DNA of 64,000 nucleotides, taken from an uncultured Acidobacteriia bacterium. GTDB taxonomy: Bacteria > Acidobacteriota > Terriglobia > Bryobacterales > Bryobacteraceae. The position numbers and the translations under genes are program-made. Position 1 is the first letter of the stretch. Every line of letters begins with the position of its first letter. This document shows positions 1 to 64,000 of this stretch, piece after piece. The stretch covers positions 1 through 64,000 of the forward strand of contig CAIUOG010000104.1 in assembly GCA_903900705.1 (NCBI GenBank). The letters are read 5' to 3'. The notes under the pieces are model-generated. The model was given only the letters and a program-made list of their open reading frames with translations. It searched no databases and had not been told where the DNA came from.

Positions 1-1
1 A

Positions 2-505
2 CAGCAGCGGGCGGAACAGCCACGGCCTCAACAGCAGCAGCAACAGCGCGCACAGCAGCCGCAGCAGGCCCGGCAGGCGCCGCAACGTTCTCAGGAGCAG
101 GCGAGGTCCTGGCAACAACAAAAAGGTTGGGTACAGCGAGGCGGGTGGCAGGGAGGTAACAGCCTGCAGCAGGCACGTGTGAGGAACTGGTCCTCAGAGC
201 ATCGCAGCTGGCAGCAGCGCGGAGGGTATGGCGGATATTACATTCCGCAGAACACTTTCAGTATTTACTTTGGCAGCCAGCACTTCTTCCGATTTCAGTC
301 TCGTCCGGTGATGTATCTGGGTTACCCACGATTCAGTTACGGCGGATTTTCGTTTCTGATTGTGGACCCGTGGCCCGAGAGCTGGCCAGTCAACTGGTAT
401 GACTCCGATGACGTTTACGTCGACTATGACGATTACGACTCAGGCTACTATCTGATTGACCGCCGGCAGCCGAGTATCCGGCTTGCCATTTCCGTCGTGA
501 TGTAG
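2..505 (+). CDS. Gln-rich, Tyr/Asp-rich exported-type protein, 5' end cut off
   Basis: The reading frame is open from base 2 to the stop at 503-505, so the gene begins left of the window. An ATG-like start near 179 would remove the Gln-rich part, which reads on without a stop. The visible 167 residues have a Gln/Ala/Arg/Pro-rich stretch built largely from CAG/CAA codons (about residues 1-45). Trp/Gly/Arg-rich sequence follows, then a Tyr-rich module with PWPESW and a run of Asp/Tyr pairs, ending in RLAISVVM. Proteins with a low-complexity Gln/Arg region and a terminal DxYxDY...GYYL...R.P module are common as uncharacterised envelope proteins in Acidobacteriota (from memory). No catalytic motif is visible, so function is unknown. 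Confidence 0.7.
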   Translation, partial: QQRAEQPRPQQQQQQRAQQPQQARQAPQRSQEQARSWQQQKGWVQRGGWQGGNSLQQARVRNWSSEHRSWQQRGGYGGYYIPQNTFSIYFGSQHFFRFQSRPVMYLGYPRFSYGGFSFLIVDPWPESWPVNWYDSDDVYVDYDDYDSGYYLIDRRQPSIRLAISVVM

Positions 506-546
506 ATTGCCGTGCCTGCCGGAATGGTTCGGCAGGTACGGCTCCG

Positions 547-1062
547 CTAAGCGGCTTCGCCGCCGGGTGGCTTACCGTCAGTGGTCCTGCTCCGCTCAAT
601 TTCGCGCAGGATTACCAGACAGGCCAGGTCGTCCAGTTCCATGGTGCGCTCCTGGTCGGACTCGGCCAGCAGACGAAGCGCGGCGGCATCACGCGGGCAA
701 AGATCGCGGAAAACAGTGATCGCGGAGAGTACGCCGGCGGCGAGTTGAAGACGTTTGTGGCTATCGAATCCCCCCTCCGGAACCTCGACCGCGCGATCGC
801 GGATGTCACGACCAAACATCAACATCTTCCGACCGGAACTCAGGATGGCAATCATGGCGCCGTCATTCTCACCAGGATCCTGGGTAATTTCCACGATTGT
901 GCCGGAGAGCATGGTGACTACCGGACTGGGTCCGGGGCACAAGTGAATCGCCGGAGCATTGCTATTCAGGCGAAAGAGTTTTCCTGTGAGCATGGAGCTC
1001 GTGATGGCACGTTTGCTGCCATGTGCGAAGAGTCCTGCGACCGGCGGGTTGAAGACGCGCAC
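547..1062 (-). CDS. Hypothetical protein, small beta-rich domain plus helical tail
   Basis: This 171-aa frame starts with GTG at 1062. An in-frame ATG at 993 (MLTGKLFRLNS) is an equally good start, and neither has a clear Shine-Dalgarno. Residues 24-95 alternate hydrophobic and polar (beta-like) with VVTMLSGTIVEITQ and GAMIAILSSGRKMLMFGRDI. The C-terminal half looks helical and Asp/Glu-rich. I do not recognise a family. A PilZ-like or OB-like small barrel is possible but unproven. It lies 87 nt downstream of the MetE-like gene on the same strand and is convergent with the Gln-rich gene. Its codon use resembles that of its neighbours, which is why I keep it. Confidence 0.5.
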   Translation of the reverse strand: MRVFNPPVAGLFAHGSKRAITSSMLTGKLFRLNSNAPAIHLCPGPSPVVTMLSGTIVEITQDPGENDGAMIAILSSGRKMLMFGRDIRDRAVEVPEGGFDSHKRLQLAAGVLSAITVFRDLCPRDAAALRLLAESDQERTMELDDLACLVILREIERSRTTDGKPPGGEAA

Positions 1063-1149
1063 CGAGATAGCGGCGGCGCAGCGCTGAGGATTGTCTTGTT
1101 CGTCTCGTTCGTTGCCGTTGCCTCCAGATGATGAGGAGACAACGGAGAA

Positions 1150-2166
1150 TCATTTTTGCGTTCCCAGGTAGAGGTCGCGGCCGGGGGCCAGGGCGGCGAT
1201 TTTGCGGTCGGCGACGCTGCGTTTGAGCATCCAGAAGCCGCAATCGGGGTGGATCCAGCCGACGCGGCCGTAGCCTGCCGCCTTTTCGACGGCTTCGATG
1301 CGCCGGGCGATTTCTTCAGGAGTCTCGACGTGGTTGTCCTTGATGTCAACAACGCCGATGCCGAGTTTGATGCGAGGGTCGACATCTTTGAGGGCTTCGA
1401 GTTCGCTCGCGGGGCGGCGGGCGAGTTCGAGGACAACGTGGTCGGCGTGGAGCGCGTTGAGGAAGCCGGTGAGGCGGGCCCATTCACCCTTCTGGATGGT
1501 CTGGCCGCCGTAGTTGCCGAAGCAGAGGTGGACGGCGCGATGTTGGGAGGTCACGGCGTCGAGCACGACGTTGATGGCGGCGGCGGCGAGGGGCGCGTCT
1601 TCCGGGTTGCCGGGGATGTTGGCTTCGTCGACCTGGACGCAGTCGCAGGGCAGACCGCGAACCTGTTCCGCCAGTACTCCGGCGATGGCCATGGTGAGGT
1701 CTTCAAAGCTGCCATAGTGCAGATCAAGCAGCGTGCGGCTGAGCATGTACGGGCTGGTGACGGTGAACTTAAAGGGACCGGCGGCGACGCGGGCGGCCAT
1801 TTCGCAATCGGCGAGGAGGTTGAGGCCACCTTCACCGAGGGGGCCAATGACGGCGGCGGCGGGCTTGCGGCGGAAGCGCATTTGAGCGAGTTGGGCGAAG
1901 CGATCGCAGTCGCCGCGGCCGAGCTGGGTGCGGATGCCGTCCATGGGCCGCACGAAGTATTCGATCATGCCGTTGGTATCCGGATGATTGACGTCGAAGC
2001 GGTAGAGTTCGCCGTCGGTGGGCAGATCGATGCCTGCGCGCCGCTGGATATCGAAAACGACGCGGGTGGCGTCTTCGCGGGCCTGTTCACTGGGGAGGGC
2101 GGCGAGCCATTCGGGGATCGGGTAGGAGCCGACAGTTGTTGTGAGGATCGGGGTGGTGAGAATCAC
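1150..2166 (-). CDS. Cobalamin-independent methionine synthase-like (MetE C-terminal domain) protein
   Basis: The 338-aa protein matches the C-terminal, zinc-binding half of MetE, a UROD/MetE-like TIM barrel that transfers a methyl group to a thiol. Visible family signatures are TTVGSYP at the N-terminus, DGE near residue 53, VQVDEANIP, HLCFGNYGG (His and Cys zinc ligands) and HPDCGFW (third zinc Cys). Full MetE is about 750 aa. This is the short, single-domain type typical of archaea and many soil bacteria, whose methyl donor is often not methyl-THF-triglutamate. The start codon is GTG with no strong ribosome site. It is divergent from msrA with only 36 nt between the starts. Donor and acceptor cannot be fixed from sequence. 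Confidence 0.85.
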   Translation of the reverse strand: MILTTPILTTTVGSYPIPEWLAALPSEQAREDATRVVFDIQRRAGIDLPTDGELYRFDVNHPDTNGMIEYFVRPMDGIRTQLGRGDCDRFAQLAQMRFRRKPAAAVIGPLGEGGLNLLADCEMAARVAAGPFKFTVTSPYMLSRTLLDLHYGSFEDLTMAIAGVLAEQVRGLPCDCVQVDEANIPGNPEDAPLAAAAINVVLDAVTSQHRAVHLCFGNYGGQTIQKGEWARLTGFLNALHADHVVLELARRPASELEALKDVDPRIKLGIGVVDIKDNHVETPEEIARRIEAVEKAAGYGRVGWIHPDCGFWMLKRSVADRKIAALAPGRDLYLGTQK

Positions 2167-2202
2167 ATGGACATTCTATGCTGAGGGGTAGAGGGGACGG
2201 GC

Positions 2203-2736
2203 ATGCAGGAAATCGCAACGTTGGGCGGGGGTTGTTTCTGGTGTGTGGAAGCGCCGTTCCGGGAGACGGTGGGCGTGGAGTCAGCGGTCTCCGGCTATAT
2301 GGGAGGCGCGCGGCCAAACCCGTCGTATGAGGCGGTCTGTTCGGGCGCCACGGGGCACGTGGAGGTGGTGCAGATCACTTTTGATCCGTCGGTGATTTCG
2401 TTCCGGGAAACGCTGGAGATCTTCTTCGTGCTGCATGATCCCACTACGCTGAACCGGCAGGGGAATGACCGGGGGACGCAGTACCGATCGGTGATTTTTT
2501 ACCACTCGGAAGAGCAGAAGGCTGTCGCCGAGGCCTTCATCGCGGAGCTGGAGAGGCAGAAGGTTTTCGATGAACCGATTGTGACGGCGATTGAACCGGC
2601 GCAGACGTTCTGGCCGGCGGAAGGGTATCACCAGGATTATCTGGCGAACAACCCGTATCAGCCGTACTGCATGTTCGTGGTGGCTCCGAAACTGGAGAAG
2701 TTCCGGAAGAAGTTCGCGGCGAAGCGAAAGGCGTGA
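2203..2736 (+). CDS. msrA: Peptide methionine-S-sulfoxide reductase MsrA
   Basis: The 177-aa protein reduces methionine-S-sulfoxide in proteins, repairing oxidative damage. It carries the catalytic GGCFWC motif at residues 9-14 right after the start, then GYMGG, GHVEVVQITFDP, HDPTTLNRQGNDRGTQYRS and the YHQDYLANNP block that is diagnostic of MsrA. Length is normal for the family and there is no signal peptide, so it is cytoplasmic. A purine-rich AGAGGGGA precedes the ATG. It is divergent from the MetE-like gene, giving a small methionine-related pair. The C-terminus ends Lys-rich and convergent with the sugar-isomerase gene 6 nt away. Confidence 0.96.
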   Translation: MQEIATLGGGCFWCVEAPFRETVGVESAVSGYMGGARPNPSYEAVCSGATGHVEVVQITFDPSVISFRETLEIFFVLHDPTTLNRQGNDRGTQYRSVIFYHSEEQKAVAEAFIAELERQKVFDEPIVTAIEPAQTFWPAEGYHQDYLANNPYQPYCMFVVAPKLEKFRKKFAAKRKA

Positions 2737-2742
2737 ACCGGA

Positions 2743-3687
2743 TTACTCCGGCACGTACTGGCGCAGGTACTTGTGGGCCATTTTGAAGCCCATGGCGTAG
2801 TCGGGGGTGAAGTCCGGACCGGGGCGGTTGGGTGAGCCGTAGAGCGGGTCTTCGTGTTCGAGGCTCATGGCGCCCTGGTAGCCGGAGCGCTGCAGAACGG
2901 TGAAGAATTCCGACCAGTTGATGGAGCCGAGGCCAGGCAGGCGATAGAGCCACCATTGGGCCTTGTTGATGGGGTTGATGCCGACCTTACGAAGAACGTC
3001 CCAGCGGACTTCGGTGTCTTTGAGGTGAACGTCGTAAATCTTATCGACGAAGTCCCGCGCGGTCTGGATGGGATCCATCATCTGCCAGACCAGGTGTGAG
3101 GGGTCGTATTGCAGACCGACGTGCGGGGAGTCTTTAAACCCTTTGAAAAGCGCCTCGAAACCAACGGGGTTGATGGCGATGTTGGCGCCGCCGGGGTAAG
3201 GCTCCCAGAGGATGCGGACCTTGTTTGCCTCACAGGCGGCGAAGTAGCGTTCGGTGTAGACGCGAACGATGTCGTCCACCTGCTGCTCGAAGGGTTTGGC
3301 GACGTTCTTGCCGGACGAGGTGCCGATGTACGGGATGCCGAGCCTGCCCGCCAGTTCGATGAGTTTGACGAAGTAGTCGTTATCGGCCTTGCGCCTGTCG
3401 GGATCGGGATTGATGTGATCCTGGGAGGCCTGCAGGGCGGAGACGTTCATCTGGTACTTCGTGAGCGTCTGTTTGATGTTGGCGATCTGGGCGTCGGTGA
3501 GCTTGTTCGCATCCATGGTGGAATTGCGGGTGGCTCCCAGAATCATGTTGGTGAAGCCCTCTTCTTTGGCAAACTTTACGTTGCCTTCGGTGAAGGGCGC
3601 GAGGATGCCGAGTTTCGGTTTCCATTCCGCGGCCTTCGCCACCTGTGCCGCAACGGCTGCCGCGCCGAGAAGAGTGCGTCGTGTCAT
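2743..3687 (-). CDS. Exported sugar phosphate isomerase/epimerase-like TIM-barrel protein
   Basis: The 314-aa protein has a Tat-like N-terminus (MTRRTLLGAAAVAAQVAKA) followed by a xylose-isomerase-like/AP-endonuclease-2 TIM barrel. Typical barrel segments are PYIGTSSG, RILWEPYPGG, GLQYDPSHL, VHLKDTEV and AMSLEHEDP, which supply the usual Glu, Asp, His and Glu metal ligands. Substrate is unknown; proteins of this sort act on sugars, inososes or hydroxypyruvate. Its ATG overlaps the stop of the upstream epimerase gene by ATGA (3684-3687), so the two are translationally coupled and probably exported together. The predicted periplasmic location is inferred from the twin-arginine signal. Confidence 0.85.
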   Translation of the reverse strand: MTRRTLLGAAAVAAQVAKAAEWKPKLGILAPFTEGNVKFAKEEGFTNMILGATRNSTMDANKLTDAQIANIKQTLTKYQMNVSALQASQDHINPDPDRRKADNDYFVKLIELAGRLGIPYIGTSSGKNVAKPFEQQVDDIVRVYTERYFAACEANKVRILWEPYPGGANIAINPVGFEALFKGFKDSPHVGLQYDPSHLVWQMMDPIQTARDFVDKIYDVHLKDTEVRWDVLRKVGINPINKAQWWLYRLPGLGSINWSEFFTVLQRSGYQGAMSLEHEDPLYGSPNRPGPDFTPDYAMGFKMAHKYLRQYVPE

Positions 3688-4793
3688 GTGTGTTTGATTA
3701 ACCCCAGGCCCGGACGATCGGGCAGAATCAGTTTACCGTTTTTGACCGTCACGCCGGTCCAGGGGTCGTTGGCGATGAGCAGGTTGCCATCGAGGTCGGC
3801 GTAGTCGACGAGCGGCGAGAGATGGGCGGCCGCGGTGACGGTGCAGGAACTGGAGACCATGCAGCCCAGCATGGTTTTCATGCCGAAGGATTTGGCGATC
3901 TGCAGCATGCGCCAGGCTTCGAGCACGCCACCGGCTTTATCGAGCTTGACGTTAATGCCATCGAAGGAGTCTTTCACCTTCGCGATGTCGTGGGCGTGCA
4001 GGCAGGATTCATCCGCAATGATCGGGATATGTACCTTGCCGCGCACCCAGCGGGTGTCTTCAATGCGGTCGGCCGGCATGGGCTGTTCGACGAATTCGAC
4101 GCCCTGGGATTCGAGCCAGTTGATTTTGCGAACGGCGGTCTCGCGGTCGGTCCAGCCTTCGTTGGCGTCGACGCGGATGGGTTTCTTTGTGACGGCGCGG
4201 ACGGCTTCCATGGTGGCTTCGTCGGAATCGAGGCCCACCTTGATCTTGAGAACGGGGTACTCGGCGGCTTCTTCGACCTTGGCTTTGGTGGTTTCGGGTT
4301 TATCGATGCCGATGGAGAAGGTGGTGACGGGGGCGTCTTTCGGGTCGAGGCCGAAGTAGCGATAGAGCGGAACACCGAGTTTTTGGGTGGTCCAGTCCAT
4401 GAGCGCAATGTCGATGGCTGCTTTGGCGGCGTACTGGCCTTCGACGCGGCGGAAGACTTCGGCGAGGATTTTGGAGAACTGGCGCGGGTCGGAATCGAGC
4501 AGGAACTTCCTGAGCTCCCCGACGGTTTTGGCTGCGGATTCCGGGGATTCGTTATAGCGAACGATGGGCGCGCCCTCGCCGTGGCCGGTGATGCCATCAC
4601 GCGTATAGGAGGTATGCAGGGTATCGCGGAAGTCGGAGGACGACATGACGGTCGTCCAGGTGTGTTTCAGCTTGAGGCGAACAATCGCGGAAGAAAGGGA
4701 TGGTGCGGGAGCGGCGGTCGCGAGGCGCACCGCACCCAGTGTAAGAGCGGGGAGAGCAATAGCCGGGAGGCCAAGCGCTTCGCGCCGGGTCAT
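3684..4793 (-). CDS. Enolase-superfamily dipeptide epimerase (MR/MLE family), Tat-exported
   Basis: I choose the ATG at 4793 (MTRREALGL) over the longer frame because it forms an ATGA overlap with the preceding stop at 4790. The 369-aa protein has a Tat-type signal (TRREALGLPAIALP) and then an enolase-superfamily capping domain and barrel. LKIKVG carries the Lys-x-Lys acid/base pair. DANEGW, EQP and ADESC carry the three Mg ligands, and VKLDKAGG carries the second-face Lys. The YADLDGN segment near the C-terminus is typical of L-Ala-D/L-Glu-type dipeptide epimerases, which suggests muropeptide or dipeptide epimerisation. Substrate specificity is inferred. It lies in the middle of a coupled three-gene operon. 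Confidence 0.85.
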   Translation of the reverse strand: MTRREALGLPAIALPALTLGAVRLATAAPAPSLSSAIVRLKLKHTWTTVMSSSDFRDTLHTSYTRDGITGHGEGAPIVRYNESPESAAKTVGELRKFLLDSDPRQFSKILAEVFRRVEGQYAAKAAIDIALMDWTTQKLGVPLYRYFGLDPKDAPVTTFSIGIDKPETTKAKVEEAAEYPVLKIKVGLDSDEATMEAVRAVTKKPIRVDANEGWTDRETAVRKINWLESQGVEFVEQPMPADRIEDTRWVRGKVHIPIIADESCLHAHDIAKVKDSFDGINVKLDKAGGVLEAWRMLQIAKSFGMKTMLGCMVSSSCTVTAAAHLSPLVDYADLDGNLLIANDPWTGVTVKNGKLILPDRPGLGLIKHT

Positions 4794-5173
4794 GCGGCGT
4801 GGCTCTTGAGCCACTCGTCTTCCCAGGCTTTGACCTGTTTATCGAAGGACTCAATTTCAGCGGGGGTGACGATGATGTACTCGCGGTCGATATCTTCGGC
4901 CGATTCGATGGCGTACTTCAGCTTGCAGACGGCGAGGCGTGAGCACCAGGTATCACTCATTTCGCGGCCGGTGCGCTTGCAGTACTCGCGCAGTTCGGGG
5001 TGGTGCAGAACGACGATACGCTTGAGCTGTTCGTCGCCGCTTTCGACGAGAAAGCAGACATCAACGGAATCGCTGTGACGGATGGAGATGCCCGTCTGGA
5101 GGTACTTGAAGAGGACGTGCCAGGTACGGCCGAACGGGTCGGGGCCAATCTCGAAGTCGCGGAAATTTTCCAT
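4790..5173 (-). CDS. Conserved small hypothetical protein, operon leader
   Basis: From the ATG at 5173 (MENFRDFEIGPDPFGRTWHVLF) the protein has 127 aa. The frame stays open to 5239 but the extra residues look unconserved and run into the divergent promoter space. Features are GRTWHVLFKYLQTGISIRHSDSVDVCFLV, a Cys-containing helix (LREYCKRTGREMSDTWCSRLAVCKLKYAI) and a charged C-terminus ending WLKSHAA. I do not recognise a named family. Its stop overlaps the epimerase start (ATGA), so it is the first gene of the operon 5173-2743. The gap of 66 nt to the divergent phosphatase gene includes TTAAAATACT, a plausible promoter element for this strand. Confidence 0.7.
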   Translation of the reverse strand: MENFRDFEIGPDPFGRTWHVLFKYLQTGISIRHSDSVDVCFLVESGDEQLKRIVVLHHPELREYCKRTGREMSDTWCSRLAVCKLKYAIESAEDIDREYIIVTPAEIESFDKQVKAWEDEWLKSHAA

Positions 5174-5239
5174 CAGAAGTATTTTAACAGCGGGGATGTT
5201 ACAGGGTGGCGTCGTAGTCTGGTATTTAAACCCCTGCAC

Positions 5240-6007
5240 ATGGCATACGAGAGAGAGTTAAGCATTGGAGCCGCGATCGCGCGCAAAGCGGGCGATCTGG
5301 CGTTGAAGATTCGCGAAGGCAATATCGGGATCGAGATCAAGTCAGACGAGTCCCCCGTGACGGTGGCTGATAAGGCCTGCGAGAAGCTGATCGTGGAGGA
5401 ACTGATGGCCGCATTCCCGGGAGACGGGATGCTGGGCGAAGAGGGCGCGGGCATTGAAGCAACCAATGGCCGACGCTGGATTATCGATCCGATTGACGGC
5501 ACGCGGGACTTTATCCGCGGAACGGGCGCGTGGAGCGTGCTGATCGGACTGGAAGAGAACGGCAAGGTGGTGGCGGGACACGCGTACTTCCCTGCCCGGG
5601 GCGAGATGTACTCGGCCGCGAAGGGCGAGGGCGCGTGGCATGATGGCCGGCGCATTGAGGCGTCGAAAGTGACGAAGAAGAGCGACGCGCTGATCTGCTG
5701 CAACGGTCTCGGCTTCATGCACCGCTATGGCTTCGCGGGCGAGCTGGTGGACTGGCTGAGCGGGTTCTGGACGGTGCGCAGCATGGGCGGTTGTCTGGAT
5801 GCGATGATGCTGGCGCGGGGAGCGGCCGATGTGTGGCTGGAGGCGCAGTGCAAGCCGTGGGATATCGCGCCGCTGAAGATTCTGGCCGACGAGGCCGGGC
5901 TTGTAACATTTGACTTCACGGGCGAAGACACTATTTACGGCAAGAATTTCGTGATCTGTGTACCGGCGCTGGCGGAAGAAATCAAGGCGTTTGTGGCGAA
6001 GGGTTAG
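5240..6007 (+). CDS. hisN: Inositol-monophosphatase-family phosphatase, histidinol-phosphatase type
   Basis: The 255-aa protein (start ATG at 5240, MAYERELSIGAAIARKAG) is a Mg-dependent sugar or histidinol phosphatase. Metal ligands are in GEEGAG, WIIDPIDGTRDFIRG (the IMPase signature) and KPWDIAPLKILADEAG (the C-terminal WD motif). The SPVTVADKACE segment is the usual N-terminal motif. The RDFIRG variant after the DGT is characteristic of the HisN-like branch, which dephosphorylates L-histidinol phosphate; inositol phosphate remains possible. It is followed after 7 nt by a zinc dehydrogenase on the same strand, probably one transcript. No other his genes are present to confirm the histidine role. 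Confidence 0.8.
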   Translation: MAYERELSIGAAIARKAGDLALKIREGNIGIEIKSDESPVTVADKACEKLIVEELMAAFPGDGMLGEEGAGIEATNGRRWIIDPIDGTRDFIRGTGAWSVLIGLEENGKVVAGHAYFPARGEMYSAAKGEGAWHDGRRIEASKVTKKSDALICCNGLGFMHRYGFAGELVDWLSGFWTVRSMGGCLDAMMLARGAADVWLEAQCKPWDIAPLKILADEAGLVTFDFTGEDTIYGKNFVICVPALAEEIKAFVAKG

Positions 6008-6014
6008 GCTCAGC

Positions 6015-7043
6015 ATGAAGTCAGCGGAATTAGTGGGCATCAGAGAGTTTCGGATTGTGGAGCAGGAACTGCCGGAACCCGGGCCTGGCCAGGTGCAGGT
6101 GCGAGTGGCGGCGGTGGGGATCTGCGGATCTGACATGCACAACTTCACCGAGGGCGGCATCGGCGGCTCGCCCTGCAAATACCCGATGGTGCTGGGACAT
6201 GAACCGGCGGGGGTGGTGCTGAAGGCCGGGGCCGGAGTGACGGGCCTGAGCGCGGGCGACCATTTCGCGCTGGAACCGGGCGTCGCTTGCGGGCATTGCG
6301 AAATGTGCCGCATCGGGAGGGCGAATCTCTGCGACAACATGCTCTTCATGAGTTCGGGGGGGATACCAGGTTTCTTCCGGGAGTATGTGAACCTGCCGGC
6401 GCACAATCTGATTCCGGTGCCGAAACATGTGGGGCTGCGGGAAGCGACGCTGATTGAGCCGATCGCGGTGGCGCTGCATTCGCTGAGTTTCGCCTCGGTG
6501 AAGCCGGGCGAGACGGCGGTGGTGTTCGGGACGGGGCCCATCGGACTGCTGACGATTGCCTCGCTGAAGCTGGCGGGCGCGGGGCGGGTGTGGGCCGTGG
6601 AACCGGTGGCGCATCGCCGGGAGATGGCGAAGATGATCGGCGCGGATGTTGTGCTGGATACCAGCGACCCGGTGGGAACGATTCTGCGGGACACCGGGCG
6701 GCGCGGGGTGGATATTGCGTTTGACTGCGCGGCGGGCGAGGACACAGTGAACCACTGCATCGGAGCGCTGGCGAAGACGGGACGGCTGGTTTATACGGCG
6801 ATTCCGGCGGAGGTGCATGTGCCGTTTGACGCGCCGGGGCTGCGGAAGAAGGAGATCACCTTCTTCAACGTGTACCGGTCGAATCATCAGACGGAACGGG
6901 CGCGGGACATCCTGGCGGAGAACGTAAGTCTGTTTGCGCCGATGCTGACGCATGCGAGGCCGCTCGATGAAATCCAGCAGGCTTTCGATCTGGTGACGAG
7001 CTACGGCGATGGCGTGGGCAAAATGCTCGTCACGCCCGCTTAA
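6015..7043 (+). CDS. Zinc-dependent MDR alcohol/sugar-alcohol dehydrogenase
   Basis: The 342-aa protein starts at ATG 6015 (MKSAELVGIREFRIVEQ). It has the GroES-like catalytic domain with Cys37 (ICGSD), His62-Glu63 (GHEP) and the four structural-zinc cysteines at residues 92, 95, 98 and 106. A Rossmann domain with GTGPIG follows near residue 175. The arrangement matches threonine/sorbitol dehydrogenase-type enzymes that oxidise polyols or amino-alcohols with NAD(P). The natural substrate is unknown. It follows the phosphatase by 7 nt and the pair could act on one pathway, for example dephosphorylation followed by oxidation; that is inference. Confidence 0.88.
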   Translation: MKSAELVGIREFRIVEQELPEPGPGQVQVRVAAVGICGSDMHNFTEGGIGGSPCKYPMVLGHEPAGVVLKAGAGVTGLSAGDHFALEPGVACGHCEMCRIGRANLCDNMLFMSSGGIPGFFREYVNLPAHNLIPVPKHVGLREATLIEPIAVALHSLSFASVKPGETAVVFGTGPIGLLTIASLKLAGAGRVWAVEPVAHRREMAKMIGADVVLDTSDPVGTILRDTGRRGVDIAFDCAAGEDTVNHCIGALAKTGRLVYTAIPAEVHVPFDAPGLRKKEITFFNVYRSNHQTERARDILAENVSLFAPMLTHARPLDEIQQAFDLVTSYGDGVGKMLVTPA

Positions 7044-7069
7044 TCACCATCATTCCGGAAAGGCCGGAA

Positions 7070-9688
7070 CTATGTCCTGTTGCGATGGAGTTCCGGTCTG
7101 ACCACATTCCGCATAGCCGCTTCGTGCGGCACACCGCCCAGAAAGTCCACAATTTTGGGTATCCATGTTTCCGGCGAACTGACCAGGCCCGGATAATCCA
7201 CCACGAGAACTTCAAAACCCGCACTGTTCCGGAGCCCTGTGAGGATCTGCGCGCGGTGTTCGCGCAACAGTCGCTCCATATCCGCGACGGGCGCGGGCCG
7301 CAGGCCACGACGTTCGAGCATGCGGCGCTGCGAGATGGCGATCTCGGCGGCGGGGCGATCCATGAAGAGCACCTTGTAGCGATGCCAGTCCGGCAGTTCC
7401 GGCAGCAGCATGGAAATCACCTTGATGGCTTTGCCGGCGGCTTCGTGCAGGATGGCGGGATTCGCCCCCACCTGCCGGATGGCCTCCCATTCGAGGTAGC
7501 CCTCGGGGTTATCGTCGTCGGCGGTGCGAATTTTGTCTGTCATGACGGGGACGCCCGCGGCTTCGAGCATTTGCATCATGAGCGAGGTTCCGCTGCGGGG
7601 CAGGCCGGAGACAAGAACGAAGTCGAAAGACTCGGCGGTGGAGACGAGGGGGGTTCCCCGCCGGCGAGCGCGCTCCAGAGCGGCGTCGCGGAGAGCTTCG
7701 AGTCCGAGACTATGCTGCCGCGGTGTTCCGGCGGATTCCCGCGCCAGAGCGCGATGGCGCGCGCCTTCCGGAGTGGCGCCCAGGATTCTGCCCAGCACGC
7801 GATGGGCGGCGCGCAGCGGCGGCTGGAAGGACAGGGAGGTTTCGAAGGCCTGTATGGCGCGGTCGCGATCCCCGAGGCGAAGCAACGCCACGCCGAGGAC
7901 GAAGTGGGCGGCAGGCATGTCGTGGCGGCAGGCGACGGAATCGAGAGCGGCGGTGGCGGCCCGCGGGTAGAGCCCGCGGCGGAGGAAGACCCGGGCAAGG
8001 CCGAAGTGGGCGAGAGCGCGGTGGGGATCGAGTTGAATCGCCTGGCGGAAGGCGGCGAGAGCATCGTCTTCGCGGCGGAGGCGAAACAGCACGAAGCCGA
8101 CGCGGGTGAGCAGTTCCGGGGAGGGATTCGGCGCGGCCAGGGCAAGACGGGCATGGCGCAGACTGTCGAGGGGATTTCCAGCCTCCTGCGCGATACGGCT
8201 GAGCAGGTAGTGTACCGGGGGTGAGAGATTTCGTTTGGCAGCGACGGCGGCGGTGGCGGCGGCTTCTTCCCGCAGGCCGAGGCGCAGCTGGCAATCGGCG
8301 AGAGCGAGGAGGTAATCGACGCGGGCCGGGGCGAGGTGGTGAACCTTTTCGAGGAGCGGGAGCGCCTCGGCGAAGCGATTGCGACTGGTGAAGACGCGGG
8401 CAAGGTTCCAGTCGCGCTCGCGCTCACAATTGATGGCTGCGGCGGAGGCTTCGGCGGGCAGGGGGTCAACGTAGCCGAGGGCGATGAATTGGTTGAGGAG
8501 CGCGGTGGAAGCCGCGTCGTCTTTTGAAGAGTCGCCGGATTCCGCTGGCGCGGTTTCCGGACGATGCATGCCGGCGTCGCCGGGAACCGCTTCCCAGGAG
8601 GGGATCCGAGCGGGCACAACCGGGTTCTCAAAGGCCTCCGCAAGGACGCGGCCCGGCATGTCCTGACCGGCGGGAAGGCCGAAGAGAGAAAGCACAGTGG
8701 GCGCAATATCGAGAAGGTTGACGCCGTAAATGCGTTCGTCGCGCCGGATGCCGGGGCCCATCATGGCGAACATGCCGAGGGGACGGTGCTGGGCGGCGGG
8801 GCCGGCGGGGACGGAGGAGATGAATTGTGGACGGAGGTGGTCGCTGTGGAAGCCATGGTCGGAAAGCAGGAGGAGCGTGGTGTCCGGGCCGGCGAGTTCC
8901 AGCAGGCGGGCGAGGAAAAGGTCCATCAGACGGTAGGCGCCGGCCATGACGCCACTGTAGAGGTCAAAATCTTCCTGGGCCACCCAGTCCGGTTTGGGGG
9001 GATGAAAGTTGATAAAGGCGTGGCTGAAGTGGTCGATGCCAATGTAATAAGCGGCGGTGAAATCCCAGGGGATATTCTCCATTTGCCACGTGATCACGGC
9101 GTGAGTTGTAAAACATTCGGCCAGGATTTTTGCGAGGGTGGCAATGCCGTTTGGGCGGGAACGGTCAATTTCGTCAAGCCGGGGAATGAAAAGCCGGAGG
9201 ATTTCCGCATCAATTTCTTCCGGGCGGACGAGGAGATGGGCCAGTTCGGGAGCGAGTGGGGGAGGATACACGCTGCCGGGGAGAATGTGGTCCGCGCGGC
9301 CAAAAGCGTCAGAAACGATACTGCCGCGGACAGGTTCGGCGGGATGGCTGGCGAACCAGGCTGCGACGTTGGAACGGTAACCCTGCTGGTGGAGAATACT
9401 CCATAAAGCCTTGCAAGTACGGGAGGTACTAGCTACGGGGCGAACCTTGCGGGTGAGGGGGTCCAGTTCCGTGAAACCAAGAATTCCGTGAAGATCCGCA
9501 CATTTTCCGGTGGCAATGGAAGTCCAGAGCATGGGAGACAGAACGGGTTCCAGGGTGCTGATGTCGGCCATGACACCCTGCTCGAGCACGCGCTTAAGTA
9601 CTGGCATTTCATTGCTTTCCGCCAGTGGCGCCGCTACTTTCCAATCAGCCGCGTCCCAGCCCACCAACAGCACTTTTGCACCACCCAT
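7070..9688 (-). CDS. Three-domain fusion: type I phosphodiesterase, TPR repeats, sulfotransferase
   Basis: I start at ATG 9688 (MGGAKVLLVGWDAADWK), preceded by AGAGGGG at good spacing, giving 872 aa. Residues 1-400 are an alkaline-phosphatase-superfamily phosphodiesterase/nucleotide pyrophosphatase domain: GWDAADW metal site, PMLWTSIATGK with the nucleophile Thr, IDHFSH and LLSDHGFHSD. Residues about 420-620 are alanine-rich TPR helices (LAHFGLARVFLRRGLYPRAA; LGDRDRAIQAFE). Residues 690-872 are a P-loop sulfotransferase starting VLVSGLPRSGTS, the 5'-phosphosulfate-binding loop of PAPS enzymes. There is no signal peptide, so it is probably cytoplasmic. The biochemical role is unknown; transfer or hydrolysis of sulfate or phosphate on a glycan or lipid is a guess. 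Confidence 0.88.
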   Translation of the reverse strand: MGGAKVLLVGWDAADWKVAAPLAESNEMPVLKRVLEQGVMADISTLEPVLSPMLWTSIATGKCADLHGILGFTELDPLTRKVRPVASTSRTCKALWSILHQQGYRSNVAAWFASHPAEPVRGSIVSDAFGRADHILPGSVYPPPLAPELAHLLVRPEEIDAEILRLFIPRLDEIDRSRPNGIATLAKILAECFTTHAVITWQMENIPWDFTAAYYIGIDHFSHAFINFHPPKPDWVAQEDFDLYSGVMAGAYRLMDLFLARLLELAGPDTTLLLLSDHGFHSDHLRPQFISSVPAGPAAQHRPLGMFAMMGPGIRRDERIYGVNLLDIAPTVLSLFGLPAGQDMPGRVLAEAFENPVVPARIPSWEAVPGDAGMHRPETAPAESGDSSKDDAASTALLNQFIALGYVDPLPAEASAAAINCERERDWNLARVFTSRNRFAEALPLLEKVHHLAPARVDYLLALADCQLRLGLREEAAATAAVAAKRNLSPPVHYLLSRIAQEAGNPLDSLRHARLALAAPNPSPELLTRVGFVLFRLRREDDALAAFRQAIQLDPHRALAHFGLARVFLRRGLYPRAATAALDSVACRHDMPAAHFVLGVALLRLGDRDRAIQAFETSLSFQPPLRAAHRVLGRILGATPEGARHRALARESAGTPRQHSLGLEALRDAALERARRRGTPLVSTAESFDFVLVSGLPRSGTSLMMQMLEAAGVPVMTDKIRTADDDNPEGYLEWEAIRQVGANPAILHEAAGKAIKVISMLLPELPDWHRYKVLFMDRPAAEIAISQRRMLERRGLRPAPVADMERLLREHRAQILTGLRNSAGFEVLVVDYPGLVSSPETWIPKIVDFLGGVPHEAAMRNVVRPELHRNRT

Positions 9689-9739
9689 CGGAAATCCACC
9701 CCTCTTGAACAATATCGGAAATATACCCCTCTTGAACAA
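9686..9739 (-). repeat. 27-bp tandem duplication covering the ribosome-binding site and start codon
   Basis: Two adjacent 27-bp units, 9686-9712 and 9713-9739, match at 24 of 27 positions. Read on the minus strand each unit contains TTGTTCAAGAGGGGT followed by ATTTCCGAT. The downstream unit ends in ATG, the start of the fusion gene. In the upstream unit the same place reads ATA. Each unit carries AGAGGGG, so the mRNA has two equal Shine-Dalgarno copies. The unit is a multiple of three and in frame, so the longer TTG-initiated form (17 extra residues) is also readable. Confidence 0.9.
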
Positions 9740-9857
9740 TAAAGTACTAGTACGCTAACATGACGAAGGTCAGATCTTTACGTTTCGCATACTATACGTT
9801 TCGAGACGGAAGGGTCAGGTCCGCCCGGAGATGGCGGAGCACCCACGGAGGAAGTCC

Positions 9858-11393
9858 ATGTCGAAGAAATCAGTCGCACTTTCGGTTCTGGCTGCATGCG
9901 CGTTGGCGCCCATGAGCTACAGCCAGGCAGTTACAACCTACCACTACAACAATTTCCGCACGGGCGCGAATACGGAAGAGACAATTCTAACGCCGTCGAA
10001 TGTGGCGTCAGGCCAGTTCGGGAAGCTTTTTTCGCTGGCGGTGAACGGACAGGTTTACGCGCAGCCGCTGTACGTTCCGGCACTGACGATCAACAACGCG
10101 GTGCATAACGTTCTTTATGTGGCGACGGAAAACAATGATGTTTATGCGTTCGATGCGGACGCGGCCGGTCCGGCGCTGTGGCATGTGAATCTGGGGGCGG
10201 CGCAGGCTTTTTGTTGCGGGGATCTGACGCCGCAGGTGGGGATTACGTCGACGCCGGTGATTGATCTTTCGAGAATGGCGATCTATGTGGTTTCCGCAAC
10301 GCAGACAGGGCTGGGGACGCAGTTTACGCTGCATTCGCTCGATATCAGAACGGGGGCGGACCGGGTGAACCCGGCGGTAGTGAAGGGTTCTGTGGCGGGT
10401 ACGGGCGACGGCTCGTCGGGAGGAGTGCTGAATTTCAATCCGACGATGCACTGGCAGAGAACGGCACTGCTGCTGGACAACGGCATTGTGTATTTTGCGT
10501 TCGGCGGTCATCAGGATACGCCGCCCTATCACGGCTGGATTTTTGCGTATGACGCGACATCACTGCGTCGGCTGATGGTGAAGTGCACGACGCCGAACGG
10601 TTCCGACGGCGGCATCTGGCAGGGCGGAGCGGGACTCTCTGCGACGGGTGATGGCTATATTTATGCGGTCACGGGGAATGGCACGTTCGACGCTTCGACC
10701 GGCGGCTCAGACTACGGCATGTCGGTGATCAAGCTGAATGCGCGGCAGAATCTGGCGGTGACGGATTATTTCGCGGCTTCAAATGAAGCAGCGCTCAGCA
10801 ATGACGATATCGATATGGGAACGACCGGACCGCTGCTGGTTCCGGGCGCCAACGTGATTGTGAACGGAGACAAGGCGGGGAGGATGTATGTCACAAACGC
10901 CAATGCCCTGGGTGGTTTCAGCGCGACAGACCACAGTCTTCAGGAGTGGCAGAGTGTCGGTCCGTTCTTTGGCACGCCGGCGTTTTATAACTCGACGCTG
11001 TACTACTGGGGGACGGGTGGTTCAATGCAGGCGCGCCAACTGCATGGTTCCACGTTTTCGAGCCCGGTTTCAGGACCCGTGACCACGACATTCGGATACG
11101 AGGCGGCGCCAGCCCTGACGGTTTCCGCGAACGGGAACCAGGACGGCATTGTCTGGGCAACCTATCCGCCATCGGGATTGGCGTGGGGGCCGGCCTTTCC
11201 GGGAGTGCTGCAGGCGTTTGATGCGTCGAACGTCGGCACGCTGCTCTGGACTTCTCCCGCCGATTCGACCTCACCGGACTATACCGGATCGTGGTCGAAG
11301 TGGTGTCCTCCGACAGTTGTCAATGGTAAACTTTACCTGGCGACGTTTGACGGCGCAGTCAACGTTTATGGTCTTAAGGCAGGTTCCAACTGA
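9858..11393 (+). CDS. Exported PQQ-type beta-propeller (BamB/quinoprotein-like) protein
   Basis: The start at ATG 9858 is fixed by GGAGGAA at 9847-9853. The 511-aa product has a Sec signal (MSKKSVALSVLAACALAPMSYSQA). Repeated propeller strands follow: VNGQVYAQPLYVPAL, NVLYVATENNDVYAFDADA, GYIYAVTGNGTFD and NGKLYLATFDGAVNVYGL. These blades resemble pyrroloquinoline-quinone or BamB repeats. No catalytic residues of quinoprotein dehydrogenases are evident, so a binding or structural role outside the cytoplasm is more likely. The next gene's ATG overlaps the stop by one base (TGATG), forming a two-gene operon that ends in a strong terminator. Confidence 0.85.
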   Translation: MSKKSVALSVLAACALAPMSYSQAVTTYHYNNFRTGANTEETILTPSNVASGQFGKLFSLAVNGQVYAQPLYVPALTINNAVHNVLYVATENNDVYAFDADAAGPALWHVNLGAAQAFCCGDLTPQVGITSTPVIDLSRMAIYVVSATQTGLGTQFTLHSLDIRTGADRVNPAVVKGSVAGTGDGSSGGVLNFNPTMHWQRTALLLDNGIVYFAFGGHQDTPPYHGWIFAYDATSLRRLMVKCTTPNGSDGGIWQGGAGLSATGDGYIYAVTGNGTFDASTGGSDYGMSVIKLNARQNLAVTDYFAASNEAALSNDDIDMGTTGPLLVPGANVIVNGDKAGRMYVTNANALGGFSATDHSLQEWQSVGPFFGTPAFYNSTLYYWGTGGSMQARQLHGSTFSSPVSGPVTTTFGYEAAPALTVSANGNQDGIVWATYPPSGLAWGPAFPGVLQAFDASNVGTLLWTSPADSTSPDYTGSWSKWCPPTVVNGKLYLATFDGAVNVYGLKAGSN

Positions 11394-12073
11394 TGCATAA
11401 AAATAACGCTCCGGCACCAGATAACAGACTCTCCGCGTATGCAGCAATGTCGCTGGCCCTCGCGGCGGTTTCGAGCCCGATGGCAGCCAACGCGGCAGCG
11501 GTGAAGTACGACACGAACGTTACCGCGACGGCGGGAAACCCGATCTTTTTCAATGCGGCGACAGGCGCCATTGACCTGACTTCGGTACCTGGCGATTACG
11601 AGATCTTCACTCAGGTGGACGGACTGCGGAGCACGGCGCGGTTCCTGGGCGTGGGTAACCCGTTCGCGCTGGCGCCAGCCAGTTCACAGGGGTTGCCGGA
11701 GCGACTGGCGCTGAGCAACGCGATTGGGGCGGGGCTGTACTTCCTGCAGGGTTTTTCCACTCTGGCGAGCAATGGCTTCCTGACGCCGCAGGCGGGGAAC
11801 TGGAACTTCTCTTCCACCCCGGCGGACGTGGAAGGATATGTTGGTCTTCACCTGACGCAGGGAAGGAAGAATAACTACGGCTGGGCGGAACTGGTGGTCC
11901 ATCCGGATTACACGGTGACGCTGGAAGCCATCGGATACGAAACGACACCGGGTACGGCGATCGCCGCCGGCGCCGGGGTCGACACGGCGGCGCCGGAACC
12001 GTCGTCGATTCTGCTGATGGCGCTTGGCGCGGCGGGAATCGCCGCGTACCGACGGAAAAATCAACTCAGCTAA
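11393..12073 (+). CDS. PEP-CTERM sorting-signal exported protein
   Basis: The 226-aa protein begins with a signal-like region (residues 10-36, ending AANAAA). A beta-rich domain with NYGWAELVVHPDYTVTLEAIGYE follows. It ends with a classic PEP-CTERM tail: APEPSSI, a hydrophobic helix, then AAYRRKNQ. PEP-CTERM proteins are processed by exosortase and moved to the cell surface or exopolysaccharide matrix. No exosortase gene is in the window. The body, including LHLTQGRKNNYGWAEL, resembles the common PEP-CTERM passenger type with no enzymatic motif. It is translationally coupled to the beta-propeller gene, so the two products probably act together at the envelope. Confidence 0.85.
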   Translation: MHKNNAPAPDNRLSAYAAMSLALAAVSSPMAANAAAVKYDTNVTATAGNPIFFNAATGAIDLTSVPGDYEIFTQVDGLRSTARFLGVGNPFALAPASSQGLPERLALSNAIGAGLYFLQGFSTLASNGFLTPQAGNWNFSSTPADVEGYVGLHLTQGRKNNYGWAELVVHPDYTVTLEAIGYETTPGTAIAAGAGVDTAAPEPSSILLMALGAAGIAAYRRKNQLS

Positions 12074-12095
12074 GGCAAAAAACCGGATCTGTACC

Positions 12096-12127
12096 AGGGG
12101 CCTGATCTTCGGATCGGGCCCCTTTTT
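12096..12127 (+). terminator. Rho-independent terminator with UUCG loop
   Basis: A 12-bp stem (12096-12107 with 12112-12123, one G-U pair) closes a TTCG tetraloop and is followed by a T run. It ends the beta-propeller/PEP-CTERM operon just before the convergent M28 gene. Confidence 0.93.
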
Positions 12128-12143
12128 GTTTGGGCAGCGTGTC

Positions 12144-13514
12144 TCAGCGGACGGCGTTCCGAAAAAGCTCCGCGTCCCGGGTGGAGTTCCATTGGGGCGG
12201 GGACGGGCGGTTGGCAAGATGCAGCAGGGCTGCGGCGATTCCGCGGTCGACCCTGGCCATGTTGGCGTAGTCGAGCTTCCGCCATTCATCACCGGGGGCG
12301 TGGTAGTCGGGGTATTCGAAAGCAACCACGGCGGTATGGGAGACGATTCCCGCAAGGGCGAAGGCGTAGTTGTCGCTGCGGTCAAAGTAAGAATCCGAGC
12401 CGCGTTTTTTGTAGAGGTTGACGCCTTCAGACTTCAGGCCCTCCGCCAGAATGGCGGGCAGGTCCGAGTAGCTCTGGCCGGTGAGAGCGAAGGAGTTGAG
12501 CCGGACGCCGTCGGAGTCGTCCGTGCGGCCCAGTTGTTCGAGATTCAGGTTGGCGACGGTATCGCGCAGAGGAACCAGGGGATGCCGGGTGTAATAGTAA
12601 GCCCCGAGCAAGCCTTCTTCCTCGCCCCAGAGCGCCAGGAACAGAATGCTGCGACGGGGGTGAAGTGAAGCCAAAGCTGCGCCGATTTCGATTACAGAGG
12701 CGATGCCGCTGGCATTGTCATTGGCTCCGGGAAGCGCGCCGAGGTGGTCGTAGTGGGCCGTCAAAAGAATGTATTGGGACTTGAGAACGGGGTCCGCACC
12801 AGGGATAAGGCCTACGACGTTGCGGGCGGCAACCGGCGCCAGGGCTGGTGCGGCGAGATGCAGGGAGAGGGTCAGGGGGCGGTGGTCGGCGAGGGCTTCG
12901 GCGAACGCGGGACTGGAGATCCAGAGAACGGGCGCGAGGGCGGTATCGCGCTCGGCGAGCCAGGAGGCGCCCCCGAGGTCAGGATCACGGCGGCCCGCCA
13001 GGAGGATCAGCGCGGGATGGTGTGACTGGAGGCGGAGAAGTGCGGCGTCGCCCGCGTAGCGGCGGGCGGAACCGGCGACGATCCTGCCGTCCAGGGGGCC
13101 GGCGGTGGAAGTCTGGTCGTCAAGGGGAATGACGTCCGCGGCTTTCCAGTCGAGCGCGGTGAGGGAGCGAACGGAAAGGTCGGCTGCGCTGAGGCGCAGT
13201 TCATCGGAGCCGTCACGCAGAGTACACTGCAGGCCCCGGAGGTCCGGAGTGACGCGGGTGAGTTTCGCGGTCTGGAAGTAGCTGCCGTCCGGGCCCGCCG
13301 GTTCCAGACCGGCACTGAGGAACCGGGCTGCGATAAAGCCCGCGGCGAGGTCAAGACCGGAAGACGGGGTATCGCGCCCTTCCAGAGACGGGGATGACAG
13401 AAAAGCCACGGTGGCGCGCAGGGATTCGGCGGAGATATGGCCAGCCACGGGACTCTGCGCCGAGGCCAGCCCCAGACTGAGCGCAAGAACGAAACTGGCG
13501 CGACCGCGGCCCAC
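12144..13514 (-). CDS. Secreted M28-family zinc peptidase with PA domain
   Basis: The 456-aa protein starts with GTG at 13514 and a signal peptide (FVLALSLGLASAQ). A protease-associated (PA) insert covers roughly residues 120-235. The M28 catalytic core follows: LLTAHYDHLG (His zinc ligand), GANDNASG (bridging Asp), WGEEEGLLG (catalytic Glu and Glu ligand), SYFDRSDNY and DYHAPGDEW (last His). These are the expected co-catalytic zinc residues of aminopeptidase/glutaminyl-cyclase-like M28 enzymes. It probably degrades extracellular peptides. It starts 2 nt after the stop of the HpcH aldolase gene, so the two are co-transcribed, though a functional link is not obvious. Confidence 0.9.
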   Translation of the reverse strand: MGRGRASFVLALSLGLASAQSPVAGHISAESLRATVAFLSSPSLEGRDTPSSGLDLAAGFIAARFLSAGLEPAGPDGSYFQTAKLTRVTPDLRGLQCTLRDGSDELRLSAADLSVRSLTALDWKAADVIPLDDQTSTAGPLDGRIVAGSARRYAGDAALLRLQSHHPALILLAGRRDPDLGGASWLAERDTALAPVLWISSPAFAEALADHRPLTLSLHLAAPALAPVAARNVVGLIPGADPVLKSQYILLTAHYDHLGALPGANDNASGIASVIEIGAALASLHPRRSILFLALWGEEEGLLGAYYYTRHPLVPLRDTVANLNLEQLGRTDDSDGVRLNSFALTGQSYSDLPAILAEGLKSEGVNLYKKRGSDSYFDRSDNYAFALAGIVSHTAVVAFEYPDYHAPGDEWRKLDYANMARVDRGIAAALLHLANRPSPPQWNSTRDAELFRNAVR

Positions 13515-13516
13515 GT

Positions 13517-14287
13517 TTATCCGGCGAGCAGCGCGCCCGCGGTTTCCTTCGCCTTTTCAAACAGGAAGCCGATCTCGCTGCCGCAGCCGAGGAAGCGCAT
13601 GCCGCGTTCTTTCCAGTGGCGAGCCTGGGGCACGGAGCGAGTCTGGATGCCGGGCGTCACACCGTGGCGTTCGCAACTGAGGCGGATGGTTTCAATGGCA
13701 TCGAGCATGAGGGGGTGCTGGAGTTCACCGGGCACACCCATGGAGATGGAAAGGTCGGCCGGGCCAATCATGACGGCGTCGATTCCGGGGACGGAGAGGA
13801 TTTCATCGCAGGCTTCGACGGCGCGTCGGCTTTCGATCTGAAGCACGGTCAGAACATTCGAGTTGACGTGTTCGATCATGCCGGAGAAGGTATGCGGCTC
13901 ATAGTCGGTGTGGGGCGCCATGAGACCGTAGCCCCGGACGCCGGCGGGAGGAAATCTTGTCCAGCTGAGGGCGGTTTCGAGCAGTTTGGGATCTTCCATG
14001 CGGGGGAAGACGATACCGCCCGCGCCGCAGTCGAGGGCGCGGGCGACGAGGGAGTACTGGATGTCAGCCACGCGGACAAGGGGACAGAAGTCGACCAGGT
14101 GGGCAACGCGGCAGATGTCGTTGACGATACCAAAATCGAAGTGTCCGTGTTCCAGGTCGAGGAAGGCCCAGTGGAAGCCGGCGGCGGCGAGAAGGCGGGG
14201 AAGTTCGGCGGAGCGAAGCTGACCGAAGTTGAGACCAAGTTGTAACTGGCCGGCTTTGAGGGCTTGTCTGACAGCGTTGGCGCGCAT
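13517..14287 (-). CDS. HpcH/HpaI-family class II aldolase
   Basis: From ATG 14287 (MRANAVRQALKAGQLQLGL) the protein has 256 aa, the usual length. The frame extends upstream but without family similarity. Motifs are FLDLEHGHFDF, VRVADIQYSLVARALDCGAGGIVFPR, LQIESRRAVEACDEI with the metal Glu, and GPADLSISMG with the metal Asp. The family cleaves or forms 2-keto-3-deoxy or 4-hydroxy-2-keto acids with a divalent metal, as in hydroxyphenylacetate or sugar-acid breakdown. The exact substrate is unknown. It is followed after 2 nt by the M28 peptidase gene and lies 31 nt downstream of the SelW-like gene. Confidence 0.88.
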   Translation of the reverse strand: MRANAVRQALKAGQLQLGLNFGQLRSAELPRLLAAAGFHWAFLDLEHGHFDFGIVNDICRVAHLVDFCPLVRVADIQYSLVARALDCGAGGIVFPRMEDPKLLETALSWTRFPPAGVRGYGLMAPHTDYEPHTFSGMIEHVNSNVLTVLQIESRRAVEACDEILSVPGIDAVMIGPADLSISMGVPGELQHPLMLDAIETIRLSCERHGVTPGIQTRSVPQARHWKERGMRFLGCGSEIGFLFEKAKETAGALLAG

Positions 14288-14318
14288 TGGTTGCAGTTTA
14301 GCGCGGGGCCGGGGAAAG

Positions 14319-14600
14319 TCAGGGTCGGTCGGAATGGCCGAGTGGCTTTTCGGGTGCAATCCGGTCGCGGACGCGCTGTTTCAGTTCCTTCGCTTCGGGA
14401 AAGCCACCATCCTCTTTGCGAGACCAGACGGTGGCGCCGCCGGTACGGATTTCGAAGACGCCACCGGAGCCGGGGATCAGGGCGACCTCACCGAGTTCGT
14501 CCTGAAACGTGGTGAGCAGTTCCTGCGCCAGCCAGGCGGCGCGGAGGAGCCAGCGGCACTGGGTGCAGTACTCAATTTCGACGCGGGGTTTGGGGCTCAT
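14319..14600 (-). CDS. SelW/Rdx-family thioredoxin-like protein, Cys form
   Basis: The 93-aa protein matches the SelT/SelW/SelH (Rdx) family: VEIEYCTQCRW with a CxxC redox motif near residues 12-15 and GSGGVFEIRTGGATVWSRKEDGGFPEAKELKQRVRD, the typical second half. Both redox positions are Cys, so no selenocysteine is needed. The family has a thioredoxin fold and is thought to act in redox control. Its start overlaps the stop of the MCE gene (ATGA at 14597-14600), giving translational coupling with an envelope lipid-transport protein. The cellular target is unknown. Confidence 0.85.
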   Translation of the reverse strand: MSPKPRVEIEYCTQCRWLLRAAWLAQELLTTFQDELGEVALIPGSGGVFEIRTGGATVWSRKEDGGFPEAKELKQRVRDRIAPEKPLGHSDRP

Positions 14601-15688
14601 TTGCGACTGATTTTCAGATACTTTTTCGGGTTGGCCTGCAGATCCGCGAGGAACAGCTGCATGCTGTGGAGGGAGCCGTTCAGAGCCTGATAGAGTTGCG
14701 GGTCTTTGAGCAGTGCCCCGACGTTGCCCTGGCCTGCGTTCAGGGCGGCAAGCAGACTATCCGTGGAATCCAGCATCTTCACGATCTTCCGGTAAGCGGC
14801 ATCGTCTTTCAGCAGTGTGCCGCCGGCGCCTTTGCCGGCGTTGAGATCCGTGAGGGCGAGACGGAGGTCGCGCAGACTCTTCACGAGCTGGTTGTACTGT
14901 TCATCGCTCGCGAAGAGTTTGCCGCCGGCGCCTTCGCCGCGCTGGATAGCGGCGAGTGAGGCATCGACCTGAAGCAGGGGGGCGTGAAATTTTTCGTAGA
15001 GATCGTTGGTGAAGAGCGCATTCCCAACAACGCTGTCTTTGCTGACAAAAGCGCGCATGGCTTTTTCCAGATCTCCAATACCGCGGAGCGCGCGGGTGTA
15101 CTCTTCGTCGCCGCGCACGAAGTGGCCGATCTTGGTTTGGGGATCGGAAAGCTGGATCAGGAGGTCGTCGGCCTGTTTGAGTTCGTTTTGCAGGGTGCGA
15201 ATCAGGTCGGCACGGTCGTCCGCCTGCTTGAGAGGCTCACTGTGGAGCACGCCCTGATCGGCCAGGAGCAGGGGGCTTTTCCCCTGTGCGATGTTGACGA
15301 ATTTATAGCCGACGAGGGTGTCGGCGCCGATGCTGGTCTCTGAATCCCGGGGGATGGAGCGGAGGAATCCCGACATGATTTTCATCTCGACGCGAACGAC
15401 GCGCTGAGGATCGAGATAGCCGGAGATGTCGACGCCGGTGACACGGCCGATGCGGATGCCGCCGATGCGGACTTCGGAGTTGCGGGCGAGGCCGGTGGAA
15501 TCCGGCATGTAAGTGGTGATCCGGACCTTGGGAGTGAAGGAATCCGCACCGCCGCCGGAGAGCAGGAAGCAAAGGGTTCCGGTGATGCCGAGAGCAAGCA
15601 CGATGACGGCGCTGACGCGAAGTTTCGCGCCGGTGGACGGTTTGATTTCCAGTTCTGTCATGTGCTGATCAGCGAGCCCGGAAGCCAT
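14597..15688 (-). CDS. MlaD/MCE-domain membrane-anchored lipid-transport protein
   Basis: The 363-aa protein starts at ATG 15688 (GGAGG lies 3 nt upstream); ATG 15661 (MTELEIKPSTG) is an alternative. One N-terminal transmembrane helix spans about residues 24-46. An MCE domain follows (VRITTYMPDSTGLARNSEVRIGGIRIGRVTGV), and a helical C-terminal half has repeats such as GEGAGGKLF, GKGAGGTLL and GQGNVGALL. MCE proteins bind lipids in the periplasm as part of Mla-like ABC importers. The permease and ATPase (MlaE, MlaF) are not adjacent in this window. A SelW-like gene is coupled downstream. Confidence 0.88.
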   Translation of the reverse strand: MASGLADQHMTELEIKPSTGAKLRVSAVIVLALGITGTLCFLLSGGGADSFTPKVRITTYMPDSTGLARNSEVRIGGIRIGRVTGVDISGYLDPQRVVRVEMKIMSGFLRSIPRDSETSIGADTLVGYKFVNIAQGKSPLLLADQGVLHSEPLKQADDRADLIRTLQNELKQADDLLIQLSDPQTKIGHFVRGDEEYTRALRGIGDLEKAMRAFVSKDSVVGNALFTNDLYEKFHAPLLQVDASLAAIQRGEGAGGKLFASDEQYNQLVKSLRDLRLALTDLNAGKGAGGTLLKDDAAYRKIVKMLDSTDSLLAALNAGQGNVGALLKDPQLYQALNGSLHSMQLFLADLQANPKKYLKISRK

Positions 15689-15757
15689 ACGCCTCCAGGG
15701 CCAGTTTAGCAGCGCGGGCAGGTGCTAGACTGCCACTGTTGCCTCCGTTGATCCCTC

Positions 15758-16444
15758 ATGAAAGCGCTGCTTGAAGTTTTTTACCGTCCTGGCCGGGTGT
15801 TTGCGGAATTGCCGGGAGCGAAGGGCCAGTGGAGGATTCCCCTGCTTTGCAATGTCCTGCTGGCGGTATTGCTGGCGTGGATGGTGCCACACTTCATTGG
15901 ACCGGAGAACATTGTCCGGCAACGACTGGCGGGAAATGCGGCCGTAACGCCGGAACAGGCGCAGAAGCTGATTGCATCCGCCGGATCCGTCGGGCAGGCC
16001 TTTGCCAGCTATGCCGGCACGATTCTTTTCAGTCTGGGGATGCAGGCGGCACTGGCGGGCATGCTGACGATTTTCTGGATGATGCGGGACCCGGCGCCAC
16101 ATTTTGAAACGATGCTCTCGATGGTGACGCTGGCGTTTTTTCCATACTGGCTGATTCTGACGGCCATGACGGCGCAGACGCTGGTGACGGCGGCGAATCC
16201 GGCGGCGCTGGATTTTTCGAATCTGGTGGCCACCTCGGCGGCGACGTACGTGGACAAGCATACGGTGACGCGGGGCGTTTACGGGATCCTGAGCAATCTG
16301 GATGCGCTGAGCTTCATGGAGATGGGGCTGCTGGGGCTGGGATTTGCGCGGGTGACCCGTTCTGGCATCGCATTCGGACTGGCGGTGGTGGGGGGGCTGT
16401 GGCTGCTCTATTTTTCCGTGATGGCGATTGCGGTACTGACATAG
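15758..16444 (+). CDS. Yip1-family integral membrane protein
   Basis: The 228-aa protein has about five hydrophobic segments. They are at residues 27-45, 85-105, 120-142, 180-200 and 205-226, with the N-terminal motif FYRPGRVFAEL that is usual in bacterial Yip1/DUF1282 proteins. Function in bacteria is unknown. It starts 69 nt from the divergent MCE gene. No obvious enzymatic residues are present. Confidence 0.8.
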   Translation: MKALLEVFYRPGRVFAELPGAKGQWRIPLLCNVLLAVLLAWMVPHFIGPENIVRQRLAGNAAVTPEQAQKLIASAGSVGQAFASYAGTILFSLGMQAALAGMLTIFWMMRDPAPHFETMLSMVTLAFFPYWLILTAMTAQTLVTAANPAALDFSNLVATSAATYVDKHTVTRGVYGILSNLDALSFMEMGLLGLGFARVTRSGIAFGLAVVGGLWLLYFSVMAIAVLT

Positions 16445-16515
16445 GACAGGGCGGTGGGAGCTACCAACGGAGCCCCATATTTAGTGGTGTGGGAATTCTT
16501 TCACACAATGGAAAT

Positions 16516-16544
16516 TTGACAATCCAGCGGCGCGTCCCTACACT
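16516..16544 (+). promoter_or_regulatory. Sigma-70-type promoter for the comF-HNH operon
   Basis: A perfect -35 TTGACA (16516-16521) is followed after 17 bp by a -10 TACACT (16539-16544). The predicted transcript starts near 16551, about 150 nt before the comF frame. Confidence 0.75.
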
Positions 16545-16563
16545 AAATGCCAATAGGGCCACG

Positions 16564-16701
16564 ATGGCGCTCAATCTCACTCACGGGATGGCACGGGCTG
16601 GAAAGTCTGCGGATTTCCGCTGTGATGAGCGTTGTTGTCCGACCAGACGGCGCGACGAGCGCTGTTGCCCCTGCCGCCGGGGGGTGAGCCTTCTCCAGTA
16701 G
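16564..16701 (+). CDS. Possible 45-aa Cys/Arg-rich leader ORF upstream of comF
   Basis: An ATG lies about 13 nt after the predicted transcript start and opens a 45-codon frame. It encodes two near-identical blocks, DERCCPTRR and DERCCPCRR, and stops with TAG at 16699-16701. The comF frame is open on the other side and its first possible start (CTG 16703) sits one base later. It could be a translated leader that couples to comF, or a chance ORF. The ribosome site is weak. The imperfect 30-bp direct repeat in the DNA (16624-16683) explains the repeated blocks. Confidence 0.3.
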   Translation: MALNLTHGMARAGKSADFRCDERCCPTRRRDERCCPCRRGVSLLQ

Positions 16702-16702
16702 T

Positions 16703-17482
16703 CTGCTCACGAGAACGGCTGCCTTCACGCTTCGTGCGGTCCCGCACGGCCTTTTTTCACTTTTCTTTCCCGACGATTGCCGCATTTGCAAGCAAGCCCT
16801 GCAGGGCTGGACGCGCGTTCCGGTCTGCGAGGAATGCCTGCGTGCGCCGAAACCGCTGGAGACCGAGTATTACTGCACCTGCTGTAACACTCCTTTCCTG
16901 AACGCGTATCCGCTGGATGAGAGCGGCGTGTGCGCGGCGTGCCGTTCCGGGCTGCGTGGCTTTGACCGGGCCATGACTTATGGCTTCTATGAAGGCCCGC
17001 TGCGCAGTCTGATTCATCTGTTCAAATACTCCGGGATGAAACCTTTGGCGGTTACGCTGGCCGGGTATCTGGAAAAAATCATTCCCGTCGACGAGCGGTA
17101 TGACGCCGTGGTTCCCGTTCCGCTGCACTGGCATAAACAGTGGGACCGGGGATTTAACCAGGCCGAATTACTGGCCCGTTTGATTGCAAGGCGGCGTGGC
17201 CTTCCGATGTGGAACGCGCTGCGGCGCAAACGCCCGACGGCGGTGCAGGCAAGTCTCGCCCTGGCGGGACGGCGGCGCAACGTGGCGGGTGCGTTTCTGG
17301 TGCGCCGGAAACAGGATCTCAAAGGCAAAAGGATTTTATTAATCGACGATGTGATGACAACTGGCGCGACCGCCAGTGCGTGCGCCGCGGCGCTGAAACG
17401 CGGGGGAGCAACGTCGGTATCACTGCTGACGTTAGCGAGAGTGGACAGGAGATGGAGCGCACAGCCTCAGGCGACAGCCTGA
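16703..17482 (+). CDS. comF: ComF-family phosphoribosyltransferase-like protein with non-canonical start
   Basis: The protein has the N-terminal zinc finger and the C-terminal PRTase-like domain of ComF, linked to DNA uptake in competent bacteria. Zinc finger cysteines are in DDCRICKQAL, CEECL, YCTCCNTPF and CAACRSG. The PRTase part has RGFNQAELLAR, RRKRPTAVQASLALAGRRRNV and the PRPP loop LLIDDVMTTGATASA. The frame opens at 16687 after a TGA. It has no ATG, GTG or TTG until GTG 16928, which would delete most of the zinc finger. I therefore give CTG 16703, which yields 259 aa with the normal N-terminal length. A frameshift or non-AUG start are the alternatives. Confidence 0.75.
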   Translation: MLTRTAAFTLRAVPHGLFSLFFPDDCRICKQALQGWTRVPVCEECLRAPKPLETEYYCTCCNTPFLNAYPLDESGVCAACRSGLRGFDRAMTYGFYEGPLRSLIHLFKYSGMKPLAVTLAGYLEKIIPVDERYDAVVPVPLHWHKQWDRGFNQAELLARLIARRRGLPMWNALRRKRPTAVQASLALAGRRRNVAGAFLVRRKQDLKGKRILLIDDVMTTGATASACAAALKRGGATSVSLLTLARVDRRWSAQPQATA

Positions 17483-17521
17483 GGCGTGTGAATGGGACTT
17501 ATGAAGATGCTGAGGAATCAG

Positions 17522-18049
17522 ATGCCGACCTATAGCAGACTACAGAAACCAGTACTCGTGTTAAACGCGAGTTACGAACCAATCAACATCTGTGCCGCGC
17601 GCCGGGCACTCGTCCTGGTGCTGAAGGGGATTGCGTCCGCCGAAGAGGTTTCGGTGAGCGCGGTGCATTCATCACGCCGGACGCTGAAAGTCCCGAGTGT
17701 GATCCGGTTGCTGGAATACCGCCGCATTCCGCACCAGACCCGCGCCCTGTCGCGCAAGAACATCCTCATGCGGGACCGTTATACCTGCCAGTATTGTCTG
17801 AAAGTCCTCCCGACCGGGGAACTGACGCTGGACCATGTGATTCCGCGTTCGCGCGCGGGGGAATCGGCGTGGGAGAATCTGGTGGCCTGCTGCCATCAAT
17901 GCAATAACCGCAAGGGCAGCCGTACGCCGGAGGAAGCGGGGATGAAGCTGATCCGCCAGCCCAAGCCGTTCAGCCTGCACACAAGCCGCCACCTGATGCG
18001 ATTGCTCGGCAAGAGCGATGAGCAGTGGCGGAAGTATTTATTCTTCTAA
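17522..18049 (+). CDS. HNH endonuclease family protein
   Basis: I start at ATG 17522 ([20 protein letters not shown]), which has GAGGAA just upstream; ATG 17492 lacks a ribosome site. The 175-aa protein carries [25 protein letters not shown] and [10 protein letters not shown]. These form the ββα-metal HNH fold with two CxxC zinc pairs and the DHV(I/V)P catalytic segment. The N-terminal NASYEPIN and [19 protein letters not shown] blocks are highly conserved in this stand-alone bacterial HNH group. Its role is unknown, and repair or phage-restriction functions are only guesses. It follows comF by 39 nt in the same operon. Confidence 0.9.
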
Positions 18050-18075
18050 GATCTGAAAAGAACGGCAGGAACAGG

Positions 18076-18118
18076 CGCGGCGTCGCGGGAGGCATCGGAA
18101 GCCCGCGACGCCGCGTTT
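18076..18118 (+). terminator. Stem-loop terminator after the HNH gene
   Basis: A 14-bp perfect GC stem (18076-18089 with 18102-18115) has a 12-nt loop and a short TTT after it. It lies between convergent genes. The T run is short, so efficiency is uncertain. Confidence 0.6.
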
Positions 18119-18124
18119 GGCGTT

Positions 18125-20608
18125 TTAGTGAATGCGCAGGCTGCGGACCGGGGCGGGCATCGGTTCGCCGGGGCGCATAGCAGACCAGAGGATCCGGTTG
18201 AGCTCATTGGGATCGGCGCGGTCATAGTCGGAGAAATCCAGTTTCAGGGAGGCGCGGGCGCCGGGACCGGAAGCCGGATTTTTTGACATCAGATCGATCT
18301 TCGGCGCCACCATTTTGATGGGTTCGAGGGACGGTTCCGGGGTGAAGGAAAAGTACATGGGCGTGGCGGCGGCGTCGAACTGGGTCATGGGCGGCAGACC
18401 GAGGATCAGTTCCATGGTGCGAACGAACGAAGCCGTGGTGTACATGGTGCTGTCCACAACGCCGCGCTTGACCCAGGGCGAAAGCACCAGGCCGACGGTG
18501 CGGTGAGCGTCGACGTGGTCCGGGCCGTTCTGGGCGTCATCTTCGATGACGAAGATTGCGGTATCCTTCCAGAATTTTGAACCGCTGACGGCTTCCACGA
18601 TCAGGCCCAGAGCTTCGTCGTTGGCCGCTACGCGGGCCTGCGGCGTGAAGGCATTGGGAGTGAGGCCCTGAGTGTGATCCTCACCGAGCGCCATCACCAT
18701 AAAGTTGGGCCATTCGCCGGTCTTTTCCGCGGCTTTGAGTTCGCTGATGAAGATCTGCGCTTTTTCGGAATCGCGCGCGCCTTTGTTCTTCGCTTTCAGC
18801 CATTCGAGCGAGGCATGGCCGGTGAGCGAGCCGGTCGCCTTGACGCGGGGCTCTTCATCAGGGGTGGAGACGAAGCCCGCCATTTCGCCATAGCTGCGGA
18901 AGGTCTTGTTGTGGCGGGCGCAGTTATCCCAGAGATAGCCGGCGGGGGAGTCCATCAGACGTTCGTCGCCATCCGGTTCGCCGCGGCGGCTGTAGCTGTT
19001 GGTCCAGGCTTTCTGATTAAAATCTGTGGCGTAGGAGGCGTTGGACCACTGGTGGCCGTCTTCGGACACTTCGCCGTCGCAGTAGAGATTGTCGAGGGTG
19101 ACGAACTTCTTCGTCAGCATGTGCGCGTTCGGCGTGATTTTTTCCCCAAAGAGAGTGAGTTTCGGGTCGCCGTTGCCGATGCCGAGATCGCCCAGAACCT
19201 GGTCGTAGGTGCGGTTTTCGCGAATGATGTAGAGAACGTGCCGGATTTTTGGGAACACGTCGCGCTGCACGCGCGCGGCGAGTGCGGAATCGACTTTGGC
19301 GGCGGGCACGGGAACGTTGGCGATGGCCTGTCTGGTGTAGGCCGAGAGTTCCTTGGCGTCCGGCATATTCACGATGGAGACGTGGCCGCTGAGGACGTCG
19401 CCAATGTAGTCGTACGGAGTTTCGGGATTGGGCGTTTTGCGGGGCGCGGCGTGTGCGGCGGCGGGGTAATTATTGCGGAAGCCCATACCCTTGCCTGTAC
19501 CGACAAAAAGTTGTTTGCCGTCCGGTGAAACGGCGACGGCGGTGGGATACCAGCCGGTGGGGATAAAGCCGGCGATCCTCGATTCCTTCGCGGAAATGTC
19601 AATGACGGCAACGTTGTTGTTATCCGCGTTGGCGACGAAGAGGCGCTTCTTATCCGGGGAGAGAGCGAGTGCGTTCGGGGTGGAGCCGAGTAGTGCTTTG
19701 GGGTCCATGGAAGTGCGGATGCTTTCGGTCACCTGGGCGGCGGCAATCACGCTGACGGTGTTCGAACCGGCGTTGGCAACGAAGAGACGGCCGTCTTTCG
19801 CCCAGACCATCTCATTGGGATGGCTGCCGACTTTCACGCGGCTGGTTTCGCGGAGCGTGGCGGGGTCGAGCAGGCTGACGGATTCGTCCCCCCAGTTGGA
19901 AACCGCGAGGGTCTTCTGATCGGGAGAAAAAACGGCGCTGTGCGGGTGGTAGCCGGTCTTCGCGGAGGTCTGCTGTGAGAAGTCCGCGCCGGAGAGTTTG
20001 TAAATGGTATCGGTCTGGATGTTGAGAGCGTAGAGAGAGCCATCGGGTCCGAGGGTGAGGCCGGAGATGAAGCGGTTCTTTTCCTCCAGACCTTTGATGG
20101 CGAGACCGGCGGCGGGTTCCAGTTTGCCGGCGGCATAGCGAACGCGGAGAACCGGCTGATTGAGCTGCGATTTCATGGCGGGGGTGTTGGGCCGGGCGTT
20201 CACGGCTTCGGCGAAGCCACGCATGCCGGGCCCGCCACCGGAAAGAAAAACCGAGCCCGTGGCGGCATCGACGGCCATGCCGTCCCAGGTTTTGACCACA
20301 TCGAGGGTGGCGGCGGGTTTCTGCGTTTTGATGTCAATCAGCACGACGCTGTGATCGTGATAGCCGCCGGTATTGACGAGCAGAGAGGCGCCATCCGGAG
20401 TGACGTACATTTTCATCGGCAGGTCACCGGGCAGCTCAATGTGCTTGCCGGCGGGCGTGATGCGCCAGCCATTGGGGAGCGTTAGTGCTCCGGTGGAATC
20501 GGGCTGATTGGGGAGGTGACGGGCGGCATCGGCGGCCCGTTTCGCGCTGTAGGCGAGTCCGAGGATGCAGGTGAGGGATAAAGCGAGAACCAGCGGTTTG
20601 CGATTCAT
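18125..20608 (-). CDS. Bifunctional YncE-like beta-propeller and phosphoesterase protein
   Basis: The 827-aa protein has an N-terminal signal or anchor (PLVLALSLTCILGLAYS). A seven-bladed YVTN/YncE-type propeller (about residues 45-400) follows, with repeats such as TLAVSNWGDESVSLLDPA, GRLFVANAGSNTVSVI and KRLFVANADNNNVAVID. From about 470 there is a phosphoesterase domain of the alkaline-phosphatase superfamily: IRENRTYDQVLGDLG, HQWSNASYATDF, MALGEDHTQG and FVIEDDAQNGPDHVDAHR. This two-domain architecture is well known in Acidobacteriota. It likely hydrolyses extracytoplasmic phosphate esters, though substrate is unknown. It is transcribed alone, convergent to the HNH gene. Confidence 0.9.
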   Translation of the reverse strand: MNRKPLVLALSLTCILGLAYSAKRAADAARHLPNQPDSTGALTLPNGWRITPAGKHIELPGDLPMKMYVTPDGASLLVNTGGYHDHSVVLIDIKTQKPAATLDVVKTWDGMAVDAATGSVFLSGGGPGMRGFAEAVNARPNTPAMKSQLNQPVLRVRYAAGKLEPAAGLAIKGLEEKNRFISGLTLGPDGSLYALNIQTDTIYKLSGADFSQQTSAKTGYHPHSAVFSPDQKTLAVSNWGDESVSLLDPATLRETSRVKVGSHPNEMVWAKDGRLFVANAGSNTVSVIAAAQVTESIRTSMDPKALLGSTPNALALSPDKKRLFVANADNNNVAVIDISAKESRIAGFIPTGWYPTAVAVSPDGKQLFVGTGKGMGFRNNYPAAAHAAPRKTPNPETPYDYIGDVLSGHVSIVNMPDAKELSAYTRQAIANVPVPAAKVDSALAARVQRDVFPKIRHVLYIIRENRTYDQVLGDLGIGNGDPKLTLFGEKITPNAHMLTKKFVTLDNLYCDGEVSEDGHQWSNASYATDFNQKAWTNSYSRRGEPDGDERLMDSPAGYLWDNCARHNKTFRSYGEMAGFVSTPDEEPRVKATGSLTGHASLEWLKAKNKGARDSEKAQIFISELKAAEKTGEWPNFMVMALGEDHTQGLTPNAFTPQARVAANDEALGLIVEAVSGSKFWKDTAIFVIEDDAQNGPDHVDAHRTVGLVLSPWVKRGVVDSTMYTTASFVRTMELILGLPPMTQFDAAATPMYFSFTPEPSLEPIKMVAPKIDLMSKNPASGPGARASLKLDFSDYDRADPNELNRILWSAMRPGEPMPAPVRSLRIH

Positions 20609-20754
20609 ATAGGGTGTCCCCGCTATTCTATGCAGCGGAAGTTACAGGGTGATTGCAGCGCCGGCATGGTTTCAGCGGCATGTTTCAGCGGGGCTGAGAG
20701 GCGGGAGAAGTGGCGGGAACAAGTAGAGGTGGAGTAACGTAGTCTTTTACAGCG

Positions 20755-21237
20755 ATGCCTTTTTGCACACAGTGCGGCCAACAGGTGGGAGACGCCGATG
20801 TCTTCTGCGCGAACTGCGGCAGACAGCAGTCCGCGGCGGGCTTTTCCGGATCGGGAAGCACCACGCCGCCACCGCTGGTCGCACAGGATCCGCTGGCTGG
20901 ACTTTCGCCGCGGACGGCGTCTATACTCTGCTACATTCCGACGGTTGGCTGGATTGCGGCGGTGATCGTACTGGCGGCGCGAAAGTTCCGGGGCGATCAG
21001 ATCGTGCGGTTTCACGCATTTCAGGGGCTTTACTTATTCGCCGCCTGGCTGATGGTGCAGTGGGTGGTGCATCCGATCTCACTCACCATGCCCGAACATT
21101 TTATCCGTGTCGACCATACGCTGGAAGGCCTGTTGCTGGGACTCTCGATCTTTATGATTGTGAAGTCCAGCCATGGAGAGGCGTACGTGCTGCCGATTAT
21201 CGGAGAACTGGCGCAGCGGTCCGCCACCGAGCAATAG
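20755..21237 (+). CDS. Zinc-ribbon membrane protein (DUF4870-like)
   Basis: The 160-aa protein starts with a zinc ribbon MPFCTQCGQQVGDADVFCANCG (two CxxC pairs). A Ser/Gly/Pro linker comes next, then three hydrophobic helices near residues 60-78, 90-108 and 125-140. RFHAFQGLYL and the preceding LCYIPTVGWIAAVI segment are typical of DUF4870-like inner membrane proteins. Function is unknown. It stands alone between divergent and codirectional neighbours, with no regulatory site that I can see. Confidence 0.78.
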   Translation: MPFCTQCGQQVGDADVFCANCGRQQSAAGFSGSGSTTPPPLVAQDPLAGLSPRTASILCYIPTVGWIAAVIVLAARKFRGDQIVRFHAFQGLYLFAAWLMVQWVVHPISLTMPEHFIRVDHTLEGLLLGLSIFMIVKSSHGEAYVLPIIGELAQRSATEQ

Positions 21238-21439
21238 CAGAGCCGGCCCCATAGCCTGCCCGAGCCCCGCCCCATCACCCACAGAAACGCGCTACCATAA
21301 CGATGCGGCTATCTGATGCCGCGCGTTTGCTGATTTTGCCCGTTTTCTGAATTGCCCGGCCGAGATTGGCGTCTTTGATCATTAACCTGTTCTGCCCGGC
21401 TCCGCCAGACGGAGAGGTGCAGGATTGAAGGAGTTAGCC

Positions 21440-21811
21440 TTGAAGAACATTTATGTCGGGAACATTTCGTTCCAGACGACAGAGCAGGATCTCGACGCCG
21501 CGTTTTCCGCTTATGGACAGGTTGATCGGGTACAGATTGTGAAGGATCGCGAAACCGGCCAGTCGCGCGGATTTGCTTTCGTGGAAATGCAGAATAATGC
21601 CGACGCGGACAAGGCGATGGAGGCTCTGAACGGCGCCGAGGTGGGCGGTCGCACACTTACCGTAAACGAAGCCCGTCCGCGCGAACCCCGCACGGGTGGC
21701 GGTGGTTACGGCGGAGGCGGCGGGAACCGCTTTGGCGGCGGTGGTGGCGGCGGACGTCCCGGTGGCGGCGGCGGCGGTGGCGGCAATCGCCGGCGCGAAC
21801 CGCGCTGGTAA
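21440..21811 (+). CDS. Glycine-rich RRM RNA-binding protein
   Basis: The start is TTG at 21440, because AAGGAG (21428-21433) sits 6 nt upstream and the protein then begins MKNIYVGNI like its relatives. The frame's earlier TTG at 21425 lies before that ribosome site. The 123-aa product has one RRM with RNP2 IYVGNI (residues 3-8) and RNP1 RGFAFVEM (about 41-48). A C-terminal tail of Gly runs broken by Arg and Asn follows. This organisation is that of cyanobacterial and acidobacterial cold-inducible Rbp proteins, which bind single-stranded RNA. The leader contains a CTCCG/CGGAG hairpin just before the ribosome site. A strong terminator follows. Confidence 0.92.
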
Positions 21812-21825
21812 GTTTCTCAGAGATA

Positions 21826-21854
21826 AAAAGGCCGGCGGAAACCGCCGGCCTTTT
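21826..21854. terminator. Bidirectional rho-independent terminator
   Basis: A 13-bp stem, 21826-21838 with 21842-21854, encloses an AAA loop and carries A and T runs on both flanks. It serves the RRM gene and the convergent ybjQ-like operon. Confidence 0.93.
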
Positions 21855-21863
21855 CTATTTTAT

Positions 21864-22196
21864 TCAGGCTCTTTCGAGTTTAACGGCGGTGCCGTAGCAG
21901 AGAACTTCGGTCACGCCCTGCATGACTTCCGTGGCATCATAGCGAACGCCCACCACGGCGTCGGCGCCCACTTCGGCGGCATGAACCAGCATGCGCTGAA
22001 AGGCGTCTTCGCGGGTCTTTTCGCAGAGATTGGTAAACAGCGTAATATCGCCGCCCACCATGGTCTGCAGGCTGGCGCCGATGGTCCCGAAAACGGAGCG
22101 CGACCGGACGACAATCCCCTTGACGATCCCCATGCCGCGGACGACGCGGAACCCGGGAATCTCAAACGTGCTGCTGGTCATTTCATGCGAAATCAT
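21864..22196 (-). CDS. YbjQ-family (DUF74) putative heavy-metal-binding protein
   Basis: The 110-aa protein is a typical YbjQ/UPF0145 member: TSSTFEIPGFRVVRGMGIVKGIVVRSRS, then GGDITLFTNLCEKTREDAFQRMLVHAAEVGADAVVGVRYD and TEVLCYGTAVKLE. The family forms pentameric beta-rich rings, and a metal-binding role has been proposed. The start used overlaps the upstream glcF stop (ATGA 22193-22196); MTSSTFE five codons later is an alternative. It is the last gene of the glcE-glcF operon and is followed by the shared terminator. Confidence 0.88.
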   Translation of the reverse strand: MISHEMTSSTFEIPGFRVVRGMGIVKGIVVRSRSVFGTIGASLQTMVGGDITLFTNLCEKTREDAFQRMLVHAAEVGADAVVGVRYDATEVMQGVTEVLCYGTAVKLERA

Positions 22197-23518
22197 GCGT
22201 TCTCCCTGTAAGCTTCATCGAGCAGTTCCACGATATGTACGACGCGTTCTCCGCGTCCCCACTTCTTCACACCCGCCTGCAACTGGATCATACAGCCCGG
22301 GTTGGCCGTGGCGATGATCTCCGCTTTTGTGAGATTCACATTGGACATCTTCTTTTCGAGGATGCTCATGGACAGATCCGTATGCAGCACGTTATAAATG
22401 CCCGCGCTGCCACAGCACATATCGGCCAGCGGCATTTCCCGGAATTTCAGGCCGGGGATGGCGGCGAGAAGTTCGCGGGGGGCTTTGCGAATCTTCTGAC
22501 CGTGTGAAAGGTGGCACGAATCCTGATACGTAACGGTGGCGTCGATTGTTCCCAGGTCGCGATTCAGTTCGATGGATGCGAGGAACTCGGTCACATCCTT
22601 CATGAGGAGCTTAAACTGCTTCGCGGGCCCGGCGTACTTCGGATCGTGTTCGAGGAGTTCGTCGTATTCCTTGAGGGTGGAACCGCAGCCGGCGGCATTG
22701 GTGATGATGGCGTCAAAGCCGCCCTGGGCGATGGTTTCCTCAATGGCGTCGATGTTGCGGCGAGCCAGTTTGCGGGCTTCGTCCCGGATGCCCGCGTGAA
22801 CGTGGAGCGCGCCACAGCAGGTTTGGCTGACGGGAATCACAACCTCACAGCCGTTCTTCCGCAGCACGCGAACGGTGGCTTCATTCAGGCGCGCGAAGGA
22901 CACGTTCGCAATGCAGCCGGCCATGAAGGCGACGCGATACCGCCGCGTGCCCTCCGCGGGAAAGGTTTTGCCGATTTCGCGAAAAAAGAAGGGAATTTCG
23001 GCAGGGGGCGAAAGCGCCTCGCGCGCGGCGAGGGGACCGAGCAGGTTGACGAGTCCGGTGGCGCGGAGGACTTTCTGCAGACCGCTGACCTGATACATCC
23101 AGAGCGACGCGCCCGCTGCCGTGAGCAGCGCCGGGGATGGCAGCAGTTTGCGGAACACGAAATCGCGGACAGTCTTTGAGAGCCAGCCGCGTTGGGTGGT
23201 GTTCTCAATTTCTGAACGGGCGGCTTCGATGAGACGGCCGTATTGCACGCCGGAGGGGCAGGCGCTTTCGCAGCCCCGGCAGGCGAGGCAGAGATCGATG
23301 TGCTCCTTGTAGCTTTCGGTGATGGGCGCGCCGTTGGCCACCTGTACCATCTGGTAGACGCGGCCGCGCGGGGAATCCATCTCGACACCGAGTTCACGAT
23401 AGGTGGGGCAGGCGTTCAGACAGAGTCCGCAGTGCACGCAGCGATCCAGATCGACCGGCTGCGGCTTGTCATGAGCGGCCTCGGGCGGGAGTGGAACGGT
23501 GGGGCTAGAGGCGGCCAT
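22193..23518 (-). CDS. glcF: Glycolate oxidase iron-sulfur subunit GlcF
   Basis: The 441-aa protein has two ferredoxin-type [4Fe-4S] motifs, CVHCGLCLNACPTY and CLACRGCESACPSG, in the N-terminal 90 residues. Two CCG-domain repeats are represented by CCGALHVHAG and CCGSAGIYN. GlcF passes electrons from the flavin subunits to the quinone pool when glycolate is oxidised to glyoxylate. It overlaps glcE by 14 nt, as expected for a coupled pair. The flavoprotein GlcD is not in the window, so the enzyme must be completed elsewhere. Glycolate is a predicted product of the RuBisCO-like protein encoded about 5 kb upstream. Confidence 0.93.
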   Translation of the reverse strand: MAASSPTVPLPPEAAHDKPQPVDLDRCVHCGLCLNACPTYRELGVEMDSPRGRVYQMVQVANGAPITESYKEHIDLCLACRGCESACPSGVQYGRLIEAARSEIENTTQRGWLSKTVRDFVFRKLLPSPALLTAAGASLWMYQVSGLQKVLRATGLVNLLGPLAAREALSPPAEIPFFFREIGKTFPAEGTRRYRVAFMAGCIANVSFARLNEATVRVLRKNGCEVVIPVSQTCCGALHVHAGIRDEARKLARRNIDAIEETIAQGGFDAIITNAAGCGSTLKEYDELLEHDPKYAGPAKQFKLLMKDVTEFLASIELNRDLGTIDATVTYQDSCHLSHGQKIRKAPRELLAAIPGLKFREMPLADMCCGSAGIYNVLHTDLSMSILEKKMSNVNLTKAEIIATANPGCMIQLQAGVKKWGRGERVVHIVELLDEAYRENA

Positions 23519-24668
23519 AGAGACGTCCGTTGTTGAGAAGACCCGCGGGATCGAACATGTCTTTGATCCTTTTCATGATGGCAAAATCGCTGCCGGGTTC
23601 AGGCCAGAGAGTCAGACCGCGCTTTGCGGATTCGCCGGAGTATTCGACCAGGCTCTTCCAGCCGTTTTTGACACAGGCGAGTAGGAAGAGCGTGGCTTCG
23701 TCCGGACCGGGGAACCAGGCGCGGGTTACGCCGCTGGCGGCATGGGAGTGGCAGGGGACTTCGGTGGAGGCGAATACGGCGCCGACGTCCGCGAGGGTAG
23801 TGGAGACGCGCACGACGCAACCGTCTTTGCAGGTTTCCAGATGGCGCGGAGTCATGGTCTGAATCGCATTCCAGAACTCCTGTTCCCCGGCGCCGGCCAG
23901 AGCGCGGGCGACCCCAAGCTTTTCGGCTTCGCGGGTGGAACGCCCGATAACCTCCTGATTGCCCGCGAACTGCAGTGCAAGGAGGAAATTCGTTTCGGGC
24001 AGTTGCAAATGCGCGCAGAGCCGGGGATTGAGGATGTCGACAGCCACTGGCGTGAGCACGCCCTGGAGCGCGGCGTTGCGGGCTTCCACGGCGGACTTCG
24101 CATCCGGAAAACGGAACAGAAGCGTTCTGGCAACAGGGGGAACAGGTGTGAGCTTGAAATTCACGCTGGTGATGGCGGCGAGGGTGCCGAAGGAGCCAAT
24201 GAGCAGCTTCGCCATATCGAGACCGGCCACGTTTTTCACGACCATACCGCCGGATTGTACAAGTTTGCCATCGAGCGTGGCGAACTGCATGCCGATCACG
24301 AGATCACGCGCGGTGCCGTAGAGCCGTCTGCGGGAGCCGCTGATATTGGCGGCGATCATGCCGCCGACGGTGGCTTCGGAGGACCAGGGGCCATCGAGCG
24401 GAATCATCTGGCCATGGCGCGCGAGTTCGCGGGAGAGATCGGCGAAGCGCATGCCGGCCTGGACACTGACGGTGAGATCGCGGGGTTCGTACTGGATGAT
24501 TCGGTTGAGGTGAGTGGTGCTGATCTGCACGCTGGCGGGCGCGCGGGGGCCGCCCATCAGGTGTTTGGAGTTTGCGCCAAACACTTCCACGCTGCGGTTG
24601 GCACGACCGGCGTCAGCGAGTTGATCGCGCAGTTCTTCCGGCGTTGTGGGGTGGAGAGGTTCGAACAA
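23505..24668 (-). CDS. glcE: Glycolate oxidase FAD-binding subunit GlcE
   Basis: The 387-aa protein has a PCMH-type FAD-binding domain with SVEVFGANSKHLMGG, TVSVQAGMRFADLSRELARHGQMIPLDGPW, GGMIAANISGSRR and GGMVVKNVAGLDMAKLLIGSFGTL. These features match GlcE, the shorter flavin subunit paired with GlcD and GlcF. A TTG codon at 24668 is the only start near the family's N-terminus; GAGGG directly abuts it, an unusually tight spacing. The gene is first in a glcE-glcF-ybjQ operon and lies 109 nt downstream of the small exported-protein gene on the same strand. Confidence 0.9.
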   Translation of the reverse strand: MFEPLHPTTPEELRDQLADAGRANRSVEVFGANSKHLMGGPRAPASVQISTTHLNRIIQYEPRDLTVSVQAGMRFADLSRELARHGQMIPLDGPWSSEATVGGMIAANISGSRRRLYGTARDLVIGMQFATLDGKLVQSGGMVVKNVAGLDMAKLLIGSFGTLAAITSVNFKLTPVPPVARTLLFRFPDAKSAVEARNAALQGVLTPVAVDILNPRLCAHLQLPETNFLLALQFAGNQEVIGRSTREAEKLGVARALAGAGEQEFWNAIQTMTPRHLETCKDGCVVRVSTTLADVGAVFASTEVPCHSHAASGVTRAWFPGPDEATLFLLACVKNGWKSLVEYSGESAKRGLTLWPEPGSDFAIMKRIKDMFDPAGLLNNGRLYGRL

Positions 24669-24777
24669 CCCTCTACTTTATCGTGTTACTACCGCTGCCG
24701 GAGTGGGAACGGGTTGACGGACCGGGAACGGGAGGAGACGCCGCGCGTCCGCGGCGCCCCCGGTTCGAGGTACTGTG

Positions 24778-25134
24778 TTACTTCGCGTCAGAGATGGGCA
24801 GCAGATTCGAGGAGATACCGCCCCAGCCCTGAACCGACTTCAGGTAGTAGCCCTTTTCATCCTTACCGAAACTGATGCTGGCTTTGTCCGAAGTGGAATC
24901 TCCGGCGACGGAGCCAAGCACCATCACTCCGCCCTTGTTTCCCTTGATGGTGATCACGCCGGATTCCTCTTCACTGACGGTGTATTCGCCCGCGGGAAGA
25001 GTGTTCTTACCCGCCTTGAAGGCGAAGGGAACGTTGACGTGAATCGGATTGATTTCCGCGGCGCAAGCGGGTAACGCAGAGCCGGCGACAGCAATGATGG
25101 AGAACGCCAGAAGCGTCCGGATGTTCTTAGTCAT
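24778..25134 (-). CDS. Small exported protein of unknown function
   Basis: The 118-aa protein has a clear Sec signal (IRTLLAFSIIAVAGSALPACA) followed by HVNVPFAFKAGKNTLPAGEYTVSE and a GGVMVLG strand. The ATG at 25134 has AAGGA 8 nt upstream. The mature part (about 90 residues) looks like a small beta-barrel. Such short exported proteins with a VPFxFxAGxxxLPAGxYxV core are, from memory, abundant in Acidobacteriota and uncharacterised. The upstream 447 nt contain no other clear gene, so its leader may be long. Confidence 0.8.
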   Translation of the reverse strand: MTKNIRTLLAFSIIAVAGSALPACAAEINPIHVNVPFAFKAGKNTLPAGEYTVSEEESGVITIKGNKGGVMVLGSVAGDSTSDKASISFGKDEKGYYLKSVQGWGGISSNLLPISDAK

Positions 25135-25257
25135 AGTATTTTCCTTTTCGTTTCCGTGTATATTTCCGTGCGGTAAGACAGTGGTATTCGGCTTACCCGC
25201 CGGATGGATCTAAGTGGCTCACTCCCGCATACGCAGGTGACACTGCGCAGCGTGTGA

Positions 25258-25407
25258 TCAACTGTTCCCGTCAGCACAGACACGTGGCCTGCGGACTGCA
25301 CGGCGCGGGATATCCAGACATGGGATGTGCTCTCCGAAGAGAGCCTCCTCTGAGAGAGGAGTTACAGCAGGTTCAGGACACGCGTGGGTCAGGAACCGGA
25401 TTGACAT
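25258..25407 (-). CDS. Doubtful 49-aa ORF
   Basis: An ATG at 25407 opens 49 codons (MSIRFLTHACPEPAV...). The frame overlaps two hairpins at 25329-25361 and has only a weak GAAGAG upstream. No family is recognised and no coding bias is evident, so it may be a chance frame inside an untranslated leader. Confidence 0.2.
   Translation of the reverse strand: MSIRFLTHACPEPAVTPLSEEALFGEHIPCLDIPRRAVRRPRVCADGNS
25329..25361 (-). other. Two adjacent perfect hairpins, one with a UUCG loop
   Basis: Read on the minus strand, CTCCTCT-CTC-AGAGGAG (25361-25345) is followed directly by GCTCTC-TTCG-GAGAGC (25344-25329). Both stems are perfect and touch each other. No T run follows, so this is not an ordinary terminator. 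It lies about 200 nt upstream of the small exported-protein gene. Confidence 0.55.
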
Positions 25408-25581
25408 CGGCAGCTCTTCAGTGGAGTGCGTTTGTCTTTCATGATTGAAGTATAAAGCCTGAGAGGACCGGAGCACCAATCGGAAATTTCTATCCGGCGC
25501 ATAGTTACGATTCCAAGTATAAGATTAATAAGCTTTTAACGAATCCGGACGGAGCCAGGAAGCATCCAAAGCGGGAGCTGA

Positions 25582-26013
25582 CTAGTGGCTGGAACGGGCC
25601 CGTTCGAGGATCTTATCGGCAAGTTGGCGGGGCGCGTCCACATTCTCCAGCAGAACATGCCCGGTTGCGCCGGCATTTTCGATCCGCACGGAACCCACAT
25701 TGAAAACCCTGTTGCCGAGAGACTGAGTAACAACAACATCCTGCACGTAAGGCAGCATCAGGGTGCGCGTGGAGCGCGAAATAATTCCGGTCTCGATGCG
25801 GATGCGATCCCGCGTGAGAACCGTCAGGGTGGCCCTGATCTGAATCCATTGGTAAAGGGGAATGAAAAGCAGGAGCGTTACGGCAAGGGGAAGCCAGAAA
25901 GTATGCACCTTGTCGAACAGCAGAGCGCCCCACGCCAGAAGGGCGAGCGCGCTGATGGCTATGGCGCCGGCGCGCACGAACTTCACGGTGGGGCGAATTT
26001 CGATTTCTTCCAC
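25582..26013 (-). CDS. Bacterial PH-domain membrane protein (YdbS/YdbT-like)
   Basis: I use the GTG at 26013 (VEEIEIRPTVKFVRAGAI), 10 nt after the stop of the dehydrogenase gene, giving 143 aa. The longer frame to 26148 overlaps that gene and its extra residues look non-coding. Two adjacent hydrophobic helices (about residues 15-55) are followed by a bPH2 domain: LTRDRIRIETGIISRSTRTLMLPYVQDV and GNRVFNVGSVRIENAG. Such proteins are uncharacterised membrane-associated modules. Its position at the end of the apionate-type operon may be read-through, and a role in the pathway is not implied. Confidence 0.75.
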   Translation of the reverse strand: MEEIEIRPTVKFVRAGAIAISALALLAWGALLFDKVHTFWLPLAVTLLLFIPLYQWIQIRATLTVLTRDRIRIETGIISRSTRTLMLPYVQDVVVTQSLGNRVFNVGSVRIENAGATGHVLLENVDAPRQLADKILERARSSH

Positions 26014-26023
26014 GAGGGTTATG

Positions 26024-26866
26024 TTAGCGTACGGGCGGCGTCGTGATTTTGCGGATACTTTCGGCAATTGCCCCGGGTTCGAAAACGCTTTTCCAGTCTG
26101 GACGGAAGAGGCTCTGCTTCGCTTCATCGATGGCTTTGAGCGCGCCATCGGAGAAGGTTGCGCCTTCGAAGAGACGGAACACGATGCCCAATTCCACTTT
26201 GAGGTGGCCGAGCAGGAAATCGCGCGCGGCGGCCTCGGGCACGCCGAGCCTCACAGCTTCATCCATCGCCTCGCCCACGATGGTGAGACAGGTGCCGAGT
26301 ACGGTTTCGGAAAGGACCGGTTCGAGAATCGCCATTTGATCCGCGGTGCAGCGATGGGATGTCACGACCGGCGCATAAATGGCCCGTGCGATGTCTTCAC
26401 CGAGCGCATAGGCCTCTTCCGGCCCCTGCACGAGTGAGCAGACGATATTCTGGCGCGCGTGGACGCCGCCGAAGAAATCGAGCTGCGCGTTCTCTTCCGT
26501 TTCGCCGCCAAATACAGAGGGATGGCACGGGTGGGTCACGAAGTAAGTGAGATCGTCGCGCTGTGGGAGGTGGCCGGAAAGAGGCGCGGCGATATCGAGC
26601 GCGATGAGCATCATGCCCGGGCGGAAGTGGGCATCGAGCGAAGCGGTCACCGTGCCGATGCGGTTATCCGGCAGGGCGAGAATCACAGCGTCTGAGCCGG
26701 CGACAGCCTCCTCGGGGGAAACGGCGCTGAGGCCGCGCCGGGCCAGGGCGGCGCGGCCCTTATCGCTCACTTCGGCATAGCGCACGGAGTAGCTGGTTTT
26801 CAGCAGATTATCGGTGATGCGGCAGCCCATCTTGCCGCCGGCGCCGAGGAGTGCAATGGTTGTCAT
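26024..26866 (-). CDS. apnO: PGDH_C-type dehydrogenase, candidate D-apionate oxidoisomerase ApnO
   Basis: The 280-aa protein has an N-terminal Rossmann motif (IALLGAGGKMG, residues 4-14) with VILALPDN and a helical C-terminal domain of the phosphogluconate-dehydrogenase-C type, including HPCHPSVFGGET. In the literature (recalled, not searched), ApnO oxidises and rearranges D-apionate to 3-oxo-isoapionate with NAD. It belongs to this family and is encoded with a DUF1537 kinase and a RuBisCO-like protein. Here the start overlaps the kinase stop by ATGA (26863-26866), exactly that gene company. Assignment rests on family plus context. Another sugar-acid dehydrogenase is the alternative. Confidence 0.7.
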   Translation of the reverse strand: MTTIALLGAGGKMGCRITDNLLKTSYSVRYAEVSDKGRAALARRGLSAVSPEEAVAGSDAVILALPDNRIGTVTASLDAHFRPGMMLIALDIAAPLSGHLPQRDDLTYFVTHPCHPSVFGGETEENAQLDFFGGVHARQNIVCSLVQGPEEAYALGEDIARAIYAPVVTSHRCTADQMAILEPVLSETVLGTCLTIVGEAMDEAVRLGVPEAAARDFLLGHLKVELGIVFRLFEGATFSDGALKAIDEAKQSLFRPDWKSVFEPGAIAESIRKITTPPVR

Positions 26867-28164
26867 CTATTTCCTTTCTGAATTGCAAGTCCGGTCCGGA
26901 CCATTTCGAAGAACTCCGGCGGGCCCACCTGGCCGCCTTTCAGGACGAGTTCGAGACCGTCCACCAAAGGGTCTGACGAATAGCCGCGGCAGAGTGGCGC
27001 GCCGGGCGAAAGCAGCCCCGCGAACGTCAGGGCTTCCATGCCAAGCCGGCGGACGGCGTGGCTGGAGGTATCGCCACCGGCAACAAGGGCGCGGCGCACG
27101 CCGGAGCGCCGGATGAGTTCGAGCAAAAGCGAACCCAAATGGCGGCCCAATGCTTCGCCACGCAAGGCTCCGCCGCGAGGCGGGCCAGCGCAGTCGGCGG
27201 GGCCGAGCGCGCTATAAAGAACCACGTTGCGGCCTGCCGTGAGAGCCGCCGTGGCGGCGGGGAGCACATCGTCACCGGCCACCCGGAAGCCCGCATAGCC
27301 GTGTTCCATCGCCCAGCGGAGCTGCGCTTCGGTGGCTGGCGAGCAACTGCCGCTGATGACGATCAAGCGGTCCACCGGCGCAACCGGAGGGGGCAGAACG
27401 ACCGGTGGAAGCATACCGAGTGAGCGCCAGTGCAGCATGAGGGCATGGGTGAGGCCGGAACTACCGAGGCAGAACAGGGGAGCTGCCGTGCGATGGCTCC
27501 AGATCAGGCGACCAGCCTCTTCGATGGAAGGTTCGAGAAGTCCGTCAAACAGGACCGCGTCGGGAGAGGCGGCGAGGGCGTCTTCCAGAAAAGCTTCGCC
27601 CAGACCGCTTTCGAGCGCCACAATATCGACCAGGCCGATCCGCAGTGCCGTCTGTTTCGCGAGATGCAGCCGCAGATCCGCTTCGCCCATGGGGGTGACG
27701 GGATGGCGGCTCATGTTCGGGTGCCGGTCAATGCGATGGACCGCGCCGGCCGCGACGGCGAAGAGATTCCCGAACAAAACGTACCGCTTCAGATGCGGCG
27801 CAGCCATGGCGATGGGCACCCAGGGCGTGCCGAAAACGCGACGACCGATTTCCAGCGCGCGACCGATACTGCCGAATTCGGGCGAGCTATCGAAGGTGGA
27901 GCAAACCTTGTAATGGCAGAGGGGCGCACCGATGGCGCGAAGACTTTCGAGAACCGGCGGCAGGTGCGCGTCCATCCACTGCGGGCCGTGACTGCGGCTC
28001 TCGCCCGCAATGCCGATGGCCTGGCAGTCGGAGAAGCGGGCGAGCAGACGCGCATCCGGCGGATCAGGAAACAGCACGCTTTTGAGACCGCGGGAGGCGA
28101 CGGCTTCGAGCGCATCGGTGGAGCCGGTGAAATCGTCTCCATACCAGCTGTACAAAGGACTCAT
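26863..28164 (-). CDS. oiaK: DUF1537 four-carbon/branched acid-sugar kinase, candidate OiaK
   Basis: The start is ATG 28164 (MSPLYSWYGDDFTGSTDALEA), which overlaps the upstream stop as ATGA; the longer frame is shadow. The 433-aa protein has the N-terminal substrate domain (GDDFTGSTD) and the C-terminal nucleotide-binding domain (VAGGDTSSHAVRRLG and LVLKGGQVG). These define the YgbK/DUF1537 kinase family, which phosphorylates tetronates and, in apiose catabolism, 3-oxo-isoapionate. Sandwiched between an ApnO-like dehydrogenase and a RuBisCO-like protein, the OiaK role is the best fit. The product would be 3-oxo-isoapionate 4-phosphate, the substrate of the neighbour. No biochemical specificity can be read from sequence. 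Confidence 0.75.
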   Translation of the reverse strand: MSPLYSWYGDDFTGSTDALEAVASRGLKSVLFPDPPDARLLARFSDCQAIGIAGESRSHGPQWMDAHLPPVLESLRAIGAPLCHYKVCSTFDSSPEFGSIGRALEIGRRVFGTPWVPIAMAAPHLKRYVLFGNLFAVAAGAVHRIDRHPNMSRHPVTPMGEADLRLHLAKQTALRIGLVDIVALESGLGEAFLEDALAASPDAVLFDGLLEPSIEEAGRLIWSHRTAAPLFCLGSSGLTHALMLHWRSLGMLPPVVLPPPVAPVDRLIVISGSCSPATEAQLRWAMEHGYAGFRVAGDDVLPAATAALTAGRNVVLYSALGPADCAGPPRGGALRGEALGRHLGSLLLELIRRSGVRRALVAGGDTSSHAVRRLGMEALTFAGLLSPGAPLCRGYSSDPLVDGLELVLKGGQVGPPEFFEMVRTGLAIQKGNR

Positions 28165-29432
28165 GAGGCGAAGGTTTGCAGCGCTTCCCGCAGTTCCCGG
28201 TTCGACTGCGCGTACTGCCGCGGCGGCACTCCCGCAAGCGCGGCTTCCCAGGCCTGATGAATGGCGCGCACGCCCGCCGCGACGCCGCCGGGGTGCCCCA
28301 TGATGCCGCCACCGCAGGCAAAAATCAGGTCGGTCGATTGCAGTGCCGCCCAGGTTCCGGACGCCTGATTGACGGATTGTCCGGAGGAGAAGACGGGCAT
28401 GATTTCGCAGCCGCGGCCGGGCGCATCGAACATGGGCGTGAGGCATTCCCGGGCGGACGCAATCACCGAGGCATCGTCCTCACAGAACTTGTTGGCGAGA
28501 CCGTTGACGTGCATGTGGTCCACACCGGCCAGACGCCAGAGCTTCTGGTACGCGATGTAGCTGATCCCGATGGCAGGGGAGCGGCCATAAATGCCCCAGC
28601 CGTTGCGGTGGCAGTGAATGGCAAGCCGCGCATGGCGGCGCAGATGGACCAGCGCGGGGAGGCCGATGCTGTTGGCGCTGATCATGACGCAGGTGCCGCC
28701 GGCCGCTTCCACTGCATCGTGGCGCGCCAGCATTTCATCAATCTCGCCCGTGATGTTGCAGGCGTACATGACCTTGCGGCCGGTGCGATCGGCGTGACGA
28801 TTGATTACGTCCATGACGGCCGCGAGGCGCTCGGAAAAAGGGCAATGCGGACCATCGGCCTGGAGTTCGTCATCTTTGATGAAGTCGATGCCGCCGTCGG
28901 CGAGGGAATCGACCATGGCGGCGGTAGCGGCGGGGGAGAGGCCGACGCTCGGTTTGATGATGGTGCCGACGAGGGGACGGTGCGGCACACCGGTGAGTGC
29001 CCGCGTACCGGCCACACCGAATTGCGGGCCCTGATAGCGATCCAGAAACGAGGGCGGCAGTTTCAGATCGAGCAGTTTCAGGCCCGAAAACGGCTTCAGT
29101 TCAAACAGATTGCCGGCCACGGTGGCGACCACATTGGGCAGGGAATTCCCCATATTGGAGAGCGGCCAGGACAGTTCGACTTCGGCGCGACGCCAGACAT
29201 TGAGGCCCTTGGGCTTCCCCGCCCCGGGCAGCGAGGGCGCGTCCACCACGTCCAATGGCTGAATGCTTTCGACGCGCGCGGCATGGGCTTCGCGGAGTTC
29301 ATCGGTTTCGCCGGCGACGCGGATGAAGGTGCCGGTGGATTGCTCACCCGCCATGACCTGCGCGGCGTAGTCGAGTGGAAATGCGGTTTCAATCCAGTAG
29401 CGGGCGGAGAGACGCCCTGACGGCGAGGTCAT
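28161..29432 (-). CDS. oiaX: RuBisCO-like protein, candidate 3-oxo-isoapionate-4-phosphate transcarboxylase/hydrolase OiaX
   Basis: The 423-aa protein is a RuBisCO large-chain family member (form IV). GTIIKPSVGLSP corresponds to the first active-site Lys loop. DFIKDDELQ keeps the carbamylated Lys and the Asp and Glu metal ligands. HCHRNGWG supplies the active-site His, and GGGIMGHPGG forms the phosphate-binding end. It is not a carbon-fixing enzyme in this context. In D-apiose catabolism (recalled) OiaX splits 3-oxo-isoapionate 4-phosphate to 3-phosphoglycerate and glycolate. First gene of the coupled operon oiaX-oiaK-apnO, divergent from a GH127 gene with 45 nt between starts. Confidence 0.8.
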   Translation of the reverse strand: MTSPSGRLSARYWIETAFPLDYAAQVMAGEQSTGTFIRVAGETDELREAHAARVESIQPLDVVDAPSLPGAGKPKGLNVWRRAEVELSWPLSNMGNSLPNVVATVAGNLFELKPFSGLKLLDLKLPPSFLDRYQGPQFGVAGTRALTGVPHRPLVGTIIKPSVGLSPAATAAMVDSLADGGIDFIKDDELQADGPHCPFSERLAAVMDVINRHADRTGRKVMYACNITGEIDEMLARHDAVEAAGGTCVMISANSIGLPALVHLRRHARLAIHCHRNGWGIYGRSPAIGISYIAYQKLWRLAGVDHMHVNGLANKFCEDDASVIASARECLTPMFDAPGRGCEIMPVFSSGQSVNQASGTWAALQSTDLIFACGGGIMGHPGGVAAGVRAIHQAWEAALAGVPPRQYAQSNRELREALQTFAS

Positions 29433-29477
29433 CGGCGGCCATCATAACATCCGGGCGTGATAGCATCCGGCAGAGCG

Positions 29478-31226
29478 ATGCAAACAAGACGAACTTTCCT
29501 GCAAACAGCGCCGGGGCTTTCCGTGGCAGCCGCCCTGTTGCCAAAGCGGATGAGGGCCGCGGGAAGCGCGCCGCGCGAGCAACTGCGGGAGTTCGGGTAC
29601 GGCGCGGTACGCCTCACGGGGGGCCCGTTACAGCGCCAGTATGATCATCTGCATCAGCACTATCTGGGGCTCGACAACGACCGCATTCTGAAGGTCTACC
29701 GGCAGCGCGCCGGACTGCCCGCGCCGGGCGACGACATGGGCGGCTGGTATGACGCGGATGGGTTTGTGCCGGGCCATACCATTGGGCAGTATATCTCCGG
29801 TTTGGCGCGTTTTCACAAGGGCACGGGCGACCCGGCGGCGGCCGCGAAGGCCCGGGCACTGGCGGAAGGCTACATCGCGACGCTGGGCCCGAACGGTTAC
29901 CCGTACGCAAGCGAGAAAGGGGCGACGACCTGGCCCTGCTACATCCTCGATAAGTACGAGATCGGACTGATCGACGCCTATCGACTGGCGGGCGTTCAGG
30001 CCGCTAAAGACGCTTTGCCGCGGGTGATTCGCGGCGCCATCGGACATATTCCGGATCATACGTATGACCGCACGCCGGACAGCCCGAAGCAGGCGCCTTA
30101 TGACGAGCCTTACATCCTTTCTGAGAACCTCTTTCAGAGCTGGGAAGTGACCGGAGAACAACAGTTCTTCGACATGGCGAAGATGTATCTGCTGAATGCT
30201 GAATATTTCGAACCGCTGGCGCGCGGCGAAAACATTCTGCCCGGCAAGCATGCGTACAGCCATATGATCGCGCTGAGTTCGGCCGCGAAGGCTTATCTGG
30301 TGCTGGGGGATGAAAAGTATCTGGCGGCGATCCGGAATGCGTGGGACATGGTGGAGCAGACGCAGCAGTTTGCCTCCGGAGGGTCCGGCCCGAAGGAGGC
30401 GTTTGTGACGCCCCACGAGGGGAAACTGGGAGACGCCATCACCTCAACGCATGACCATTTCGAAACGCCGTGCGGCTGCTATGCGCAGGTGAAACTCGCG
30501 CGCTACCTGCTGCGGATCACCGGCGAGGGGCGTTATGGCGACGGCCTGGAGCGAGTGCTTTACAACACGGTACTGGGTGCCCGGGACCCCGATAACGACG
30601 GCAATTATTTCTATTACTCGAATTATCAGCCGGGGGCAAAGAAGGGCTACTATCACCGCAAGTGGTCGTGTTGTTCGGGTACGCTGGCGCAGGGGGTGGC
30701 GGATTATCCGGTGAATATTTACTTCCAATCGGCGAGCGCGCTGTATGTGAATTTATTCACACCTTCGGAAGTGCAATGGCAGACAGGGAACGTGCCGGTG
30801 AAACTGAGCCAGACCGGGGAGGGCGAAACACAGTTCTTCCGGGTGGAAACGGCAGCGCCGGTAACGTTCGAACTGCACGTCCGCGTGCCCGGCTGGGTGG
30901 AGGCCCCGCCGCGGGTCCGCGTGAACGGAAAGGCATTCGATGCCGACGCCGTGAAGGGCTTCCTGGTAGTGCGGAGGCACTGGAAATCGGGCGACCATGT
31001 GGAGGTGACGTTCCCTCGGAAGTGGCGACTGCAGGCGGTGGACGATAAGCATACGGACGTGGTGGCCATCATGCGAGGCCCGCTGATGTACGTGGAAACC
31101 GGTCAGCCCGTGGTTTCAGACAAGGTGCTGCCCGCTCTGCCGGCGGATCTCGATAAAGCCTCACTGACGCCGTTTCACGCGGTGAGGGAGCAGAGCTACA
31201 CAACCTACTTCCGGAAGCCCGCGTAA
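29478..31226 (+). CDS. GH127/DUF1680 glycoside hydrolase, Tat-exported
   Basis: The 582-aa protein starts at ATG 29478 with a Tat signal (QTRRTFLQTAPGLSVAAALL). The catalytic module is the GH127 (alpha/alpha)6 barrel. FETPCGCY and WSCCSGT supply the Glu and Cys residues that bind zinc in characterised beta-L-arabinofuranosidases of this family, with one Cys as nucleophile. A beta-rich C-terminal domain follows. GH127 includes beta-L-arabinofuranosidase and aceric-acid hydrolase of rhamnogalacturonan II. Divergent from the apionate-type operon and 63 nt before a TonB receptor, it probably releases sugars from plant polysaccharide in the periplasm. Confidence 0.88.
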   Translation: MQTRRTFLQTAPGLSVAAALLPKRMRAAGSAPREQLREFGYGAVRLTGGPLQRQYDHLHQHYLGLDNDRILKVYRQRAGLPAPGDDMGGWYDADGFVPGHTIGQYISGLARFHKGTGDPAAAAKARALAEGYIATLGPNGYPYASEKGATTWPCYILDKYEIGLIDAYRLAGVQAAKDALPRVIRGAIGHIPDHTYDRTPDSPKQAPYDEPYILSENLFQSWEVTGEQQFFDMAKMYLLNAEYFEPLARGENILPGKHAYSHMIALSSAAKAYLVLGDEKYLAAIRNAWDMVEQTQQFASGGSGPKEAFVTPHEGKLGDAITSTHDHFETPCGCYAQVKLARYLLRITGEGRYGDGLERVLYNTVLGARDPDNDGNYFYYSNYQPGAKKGYYHRKWSCCSGTLAQGVADYPVNIYFQSASALYVNLFTPSEVQWQTGNVPVKLSQTGEGETQFFRVETAAPVTFELHVRVPGWVEAPPRVRVNGKAFDADAVKGFLVVRRHWKSGDHVEVTFPRKWRLQAVDDKHTDVVAIMRGPLMYVETGQPVVSDKVLPALPADLDKASLTPFHAVREQSYTTYFRKPA

Positions 31227-31289
31227 AAGGTGATTCCAAATGGTAACGGCGGGGGAGCATGTTCCGCCTTGTCAGGGGTATACGTCACA

Positions 31290-34200
31290 ATGGGAATAAT
31301 GACAAAGACTGGCCTTCAGGCCTTACTCGCGATGGCTCTGGCCATGGTGTGTGGAAACCCTCTTTCCGCGCAGGTTTCAGCAGCCATATCGGGCAAAGTG
31401 AGCGACCCCACGGGTGGTCCCGTGGGCGCGGCGACAATCACGGTAAAAAGCGTGGAAAACGGCGCGGTGCGGGTGGTTGCATCGGACGACGCGGGAACAT
31501 TTCAGGTATCCTCGCTGCCGCTGGGACTGCAGGAAATCCGGGTGGAGAAGCAGGGCTTCAAGGCCGCGGTGCGGAATGGCATCAACCTGAAAGTTGGACA
31601 GGAAGCCGCCATTACGATCCAGCTGGAAGTGGGCGAGATCGCGCAGCAGGTGACGGTTTCCGAAGACGCGCCGGTGATTAACACGACGACGGCTTCGGTT
31701 TCCGGCGTGGTGGGGTCGCGGGAAGTGAAAGATCTGCCGCTCAATGGCCGCAGTTTCGACAACCTGATCACGCTGAATCCGGGCACCATCAGCTACGGGC
31801 TGAAGAGCGCCAACACGAGCACCAGCAATGGCAACACGTTCGCGGTGGCGGGGCGACGCCCGGCCGACAACATCGTGATGATGAACGGCATCGAATACAC
31901 AGGTTCCAGCCAGCTGGCCATCACGCCGGGCGGGGTGAGCGGTGAACTGCTGGGTATCGACGCGGTTCGTGAATTCAATGTGCTGACGGATGCGTATTCG
32001 GCGGAATACGGCAAGCGCGCCGGGGCGCAGGTCAGCGTGGTGACGCAATCGGGCACGAATTCAATTCACGGCAGCGTATTTGAGTTTCTGCGGAACAGCG
32101 CGCTGGACGCGCGGAATTTCTTCGATCAGGCGTTCGTGCCGCCGTTCCGGCGCAACCAGTTCGGTGGCGCACTGGGCGGGCCGCTGAAGAAAGACAAGCT
32201 GTTTCTGTTTGGCAATTATGAAGGTTTCCGGCAATCGCTCGCGCTGAGCAATGTGGCCGTGGTGCCGGATGCGCAGGCGCGGCTCGGCATCATCAACGGC
32301 GTGAAGGTGGCGAATCTGAATCCCGCGATGCTGAAGTTCATGTCGCTGTGGCCGGATGCCAACGGGCCTTCGCTGGGCGGGGGCACCGCGCTTTCGTACA
32401 ACAATCCACGACAGACCGTGCACGAAGACTTTGGCACGGCGCGCGCGGATTACACGGTGAGTGATCGTGATTCGGTATCCGCCGCCTACACGGTGGATGA
32501 GGGCACGGGGATTATCCCGCTGGCCGATCCGCTGTTCGGCTCCGCGCTGGGACTGACGAATCAGGTCGCGAGCGTGCAGGAAATCCATATCCTTTCGCCG
32601 CAGACGCTGAACACGCTGCGCGTTGGATTTTCGCGTGCGGCTTTCAATTTCGATTCCGACCCGCTCACGAACTTCCCGCCCGATCTGGCGTTCGTGGCGG
32701 GTGGAGGGCCGGGCGGCATCGTCATCGGTGGCGGCACCACGACGACCGGCGTTTCCGCGATTACGTCAGCCGGACCGAACAACGCCGCGAACGTGTGGAA
32801 CCGGCGCAATCTGTTCACGCTGTCTGACGGCGTGCAGATGACGCGCGGACGGCATCAGCTGAGCGCCGGCTTCTGGCTGCAGCGCGTGCAGGATAACGAG
32901 AATACGGCATCCCGCCGGCTGGGACAGGCCAGCTTCGCCAGCCTGCAGACGTTTCTGACCGGCATTTCGACGTCTTTCCAGGTAGTGCCTTCGCCCACGG
33001 AACTCGGCTGGCGCAGCGTGTTCGGCGCATGGTACGTGGAGGATTCAATCCGGCTGCGGAAGAATCTGACGCTGCAGATCGGCCTGCGCCATGAGTTCAC
33101 GAATGGCTGGAATGAAGTGGCGGGACGGGCCGCCAACTATGTGACGGATTCGTCCGGCGTGCTGCAGACGGCTCCGGTGGTGGGCAACGCCACATTCACG
33201 AAAAACAATGCGACAAAGCTTTTCGGACCGCGCGTTGGGCTCGCGTGGGATGTTTTCGGCACCGGTAAGACGTCTGTGCGCGCCGGCTACGGCACCTACT
33301 ACTCGCTGATTGACGACCTGAGCTTCCTGCTGAATTCCCTGCCCCCGTATAACTCGGCTGCGACCTATGCCAATGTCTCGCTGCCTTCGGTGATTCCGAT
33401 TGCGCCGGGCGTGCAGCCACCCGCCTCGTGCGGACCGGGCGTAGCCGCGCCCTGCAGCACCTTCGCGCCGCAGGGCATACAGGCGGATGCGAAGACGCCG
33501 GCGGTGCAGGAGTGGAATCTGCGGATCGAGCAGCAGATCACGGAGAATACGGCCCTGCGGGTGAGTTACGTGGGATCGTTCGGGTATCACGGACTGGTGA
33601 GCATCGATCCCAATACGGTGACGCCTCTGACTTGTGCGAACGCGGCAGGCTGCACGTCCGGCGGCACGGGCGCCACGCGCGGCCTTGTGGCACAGGGACA
33701 GCAGTACATTCCCGTCGCGGCCACACGGCCGAATCCGTATCTGGGCGCGGGATTCTTCTGGTATTCAGAAGGCAACAGCAGCTATAACTCGCTGCAGGTG
33801 GATGTGACGCGGCGTCTGACGCGCGGTCTGCAGGTGCGCGGCAACTTCACGTGGTCGAAGAATCTGGACATCAACTCGGCACTCACCGGCGCACAGGCCA
33901 ACAACCAGGCGCAGATGGTGATGGACCGGACGAACATCCGCCGGGACTGGGGTCTCTCCGCCCTGAACGTGACTGGCCAGGGCAGCATTTCCGCCCGCTA
34001 TGAATTGCCGTTCGGCAAGGGTCGCATAACGGGCGGCTGGCAACTGAACGGCATTGCGACCATGTTGAGCGGCTTCCCGTTTACGCCGCAGGATGGTTCG
34101 AACCGCTCAGGCGACGGGGATACGCGGAACCCGGACCGGCCGTCGCTGAACCCCGCATTCAGCGGCCCTGTGATTACGGGCAAGCCGAATCAGTGGTACA

Positions 34201-34496
34201 ACCCGAATGCGTTTGTGCTGCCGACTGCCGGGACCTTCGGCAACGTCGGTCGCGGCGTACTGACCGGACCCGGGCTCACCGATATCGACCTTTCGCTTTT
34301 CAAGAACATCCCGGTGAACGAGCGGATCAGCGTGCAGTTCCGCAGCGAGTTCTTCAACGTGATGAACCACGCGAATTTCGCATCGCCGAATCCGATTGTG
34401 TTTGCCAACGGGGTGGTGAGTTCGTCGGCGGGTCTGATTACCAGCACCGTGACGACGTCCCGGCAGATTCAGTTCGGGCTGAAGCTGATTTTCTGA
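31290..34496 (+). CDS. Oar-type TonB-dependent receptor with carboxypeptidase-regulatory domain
   Basis: I start at ATG 31290 (MGIMTKTGLQALLAMALAM); ATG 31299 is an equal alternative. About 1068 aa. A signal peptide ends near SAQ, then a carboxypeptidase-regulatory domain (AAISGKVSDPTGGPVGAATITV). A plug follows with NGRSFDNLITLNPG, VREFNVLTDAYSAEYGKRAGAQ and VVTQSGTNSIHGSVFEFLRN. A large beta-barrel ends in RQIQFGLKLIF. Acidobacteriota carry dozens of these, thought to import glycans or oligosaccharides. Location next to a GH127 enzyme and a sugar-acid operon suggests import of pectin fragments. The stop overlaps the next minus-strand gene's end by 28 nt. Confidence 0.93.
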   Translation: MGIMTKTGLQALLAMALAMVCGNPLSAQVSAAISGKVSDPTGGPVGAATITVKSVENGAVRVVASDDAGTFQVSSLPLGLQEIRVEKQGFKAAVRNGINLKVGQEAAITIQLEVGEIAQQVTVSEDAPVINTTTASVSGVVGSREVKDLPLNGRSFDNLITLNPGTISYGLKSANTSTSNGNTFAVAGRRPADNIVMMNGIEYTGSSQLAITPGGVSGELLGIDAVREFNVLTDAYSAEYGKRAGAQVSVVTQSGTNSIHGSVFEFLRNSALDARNFFDQAFVPPFRRNQFGGALGGPLKKDKLFLFGNYEGFRQSLALSNVAVVPDAQARLGIINGVKVANLNPAMLKFMSLWPDANGPSLGGGTALSYNNPRQTVHEDFGTARADYTVSDRDSVSAAYTVDEGTGIIPLADPLFGSALGLTNQVASVQEIHILSPQTLNTLRVGFSRAAFNFDSDPLTNFPPDLAFVAGGGPGGIVIGGGTTTTGVSAITSAGPNNAANVWNRRNLFTLSDGVQMTRGRHQLSAGFWLQRVQDNENTASRRLGQASFASLQTFLTGISTSFQVVPSPTELGWRSVFGAWYVEDSIRLRKNLTLQIGLRHEFTNGWNEVAGRAANYVTDSSGVLQTAPVVGNATFTKNNATKLFGPRVGLAWDVFGTGKTSVRAGYGTYYSLIDDLSFLLNSLPPYNSAATYANVSLPSVIPIAPGVQPPASCGPGVAAPCSTFAPQGIQADAKTPAVQEWNLRIEQQITENTALRVSYVGSFGYHGLVSIDPNTVTPLTCANAAGCTSGGTGATRGLVAQGQQYIPVAATRPNPYLGAGFFWYSEGNSSYNSLQVDVTRRLTRGLQVRGNFTWSKNLDINSALTGAQANNQAQMVMDRTNIRRDWGLSALNVTGQGSISARYELPFGKGRITGGWQLNGIATMLSGFPFTPQDGSNRSGDGDTRNPDRPSLNPAFSGPVITGKPNQWYNPNAFVLPTAGTFGNVGRGVLTGPGLTDIDLSLFKNIPVNERISVQFRSEFFNVMNHANFASPNPIVFANGVVSSSAGLITSTVTTSRQIQFGLKLIF

Positions 34497-34903
34497 GCGG
34501 AATAGGCCCCGAGGCCGACCAGCACCACCACGACAGCTGAGAAGGCCGCGGGCGGGCCGGAGAACCAGACCCAGCTGAGGATCAGGCAGACCACCTGAAC
34601 CGCGAACAGGCCCCAGCCCAACAGCCCGACAGACCGCGGGGCCGATCTGGCGAGACCGGCGAGATGCCACGCCACGAAGGCCGCAAAGAGCAGGTAGGCG
34701 GTCACGAACAGGCCGAAGCCCACGTAGAAGCCGTAGTAGGTGAAGACCGGTCCCGCTGTGGTGAGCGGAACCGTCTTCATGCCGTTTAGAACGGCCGCAC
34801 CGGCGGGTGTGGCCGGGACAAACCTGAGAAAGCCGAAGGTATGACCGGCGGCGAAGAGAACCAGCAGAATCGCGGCGGCGCGGAAAAGCGGGGCGGGCTT
34901 CAT
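34469..34903 (-). CDS. Small four-helix membrane protein
   Basis: The 144-aa protein has four hydrophobic stretches, at about residues 8-26, 52-76, 95-113 and 117-135. It begins MKPAPLFRAAAILLVLFAAGHTFGF. Motifs such as GHTFGFLRF resemble uncharacterised inner-membrane proteins that often follow SRPBCC genes. The start overlaps the upstream stop (ATGA 34900-34903), so it is the last gene of an ArsR-SRPBCC operon. The last 28 nt overlap the TonB receptor gene tail to tail. Confidence 0.75.
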   Translation of the reverse strand: MKPAPLFRAAAILLVLFAAGHTFGFLRFVPATPAGAAVLNGMKTVPLTTAGPVFTYYGFYVGFGLFVTAYLLFAAFVAWHLAGLARSAPRSVGLLGWGLFAVQVVCLILSWVWFSGPPAAFSAVVVVLVGLGAYSAQKISFSPN

Positions 34904-35394
34904 TCCGAAACCTGCCCGACGCGCCCGGCGAAGAGCCCGAGCAGACTGCCCCAGCCGCCCTGGGAGCCGACACCGGCACGCATGGCTTCGAAGCCCGCGC
35001 CGTGACGCTCAAAGTTGCGGTGCTCCAGATCCACGCGGGTCAGGCCGCCGGGTTCGGCGGTGAACCGCACTTCCACTTCGCTCGACAGGGCAACGTCGGG
35101 CTGATACTGCCACTGGAGGTCGATCTGCCAGGCCATAACGAAGCGCACGGGCGGCTCCCAGACAAGGATGCTGCCCCAGGGACAATCCGTGCCGTCGTCC
35201 TGCTCGGAATAGCAGCGTCCGCCCACGAAGCCCTCGACGATGGCGCGCTTCATGGGTGATTTACCGATGTGGTGGCTGCGCGGCCACCAGGAATCGAAAT
35301 CGGCGGTGAAGACCTGAAAGGCAAGCTCGGGGCTGGCTTTCACGGTGACGGTTCTGCGGATGGACTCGTCCGCTGCGACGGTGTTTGTGCTCAT
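34900..35394 (-). CDS. SRPBCC/AHSA1-like ligand-binding domain protein
   Basis: The start is ATG 35394 (MSTNTVAADESIRRTV), which overlaps the ArsR stop (ATGA 35391-35394); the much longer frame is shadow. The 164-aa protein has the AHSA1-type SRPBCC pattern: RRTVTVKASPELAFQVFTADFDSWWP, then GRCYSEQDDGTDCPWGSILVWEPPVRFVMAW, and a C-terminal helix with GGWGSLLGLFAG. Such proteins bind hydrophobic ligands and are commonly encoded behind ArsR regulators. Its ligand is unknown. It sits between the regulator and a membrane protein. Confidence 0.85.
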   Translation of the reverse strand: MSTNTVAADESIRRTVTVKASPELAFQVFTADFDSWWPRSHHIGKSPMKRAIVEGFVGGRCYSEQDDGTDCPWGSILVWEPPVRFVMAWQIDLQWQYQPDVALSSEVEVRFTAEPGGLTRVDLEHRNFERHGAGFEAMRAGVGSQGGWGSLLGLFAGRVGQVSE

Positions 35395-35711
35395 TGAAGT
35401 TCCTGTCTGGCTCGTCTTTCGACTTCGTTTGCAAATGCTTCCAGGGCCTGGGCCCAGTAGACGTCGAGATACTGGCGGAGCGTTTCGAAACCGGCGGGAT
35501 TGAGCCGGTACACATGGCGCGCTCCCACTGACTGATGCAGCACGAGATCCGCCTCTTTGAGGATGCGGAGGTGCTGCGAAATCGCGGGCCGGCTGACCGG
35601 CAGATCGCGAGCGAGTTCCCCGACGGCGAGTGGGCCGTTGAGGAGGCGTGCGAGGATGGCGCGACGAGTGCCGTCGCCGAGCGCATCGAATTGCACGCCT
35701 CCGTAAGTCAT
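35391..35711 (-). CDS. ArsR-family winged-helix repressor
   Basis: The 106-aa protein is a compact ArsR/SmtB-type regulator: LGDGTRRAILARLLNGPLAVGELARDL, helix-turn-helix VSRPAISQHLRILKEADLV and the wing HQSVGARHVYRLNP. No cysteine-rich metal site is present, which fits the subgroup that works with SRPBCC partners instead of sensing arsenite or zinc. It is the first gene of the three-gene operon 35711-34469. Its ATG is inside a perfect palindrome, so autoregulation is likely. The next gene upstream is the riboswitch-controlled permease on the other strand. Confidence 0.92.
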   Translation of the reverse strand: MTYGGVQFDALGDGTRRAILARLLNGPLAVGELARDLPVSRPAISQHLRILKEADLVLHQSVGARHVYRLNPAGFETLRQYLDVYWAQALEAFANEVERRARQELQ

Positions 35712-35735
35712 AGCTTACGGTAAGCATATACTTAC
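35701..35735. promoter_or_regulatory. Paired palindromes, candidate ArsR operators
   Basis: Two adjacent GTAAG-N6-CTTAC palindromes share bases. The first (35701-35720) has 7-bp perfect arms, CCGTAAG and CTTACGG, and includes the arsR start codon. The second (35720-35735) has 5-bp arms. Their size and place suit autorepression. Confidence 0.65.
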
Positions 35736-35755
35736 ACAGCATTGTCGTCAAGGTG

Positions 35756-35783
35756 TTGCGTGAGTAAAAACACATGCTATCCT
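35756..35783 (+). promoter_or_regulatory. Promoter for the riboswitch and permease
   Basis: TTGCGT (35756-35761), a 16-bp spacer and TATCCT (35778-35783) would start transcription near 35790, exactly where the riboswitch structure begins. The -35 match is partial. Confidence 0.5.
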
Positions 35784-35785
35784 GA

Positions 35786-35920
35786 TTTCAGCCGAATCTA
35801 TTCGCATGCTCCGCGAGCGAATAGAGCGGGGGACCCATAGTTATTGGGGGCAAAGTCCTGAGATTCAGGACGGAGTACTTTCAAACTCCAGCCCGACAGC
35901 TAACCTCGCAGGCTCAATTG
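35786..35920 (+). promoter_or_regulatory. Cyclic-di-AMP riboswitch (ydaO/yuaA type)
   Basis: The leader has the signature of the ydaO motif. These are GGGGGACCCA (35828-35837), TTGGGGGCAAA, the closing GACAGCTAACCTCGCAGGC (35895-35913), and hairpins CTATTCGC/GCGAATAG (35798-35805 with 35817-35824) and GTCCTGA/TCAGGAC (35855-35861 with 35865-35871). AGCC near 35790-35793 can pair with GGCT (35911-35914) as P1. In known cases the ligand c-di-AMP turns off potassium or osmolyte uptake. The permease start is 50 nt further on. I see no clear intrinsic terminator, so control may be at translation or by an alternative hairpin. Boundaries are approximate. Confidence 0.88.
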
Positions 35921-35969
35921 AGAGTTGTTCCGCCGACCCGGGCGAGAGCAATATCAGGAGTTCTGAGTC

Positions 35970-38237
35970 TTGACCATTTCAAAGCCTTCCGGTTCCACCG
36001 GAACAAAAGTCGTTGTTGCGACAACGGTGATGTTGTCGTTTATTTCTTTCTGGCGCGCGGCGGCGATCGTACTGAGCGATCTGGCCTCGTCGGCCTATTA
36101 CGTTGGTGGCATAGCGGAAACGGCCATCGGCAAATCCGCCCCGTGGTTCATTCTCGGCATCATGCTGTTTTCGTATGCCGTGCGCGCGATCTACATCGAA
36201 AGCTGCAGCATGTTTGTGCGTGGCGGCGTGTATCGCGTGGTGCATGAAGCGATGGGCGCCACGCTGGCGAAGTTCTCGGTTTCAGCTCTGATGTTCGACT
36301 ATGTGCTGACGGGACCGATCAGCGGCGTGAGCGCGGGGTTGTATCTGGCCGGCCTGGTAAACGAGTCGGTCGAGTACTTCCATCTGAATCTTTCGCATGT
36401 GAATCCACCGTATTTCGCGGCGGGCTTTGCGGTGCTGGCGACGCTGTACTTCTGGCGGCAGAACATCATCGGGATTCACGAATCGAGCGAAAAAGCATTG
36501 CGGATTATGCAGGTAACCACGGTGATGGTGGTGATGCTGATTCTCTGGTGCCTGTACACGATTCTGAACAAGGGCTTTCAGCCTGTGCCGTTCCCCACGA
36601 TGGGGAATCTGAGGTTCGGTCCGGACGCACTGGGGTGGCTGAAAGGCACGGGGATGCCGGCGATTCCGGCGGTGGCCATCCTGGTGGGACTGGGCCACTC
36701 CCTGCTGGCGATGAGCGGCGAGGAAAGCCTGGCGCAGGTGAATCGCGAGATTGCCTCGCCGAAGCTGAAGAACCTGGAACGCGCGGGCTTTGTGATCTTC
36801 GTGTACAGCATGGTCTTCACGTCGCTGGTGTCATTCTTCGCGGTGATGTTGATTCCGGATTCGGAGCGCGGCAAGTACCTCGATAACCTGATCGGCGGCC
36901 TCTCGATGTTCCTCTCCGGCCCGCTGGGCATGCGTTTGGCCTTCCATGCGTTTGTGGTGCTGGTGGGCGTGCTGATTCTGGCGGGCGCCGTGAATACCGC
37001 GCTGATCGGGTCAAACGGCGTGATGAACCGCGTGGCGGAAGATGGCGTGCTGACGGACTGGTTCCGCAAGCCCCACCAGCGGTTTGGCACGACGAGCAGG
37101 ATCATCAACACGATTGCGATTCTGCAGCTGGTGACGATTGTGATCAGCCGGGGCAATGTGGATATGCTCGGCGAGGCGTATGCGTTCGGCGTGGTGTGGA
37201 GTTTTGCGATGAAGTCCCTTTCGGTTCTGGTGCTGCGCTACAAGATGCCGCATGCGCGTGAATGGAAGGTGCCGCTGAATTTCACGCTGAGCGGCAGAGA
37301 AGTTCCGGTGGGGCTGGGTCTGATTACCATCGCCCTGTTTTCGCTGGCGATTATCAATGTGGTGACCAAGCAGGTTGCCACCATCTCCGGCGTTTCGTTC
37401 ACGCTGGCCTTCTTCATGGTGTTCGAACTTTCGGAACGCTACAACAAGAAGAAGCACAAGATACCGGTGCACGTGATGGGGGAAGACCGGGAGGAATTCC
37501 GCCTGCACGCGAGCGACGAGATATCGGCGGAGACACTGCAGATTCGCCCGGGCAGCATCATTGTGGCGGTTCGTAACCCGCACCATCTGGAGCACCTGAA
37601 GAAGGTGCTGGATAAGACCGATACGAGGCGGCAGGACATTGTCGTGCTGACTGTCAAGGTGCTGACGCAGGCCGGGTCCGGCGAGCATTCCATCGAATCG
37701 GATCAGGTGTTTGCGGACTCCGAAAACACGGTGTTTTCGCGTGTGGTGGCGCTGGCGGAGAAAGCGGGCAAGCATGTGAAGCTGCTGAGCGTGGCGGGAA
37801 CCAATGCGTGGACGGCGCTGGTACAGACGGCGACGATGCTGCAGTGTTCGCGGCTGGTGACGGGGCTTTCTCCGCGCATGACGCCGGCCGAACAGGGGCG
37901 AGCCGTTGGCAGCGAGTGGGAGGCGCTGCCGGAACCAAGACCGGCGCTGTCGCTGGAAGTGGTGCTGCCCGATCCAAACCAGTCGATGTACTTCAACCTC
38001 GGTCCGCACCCGCCGCGGCTGTGGCCGGAGGATGTGGACCTGGCGCACCGGCTGTGGCTCGACATGATCGACAAGGGCGCGGGCGATGAACTGCGTCACC
38101 GGGACGTGGTGAGCGTGGCGCTGCGGCGACTGCAGAGGGAGTTCGAATCGCCGCTGCAGGCGGAGATTATGAGTGAAGTGGTGAGCACGGTCCGGGCGCA
38201 TGGTCCGGACAAAGTGGTGGACGCGCAGAACCGCTGA
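35970..38237 (+). CDS. APC-superfamily permease with long cytoplasmic C-terminal domain, probable K+ or amino-acid transporter
   Basis: The start is TTG 35970 with AGGAG 9 nt upstream. The 755-aa protein has about 12 membrane segments in residues 10-490, with WRAAAIVLSDLASSAYYVGGIAE and MSGEESLAQVNREIASPKLKNLERAG typical of APC transporters. Residues about 525-690 form a USP-like soluble domain (GSIIVAVRNPHHLEHLKKVLDK, VKLLSVAGTNAW, RLVTGLSPRMT). In Bacillus, ydaO riboswitches control the APC-type potassium importer KimA, so K+ uptake is the favoured role. No closer identity can be claimed. It stands alone as a monocistronic, riboswitch-regulated gene. Confidence 0.8.
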   Translation: MTISKPSGSTGTKVVVATTVMLSFISFWRAAAIVLSDLASSAYYVGGIAETAIGKSAPWFILGIMLFSYAVRAIYIESCSMFVRGGVYRVVHEAMGATLAKFSVSALMFDYVLTGPISGVSAGLYLAGLVNESVEYFHLNLSHVNPPYFAAGFAVLATLYFWRQNIIGIHESSEKALRIMQVTTVMVVMLILWCLYTILNKGFQPVPFPTMGNLRFGPDALGWLKGTGMPAIPAVAILVGLGHSLLAMSGEESLAQVNREIASPKLKNLERAGFVIFVYSMVFTSLVSFFAVMLIPDSERGKYLDNLIGGLSMFLSGPLGMRLAFHAFVVLVGVLILAGAVNTALIGSNGVMNRVAEDGVLTDWFRKPHQRFGTTSRIINTIAILQLVTIVISRGNVDMLGEAYAFGVVWSFAMKSLSVLVLRYKMPHAREWKVPLNFTLSGREVPVGLGLITIALFSLAIINVVTKQVATISGVSFTLAFFMVFELSERYNKKKHKIPVHVMGEDREEFRLHASDEISAETLQIRPGSIIVAVRNPHHLEHLKKVLDKTDTRRQDIVVLTVKVLTQAGSGEHSIESDQVFADSENTVFSRVVALAEKAGKHVKLLSVAGTNAWTALVQTATMLQCSRLVTGLSPRMTPAEQGRAVGSEWEALPEPRPALSLEVVLPDPNQSMYFNLGPHPPRLWPEDVDLAHRLWLDMIDKGAGDELRHRDVVSVALRRLQREFESPLQAEIMSEVVSTVRAHGPDKVVDAQNR

Positions 38238-38272
38238 TCGGCAGGCCGGGGTCTTGTCATACTGTCAGGAGC

Positions 38273-39889
38273 GTGAGTCCCGCGATCTCTCAGTTTGTCA
38301 AGGCTGTCCAGGATGGCGACCAGGCCCGGGTGCGGCTGATGCTGCGCGCCAGGCCTGCGTTGGTGGGCATGGATCTGGCGGAGAACAATGAGCACCAGGC
38401 GCTGCACTTCGCGGTGCTGCGGAGAGATGCCGCAATGGTGAAGATCCTGATGGAGGCGGGCGCGAATGCACGCAAGGGGATCTATCCGCATCGCGACGCG
38501 ACGGCAGCGCTGACGATGGCACGGGAGCGCGGCTATTCGGAGATTGTGGAAGTGATCGGGGAAGAGGAACGGTCCCGCCGTGAGGAACAGTCCTGCCCAA
38601 ACGCCACGATTTCTCCGGTGCAGGACCAGATTGTGGAGGCGATCCGCGGCGGCGACAATGCGGAGGCGATGCGGCTGCTGTCCTCTGATGGCAGCCTGAT
38701 CCACGCCTGCGATCTGAGCGGCGCGACACCCCTGCACGCGGCGGCGCGCTGCGCGAATGAGGAGATGACGGCGTGGCTGCTTGCGCGGCGCGCGGGGCTG
38801 GAAAAAGAAGATCCGCGGGGTCTGACTCCGCTGGATCACGCCGCGCTCCGGGCAGAGCCATTCGAGCCCGTGGCCACGCTGCTGCGGGAGGCCGGGGCTT
38901 GCGTGACAATTCGGGCGGCGATCGCGATGGGGGATGAGGCTCGGGTTCGGGGATTGGTTGAATCAGAGCCGGCTCTGCTGCGGGAGATCAGTCCCCAGGG
39001 AGGGTTGCTCACGCTGGCGGTGAACCGGCGGCAGTGCGGTGTGGTCCGAGTGCTGCTGGAACTGGGCGCGGATCCGGATGAGCGAATCACGTTGGGCACA
39101 CCGGAGGACCCGGTGGTCAGCTGGGGCATGCCTCTCTGGCATGCTGCGCGGATTCCGGATTACGAGATCGCGAAGATCCTGCTGGAGCGGGGCGCGGACC
39201 CGAACGCGAACGTGTATGCATCGGGCTGGCCGATCCGCAATGCCTGGAATCATGCGGACAGGCGGGTCCGGGACCTGCTGCTGGAGTGGGGGGCGAGGGT
39301 GCATCCGTACATGGTGGCGGAGTCGCATGACGTTGAGCAGGCGAGGATGCTACTGGCGGACGACCCGACGGAAGAGACTGTGAATGAGCTGGTGTGGGAA
39401 TCGGCGGAGAGCGGGTGCCCGGAGATTCTGGCACTGGCGCTGCCGTTCGTGCCGTGGGCAGGCGACGATCCCCGGTGGCACTGGGTGATGATTCAGCCGA
39501 TCCGGGGGATTCGCGAGGATGGCGGGGAGCATGAAGGGAATTTCCGCACCATGCAAGTGCTGCTGGGGCGCGGCATTGATCCGAATGTGGAGCGGTACGG
39601 GCAGAGGATTCTGCATTTCGCCGCGGCGTACACAGGTGGCGCGAGCGACGCGGAGCGGGCGCGGTTTGCGGGGATGCTGATTGACCATGGCGCACGGCTG
39701 GATGTGCGGGATGATCTGCTGCAATCGACGCCGCTCGGCTGGGCTTGCCGATGGGGACGGAGGGAGTTGGCAAGAACGCTGCTGGAGCGGGGCGCTTCGG
39801 CGGAGGAACCGGATGGGGAGGCCTGGGCTCGGCCGCGGGTGTGGGCGGAGAAGATGGGGCGGACGGAGATTTTGAGGCTTCTGGGATGA
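38273..39889 (+). CDS. Ankyrin-repeat protein
   Basis: The 538-aa protein starts with GTG at 38273; AGGAG lies unusually close upstream. It is made almost wholly of ankyrin repeats: ALHFAVLRRDAAMVKILMEAGAN, GATPLHAAARCANEEMTAWLLARRAG, TPLDHAALR, WHAARIPDYEIAKILLERGADPNAN and TPLGWACRWGRRELARTLLERGA. Some repeats are spaced by longer insertions. There is no signal peptide or enzymatic domain, so it is a cytoplasmic protein-binding scaffold of unknown partner. It follows the permease by 35 nt and could share its transcript. Confidence 0.88.
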   Translation: MSPAISQFVKAVQDGDQARVRLMLRARPALVGMDLAENNEHQALHFAVLRRDAAMVKILMEAGANARKGIYPHRDATAALTMARERGYSEIVEVIGEEERSRREEQSCPNATISPVQDQIVEAIRGGDNAEAMRLLSSDGSLIHACDLSGATPLHAAARCANEEMTAWLLARRAGLEKEDPRGLTPLDHAALRAEPFEPVATLLREAGACVTIRAAIAMGDEARVRGLVESEPALLREISPQGGLLTLAVNRRQCGVVRVLLELGADPDERITLGTPEDPVVSWGMPLWHAARIPDYEIAKILLERGADPNANVYASGWPIRNAWNHADRRVRDLLLEWGARVHPYMVAESHDVEQARMLLADDPTEETVNELVWESAESGCPEILALALPFVPWAGDDPRWHWVMIQPIRGIREDGGEHEGNFRTMQVLLGRGIDPNVERYGQRILHFAAAYTGGASDAERARFAGMLIDHGARLDVRDDLLQSTPLGWACRWGRRELARTLLERGASAEEPDGEAWARPRVWAEKMGRTEILRLLG

Positions 39890-40282
39890 GGGCTGGGAGT
39901 GGCGAATGAGAGGGAGTGGCTCGGGCACACCGGAACTGCGCCGCAAACTCCGCCCGGGGGCGGGATCCTGCGACAACTTCCTGCTATCCTGCTGATTTTG
40001 TTAGGCGTAGTTTGGGGAATTGTCGCGGTTTTGCGCCCTTCTTTATTTGACCGAAGGCCATCTCTCCACCCGGCAAGCAGGTGAATCGGGAGACAGCAGG
40101 CAATTGCCCGGACATACGCCGGGTGCAACCGCTTCCGGGTGAACAGATCGAATGCGCCAACCGCGGCGATCAGTGTGTAACTGCGCCGGGGCCCGGGGAT
40201 ATCGGGATACTCCACCAGGTAGCCACCACCCTCTTTTTTGGAAAGCGGGCGGACGGGCGCCGGACTATTGTGAGACTTCCGC
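39890..40282. other. 393-nt intergenic region
   Basis: It contains a possible gene remnant (next entry) and a plus-strand 61-codon frame (39899-40084) with one hydrophobic stretch but no ribosome site or family match. No promoter or RNA motif is convincing. Confidence 0.5.
40068..40257 (-). pseudogene. Possible remnant of a membrane-protein C-terminus
   Basis: On the minus strand a frame reads GGGYLVEYPDIPGPRRSY, then TLIAAVGAFDLFTRKRLHPA, then YVRAIACCLPIHLLAGW. The combination of a helix, an FDLxTRKRLHPAY turn and a second helix is, from memory, typical of the end of small acidobacterial membrane proteins. No matching N-terminal part is visible upstream, and the frame runs on into unrelated sequence. 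I treat it as a decayed fragment, with low certainty. Confidence 0.3.
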
Positions 40283-40331
40283 GATCAAAAACAAAAAAGC
40301 CGCGGCCTCTTTGTGAGAGGCCGCGGCTTTT
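40283..40331 (-). terminator. Rho-independent terminator of groES-groEL
   Basis: A stem of about 16 bp (40295-40310 with 40316-40331, 5-nt loop) is followed on the minus strand by a T-rich tract (A-rich 40284-40296 on the plus strand). It ends the chaperonin operon 30 nt after the groEL stop. Confidence 0.92.
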
Positions 40332-40360
40332 CAGGTTCCCCGGATTGGGGGGAGGGTTGT

Positions 40361-42019
<1,659 letters not shown>

Positions 42020-42071
42020 TCAAAAAACGGGTGCCTGTAAGGGCTACTGGGATCGTGAAGAGAGGAACGAG

Positions 42072-42368
42072 TTACTGGGCGTCGAGGATGCCGAGCACTT
42101 CGTCTTCGCGCATGATCAGATAGTCTTCGCCATCGATCTTGATTTCGCTGCCGGAATACTTACCGAACAGGATGCGGTCGCCAACCTGGACATCGAGAGA
42201 GACGACGCTGCCGTCTTCGAGACGCTTGCCCTTGCCAACTGCGACAACTTCTGCTTCCTGCGGTTTTTCCTTGGCGGAATCCGGGATAAAGAGGCCGCCG
42301 AGGGTCTTCTCGGTGGTATCTTCAATCCGTTTCACGACGATACGGTCATAGAGCGGACGAATCTTCAT
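42072..42368 (-). CDS. groS: Co-chaperonin GroES
   Basis: The 98-aa protein is a standard Gro[48 protein letters not shown], with the mobile loop GGLFIPD that docks onto Gro[38 protein letters not shown] follows. It is the first gene of groES-groEL. The operon lies behind a CIRCE element 95-121 nt upstream of its ATG, so HrcA control is expected. Confidence 0.98.
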
Positions 42369-42462
42369 TTAGTGTTGCCTCCAACTGGGTTTCAGTGAAA
42401 TAGAACTGGATTCAAACATGGAATCTGCTGATCAGGATTGCAAACGATTCCAAGCCATATTA

Positions 42463-42489
42463 TTAGCACACAGATTCGACGAGTGCTAA
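42463..42489 (-). promoter_or_regulatory. CIRCE operator (HrcA binding site)
   Basis: The inverted repeat TTAGCACAC-N9-GAGTGCTAA matches the CIRCE consensus except one base in the first arm (A for T). It lies upstream of groES. hrcA itself is not in the window. Confidence 0.93.
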
Positions 42490-42601
42490 AAATTCCCGGC
42501 AACGCATTGATTCCAAAGGAAATTTAGAATTTGACAGTAAGGGACTCAGATTATATGGGTGGCAAAGAACTGACATCCTCCGCCACCCGTCGGGCGGGGA
42601 G

Positions 42602-43258
42602 TTAGCGGAGAAGGGAGCGGTGACGCGAGCCCAGTGCGACCAGTGCGACACCGAGCAGCAGGAAGCTGGACGGTTCCGGAGCGGTGCTGGTATCGGCGAC
42701 GGTCACGGCGTCAAGGGCCCAGTTGGTGGTGCCGCCGCCGAAGGAATCGCCGGCGGCACCCGTGACGTCACTGAACCGAATAGTGGAAGAGCTACTGGTG
42801 GCGGTGAAGTCAAGCGATGCGGTCACCCAGGCAGTGTTGCTGAACTGGACGTTTCCGGAGGTGGCCAGCACGGTGGAACCATCGAGGACATTCGCGAGAT
42901 AGTCCTCATTGCCGGCGCCTTGCTGCACCAGGTATTGATAAGTCACGTGGTAGGAGTCACCAGCAACGGTGTCGAAAATCTGGGAGATGTCGCCGGCCAG
43001 TTCGCCATTGCCACCGAAGGCGTAGGCCTGCGTGCCCTCGCCGTTCAGGGTGGGAAGGTTGAAGGCGCCATAGCCTTCCAGAAACAGTCCGAAGTTACCG
43101 GGGTCATTCAGCGTCCAGCCGGCTGGAGCGCCAAAGCTGTAACCGGTATAAGAGATGGCGGGGCTTTCGAAGCCACCATCCGTAAAAGTGCCGGCGAACA
43201 GGCTCGCGGAGCACACCAAAAGAAGCGGCAGACGCTTCAGCACACATACAACCTTCAT
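42602..43258 (-). CDS. PEP-CTERM exported protein, DUF642/galactose-binding-like
   Basis: The ATG at 43258 has GGAGGAAA upstream. The 218-aa protein has a signal peptide (LKRLPLLLVCSASLFAG). A carbohydrate-binding-like beta-sandwich follows: TDGGFESPAISYTGYSFGAPAGWTLNDPG, GDISQIFDTVAGDSYHVTYQYLVQQG and NWALDAVTVAD. It ends in a PEP-CTERM tail, APEPSSF then a hydrophobic helix and SRHRSLLR. The N-terminal GGFE...GWT pattern and DAVTV strand match DUF642-type PEP-CTERM proteins. It is probably surface displayed or embedded in exopolysaccharide. It has no obvious operon partner. Confidence 0.88.
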   Translation of the reverse strand: MKVVCVLKRLPLLLVCSASLFAGTFTDGGFESPAISYTGYSFGAPAGWTLNDPGNFGLFLEGYGAFNLPTLNGEGTQAYAFGGNGELAGDISQIFDTVAGDSYHVTYQYLVQQGAGNEDYLANVLDGSTVLATSGNVQFSNTAWVTASLDFTATSSSSTIRFSDVTGAAGDSFGGGTTNWALDAVTVADTSTAPEPSSFLLLGVALVALGSRHRSLLR

Positions 43259-43313
43259 GGTTTATTTCCTCCAGGACAGGAGGGAGATTTTTAGGGTGTT
43301 TTCTAAAATGGAC

Positions 43314-43357
43314 CCGGTTCCGTCACTTAAGCCAACGGTAATGAGTGACGGAACCGG
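43314..43357 (-). terminator. Stem-loop downstream of the lipoxygenase-like gene
   Basis: A 14-bp perfect stem (43314-43327 with 43344-43357) with a 16-nt loop is followed on the minus strand by CCATTTT. It probably ends transcription of the upstream minus-strand gene. The T run is short. Confidence 0.6.
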
Positions 43358-43408
43358 TCATTTACTTTTGGATGGTCTTCGAACCGTTCGCTGCCTTCAG
43401 CTCAGGAT

Positions 43409-45379
43409 TTACAGTTCGATGTTTCGCGGCCACTGGCCGATCTGCACCCATTGGGGCTGATACTCGCGGACGAGAGACTCGATCTCCCGGCGGAACTGAA
43501 CGAGTGCCGCATTAGCGCCGGGATACCTCGCGTCGTCAAAGAAGAGCTCGGCATCCGGACCCTGATAGGGAACGACGGGAACGTAGGGTTCGTTGTAGGC
43601 AAAGATGTAGTAGAACGAAACCAGTTTGCCCAGCGTTCCGGTATTCGGCAGGTAGCGGAGCAACGCCGCGGTATTGACGGAACTGGCCGATGACGGAATG
43701 GCGGTGCTCTGCAGGCAGGGCGGATAGTTGGGCGCAAACGGAGGTTCGGGCGAACCCACATTACGGAGGCGGCCCATGCCGTGGAAGGTGATGCGGTAGA
43801 GCACGCTGGACAGGACCGATTTCAGATTGGCCTTCGAATCCATGGCGGGAAGGCCCTGAATGTTGCCGGCGGTGGGCGCGCCTGCCGCCGCGATCCAGGC
43901 CTGGATATCCGCATCGTTGCTCACGGCGGCATCGTCGGCATAAGCGGCGTCAATGACGGTGCTCACGTAGTTCCAGGTGAAGGCCTCAATGCGCCGGACG
44001 ATCTGGAAGTTCGGATAGAGGTTCCACTCGCCACCGGGCTGCGCGGGGTCTGTGAAGTCGTTCACGTCGAGATTCATACGACTGATGATCGAAGAGGGAT
44101 CGGTCGCAAAGAAGCTGTGGTTCACGAGGAAGTTATTGCAAAGCTGCAGGAACTTCGCGGTACTGCTGATGGAGGTGGGCGGCGAGAGATTCGACCAGCC
44201 GAGCATGAGCAGGAGATCAAACGCAATGGTGTAGTTCGACTGCGGCGCCAGCAACTGCCAGATGGCGTTCGACGCCGGCAGTGTGTTCAGCGTCACCATC
44301 TGCATGGCGGCGGTGACGATGTGAAGGGTGTAGACGTGCCCGAGCCAGATGCCGTAGACGGTAAGAGAGGTCTTGACGGCCATCAGCGCATAGATCCAGG
44401 CGCCGGACTCCTTCGTAAAGACCTGCGCGGCGGTCTTGTTTTTGGGGTCGGTGACATAGACGGCGATGGGTGAGAGGTTTTTCGCGTCGTCCATGGAGAG
44501 CAGCGCCATGGTGCTGGGGGTGAAGCGGAGCGTGCCATTGGCGTCGGTATCGGGATCCAGGCCTTCAAAGACGGTGAGATCGATGCCGTAGAGCTTCTTC
44601 GCCGCGAGCAGGGCATCGTATTCCGGTTTCCATGCCGCGCCAAAACGGGTCTTGTAATAGGCCGCTGTGGCGTCGGTGAGACGCATCAGGATGAAGAGGT
44701 TGTAGGGCAGCGCCGTGCTGCGGAGCATGGGCCAGAACTGTTTGGTGGCGGCGTCCGCGTCCGTCATCAGGCGGGTGTATTCGGCGAGATGCGGATAGCC
44801 GCTGCGGTACATGTCGCCAAACGTAGTCCACGCCATGGCGAATTGTTCGGGAGATTCGAGAGAGAAGGCCGAGTAGTCGGCTGTTTTTTGCGCGCTGACG
44901 GCGATATCCACGCCTGCGCCGGCGGCTCCGGCGACATCAGTCAGATCGCTCTTCAGAATTTCCAGCGGGCTTTTGAGGGCGGCTTCAAACAGAGAAACGT
45001 GCGATGCGATGTTCTTCTGGCTGGCTTCTTCAGTAAACACCGCGCTTGCGAAGGACTGCACGAAAGTCACAAGGCTCTTAATATCGGCCGCCGACTGAAT
45101 CTGGTCGTCGGTGCCGAGCATGAAGCGTTTGCCGGGGGCGGTGATGCCCTGCAGGGTATAGGGGATGGAGAGGCCGTTCTTGGCCTGAATCAGGTTCTGC
45201 GCCCGGGTGAGCAGGTTGCCGAGGGTGGCAAGAATCTCGTCGAGACCTTCCTTTCCATCGGGCCGCGGAAGGCCGGGGCCATTCCATTTGCTGGCTTTAA
45301 AGCCTGTTACAAGATCAATTTCGAACTGGGAAAGTGGAATATACTTTACCGGGGACACTGCGGTTTGCGGTGAAGCCAT
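43409..45379 (-). CDS. Divergent lipoxygenase-family protein with altered iron ligands
   Basis: GAGGAG precedes the ATG at 45379. The 656-aa protein has no signal peptide. Its central helix reads GHVYTLHIVTAAM, giving His348-x4-His353 as in the lipoxygenase iron site. It is followed by LPASNAIWQLLAPQSNYTIAFD, which parallels the lipoxygenase L.P...LL.PH segment. ITFHGMGRL provides His533, where lipoxygenases have His-x3-Asn/His, but residue 537 is Arg. The last lines (FRREIESLVREYQPQW...WPRNIEL) resemble the lipoxygenase C-terminus but end in Leu, not the usual Ile. It may bind iron differently or lack dioxygenase activity. The family call rests on motif order only. Confidence 0.55.
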   Translation of the reverse strand: MASPQTAVSPVKYIPLSQFEIDLVTGFKASKWNGPGLPRPDGKEGLDEILATLGNLLTRAQNLIQAKNGLSIPYTLQGITAPGKRFMLGTDDQIQSAADIKSLVTFVQSFASAVFTEEASQKNIASHVSLFEAALKSPLEILKSDLTDVAGAAGAGVDIAVSAQKTADYSAFSLESPEQFAMAWTTFGDMYRSGYPHLAEYTRLMTDADAATKQFWPMLRSTALPYNLFILMRLTDATAAYYKTRFGAAWKPEYDALLAAKKLYGIDLTVFEGLDPDTDANGTLRFTPSTMALLSMDDAKNLSPIAVYVTDPKNKTAAQVFTKESGAWIYALMAVKTSLTVYGIWLGHVYTLHIVTAAMQMVTLNTLPASNAIWQLLAPQSNYTIAFDLLLMLGWSNLSPPTSISSTAKFLQLCNNFLVNHSFFATDPSSIISRMNLDVNDFTDPAQPGGEWNLYPNFQIVRRIEAFTWNYVSTVIDAAYADDAAVSNDADIQAWIAAAGAPTAGNIQGLPAMDSKANLKSVLSSVLYRITFHGMGRLRNVGSPEPPFAPNYPPCLQSTAIPSSASSVNTAALLRYLPNTGTLGKLVSFYYIFAYNEPYVPVVPYQGPDAELFFDDARYPGANAALVQFRREIESLVREYQPQWVQIGQWPRNIEL

Positions 45380-45450
45380 GGCGAAACTCCTCGTTGATAC
45401 GGGCGTAAAATCGTCCGGGACCCCGCCAGCTTAACAGCAATTTTTTGAAA

Positions 45451-46362
45451 TTACCAGATCTTGTGCCAGCCCTGGAACCAGGAAGCGAACTTTTCCAGAC
45501 TTTGAGAGGTTTCCGCCCCGAGGGGCACGGAAGTCTCGCCGGATTTCTGGCCGCGCACTGAAACCGCGCGCTTAATTCCCACAGGTGTCGGGAATTGTTC
45601 AATCCAGTCGATAAATTCGGTCAGGGAGGCATTCAGGGACGCAGTGCGTTCGTGGTCGCCCGCGGCGGCGGACTGGCAAAGCGCTACCAGTAGTTCGGGA
45701 ATCGCGGAGGCACAGCCGGAAAGAACGCCATCGGCGCCGGCGGCGAGGGCCTGCGCCGCAATCCGGTCATTTCCCGCAAAAAGCACAAAAGGCCGTTCGC
45801 GTTTCAGCGCGAGCAACTGTTCGAAATAGTCCCAATTCCCGCTGGAATCCTTGATGCCCGCAAATAACCCCGTGTCGAGCAAACGCCGGGCCGTTTCGAT
45901 GCCGATACCCGAAGTAAACTGCGGGATGTTGTAGAGCATGATGGGGAGGGAATTCCCGGCTTCCCTGGCGAATTCCCGGTAGAAGGTTTCTATCTCGGGC
46001 TGCGCATAGGGGAAGAAATAGGGCGGCATGAGCAGCAGTCCGTCCGCCCCGGCCTGCACGGCATCCGCCGCCACCTGGAGCGCCCCGGTCAGGCTGGTGT
46101 GGCCAACGCCAACAATCAGCGGGACCTTGCTGCGTTTGGCGCTGAGGTAGATGGCGCGCTGGCGATCTGAAAACGAATACTTGGCGAACTCGCCCGTGGA
46201 GCCCATCAGGCAGATACCGCTGACGCCGCCCTGAGCGAGGAAGTCGAGCAGGTCGAGAAGACCGGAGTAGTCGACTTCGAGGGTGCCTGGCAGGTTTGGC
46301 GTGACCGCCGCCGCGAAGACACCCGAGAGTTGAAGCTGCTTTGCCTGGCGTCCCAATCTCAT
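45451..46362 (-). CDS. Dihydrodipicolinate-synthase-family aldolase/lyase
   Basis: The 303-aa protein is a class I aldolase of the DapA/NAL type: GSTGEFAKYSFSDRQRAI (substrate loop), MLYNIPQFTSGIG with the catalytic Tyr and GIKDSSGNW with the Schiff-base Lys. Its start overlaps the DUF1080 stop (ATGA 46359-46362). It is probably not the housekeeping DapA, because it is coupled to an exported DUF1080 protein, a setting usual for sugar-acid or sialic-acid-like lyases. Substrate is unknown. Confidence 0.85.
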   Translation of the reverse strand: MRLGRQAKQLQLSGVFAAAVTPNLPGTLEVDYSGLLDLLDFLAQGGVSGICLMGSTGEFAKYSFSDRQRAIYLSAKRSKVPLIVGVGHTSLTGALQVAADAVQAGADGLLLMPPYFFPYAQPEIETFYREFAREAGNSLPIMLYNIPQFTSGIGIETARRLLDTGLFAGIKDSSGNWDYFEQLLALKRERPFVLFAGNDRIAAQALAAGADGVLSGCASAIPELLVALCQSAAAGDHERTASLNASLTEFIDWIEQFPTPVGIKRAVSVRGQKSGETSVPLGAETSQSLEKFASWFQGWHKIW

Positions 46363-47303
46363 TGCGCCTGAGGATGATAGAGCGGCGTAAGAATGATGTT
46401 CCGGAACGCGACCGGACCATGATCTCCCTGCAGTTCAAGCGAACCCGGCAGAGCTTCGAAGGGATCGAAGGCGATGGCCGTAAGACCTTCCACTTTCTGC
46501 TTCACGATGATGGGCTTGCCGTTCAGAGTGACGGAAACGTCGCGGCCGACGATGCGGATCTCGACGGTCTGCCACTCGCCCGCCTTCTTACTGGCATTCA
46601 GGAGCGGCTTGATGCGGCTGTACAGGGCGCCGTTGATATGCGATTCGACTGGTTTGCCGTAATCGTCCTGAATCTGGACTTCATAACGTCCGCGGAGACC
46701 GATGCCGCTGTTGCTCTTCTCGGCCACGTTGTATTCCAGGCGCAGGATGAAATTCCAGTACTTGCCGGTGGTGATCAGATTTTTCGCGTGTCCGGTGCTT
46801 TTCAGCTGGCCGTCCTCGACGGTCCAGCCGAGGTCCGTCGCGGAGCCATAACCGCTCCAGCCGTCCAGATTTTTGCCGTTGAAGAGCGTGATGGGTGTGG
46901 CGGAAAGCCAGGTTCCGTCGTCATGATCGCGGATGTTGGGAGCGCGATAGCCGGCGAAGACGACGGGGCCGCCGGGGCCGGTCATCAGACCATCGAGATG
47001 TCCGCCCGCGTACTTGACGAAGTATTCGCGTTTACCGGCCTTGTTCTCGAAGCTGAACATTAGTTCATGGTCCTGGATTTTCAGATCCCTGATCTCATTC
47101 AGATCGCCACCGGGAAAGCCAATGAATTTGCCCTTCATCTCCGGAGTACCGACGCCGGAAACTTCGAGCCACCAGGCCTTATCGGTGACGCCTTTGAGAA
47201 TCTGCAGGTCCCAGCGCCCGTTGAAGTCGACATCGGCGGCGTGAGCCGCGAGGGAGCAGGCGAAGAGGGAAAGTGAAGCGGTGAGTAGTCGGAAGCGAGG
47301 CAT
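46359..47303 (-). CDS. Exported DUF1080 protein
   Basis: The 314-aa protein has a Sec signal (LLTASLSLFACSLAAHA). Residues about 135-314 carry the DUF1080 (3-keto-disaccharide hydrolase-like) beta-sandwich: LFNGKNLDGWSGYG, WTVEDGQLKSTG, FILRLEYNV, SGIGLRGRYEVQIQDDYG, GALYSRI and GEWQTVEIRIVG. DUF1080 proteins occur widely in Planctomycetota and Acidobacteriota and act on extracellular sugars or polymers. The N-terminal 130 residues are beta-rich and may be a separate binding domain. Coupled with the DapA-type lyase gene that follows. Confidence 0.85.
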   Translation of the reverse strand: MPRFRLLTASLSLFACSLAAHAADVDFNGRWDLQILKGVTDKAWWLEVSGVGTPEMKGKFIGFPGGDLNEIRDLKIQDHELMFSFENKAGKREYFVKYAGGHLDGLMTGPGGPVVFAGYRAPNIRDHDDGTWLSATPITLFNGKNLDGWSGYGSATDLGWTVEDGQLKSTGHAKNLITTGKYWNFILRLEYNVAEKSNSGIGLRGRYEVQIQDDYGKPVESHINGALYSRIKPLLNASKKAGEWQTVEIRIVGRDVSVTLNGKPIIVKQKVEGLTAIAFDPFEALPGSLELQGDHGPVAFRNIILTPLYHPQAQ

Positions 47304-47387
47304 GGCGGGAATCTCTCCCCGCTAGGCTATCAAACCGCTGAAGCGTTTACGGCAGAGCAGTGATATGCGGGGATTTCCAGGCAGGCG

Positions 47388-48041
47388 TCAAAGCTTCCAG
47401 AGCAGTTCGGCGTCAGAGCGACGGACGTAGTTGGCCTCGATTTGGGAGGCGTCCGTCCGCGGCGCGCGGGCAGCGAGTTTCGCGATGGTTCCGGCGAGGG
47501 CGCGCGGGGCGGTCGCCACAGGAAAGGCCTCAAACTCCGTGCCGGTCAATGCAGGCAGGAAGGGTTCGAAACCGGCGCTGACCCATTCGAAGCACCGGCC
47601 GGAGAGCAGTTCGAGGAAGCGCGGGAAGGCGATCACCTGCTCCGGGATGACGGCCAGGCCAGCGGCGTTGTAAAGTGCGCCGAAGATTTCCCCCCGGCGG
47701 GCATCGATGACAGTGGCGCGGAGGTCCGCCTGGCCGTATTGGGCCAGCGCCGCGAGATTGGAAACCGCGACCACAGGCTTGCCGAGAACCTCCCCAAGCC
47801 CCTTCACGGCGGCGAGGCCAATGCGCACGCCGGTGAACGAACCCGGTCCGGACGCCCCGGCGAACAGGCCGATCTCCTCCAGCTTCACTTCCTGCCTTTC
47901 GAGCAGCGCCTCAATCTGCTGAAACAGCACGCCGCTGAAGCCCTGCGGCTGGTGCAGCAGCACCTCTTCGCGCAATCCGTGCTCATCGGCGAGAGCGATG
48001 CTCCCGAACTCGGCCGTCGTGTCCACCGCCAGAATCAGCAT
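47388..48041 (-). CDS. tsaB: tRNA threonylcarbamoyladenosine biosynthesis protein TsaB
   Basis: The 217-aa protein matches TsaB, the ASKHA-fold partner of TsaD in t6A37 modification of ANN-decoding tRNAs. Motifs are MLILAVDTTAEFGSIAL, FAGASGPGSFTGVRIGLAAVKGL and AVSNLAALA near residue 97. The metal and ATP-binding residues of TsaD are absent, as usual for TsaB. Its ATG overlaps the preceding stop by one base (TAATG). The gene is essential in most bacteria, and linkage to a DUF5060 hydrolase gene seems incidental. Confidence 0.93.
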   Translation of the reverse strand: MLILAVDTTAEFGSIALADEHGLREEVLLHQPQGFSGVLFQQIEALLERQEVKLEEIGLFAGASGPGSFTGVRIGLAAVKGLGEVLGKPVVAVSNLAALAQYGQADLRATVIDARRGEIFGALYNAAGLAVIPEQVIAFPRFLELLSGRCFEWVSAGFEPFLPALTGTEFEAFPVATAPRALAGTIAKLAARAPRTDASQIEANYVRRSDAELLWKL

Positions 48042-49777
48042 TATTTGTTCAGTGTGTAGTTCCGGTCCAGAATATAGACCTTGCCAAGGCCGTTCATTGC
48101 CGTCAGCTTGATGTGCAGCGCGGCGGGATAGGCCGGCGCGATACTCGCCGGGATTTCGAAGGTTCCCGAGGGCCCGGTACCCACGACGCGATAGCTGCGT
48201 TCGCCTGCCGTCACTTCACCGGTCCATTCATACATCATGCTGCGGAGGGCTTTTGAATCGCGCTTCAGCTTCACGTTGAAACGGGCCGGTTTGCCGAGGG
48301 AAAGCTCGTCGCCGGAAGGTTCCACGATTTCAAAAGGCACCTTTTCCGGATTTCCTTCCGCCACCTGCAGTTCGAGTGGCGGATCGCGGGAATCGAACTT
48401 ATAGCTCTTCAGCATGCCGGCCTTGCGGCCTTCTTTGGAAATGTGCAACACCCAGTCATGGGAAAGGTCGGGAGGGTTGAAGGTGACGGTTTCCGCCTTG
48501 CCCTTTTCCTTCACCTTTGTGCGTTCCCCGGTGAGGGGATTCAGCCATTCGATGTCATAACCCTGGCGTTCCACGTTCACGGTGACCGGGCCGGGTTTCT
48601 CAACGTAGATGATGTACTCCACCCCTTCGAGCGCCAGGCCGCGGCCGTTGTCGATATCGAAGAAGGGTTCCAGTTCCCAGTGCCGCGTGCCGATCATGAA
48701 CTCGTACCAGACTTTCATGGCGGCGCCCGCCTGATCACCGGGAATCTCCGCGCCGGGATACTGGCCATTCGCCGTCGCATTCCAGAGCCTGTGGCGGAAA
48801 GTGTCGGCATCTTTCACGCCGACACCGAAGTTATTCACGGCGGGGTATTGAAAAGCCTGCTGTTCCACGGCACTGATCTGATCGTCCGCTGTTTGATAAG
48901 ACCGGTAGCGCAGCCAGCCGTCATCAGCGAAGGGCGCGGATGTGAGTTTGGCTCGGGTGGAGCGGGTATGTTTGTAGGGGTCGAGATTGCTCAGATAGCC
49001 CGCAATCTCTTTCAGAAGCTCACGGGCGTCGTCGCAATCCTCCCAGGCCTCGATGCCCTGCCAGGTAATGTCGAAGGCGGCGAGACGCGAAATCGCGTAG
49101 GTGAACCAGGCCTCGCGATCTGTGTGTGAAGGAAGCAGACGGTTGATGAGATTGCCGGGGCCGAAAAAGGCGAGGTCGATGATGATGCCGTGCTGGTTCG
49201 CGTAGAGAATCTTCTCTTCGGCGGCGCGGAAGAAGGCCGGATCGCGCAGCCTGGGCCCCGAGGCCTCGTCAACGAGCGTAATGCCGAGATGATTGATGTG
49301 CTGCGCGGCGCGCGCATCCACGAGGGCTTTCCAGCGTGCGAAATCAAATTGATCGAACCCGGGCACAATGGCTCCGGACCAGAGATGCGGCGTGAGCGCG
49401 TTACCTTCAACGAAGGCAAAGTGATGAACGTTGGCGGCCCGCAGCCAGCCGGCTTTCTCGTTCGGCGTGGCGGTGAAATTGCCCTGTTTGCCATTCAGCG
49501 CGGCGTTGTCGCTGGTGAGACGCCAGGCGTATTCACCGGCTTCCGTGGGCGTGTAGCGGATCAGCCATTTGCCGCCGCCATCCCAGACGGCCCGGACGAG
49601 GGCCGTGTTGTGGCGGGGGGAGCGGAATTCCGCTTCGAGTTTGAGGGAACCGACGCTGGTGGCGGCGGGGACATCGACAAAAATATCGCAGGGAGAGTAA
49701 CGCGGCACCGGGGGACAAACGGTCTGTGCGGAGAGAATGGCGGCTGCGAACAGAAAGGCGAAGACCCGGAGGACCAT
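48041..49777 (-). CDS. Exported DUF5060-domain putative glycoside hydrolase
   Basis: I start at ATG 49777 (MVLRVFAFLFAAAILSAQ), which gives a Sec signal and 578 aa; the longer frame overlaps the divergent gene. An N-terminal DUF5060 beta-sandwich (RYSPCDIFVDVPAA, AVWDGGGKWLIRYTPTEAGEYAW) is followed by a (beta/alpha)8-like region: HHFAFVEGNALTPHLWSG, HINHLGITLVDE, IIDLAFFGPGN, FDITWQGIEAWEDCD and DPYKHTRST. C-terminal beta domains follow. DUF5060 accompanies GH140-like apiosidases and other hydrolases, so a plant-polysaccharide role is plausible. Catalytic residues cannot be assigned. Confidence 0.8.
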   Translation of the reverse strand: MVLRVFAFLFAAAILSAQTVCPPVPRYSPCDIFVDVPAATSVGSLKLEAEFRSPRHNTALVRAVWDGGGKWLIRYTPTEAGEYAWRLTSDNAALNGKQGNFTATPNEKAGWLRAANVHHFAFVEGNALTPHLWSGAIVPGFDQFDFARWKALVDARAAQHINHLGITLVDEASGPRLRDPAFFRAAEEKILYANQHGIIIDLAFFGPGNLINRLLPSHTDREAWFTYAISRLAAFDITWQGIEAWEDCDDARELLKEIAGYLSNLDPYKHTRSTRAKLTSAPFADDGWLRYRSYQTADDQISAVEQQAFQYPAVNNFGVGVKDADTFRHRLWNATANGQYPGAEIPGDQAGAAMKVWYEFMIGTRHWELEPFFDIDNGRGLALEGVEYIIYVEKPGPVTVNVERQGYDIEWLNPLTGERTKVKEKGKAETVTFNPPDLSHDWVLHISKEGRKAGMLKSYKFDSRDPPLELQVAEGNPEKVPFEIVEPSGDELSLGKPARFNVKLKRDSKALRSMMYEWTGEVTAGERSYRVVGTGPSGTFEIPASIAPAYPAALHIKLTAMNGLGKVYILDRNYTLNK

Positions 49778-49826
49778 AACAATCAGTTTAGACGCCCGGT
49801 GCGCGATCATGAGACGCTGAACTGGA

Positions 49827-50759
49827 ATGCCCACCCGGCGGGAAATCCTGAAATTCGCCGCGCTTCTCGCCGCGCCGCCCGAGACGAGGCTGCTGCTTGG
49901 CGGAGACGTCATGCTGGCCCGGATCATCGGACATACGGCCCGCGAGAAGCACGACCCCGCCCTTCCCTTCCGCGATCTTGCACCGGTGATGAGCGCGGCG
50001 GACATCGCCTTTCTGAATCTGGAATCGTTGTTTTGCGATCAGGGAAAGCCTTCGGAAGCCGGGATGGTTTTCAAAGCGGAGCCGGAGATGATTGCAGGGC
50101 TCAAAGCGGCGGGGATCGACGTGGTTTCGACTGCCAACAACCACGCGCGGGACCGTGGCGGCTACGGCATTGAATACAATCTGCGATGGCTGGCGCAGAA
50201 CGGAATTCTGGCGGCGGGGACGGGCGAAACGGCCGCGAAAGCGCATGAGGGCGTCACGCTGGTGCGGCGCGGCGTCCGGTTCGGCTTCCTCGCCTACGCA
50301 CAGGACCAGACGAACGGCAATTACAAAGACCACGACGACCGCATCTGCGATATGGAGATCCCGCAGTTGCAGCGGGACATTGCCGCCATGAAGGCGCGCG
50401 CGGACGTGATTGTGGTCTCCATGCATGCGGGGCTCGAGTACTGGACGAAGGTCCACCCGATCCAGACGAAGTTCGCAAAGGCCGCGATTGACGCGGGTGC
50501 GAAGGTGGTGGCCGGCCACCATCCGCACGTTGTGCAGCCCTGGGAACGCTATGGCGGCGGCGTGATTTTCTATTCGCTCGGCAATCTGGTCTTTGATCAG
50601 TACGACCGGAAACAGACCCGCGAAGGGTTGCTCGCGGAAGTGGTTTTCAGCGGCACGGAGATCCGAGACATTCGCACTCTGCCGGTCGAAATGGAGAGCG
50701 GTATCACGCGGCTCAGAAAATCGCCGTTGGATTCAGAGGCGAGCCCGTCCCGCCCTTGA
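49827..50759 (+). CDS. CapA/PgsA-family metallophosphatase-like protein, Tat signal
   Basis: The 310-aa protein begins MPTRREILKFAALLAAP, a Tat-type signal. The CapA (poly-gamma-glutamate capsule) calcineurin-like core follows: LLLGGDVMLARI, FLNLES, VVSTANNHARDRGGYG, VVSMHAGLEYW, GHHPHVVQPWE and YSLGNLVFDQ. These supply the metal-binding Asp, Asn and His residues. No other pgs genes are present, so a phosphodiesterase-like envelope role is as likely as capsule synthesis. Its stop lies 47 nt inside the convergent cyclase gene. Confidence 0.88.
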   Translation: MPTRREILKFAALLAAPPETRLLLGGDVMLARIIGHTAREKHDPALPFRDLAPVMSAADIAFLNLESLFCDQGKPSEAGMVFKAEPEMIAGLKAAGIDVVSTANNHARDRGGYGIEYNLRWLAQNGILAAGTGETAAKAHEGVTLVRRGVRFGFLAYAQDQTNGNYKDHDDRICDMEIPQLQRDIAAMKARADVIVVSMHAGLEYWTKVHPIQTKFAKAAIDAGAKVVAGHHPHVVQPWERYGGGVIFYSLGNLVFDQYDRKQTREGLLAEVVFSGTEIRDIRTLPVEMESGITRLRKSPLDSEASPSRP

Positions 50760-51693
50760 CGGTGAGCGGCGAAGCGGTGAGCAGGAACGTCCAGCGGTTG
50801 CGCTTCGCGGCCTCGGCGGCGGCGGCTTCGAGATCGCAGTTATCCAGAATCGCGGTACCCATGGCGATGATGAGCAGTTGGTGCACCGGTTGCGTGACGC
50901 CTTCCACCAGGCTGGGAAGAACGTCGAGGCAGGCGTCACTGCCCATGATCGCGACGTCGCGCTTTTTGAGCCACGGGACGCACGAAACGTGCAGGCCTGC
51001 GATCTTCAGCGGATCCCAGGGACCTTTGGCCGCGCGCCGAGCCCAGCGCCCGGTGCGGATGAAGACGACATCGCCGCTTTTGATGCTGACACCGGTCTTC
51101 GCTTCCCAGGCGTCGAGATCCTCGGGATAGATGGGAGTGGCCGGTTCCAGATAGGGCAGTCCTTTGAGTCGCGGGATATCGACCAGCACGGCGCGGGTGA
51201 AGATCCCGTTGCGGAAGCCGGTAATCCCGAGTTCCTTTGCGCCCTGTTCGGTGACGTCCAGCTGCGGGAAGCCGTTGTACATTTTCCCCTTCCAGGCCGA
51301 GTGCGCGAGCGCGTCCATGTGGGTGTGGGCGAGGCCGTGGAATCGGACAGTATATTCGTCCATGAACCAGTCACCGTTCGGGTGCGCGCCGGTGTAGGTC
51401 ATCTTGTGAATAAAGGGTTCGGAGTTGTCCGGCGCGGGCTCGGTGAGCGCGTCGTGGGAGAGCGAAACCGCGAGGCCGTCTTTCACCAGCGCGGCCGCTT
51501 CCTGGCGCTTCCGCGCCGTGATCAGGTTGAGCGTGCCCACCTCATCCGCCCTGCCCCAGCGGCCCCAATTGGAAAGCTCCGTCATCCAGCGATCCACATC
51601 GGCCTTTGTGGCATGGTGCGGATCGGCGGCCGCGGACAGGGCCAGAGCGATACAGCAGGCTCCGGCGAGCAGGCTTGCAGGCAGGCGATTCAT
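50713..51693 (-). CDS. Cyclase-family (kynurenine-formamidase-like) exported hydrolase, copy 2
   Basis: The 326-aa protein has a signal peptide (ASLLAGACCIALALSAAA) and the cyclase-family core with metal-binding HGLAHTHMDALAH, GDVVFIRTGRW and CDLEAAAAEAAKRNRWTFLLT. It is about 60% similar by eye to the gene just upstream and lines up with it end to end. The ATG at 51693 directly follows the stop of that gene with no gap. The family hydrolyses cyclic imides or formylkynurenine and related amides. Substrate unknown. Overlaps the CapA-like gene by 47 nt at the 3' end. Confidence 0.85.
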   Translation of the reverse strand: MNRLPASLLAGACCIALALSAAADPHHATKADVDRWMTELSNWGRWGRADEVGTLNLITARKRQEAAALVKDGLAVSLSHDALTEPAPDNSEPFIHKMTYTGAHPNGDWFMDEYTVRFHGLAHTHMDALAHSAWKGKMYNGFPQLDVTEQGAKELGITGFRNGIFTRAVLVDIPRLKGLPYLEPATPIYPEDLDAWEAKTGVSIKSGDVVFIRTGRWARRAAKGPWDPLKIAGLHVSCVPWLKKRDVAIMGSDACLDVLPSLVEGVTQPVHQLLIIAMGTAILDNCDLEAAAAEAAKRNRWTFLLTASPLTVKGGTGSPLNPTAIF

Positions 51694-52668
51694 CTAAAAC
51701 ACCGCGATCGGATTGAGGGGCGAACCGGTACCATTCGTCACGGCCATGGGGGAGGCGGTGATCAGGAAGGTCCAGCGATTGCGCTTCGCCGCTTCGTCGC
51801 CGAGCGTTTCGAGATCGCAGTTGTCGAAGATGGGCGTACCCATCGCGATCAGCAATAACTGGTGCATGGGCTGCAGTACTCCATCCACGCCGGAGGGCAT
51901 CACGTCGGTAGCGGCGTCACTGCCCACCATGGCGACGTCGCGGTCCTTCAGCCACTTCGCGCAGGTGGCATAGAGGCCCGCGATGGAGGCGGGGTCCCAC
52001 GCGCCCTTGGCGGTACGCCGCGCCCAGCGCCCGGTGCGGATAAACACCACGTCACCCGCGCCGATTTTGACGCCGGCTTTCTTCTCCCACGCTTCCAGAT
52101 CTTCGGGATAAATGGCGGTGCCCGGTTCGAGATACGGCAGACCCCTGAGACGCGGGATGTCAACCAGGATGCCGCGCGTGAAGATGCCGTTTTTGTAAGC
52201 CGTGACGGCAAGCTGAGTCGCGCCGTCGGCGGTGACGGAGTTGATGGGATTCCCGTTGTAGAGCTTGCCGTTCCAGGCCATGTGACAGAGGGCGTCCATG
52301 TGCGTGTGGGCAAGGCCGTGATAGGTCACTTCGTAGTCGTCGACAACGAACTGGCCGGCTGCGGGGTGGGCGGCGTCGGCCACCATTTTCAGCCTGAAGG
52401 GGCTGCTGTTATCGGCGGCCTGTTTGCTGTCTGTGTTATGCGCCAGCGAGATGGAAACGCCCTCGGTCACTAGCGCGGCGGCCTGCTTTCGCTTCGCCGG
52501 CGTGATCAGGTTCACGGTACCCATCTGGTCGGTCTTTCCCCAGCGGTTCCAGTTGGAGAGCGAGGTCATCCAGGCGTCCACCTGAGCTTTCGTCGCATGG
52601 TGGGAAGGTGGGTCGGCCGCGAGGCACAGAGCCGCGCCGCAGAGCGTGAGAAAGGCAATTTTCCGCAT
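51694..52668 (-). CDS. Cyclase-family exported hydrolase, copy 1
   Basis: The start is ATG 52668 (MRKIAFLTLCGAALCLAADP), giving 324 aa with a Sec signal. The core matches copy 2: DEYEVTYHGLAHTHMDALCH-type metal site (here VDDYEVTYHGLAHTHMDALC), GILVDIPRLRGLPYLEPGTA, GDVVFIRTGRWARR and CDLETLGDEAAKRNRWTFLI. Both end SPLNPxAxF. Two adjacent paralogues suggest a recent duplication followed by divergence of substrate range. Divergent from the GMC oxidoreductase gene with 58 nt between starts. Confidence 0.85.
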   Translation of the reverse strand: MRKIAFLTLCGAALCLAADPPSHHATKAQVDAWMTSLSNWNRWGKTDQMGTVNLITPAKRKQAAALVTEGVSISLAHNTDSKQAADNSSPFRLKMVADAAHPAAGQFVVDDYEVTYHGLAHTHMDALCHMAWNGKLYNGNPINSVTADGATQLAVTAYKNGIFTRGILVDIPRLRGLPYLEPGTAIYPEDLEAWEKKAGVKIGAGDVVFIRTGRWARRTAKGAWDPASIAGLYATCAKWLKDRDVAMVGSDAATDVMPSGVDGVLQPMHQLLLIAMGTPIFDNCDLETLGDEAAKRNRWTFLITASPMAVTNGTGSPLNPIAVF

Positions 52669-52726
52669 GGGCCGTATTCTATAACGCTGACTCTGCGGCG
52701 TCGCGCTCAGATGATAGTCTCTATAC

Positions 52727-54460
52727 ATGTTCCAGGTTCAGCCTTCCCAGGTTCAGCGGTCGCCGCAAGTTCATGACGTGGTGGTCATCGGTTCAGGCGC
52801 CGGCGGCGGCACAACGGTCAAAGTTCTGACAGAGATGGGGATCAACGTGACCCTTATCGAAGCGGGTCCCATGCTCAATCCGCAGAAGGACTTCAAAGAG
52901 CATATGTGGCCGTGGGAAGTGGACCACCGCGGCGTGGGTCCGAACGCGGAAAACTACTTCGGCAAGGACATTTATCCTTTTGGTTATTTCCTTGCGCCGA
53001 ATGGCTACTGGAACATTCCCGGAGAGCCCTTCACCGTGGCGCAGGGCAGTGAGTTCAAGTGGTTCCGCTCCCGCATCATGGGAGGCCGCACGAACCACTA
53101 CGGCCGCATTTCGCTGCGGTTTGCCGATTACGATTTCAAACCGTACCAGTTCGACGGTCTGGGGTACGACTGGCCCATTACTTACGACGAAATGGCGCCT
53201 TACTACGACAAGGCTGAGGAGTTTATCGGCGTGACCGGCACACGCGAGGGCCTGCGGTCCGCACCGGACGGAAAGTTTCTGCCGCCCATCCCGCCGCGGG
53301 TGCATGAAACGCTGGTGATGCATGCGGGGAAGAAGCTGAATATTCCCGTAATTCCGTCGCGCATGGCGATGCTGACCAAGTCGATCCATGGTCGCGCCGC
53401 GTGCCACTACTGCGGCCAGTGCGGACGCGGCTGCCGGACCGCTTCGGCTTTCACGTCCAGCCAGGCGATGATTTTCCCGGCCATGAAGACTGGTCATCTG
53501 AACATCATCAGCAATGCGATGGCGCGCGAGCTGCTGGTGGACGATCAGGGCAAGGTGAAGGCCGTTTCGTACGTCGACAAAGCGACCCGCACGGAGAAGC
53601 AGATTCGCTGCCGCGCCGTGGTGGTGGCGGCGAGCGCCTGCGAATCGGCGCGACTGCTGCTGAACTCGAAATCGACGAAATTCCCGGGCGGAATCGCGAA
53701 CAGTTCGGGCCAGGTGGGACGTAACCTGACGGACACGGTGGGCTACGCGCTGAGCGGCCACGTTCCGGCGCTCGAAGGCCTGCCGCGCCACAACTGCGAC
53801 GGCATTGGCGGGATGCACGTTTACACGCCGTGGTGGGAACTGGAAAAGAAGAACAAGCTGTTCCCGCGCGGCTATCACATTGAAATCGGCGGTGGTTTCG
53901 GGATGCCGCAGATCGGGTCTTTCCGGGGTGTGGCGGCGCAGGCGGAAGGCTACGGCTCGAAGCTCAAAGACGCGATCCGGCAGTCTTACGGCACGCAGAT
54001 CAGTTTCTCGGGCCGCGGCGAAATGATCCCGAACGAGAATTCGTACTGCGAGATCGACCCCACCACGGTGGACCAGTGGGGCATTCCGGTGCTGAAGTTC
54101 CACTTCAAATGGCAGGAATACGAAACCAATATGGTGAAGCATATGCACCAGACCTTCACCGATCTGATTCACGCCATGGGCGGCACCGTCACAAGCAAGG
54201 CGTTCCCTGCCAACCCGCTGAACGCCATCTCGACGGGCGGCGAAATCATCCACGAGGCGGGAACGGTTCGGATGGGCGCCGACCCGAAGTCGAGTGTGCT
54301 GAACAAGTGGTCGCAGGCACACGAAGTGAATAATCTGTTCGTGTCGGATGCGGCGCCGTTCAACGGCAACCCGGATAAGAATGTAACGCTGACGATTGTG
54401 GCCAACGCCTGGCGCGCGGCCGAGCATCTGGCCGAAGAAATGAAGAAGGGGAATATCTAA
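52727..54460 (+). CDS. GMC-family flavoprotein oxidoreductase
   Basis: The 577-aa protein begins with the FAD dinucleotide site VVVIGSGAGGGTTVKVL (about residues 18-34) and a GMC-type core: IMGGRTNHYGRISLRF, HYCGQCGRGCRT (Cys-rich), VVVAASACESARLLLNS and the C-terminal LFVSDAAPFNGNPDKNVTLTIVANAWRAAEHL, where GMC enzymes carry the active-site residues. It has no signal of its own and is followed after 1 nt by a Tat-exported subunit-3-like protein, so it may be exported as a complex. Sugar or alcohol oxidation to the membrane quinone or cytochrome pool is the expected reaction. A cytochrome partner is missing here. Confidence 0.9.
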   Translation: MFQVQPSQVQRSPQVHDVVVIGSGAGGGTTVKVLTEMGINVTLIEAGPMLNPQKDFKEHMWPWEVDHRGVGPNAENYFGKDIYPFGYFLAPNGYWNIPGEPFTVAQGSEFKWFRSRIMGGRTNHYGRISLRFADYDFKPYQFDGLGYDWPITYDEMAPYYDKAEEFIGVTGTREGLRSAPDGKFLPPIPPRVHETLVMHAGKKLNIPVIPSRMAMLTKSIHGRAACHYCGQCGRGCRTASAFTSSQAMIFPAMKTGHLNIISNAMARELLVDDQGKVKAVSYVDKATRTEKQIRCRAVVVAASACESARLLLNSKSTKFPGGIANSSGQVGRNLTDTVGYALSGHVPALEGLPRHNCDGIGGMHVYTPWWELEKKNKLFPRGYHIEIGGGFGMPQIGSFRGVAAQAEGYGSKLKDAIRQSYGTQISFSGRGEMIPNENSYCEIDPTTVDQWGIPVLKFHFKWQEYETNMVKHMHQTFTDLIHAMGGTVTSKAFPANPLNAISTGGEIIHEAGTVRMGADPKSSVLNKWSQAHEVNNLFVSDAAPFNGNPDKNVTLTIVANAWRAAEHLAEEMKKGNI

Positions 54461-54461
54461 G

Positions 54462-55061
54462 ATGGAAGACGTTTCTCGACGCGACCTTTTCAAAATCGTC
54501 GGCAGTTCCATGGTGCTGACGACAGCGGGTTCGGGAGTCCTCTCCCCCGCCCTCGCGCAGCATGTCCATATGGCGATGGCGGAGGCGAAAAGCCTCAGCG
54601 GAGGCCCGAATTACGCTCCGAAGTGTTTCACCCGCCACAACTTCCAGACACTGAAGAAGCTTTCCGACATTGTGATTCCAGGCTCCCTCGACGCGGGTGC
54701 GCCGGAATATATCGACCTTCTGAGCAGCCATAATGCGGAACTGGCGGCGATCTTCAACGGCGGTTTTGCGTGGCTGGACGACTACATGCAGAAGACGTAC
54801 GCGGCGGACTTCCTGACTGCAAAACCGGAGCAGCAGACCGAATTGCTGGACAAACTCGCTTACCGGGCGAAGCATACGCCCGAAACCGCCGGCGGACAGA
54901 CCTTCTGGACGTGGGTTCGCAACATGGTGGTGGACGTGTACTACACCAGCCCGGTGGGCGTAAAGGATATCGGATTCATGGGCAACGGTGCCATGGCGGA
55001 GTTCAGCGTACCGAAGGAAGCGGTGGAATACGCGTTGAAGCGCAGTCCGTTCGCCGGGTAA
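54462..55061 (+). CDS. Gluconate 2-dehydrogenase subunit 3-family protein, Tat-exported
   Basis: The 199-aa protein begins MEDVSRRDLFKIVGSSMVL, a twin-arginine signal that can carry the GMC partner across the membrane by hitchhiking. The body (YAPKCFTRHNFQTLKKLSDIVIPGSLDAGAPEYIDLL and FLTAKPEQQTELLDKLAYR) matches the gluconate 2-dehydrogenase gamma-subunit family. It starts one base after the GMC stop. The two together are the catalytic and small subunits of an FAD-linked periplasmic dehydrogenase. Substrate unknown. Confidence 0.88.
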   Translation: MEDVSRRDLFKIVGSSMVLTTAGSGVLSPALAQHVHMAMAEAKSLSGGPNYAPKCFTRHNFQTLKKLSDIVIPGSLDAGAPEYIDLLSSHNAELAAIFNGGFAWLDDYMQKTYAADFLTAKPEQQTELLDKLAYRAKHTPETAGGQTFWTWVRNMVVDVYYTSPVGVKDIGFMGNGAMAEFSVPKEAVEYALKRSPFAG

Positions 55062-55063
55062 GT

Positions 55064-55768
55064 TTACTGACGGCTGTATTTATCGCCGTGACGGTCCGCA
55101 AGCGTTCGGGGCAGAAAGACCGTCTGCGAGATGGTGTTGGCGCCCTGCGAGCTTCTCACCGCGTCCACATGAACGGTGCCGGCCTGGCGCATGCCGATCA
55201 CGGCCAGTTCATAGCGGTCTGAGACTTCCAGCTTGTCGAAGAGCCGCGAAAAATAGACCTTCACCGTACCGACGGAGATCCCCAGTTTGCCGGCGATCTC
55301 TTTGTTACTCAGACCCTGGGTTACCAGGCTGACCAACTGACTTTCGCGTTTCGTCAAATGGCAGGAGCGACTGGACACTACCGCCTGCGCAATGGAGGGC
55401 GGCACCCAGATGCCGCCATGCAGAACCGTATCGATACAGGCCACAACTTCCGCAGCCGTGGTGCAATCGAGAATCACGCCCTGAACACCGGAGCGCAGGG
55501 CGCTGAGTGCGGGTTCACTGGAACTGACGCGCTCCCAGACAATCAGAGGCAGGTCCGGCTCGGCTGAGCGAAGAAAGCGAATCATCTCGGAAGAGCGTTC
55601 CGGTGGCGCATCCAGAATCAGAAGCGCCGGTGCGAGAGTGGCGAATAGATTTCCGGACTCAGTGTGGAAGTCAAGGCCGAGCGAGACGAGTTCATGCATG
55701 GGCAGAACCGCCTGGCGCAAACCAGCGCCAAATACCTCCCTGTCGGAATATAGACCGATTTTGGCCAT
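55064..55768 (-). CDS. LuxR-family response-regulator-like transcription factor
   Basis: The start ATG 55768 has AAGGAG 4 nt upstream. The 234-aa protein has an N-terminal receiver-like domain (LYSDREVFGAGLRQAV, LLILDAPPER) and a C-terminal LuxR helix-turn-helix: LTKRESQLVSLVTQGLSNKEI and KLGISVGTVKVYFSRLFDKL. The phosphoacceptor position is plausible (LILD), but the usual conserved Lys and T/S context are not clear, so phosphorylation may not occur. It is divergent from the efflux adaptor gene, with three repeats between. Control of the efflux operon is plausible. Confidence 0.85.
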   Translation of the reverse strand: MAKIGLYSDREVFGAGLRQAVLPMHELVSLGLDFHTESGNLFATLAPALLILDAPPERSSEMIRFLRSAEPDLPLIVWERVSSSEPALSALRSGVQGVILDCTTAAEVVACIDTVLHGGIWVPPSIAQAVVSSRSCHLTKRESQLVSLVTQGLSNKEIAGKLGISVGTVKVYFSRLFDKLEVSDRYELAVIGMRQAGTVHVDAVRSSQGANTISQTVFLPRTLADRHGDKYSRQ

Positions 55769-55808
55769 GGGCTCCTTCGTCTGCTTGTTGATCGGCAATA
55801 CCCCGGGA

Positions 55809-55859
55809 GAACTTTAGTCCCTGCTGCCGACTTTTACTCCCCCTGCGAACTTTTGTCCC
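55809..55859 (-). repeat. Three direct repeats in the divergent promoter, candidate LuxR-type operators
   Basis: Plus-strand copies are GAACTTTAGTCCC (55809-55821), GACTTTTACTCCC (55829-55841) and GAACTTTTGTCCC (55847-55859). Spacing is 20 and 18 bp, about two helix turns. They fill the gap between the regulator and the efflux adaptor genes. Confidence 0.7.
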
Positions 55860-55895
55860 TCCGGCGCGTATTTACCGGGGAGAGCGATTGTCAAA

Positions 55896-57092
55896 ATGGC
55901 AAAGAAAAGTAAACGGTGGCTTTGGATCGGTGGGACGCTGGTTGTTCTCGGCGGAGGCGCGGCCTTCACGGTCCGGGCGCTGACCAACAAACCCGTGAAA
56001 ATCGATACGGAGAAGATCGCCAAGGTCGAACGGATCGATCTGGCGCGCTCGGTGGTTGCGACCGGCAAGATCCAGCCGGAGATTCAGGTCGAAATCAAGA
56101 GCAAGGCCAGCGGCATCATACAGAAATTACCGGTAAATGTGGGAGATATCGTACACAAAGGCCAGGTACTTTGTGAACTGGACCAGAACGACCTGCTTCC
56201 GGCGCTGCGCCAGCAGCAGGCGGCGCTGCACGTGGCGGAGGCGAACGTGAAGTCCGCAGAGGCCGATTATGAGCGGGTCAGGGTGGATGCGGCAGGCCCT
56301 GATGTGCCGTTTCTGAAGCGCGACGCCGAACGAGCGCGGAAGATGTTCGCCGACGGACTGATTGCGCAGAACGCGCGCGATGACGCCGAGAAGAACTACC
56401 AACTGGCGGTGCAGAAGCAGGAGTCGGCCAAAGCAAATGTGGGTACGGCCAACGCCGCGATTTCCAAAGCAAAAGCGTCGCTCGAACAACAGCAGGCTGT
56501 GGTCGCCATGGCGGAGGAGAATCTTCGGAATGCCACCATCATTTCGCCCATCGACGGCGTTGTGCTGTCACGCGACAGCGAGGTGGGCACAGCGGTCAGT
56601 TCGATTCTTGTGGTGGGTTCCAGCGCGACGCTCATCATGACTCTGGGCGATCTGAATCAGGTCTATGTGAAGGGCAAGGCGGACGAAAGCGACGTTGGCA
56701 GAATCTGGCTGGGGCAACCCGCGCGCATCACCGTGGAATCTTTCAAAGACCAGAAGTTTGAAGGCCGGGTGACCAAGATCTCGCCCATGGGGACGGAGAA
56801 AGACAACGTCACAACGTTCGAAGTGCGCGTGTCGATTTCCAACGATAAACATCTGCTGAAAGCCCAGATGACGGCGAATGCCGAGATCATTCTCGAAGAA
56901 AAGAAAAAGGTCCTTGCGATACCGGAAGGCGCGGTCGTCTACAACAAAGACAAATCCACCTCCGTTGAGATTCCTGATGCGACTGGCGAGAAGGGTGTGC
57001 GGAAGATCGCGATTACGACGGGCATCAGCAACGGCGCGAAGACCGAGATTCTGAAGGGACTCAGCGAGGGGCAGCAGGTCGTGCTGCAGTAG
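55896..57092 (+). CDS. MacA/RND-type periplasmic adaptor subunit
   Basis: The 398-aa protein has an N-terminal anchor (WLWIGGTLVVLGGGAAFTV), a lipoyl-like half (VEIKSKASGIIQKLPVNVGDIVHKGQVLCELD), a long helical hairpin (about residues 100-200) and beta-barrel segments (GVVLSRDSEVGTAVSS, RIWLGQPARITVESF, AIPEGAVVYN). It links an inner-membrane pump to an outer-membrane channel. Two FtsX-type permease genes follow at 2 and 6 nt. The ATPase is not adjacent, so it is either elsewhere or shared. Confidence 0.9.
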   Translation: MAKKSKRWLWIGGTLVVLGGGAAFTVRALTNKPVKIDTEKIAKVERIDLARSVVATGKIQPEIQVEIKSKASGIIQKLPVNVGDIVHKGQVLCELDQNDLLPALRQQQAALHVAEANVKSAEADYERVRVDAAGPDVPFLKRDAERARKMFADGLIAQNARDDAEKNYQLAVQKQESAKANVGTANAAISKAKASLEQQQAVVAMAEENLRNATIISPIDGVVLSRDSEVGTAVSSILVVGSSATLIMTLGDLNQVYVKGKADESDVGRIWLGQPARITVESFKDQKFEGRVTKISPMGTEKDNVTTFEVRVSISNDKHLLKAQMTANAEIILEEKKKVLAIPEGAVVYNKDKSTSVEIPDATGEKGVRKIAITTGISNGAKTEILKGLSEGQQVVLQ

Positions 57093-57094
57093 CC

Positions 57095-58354
57095 ATGACG
57101 TACCTGACGGAATTGCTGCGGCAGGTGATGGGCAGCCTGCTGCGGAACAAGCTGCGCAGCTTTCTCACCATGGCAGGCATTGCCTGGGGAATTACGTCCA
57201 TCGTGCTCATCGTCGCGATGGGCGATGGCTTCAAAGAGGGCCAGCGCAACAACACGAAATCACTGGGCGAAAATCTGGTGATCCTGTTCGGCGGCAGGAC
57301 GGAACTGCAGGCCGGAGGGGAACGGGCGGGCCGGCGGATCCGGCTCAACTATTCGGACGTGGAAAACCTGCGTCGCGAGGCGTATCTGCTGAAGATTGTG
57401 GCGGCGGAACTGGAAGGAAACGTCCGTGCCACCAGCCCGTTCAACAGCGGCTCCTTCGAGGTGAGCGGAGTGGAGGCGCACTTTCCGCAACTCCGCACCA
57501 TCCCGCTCGATCAGGGCCGCTTTTTCACCGCTGAAGAAGAGCAGCAGGGGCGTCGCGTCTGCGTGATTGGCGTGGATGTGAAGAAACAGTTGTTTGGCAC
57601 GCGCCCAAACGTCAACGGAACCTCGCTGGCGATCAATGGTATTCCCTATCGGATCATCGGCGTGATGGCGGGCAAGGAACAGAACAGCAGTTATTCCGGG
57701 CTCGACGAAAAAAAGATCTGGCTGCCCTACACCACAATGACCCGCGACGTACCGCCCCCGCAGAAATACTACGTGCCGGGCTATCTGGACGAGATTCTCT
57801 ATCAGCCGGTGTCACTCGCGCAGTATGAGGAAGCGCAACTGCAGGCGAAGAAAATCATCGGTCGGGCGCACGGCTTCAGTTCAAAAGACAAGAGCGCGCT
57901 GGGCGTGTGGGATACAGTTGAGAACCAGAAGCAGGTAGACGGAATCTTTGATTCCATGACCGTGTTTCTGGCGTTCATCGGCTTTGTGACCCTTTCATTG
58001 GGCGGCATCGGAGTGATGAACATCATGCTGGTCACGGTTTCAGAAAGAACGCGCGAGATCGGCCTTCGCAAGGCTCTGGGCGCCACGCGGCTACGCATTC
58101 TGATGGACTTTCTGGTGGAAGGCTGTGTGCTGGCGTTTACGAGCGGCATTGTGGGCTGGGCCATCGCCTTTGGGCTTTCGAGCGCGCTCAAACTGGTGCA
58201 GATGCCGGAGATGTTCCCCGGTCTGCCTGTGAGCATAATCACCACTGTGGCGTCTTTCTGCGCGCTCACGTTGATCGCGGTGGCATCCGCGCTGTATCCC
58301 GCGTGGCGCGCGGCGTCGCTGACGCCGGTGGAGGCATTGCGCTATGAACGGTGA
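57095..58354 (+). CDS. MacB-like ABC permease (FtsX type), first copy
   Basis: The 419-aa protein has the MacB periplasmic core between an N-terminal helix (NKLRSFLTMAGIAWGITSIVLIVAMG) and a cluster of three C-terminal helices (FVTLSLGGIGVMNIMLVTVSERTREIGLRKALGA, then two more). The ERTREIGLRKALGA coupling motif of FtsX-type permeases is clear. It lacks the ATP-binding domain that full MacB carries at the N-terminus. It follows the adaptor by 2 nt and is followed by a paralogue after 6 nt. The substrate is unknown; lipids, peptides or antibiotics are typical. Confidence 0.9.
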   Translation: MTYLTELLRQVMGSLLRNKLRSFLTMAGIAWGITSIVLIVAMGDGFKEGQRNNTKSLGENLVILFGGRTELQAGGERAGRRIRLNYSDVENLRREAYLLKIVAAELEGNVRATSPFNSGSFEVSGVEAHFPQLRTIPLDQGRFFTAEEEQQGRRVCVIGVDVKKQLFGTRPNVNGTSLAINGIPYRIIGVMAGKEQNSSYSGLDEKKIWLPYTTMTRDVPPPQKYYVPGYLDEILYQPVSLAQYEEAQLQAKKIIGRAHGFSSKDKSALGVWDTVENQKQVDGIFDSMTVFLAFIGFVTLSLGGIGVMNIMLVTVSERTREIGLRKALGATRLRILMDFLVEGCVLAFTSGIVGWAIAFGLSSALKLVQMPEMFPGLPVSIITTVASFCALTLIAVASALYPAWRAASLTPVEALRYER

Positions 58355-58360
58355 ACGCCC

Positions 58361-59620
58361 ATGACACTGCGCAGCCTACTTGCCGAAGCGCTTTCAGCAC
58401 TCCGGTTCAACCGGCAGAGAAGCCTGCTCACCATGGCCAGCCTCGCCTGGGGCGTGGCCTGTTTCGTGATCCTTTATTCCTACGGCGAAGGTTTTGGTTT
58501 CGCGCTGCAGAGTTCGTTTCAGGCGGTGGGGCAGGACCTGGTGCTGCTGTTCGGCGGCCAGACCTCGAAACAGGCGGGCGGAGAGCGCGCCGGTCACAAG
58601 ATCCGGCTCGAAGAGGACGATGTCCAGGCGATTCGCGACACGGTGCCGATGGTGGGCGCGATTTCGAGCGAAGTGATGGTACGCGGCGCAACGGTAGTGC
58701 GCGGCTACCGGCAACAGAACATGTCCCTGCGCGGAGTGGAACCCGCATACGGCAGGATCCGCAACATGACCATGTCGTCCGGGCGATGGCTCTCACCGGA
58801 GGATTCCGCGACCAGAGAGCGGGTGGCCGTGATTGGCGCGAAGGCGGCGGAGAAACTGTTTGGCGATATTCCGCCGGTCGGCGAGTACATCACAATCCGC
58901 GGGACCCGGTTCCAGGTGATCGGGCTGCTGAAAACCAAGACGCAGATCTCGAACTACAACACGCCGGATAACGAATGCCTGTTTATTCCGTATTCGACGG
59001 CTTCATTATTCCGCAATACGCGGTATCCGGACGACATCGTCTGGATGCCCGCCAATCCGCTGTTCCGGAAGCAGGCGGTCCGGGATGTGCGGGCGACGCT
59101 CGGGCGGATCCACAACTTTGTCCCCACCGACGAGCGCGCGCTGGAGGTCATCATCTTCAACGAATTTATGAAGGTGATTGACGCCATGACAATTGCGCTG
59201 CAGGTACTTCTCGGGCTGATCGGCGCGCTGACGCTGGCGATCGGCGGCATCGGGCTGACCAACATCATGCTGGTTTCGGTGACCCAGCGGACCCGGGAGA
59301 TCGGTGTACTGAAGTCGATCGGCGCAACGAAGGCCGGGATCCTGTTGCAGTTTCTGTTCGAAGCGATGGTGATCGTGACGGCGGGCGGGTTGCTGGGCGT
59401 GGCGATTGGCTGGAGCGTGACGGCGGGCATTCAGACGCTGCCGCTGCTGGGGCCGCTGTTTAAGGACGACTCGGGCGGTGGAGACATCCATCTGAAGATT
59501 TCGACCTTCGCCGTGGTGACGTCGACGGTGGTGCTGGAACTCATCGGGATCATCGCAGGGCTCCTGCCCGCGCTGAAGGCATCACGGATGGACCCGATTG
59601 ACGCGCTGCGATACGAGTAA
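58361..59620 (+). CDS. MacB-like ABC permease (FtsX type), second copy
   Basis: The 419-aa paralogue of the preceding gene has RQRSLLTMASLAWGVACFVILYSYGEGF at the N-terminus, an extracytoplasmic MacB core and C-terminal helices with GIGLTNIMLVSVTQRTREIGVLKSIGATKAG. It again has no ATPase domain. Two different permeases with one adaptor suggest a heterodimeric transporter. Convergent with the glycosyltransferase gene 5 nt after its stop. Confidence 0.9.
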   Translation: MTLRSLLAEALSALRFNRQRSLLTMASLAWGVACFVILYSYGEGFGFALQSSFQAVGQDLVLLFGGQTSKQAGGERAGHKIRLEEDDVQAIRDTVPMVGAISSEVMVRGATVVRGYRQQNMSLRGVEPAYGRIRNMTMSSGRWLSPEDSATRERVAVIGAKAAEKLFGDIPPVGEYITIRGTRFQVIGLLKTKTQISNYNTPDNECLFIPYSTASLFRNTRYPDDIVWMPANPLFRKQAVRDVRATLGRIHNFVPTDERALEVIIFNEFMKVIDAMTIALQVLLGLIGALTLAIGGIGLTNIMLVSVTQRTREIGVLKSIGATKAGILLQFLFEAMVIVTAGGLLGVAIGWSVTAGIQTLPLLGPLFKDDSGGGDIHLKISTFAVVTSTVVLELIGIIAGLLPALKASRMDPIDALRYE

Positions 59621-59625
59621 CGCGG

Positions 59626-60792
59626 CTACCAACCAAGCGCCACGCGGTAGCCGTCGTAGACTTTGTTGAACACCGCGTCCCATGATTCTCCGGTGGCCTG
59701 GAGTCGCGCGGCTTCCGCCATGCGCCTGCGCGTGGAGGCTTCGTTCAGCAGTCTGGCGGTGAGCGAGATGAACTCGCCCGCGCTATGGGCCACGAAGCCG
59801 GAGACGCCGGGGTTGACGATGAACTTCGGACCGCCGGCATCCGTCACCACGGCGGGCACCTGGGAGGCGAAGGCTTCGAGGACCACGTTGCCGAAGGTAT
59901 CGGTGCGGGAGGGGAACGTGAAGACGTCCATGTTCGCGTAGGCTTCGGCCAGTTCCTCACCCCGTTTGATGCCGGGAATATCGGCATTTTCGAGGTTGCC
60001 CGCAAGCCACTCTTTCTCGCTGCCGTCGCCGATGATGACGAAGCGGAACGGTGGGACACCCACCGCTTTGAGGCCGAGTTCAAGGTCCCGCAGGAAGCGC
60101 ACGCTCTTCTCCGGCGTGATGCGTCCCACGTAACCCAGCCGCAGAACGCCATCGTTCACGGTGCGTTTCGCCGGATGGAAAAGCTGGGTATCGATGCCGC
60201 GCTTCATCAGGAAGGTCGGCTTGCCGGTGTGTTTCCCCACCAGGTCCACCAGTTCATCATTGGGCGCATAGAGCACCTGACCCAGCTTATAAAATGCCAT
60301 CACGATGCGGAGAATAGCGGCTTCGCTGCTTTTCTCGACGCCCCGGCGCAGCCGGTCCGGTGTCCAGGCAAGTGACTTTCCGAGGCGCATGGAACCGAAT
60401 TCGTGCAGGTTCGTGTGCCAGGAAATGGCCAGGGGAAGCTTGCGTTTTTTGGCGTAAAACGTCCCGATTTCGCTGACGTCGCCCGGGCTGACCACGTGAA
60501 TGATGTCCGGCCGGAAATCTTCCAGCAGACGCCCGATGTCGGGTCCGTGGCGGAACAGAAAGGGATCATGCCAGAGGCCGCGATCGAGTTCAAACGAGAG
60601 TGGGCCGCGTTTCAGTTCGAGGTTAGTGACGGAGCCGTCCGGGGTCAGCTGTGTCCCCGCCGCGCCGCGTATACAGAGGAACGGGTGGCCATGACGCCGC
60701 GCGAAATCCGTGAGTTGACGGCTGGTGAGCGCAACGCCGTTGATTTCCTGATAAGTGTCGGTAAAGAAAGCTACGCGGGGAATGCGCTGCAC
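59626..60792 (-). CDS. GT4-type glycosyltransferase
   Basis: The 388-aa protein has the GT-B fold of family 4: RVAFFTDTYQEINGVALTSRQL, FRPDIIHVVSPGDVSEIG, the middle RLGYVGRITPEKSVRFLRDLE, and GEELAEAYANMDVFTFPSRTDTFGNVVLEAFASQVPAVV with the donor-binding Glu. It resembles the mannosyl- and phosphatidylinositol-mannosyl-type enzymes, with the NGV motif near the N-terminus. Substrate is unknown. It lies 57 nt downstream of secA on the same strand. Confidence 0.88.
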   Translation of the reverse strand: MQRIPRVAFFTDTYQEINGVALTSRQLTDFARRHGHPFLCIRGAAGTQLTPDGSVTNLELKRGPLSFELDRGLWHDPFLFRHGPDIGRLLEDFRPDIIHVVSPGDVSEIGTFYAKKRKLPLAISWHTNLHEFGSMRLGKSLAWTPDRLRRGVEKSSEAAILRIVMAFYKLGQVLYAPNDELVDLVGKHTGKPTFLMKRGIDTQLFHPAKRTVNDGVLRLGYVGRITPEKSVRFLRDLELGLKAVGVPPFRFVIIGDGSEKEWLAGNLENADIPGIKRGEELAEAYANMDVFTFPSRTDTFGNVVLEAFASQVPAVVTDAGGPKFIVNPGVSGFVAHSAGEFISLTARLLNEASTRRRMAEAARLQATGESWDAVFNKVYDGYRVALGW

Positions 60793-60849
60793 TGGTCGAA
60801 GTTTAGCGCATCCCCGATTTCAGGATTGTGACAATTGGAAGACGAGCGT

Positions 60850-63687
<2,838 letters not shown>

Positions 63688-63750
63688 AGAGGGGTAGATT
63701 CCATTTTAGCGTGAATGATACCCTTGGGCTTCCTGGAGGGCGTTTCCGCT

Positions 63751-64000
63751 ATGCGAAGTATCAACATCATTGATTACGAAGAAGCGCGGGAGATTGTTTC
63801 CGCTATCCTCGCCGACGTTTCCGCCGGGGGCGCGAACACCGCCGTGGTGGCCGTTGTGGACCCCTGGGGCGAGCTGATCGCCTTCGCCCGGATGGACGGC
63901 GCGCCGGTCTCCAGCGTGCGCATCGCCATGAACAAGGCCTACACGGCGGCGCGGGAACGGAAAGCGAGCGAAGAAATCGGGAAGAAGGCGCGGCATCCTG
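63751..64000 (+). CDS. GlcG/HbpS-family protein, 3' end cut off
   Basis: The frame starts at ATG 63751 and runs off the right edge. The first 83 residues (MRSINIIDYEEAREIVSAI, then GGANTAVVAVVDPWGELIAFARMDGAPVSSVRIAMNKAYTAA) match the GlcG/HbpS (PF03928) fold, which contains haem-binding and glycolate-operon proteins. GGAGGG lies at 63735-63740, about 10 nt upstream. The complete length and any partner gene are not visible. Confidence 0.85.
   Translation, partial: MRSINIIDYEEAREIVSAILADVSAGGANTAVVAVVDPWGELIAFARMDGAPVSSVRIAMNKAYTAARERKASEEIGKKARHP

Follow-up and report, generated by a model that had tools for sequence, protein, structure and literature searches.

Judged from its sequence, the locus described here is best explained as a hub through which a pectin-using acidobacterium, a soil bacterium, channels branched sugar acids. 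Rhamnogalacturonan II (RG-II) has two branched sugars, apiose and aceric acid, the latter being 3-C-carboxy-5-deoxy-L-xylose, a rare pectin sugar. We give slightly less than an even chance to an arrangement wherein a RuBisCO-like protein (RLP) and a kinase are shared by two feeders, such that an ApnO-like enzyme would supply apionate and a racemase-like protein would supply aceric acid; the source genome has both. If true, this would explain the occurrence of the RLP-kinase pair in whole pectin loci as a shared exit for both RG-II branched sugars.

The operon lies on the minus strand of the window, the 64,000-nucleotide stretch of DNA that was analyzed, and runs in the order RLP (28161..29432, 423 aa), OiaK-like four-carbon acid sugar kinase with SBD_N and NBD_C domains (26863..28164, 433 aa) and putative ApnO-like D-apionate oxidoisomerase (PF16896; 26024..26866, 280 aa), with a 4-base ATGA overlap at each joint. 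Running divergently on the plus strand are the gene for a GH127/GH146-superfamily hydrolase of a divergent subfamily (29457..31226) and, 3 bases past it, that for an Oar-type TonB-dependent receptor (31230..34496) with carboxypeptidase-regulatory, plug (score under the cut-off) and barrel domains. Coordinates and domains thus confirm the layout given in an original prediction. A gene for a bPH_2 domain protein (25585..26013, minus strand) follows immediately 3′ of ApnO and may share the transcript of the operon. Domain E-values are 4e-67 for RuBisCO_large, 9e-47 and 2e-25 for the kinase domains, 9e-60 for PGDH_C and 3e-50 for GH127, and because they range from 2e-25 to 4e-67 the family assignments at this locus are not due to chance. 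The RLP of the operon is the sole PF00016 match in the source genome. A longer kinase reading frame reaching 28446 was rejected as a 5′ over-extension, and the 433-aa frame was kept.

The RLP belongs to the OiaX/OiaT superfamily, and its best NCBIfam model is that for OiaX (NF042437, 3-oxo-isoapionate-4-phosphate decarboxylase) at 447.2 bits, versus 171 bits (of a cut-off of 409) and 129.1 bits (of 513.6) for the methionine-salvage (MtnW) models NF007095 and TIGR03332. The original prediction was therefore right to set this protein apart from the methionine-salvage type, but its identification as OiaX does not hold, since the score falls short of the 700-bit cut-off and the protein separates from named OiaX in the tree. 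There, four OiaX-group sequences (three so named) form a 100/100 group of their own, and among the 60 matches listed, plasmid proteins named OiaX are 41.5-44.4% identical to the window RLP. At the sites of RuBisCO E60, N123 and H327 the four carry D, A and Q, whereas the window RLP and its clade retain E, N and H. Furthermore, two of the four OiaX-group loci have triose-phosphate-isomerase-like and RpiB genes next to the RLP, and no other locus that was searched has them there. Because of these site residues and the absence of isomerase genes nearby, we infer a likeness to OiaT, and the RLP is more likely to be a transcarboxylase/hydrolase than OiaX. Release of 3-phosphoglycerate and glycolate is the reaction of OiaT, not of OiaX. 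An OiaX-type decarboxylation, yielding a tetrulose phosphate that isomerases would pass to the pentose phosphate pathway and hence no glycolate, would agree with the top-scoring model, but the shortfall in score, the modest identity, the site residues and the distribution of isomerase genes make it unlikely. What the window shares with the OiaX apionate pathway is the kinase and ApnO families; it differs in the RLP, and the stretch covered by the search yielded no isomerase genes. Two other potential marks were set aside. The loop-6 cysteine (KFCE), considered as a sign of racemase-type RLPs, recurs in 22 of 62 other sequences, and the solved RLP 3nwr, at 434 bits, is not a decisive anchor because threonine replaces asparagine at its N123 site.

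A D-apionate pathway with OiaT (an RLP transcarboxylase/hydrolase), OiaK and ApnO was reportedly described by Carter and others in 2018. Our operon shares with it the three gene families and the order RLP-kinase-ApnO, and relatives of the operon stand, as in that pathway, beside a ribose-type transporter, a Gfo/Idh dehydrogenase and an apionolactonase-like gene. OiaK is by far the best-scoring model for the kinase (NF042436, 467.4 bits, below the cut-off of 700), the next being 3-oxo-tetronate kinase at 148. In a midpoint-rooted tree built with no outside family, the ApnO-like protein groups within a supported nine-member set, two loci of which carry apionolactonase-like or apiose-dehydrogenase-like genes, so the predicted placement of the dehydrogenase in the ApnO group is upheld at the level of sequence. 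Relatives of the operon also occur within apiosidase (GH140) and RG-II-like loci, in agreement with the original prediction. The further prediction of a complete D-apionate module stands only in part: RLP, kinase and ApnO fit the families of the route, but the RLP is not OiaX and no match to an apionolactonase-like gene was found anywhere in the source genome. Such genes are annotated "hypothetical protein", and what we take to be apiose dehydrogenases are annotated as Gfo/Idh/MocA oxidoreductases; both names are our assumption from gene neighborhoods, with no family model behind them. Using references from relatives, tblastn found no apiose-dehydrogenase-like, apionolactonase-like or GH140 gene in positions 16001-45000 of the window. 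The source genome has a single GH140 match (PF13204), which is over the Pfam cut-off but weak (69.6 bits, versus 401 in a GH140-type relative), and thus lacks the combination of GH140 apiosidase and apionolactonase by which we defined an apiose locus. The window differs from the OiaT pathway also in that the GH127 gene and Oar receptor replace the transporter, and in that its RLP belongs to a racemase-associated clade. A search of the literature for OiaX, OiaT and apionate found no relevant title among those listed.

This clade comprises 26 sequences (bootstrap 90, not yet settled), and its loci often lie in RG-II-like surroundings. Among the 25 other loci, 21 carry GH127, 22 an MFS transporter and 21 a gene for a single-cysteine Asp/Glu-racemase-like protein (24 of 25 when the whole genome or plasmid is counted), with ApnO present in none of the fetched stretches. 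The tie between this RLP clade and the racemase-like protein was absent from the earlier sequence-only reading. Across 297 acidobacterial genomes, racemase matches at E <= 1e-60 occur in seven, which are the same seven, source genome included, that have an RLP of at least 65% identity, a line chosen after the matches were known; the genome with the next-closest RLP (G235, 60%) has no racemase match at E <= 1e-6. On a Bacteroidota plasmid, RLP, kinase, racemase and symporter genes run together amid pectin genes, and in the genome of a sister RLP (L056) the closest GH127 among those compared (59.5%) lies 33 bases from a racemase gene. Neither ApnO nor the apionolactonase-like gene was found among the six racemase-type genomes of family f2. 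The MFS, too, is present in the source genome (55%). No single oxidoreductase could be recognized as recurring in five or more of the 25 clade loci, where gene-content clusters, annotated in part, were judged by eye. The trees leave out two short sequences (L048 and L124) and three duplicates (L058, L089 and L103, of L040, L042 and L043), and the second and third also omit L012, L017, L018, L024, L037 and L039 (long or outgroup).

These distributions bear on a simpler possibility, namely that RLP, kinase and ApnO serve apionate only, that the GH127 gene of this pectin locus codes for an arabinofuranosidase and that the racemase is a coincidental resident of such genomes. Such a plain apionate module would account for the presence of ApnO within the operon, for the window GH127 being closest in fold to GH146 arabinofuranosidases, and for the relatives L046, L076 and L078, which pair ApnO with GH140, apionolactonase-like or apiose-dehydrogenase-like genes. 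It is possible but somewhat doubtful, given the near-constant racemase of the clade, the lack of a linked ApnO in its 25 other members, the co-occurrence in the same seven acidobacterial genomes, and a source genome without an apionolactonase-like gene.

In the two-feeder arrangement that we prefer, ApnO would convert D-apionate, from the apiose of RG-II, to 3-oxo-isoapionate, which the OiaK-type kinase would phosphorylate and the RLP then cleave. Aceric acid is probably also routed through the RLP-kinase pair. This sugar would be freed by a GH127-superfamily enzyme, taken up by a sugar-acid-type MFS transporter and isomerized from aldose to ketose by the cofactor-free, single-cysteine PF01177 protein, encoded on another contig of the source genome. 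The resulting ketose, HOCH2-CO-C(OH)(COOH)-CHOH-CH3, is 3-oxo-isoapionate plus one methyl group, and kinase and RLP could act on it alike to give 3-phosphoglycerate and lactate (or CO2 and a 5-deoxypentulose phosphate). We infer this aceric acid branch from gene content. An apparently undescribed catabolism of this kind, with GH127-type release, import, racemase-fold isomerization, OiaK-type phosphorylation and RLP cleavage, may exist in at least four phyla, with one RLP serving both sugars in dual genomes, though we hold this to be somewhat less than probable. If true, the RuBisCO-like family would gain a reaction, the Asp/Glu racemase fold would have a proposed activity of a new type, and the use of one of the oddest plant cell wall sugars could be tested with a defined set of enzymes. 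We know of no precedent for sugar isomerization by this fold. No microbial route for aceric acid was found described in the portions of the open-license literature that were searched, nor was its fate after release by the Bacteroides RG-II system in the parts covered.

Several observations weigh against two feeders. ApnO is a gene of the operon, while racemase and MFS genes of the source genome lie on two other contigs, with no linked gene recognized around either. Our scan of relatives took the best 80 of 550, and 50 of these 80 were used for the checks of RLP genomes. Of the 18 named genomes of the clade that this covered, 7 have ApnO away from the RLP locus, and in two of three examined its neighbor is an apionolactonase-like gene; clade-wide absence of ApnO was accordingly rejected as a rule. 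Within the same scan, genomes with other RLPs include 2 of 27 with a strong racemase match and four more with a weak one (38-45%). A rhizobium has a 48% racemase homologue without an annotated RLP within 7 kb. The active-site residues checked are identical in racemase-type and ApnO-type RLPs. Finally, although racemase and GH127 are associated by Fisher's test (20/7/4/65, p 3e-11), a tree-aware pairs test (mean 2.0 pairs for and 0.6 against, too few for 0.05) does not bear this out.

The window GH127 matches the catalytic domain PF07944 (E 3e-50) and so belongs to the GH127/GH146 superfamily, as does the aceric acid hydrolase BT1003 of Bacteroides RG-II degradation. However, it scores only 75.9 bits against the aceric acid hydrolase model NF049879 (cut-off 950), and this score and its nearest fold, GH146, do not bear out the predicted action on aceric acid. 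Residues E336, C339, C405 and C406 are invariant in 14/14 and would be candidates for a Cys3-Glu zinc site, but the window subfamily has the spacing E-x-x-C, with one residue more than in solved members, for which PMC10850190 gives E-x-C. No member of the aceric acid hydrolase family was found at E <= 1e-150 in the 18 named clade genomes of the scan, and among its 50 RLP genomes only two Chloroflexota (L099 and L134) pass the cut-off, at 1019.5 and 996.5 bits. One of these GH127 genes directly precedes a related RLP and the other is 4 kb ahead of one; both runs of genes also include the kinase and the racemase, which favors the aceric acid branch. The PF01177 protein shares with the Asp/Glu racemase superfamily its fold and one conserved cysteine, and differs in having only that single invariant cysteine and in its gene standing beside a sugar-acid kinase and an RLP. 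It is thus conceivable that the clade uses some other acid of pectin or hemicellulose, or that this protein, instead of being the isomerase, acts as an epimerase, as a decarboxylase or as a racemase of the product, as the fold spans racemases and arylmalonate decarboxylase and GH127s of the window type have no assigned substrate. The Chloroflexota runs, and the pairing of apiose with aceric acid in RG-II, make this rather improbable.

The glycolate oxidase genes at lower coordinates, for a GlcE-like FAD protein (23505..24668, minus strand) and a GlcF-like iron-sulfur protein (22193..23518, minus strand), had been predicted to oxidize glycolate from the operon. Both score under their NCBIfam cut-offs (GlcF 322.5 of 333, GlcE 181.6 of 284). 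GlcD is absent from the window, where its model only touches glcE, and the best GlcD of the source genome is on a separate contig and below the cut-off. Two genes intervene before the operon, and no GlcF match of at least 35% was found in 97 loci of relatives, so the neighbors are not conserved and the proposed link fails to find support; we consider it quite unlikely, even though glcE begins 1.4 kb past ApnO on the same strand. In one sphingomonad, Sphingomonas sp. JC676, GlcF and GlcD/E-like genes do adjoin ApnO.

The RuBisCO-like protein (RLP) gene of the window (28161-29432) lies in a reverse-strand run with genes for an OiaK-type kinase (26863-28164) and an ApnO-type protein (26024-26866), with ATGA overlaps at both joints. 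Divergent from it on the forward strand are a GH127-superfamily gene (29457-31226) and, 3 bases downstream, a gene for an Oar-type receptor (31230-34496). The three-gene operon and these neighbors are as originally predicted. PF00016 has a single match in the window genome. Only 24 bases (29433-29456) separate the RLP start from the first GH127 start codon, so the promoters must overlap coding sequence, or GH127 starts further downstream (there is an ATG at 29478).

The original prediction named the RLP OiaX and credited it with releasing 3-phosphoglycerate and glycolate. This name is not supported: the protein scores 447 bits against the NCBIfam OiaX model (cut-off 700) and phylogenetic analysis places it away from the four-row OiaX group (L034, L161 and L162, named OiaX, and L160, annotated rbcL), which stands on its own in the RLP tree (100/100). 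Moreover, OiaX is reportedly a decarboxylase, and it is OiaT, said to be a transcarboxylase/hydrolase, that yields 3-phosphoglycerate and glycolate; the products of one enzyme had been attached to the name of the other. The protein is not of the methionine-salvage type (129-171 bits to those models), in keeping with the prediction, and it scores 244 bits against the form III RuBisCO model. Among 60 of 366 plasmid records listed, the proteins called OiaX share 41.5-44.4% identity with the window RLP, and nearer proteins (up to 71.5%) do not bear that name. The kinase scores 467 bits against the OiaK model (cut-off 700; next-best model 148), and the ApnO-like protein has weak dehydrogenase matches only, with no ApnO model among them.

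Active-site residues are given in what we take to be spinach RuBisCO numbering, set by familiar motifs and alignment to form III-like rows. In the OiaX group, the residues at the E60, N123 and H327 positions are D, A and Q. The window RLP and the 25 other members of its clade all carry E, N and H, which are kept in 61, 53 and 62 of 62 other rows, respectively. K175, K201, D203, E204, H294, R295 and K334 are retained, and K177 is replaced by Ser in the window and its clade. Triose-phosphate-isomerase-like and RpiB genes directly follow the kinase gene in two of the four OiaX-group loci and had no match in any other RLP locus searched. These differences from the OiaX group in residues and neighboring genes favor an OiaT-like reaction for the window RLP.

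Relatives were sought in one genome per species (84,980 species), and the best 80 of 550 were kept as loci; neighboring genes were detected by tblastn and mapped onto the RLP tree. The window RLP falls in a 26-row clade with SH-aLRT values of 99 and 98 in two quick trees and 90 bootstrap/98 SH-aLRT in a careful tree, in which the bootstrap value is not settled. ApnO was found in none of the fetched stretches of the other 25 members, some of which are short contigs. These stretches carry GH127 (21/25), a sugar-acid-type MFS transporter gene (22/25) and a PF01177 Asp/Glu-racemase-like gene (21/25). Across the whole genome or plasmid the racemase-like gene is present in 24 of the 25, the exception being the MAG of L075, where none was found. 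The window alone, among 24 GH127-linked loci, has a linked ApnO gene. Fisher tests of gene association are without tree correction, and a tree-aware test drew on too few pairs to reach significance. Many clade loci also contain rhamnosidases, fucosidases, beta-galactosidases or GH140-like genes, and one GH28, as expected for rhamnogalacturonan II. None of the catalytic residues checked distinguishes racemase-type from ApnO-type RLPs, and eight other alignment columns appear to separate them. Near the RLP-kinase pair, four loci (L041, L075, L085, L090) have a gene resembling a CaiB/BaiF CoA-transferase by eye; L041 also has an ORF similar to the MaoC-type dehydratase (Pfam) found in L040.

An RLP of at least 65% identity occurs in 7 of 297 acidobacterial genomes, and racemase matches at E <= 1e-60 occur in exactly the same seven. 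Two weaker matches (31-33%) are in acidobacterial genomes without a listed RLP match. No racemase was found in the 18 genomes of family f2 that lack a listed RLP match, eight of which share a genus (g5) with three genomes having both. The window genome carries its racemase (54%) on contig C120 and its MFS gene (55%, with four more distant paralogues) on C100, both apart from the RLP, and their presence there is therefore not explicable by linkage. ApnO is present in 26 of 27 genomes whose RLPs fall outside the clade; strong racemase matches occur in two of the 27 (L076, L091) and weak ones in four.

Two Chloroflexota loci outside the clade, L099 and L134, whose RLPs are 57-61% identical to that of the window, hint at a link between these genes and aceric acid. 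Their GH127 proteins score 1019.5 and 996.5 bits against the aceric acid hydrolase model (cut-off 950), which no other of 50 RLP genomes (from the best 80 of 550 relatives) passes; the genomes of L080 and L078, and again that of L134, hold matches below the cut-off (510-687 bits). The gene order is GH127, RLP, kinase and racemase in L134, and GH127, racemase, three further genes, RLP and kinase in L099, where GH127 and RLP are 4 kb apart. ApnO was not found in either fetched stretch or in the L134 genome; it is present elsewhere in that of L099. The RLP of L119, which shares 80% identity with its L099 counterpart, is accompanied by ApnO, apionolactonase-like and dehydrogenase-like genes, and hence one RLP type seems to serve either feeder. 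Rufibacter tibetensis (Bacteroidota) has RLP, kinase, racemase and symporter genes in a single run amid pectin genes, and the same plasmid carries, at another site, a GH127 sharing 54% identity with the L134 protein. Of the GH127 relatives compared, the closest (59.5% identical) lies in the genome of L056, whose RLP is sister to that of the window, and ends 33 bases before a racemase gene. The window GH127 itself scores 75.9 bits against the hydrolase model (cut-off 950), and its nearest fold is GH146, with BT_1003 at rank 11.

Aceric acid is given as 3-C-carboxy-5-deoxy-L-xylose in PMC8218411. Its 2-ketose, stereochemistry omitted, is HOCH2-CO-C(OH)(COOH)-CHOH-CH3. The intermediate 3-oxo-isoapionate is HOCH2-CO-C(OH)(COOH)-CH2OH. 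Forming the latter from apionate would be an oxidation requiring the ApnO cofactor, whereas aceric acid would reach its ketose by isomerization alone, which fits a cofactor-free PF01177 protein in the place of ApnO. By inference from the anatomy of the loci, and stereochemistry aside, this racemase-like protein would be the aceric acid feeder. The window-genome protein has a predicted fold like those of glutamate and aspartate racemases (pLDDT 94), and its family has a single invariant cysteine (16/16 rows); a two-base racemase would need two. The best model for the MFS partner is a galactonate transporter (217 bits, cut-off 395). In the open-licence papers searched, no two of the terms aceric acid, RuBisCO-like, four-carbon acid sugar kinase and apionate occurred together.

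Some genomes carry both candidate feeders. Of 18 named clade genomes, seven contain ApnO. In six of the seven, which are proteobacteria and mainly sphingomonads, ApnO and the racemase share a contig, 22-34 kb apart; of three such genomes looked at, two (L176, L179) have an apionolactonase-like gene next to ApnO, and L177 does not. Three acidobacterial loci outside the clade (L065, L068, L080) have ApnO, racemase and MFS genes with the RLP-kinase pair, and genome G330 has racemase, MFS and ApnO consecutively. We read all of these, and the window genome, as dual-use. At seven loci (L107, L116, L118, L121, L133, L038, L159), a short-chain dehydrogenase replaces linked ApnO beside the RLP, with a kinase nearby where looked for, and may be a third kind of feeder. 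Two haloarchaea (L035, L101) have the RLP-kinase pair with an ApnO-like gene, in L035 on a plasmid that also encodes a TRAP transporter. A Streptomyces plasmid (L039) has alcohol dehydrogenase, RLP, kinase and GH78 genes within an RG-II-like island, and neither ApnO nor racemase was found in this stretch. The acidobacterial genome G104 (L047, L158) has two ApnO-like genes, the first within the RLP operon and the second alongside apionolactonase-like and dehydrogenase-like genes in a cluster for sugar transport.

The proposal that the glcEF genes oxidize glycolate from this operon fares poorly, as a search of the 97 loci surrounding the RLPs of relatives, three of them duplicates, found no GlcF of at least 35% identity. 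In one sphingomonad, genes for GlcF (462 bits, cut-off 333) and a GlcD-like protein (734 of 897) adjoin ApnO. Two sugar-oxidation sets lie elsewhere in the window: a DHDPS-family gene with a 3-keto-disaccharide hydrolase (45454-47303), and a GMC oxidoreductase with gluconate-dehydrogenase subunit 3 (52727-55058). LutA/LutB-like lactate-oxidation genes are found beside an apiose-type RLP locus in a Cyclobacteriaceae MAG (L112:15026-17651).
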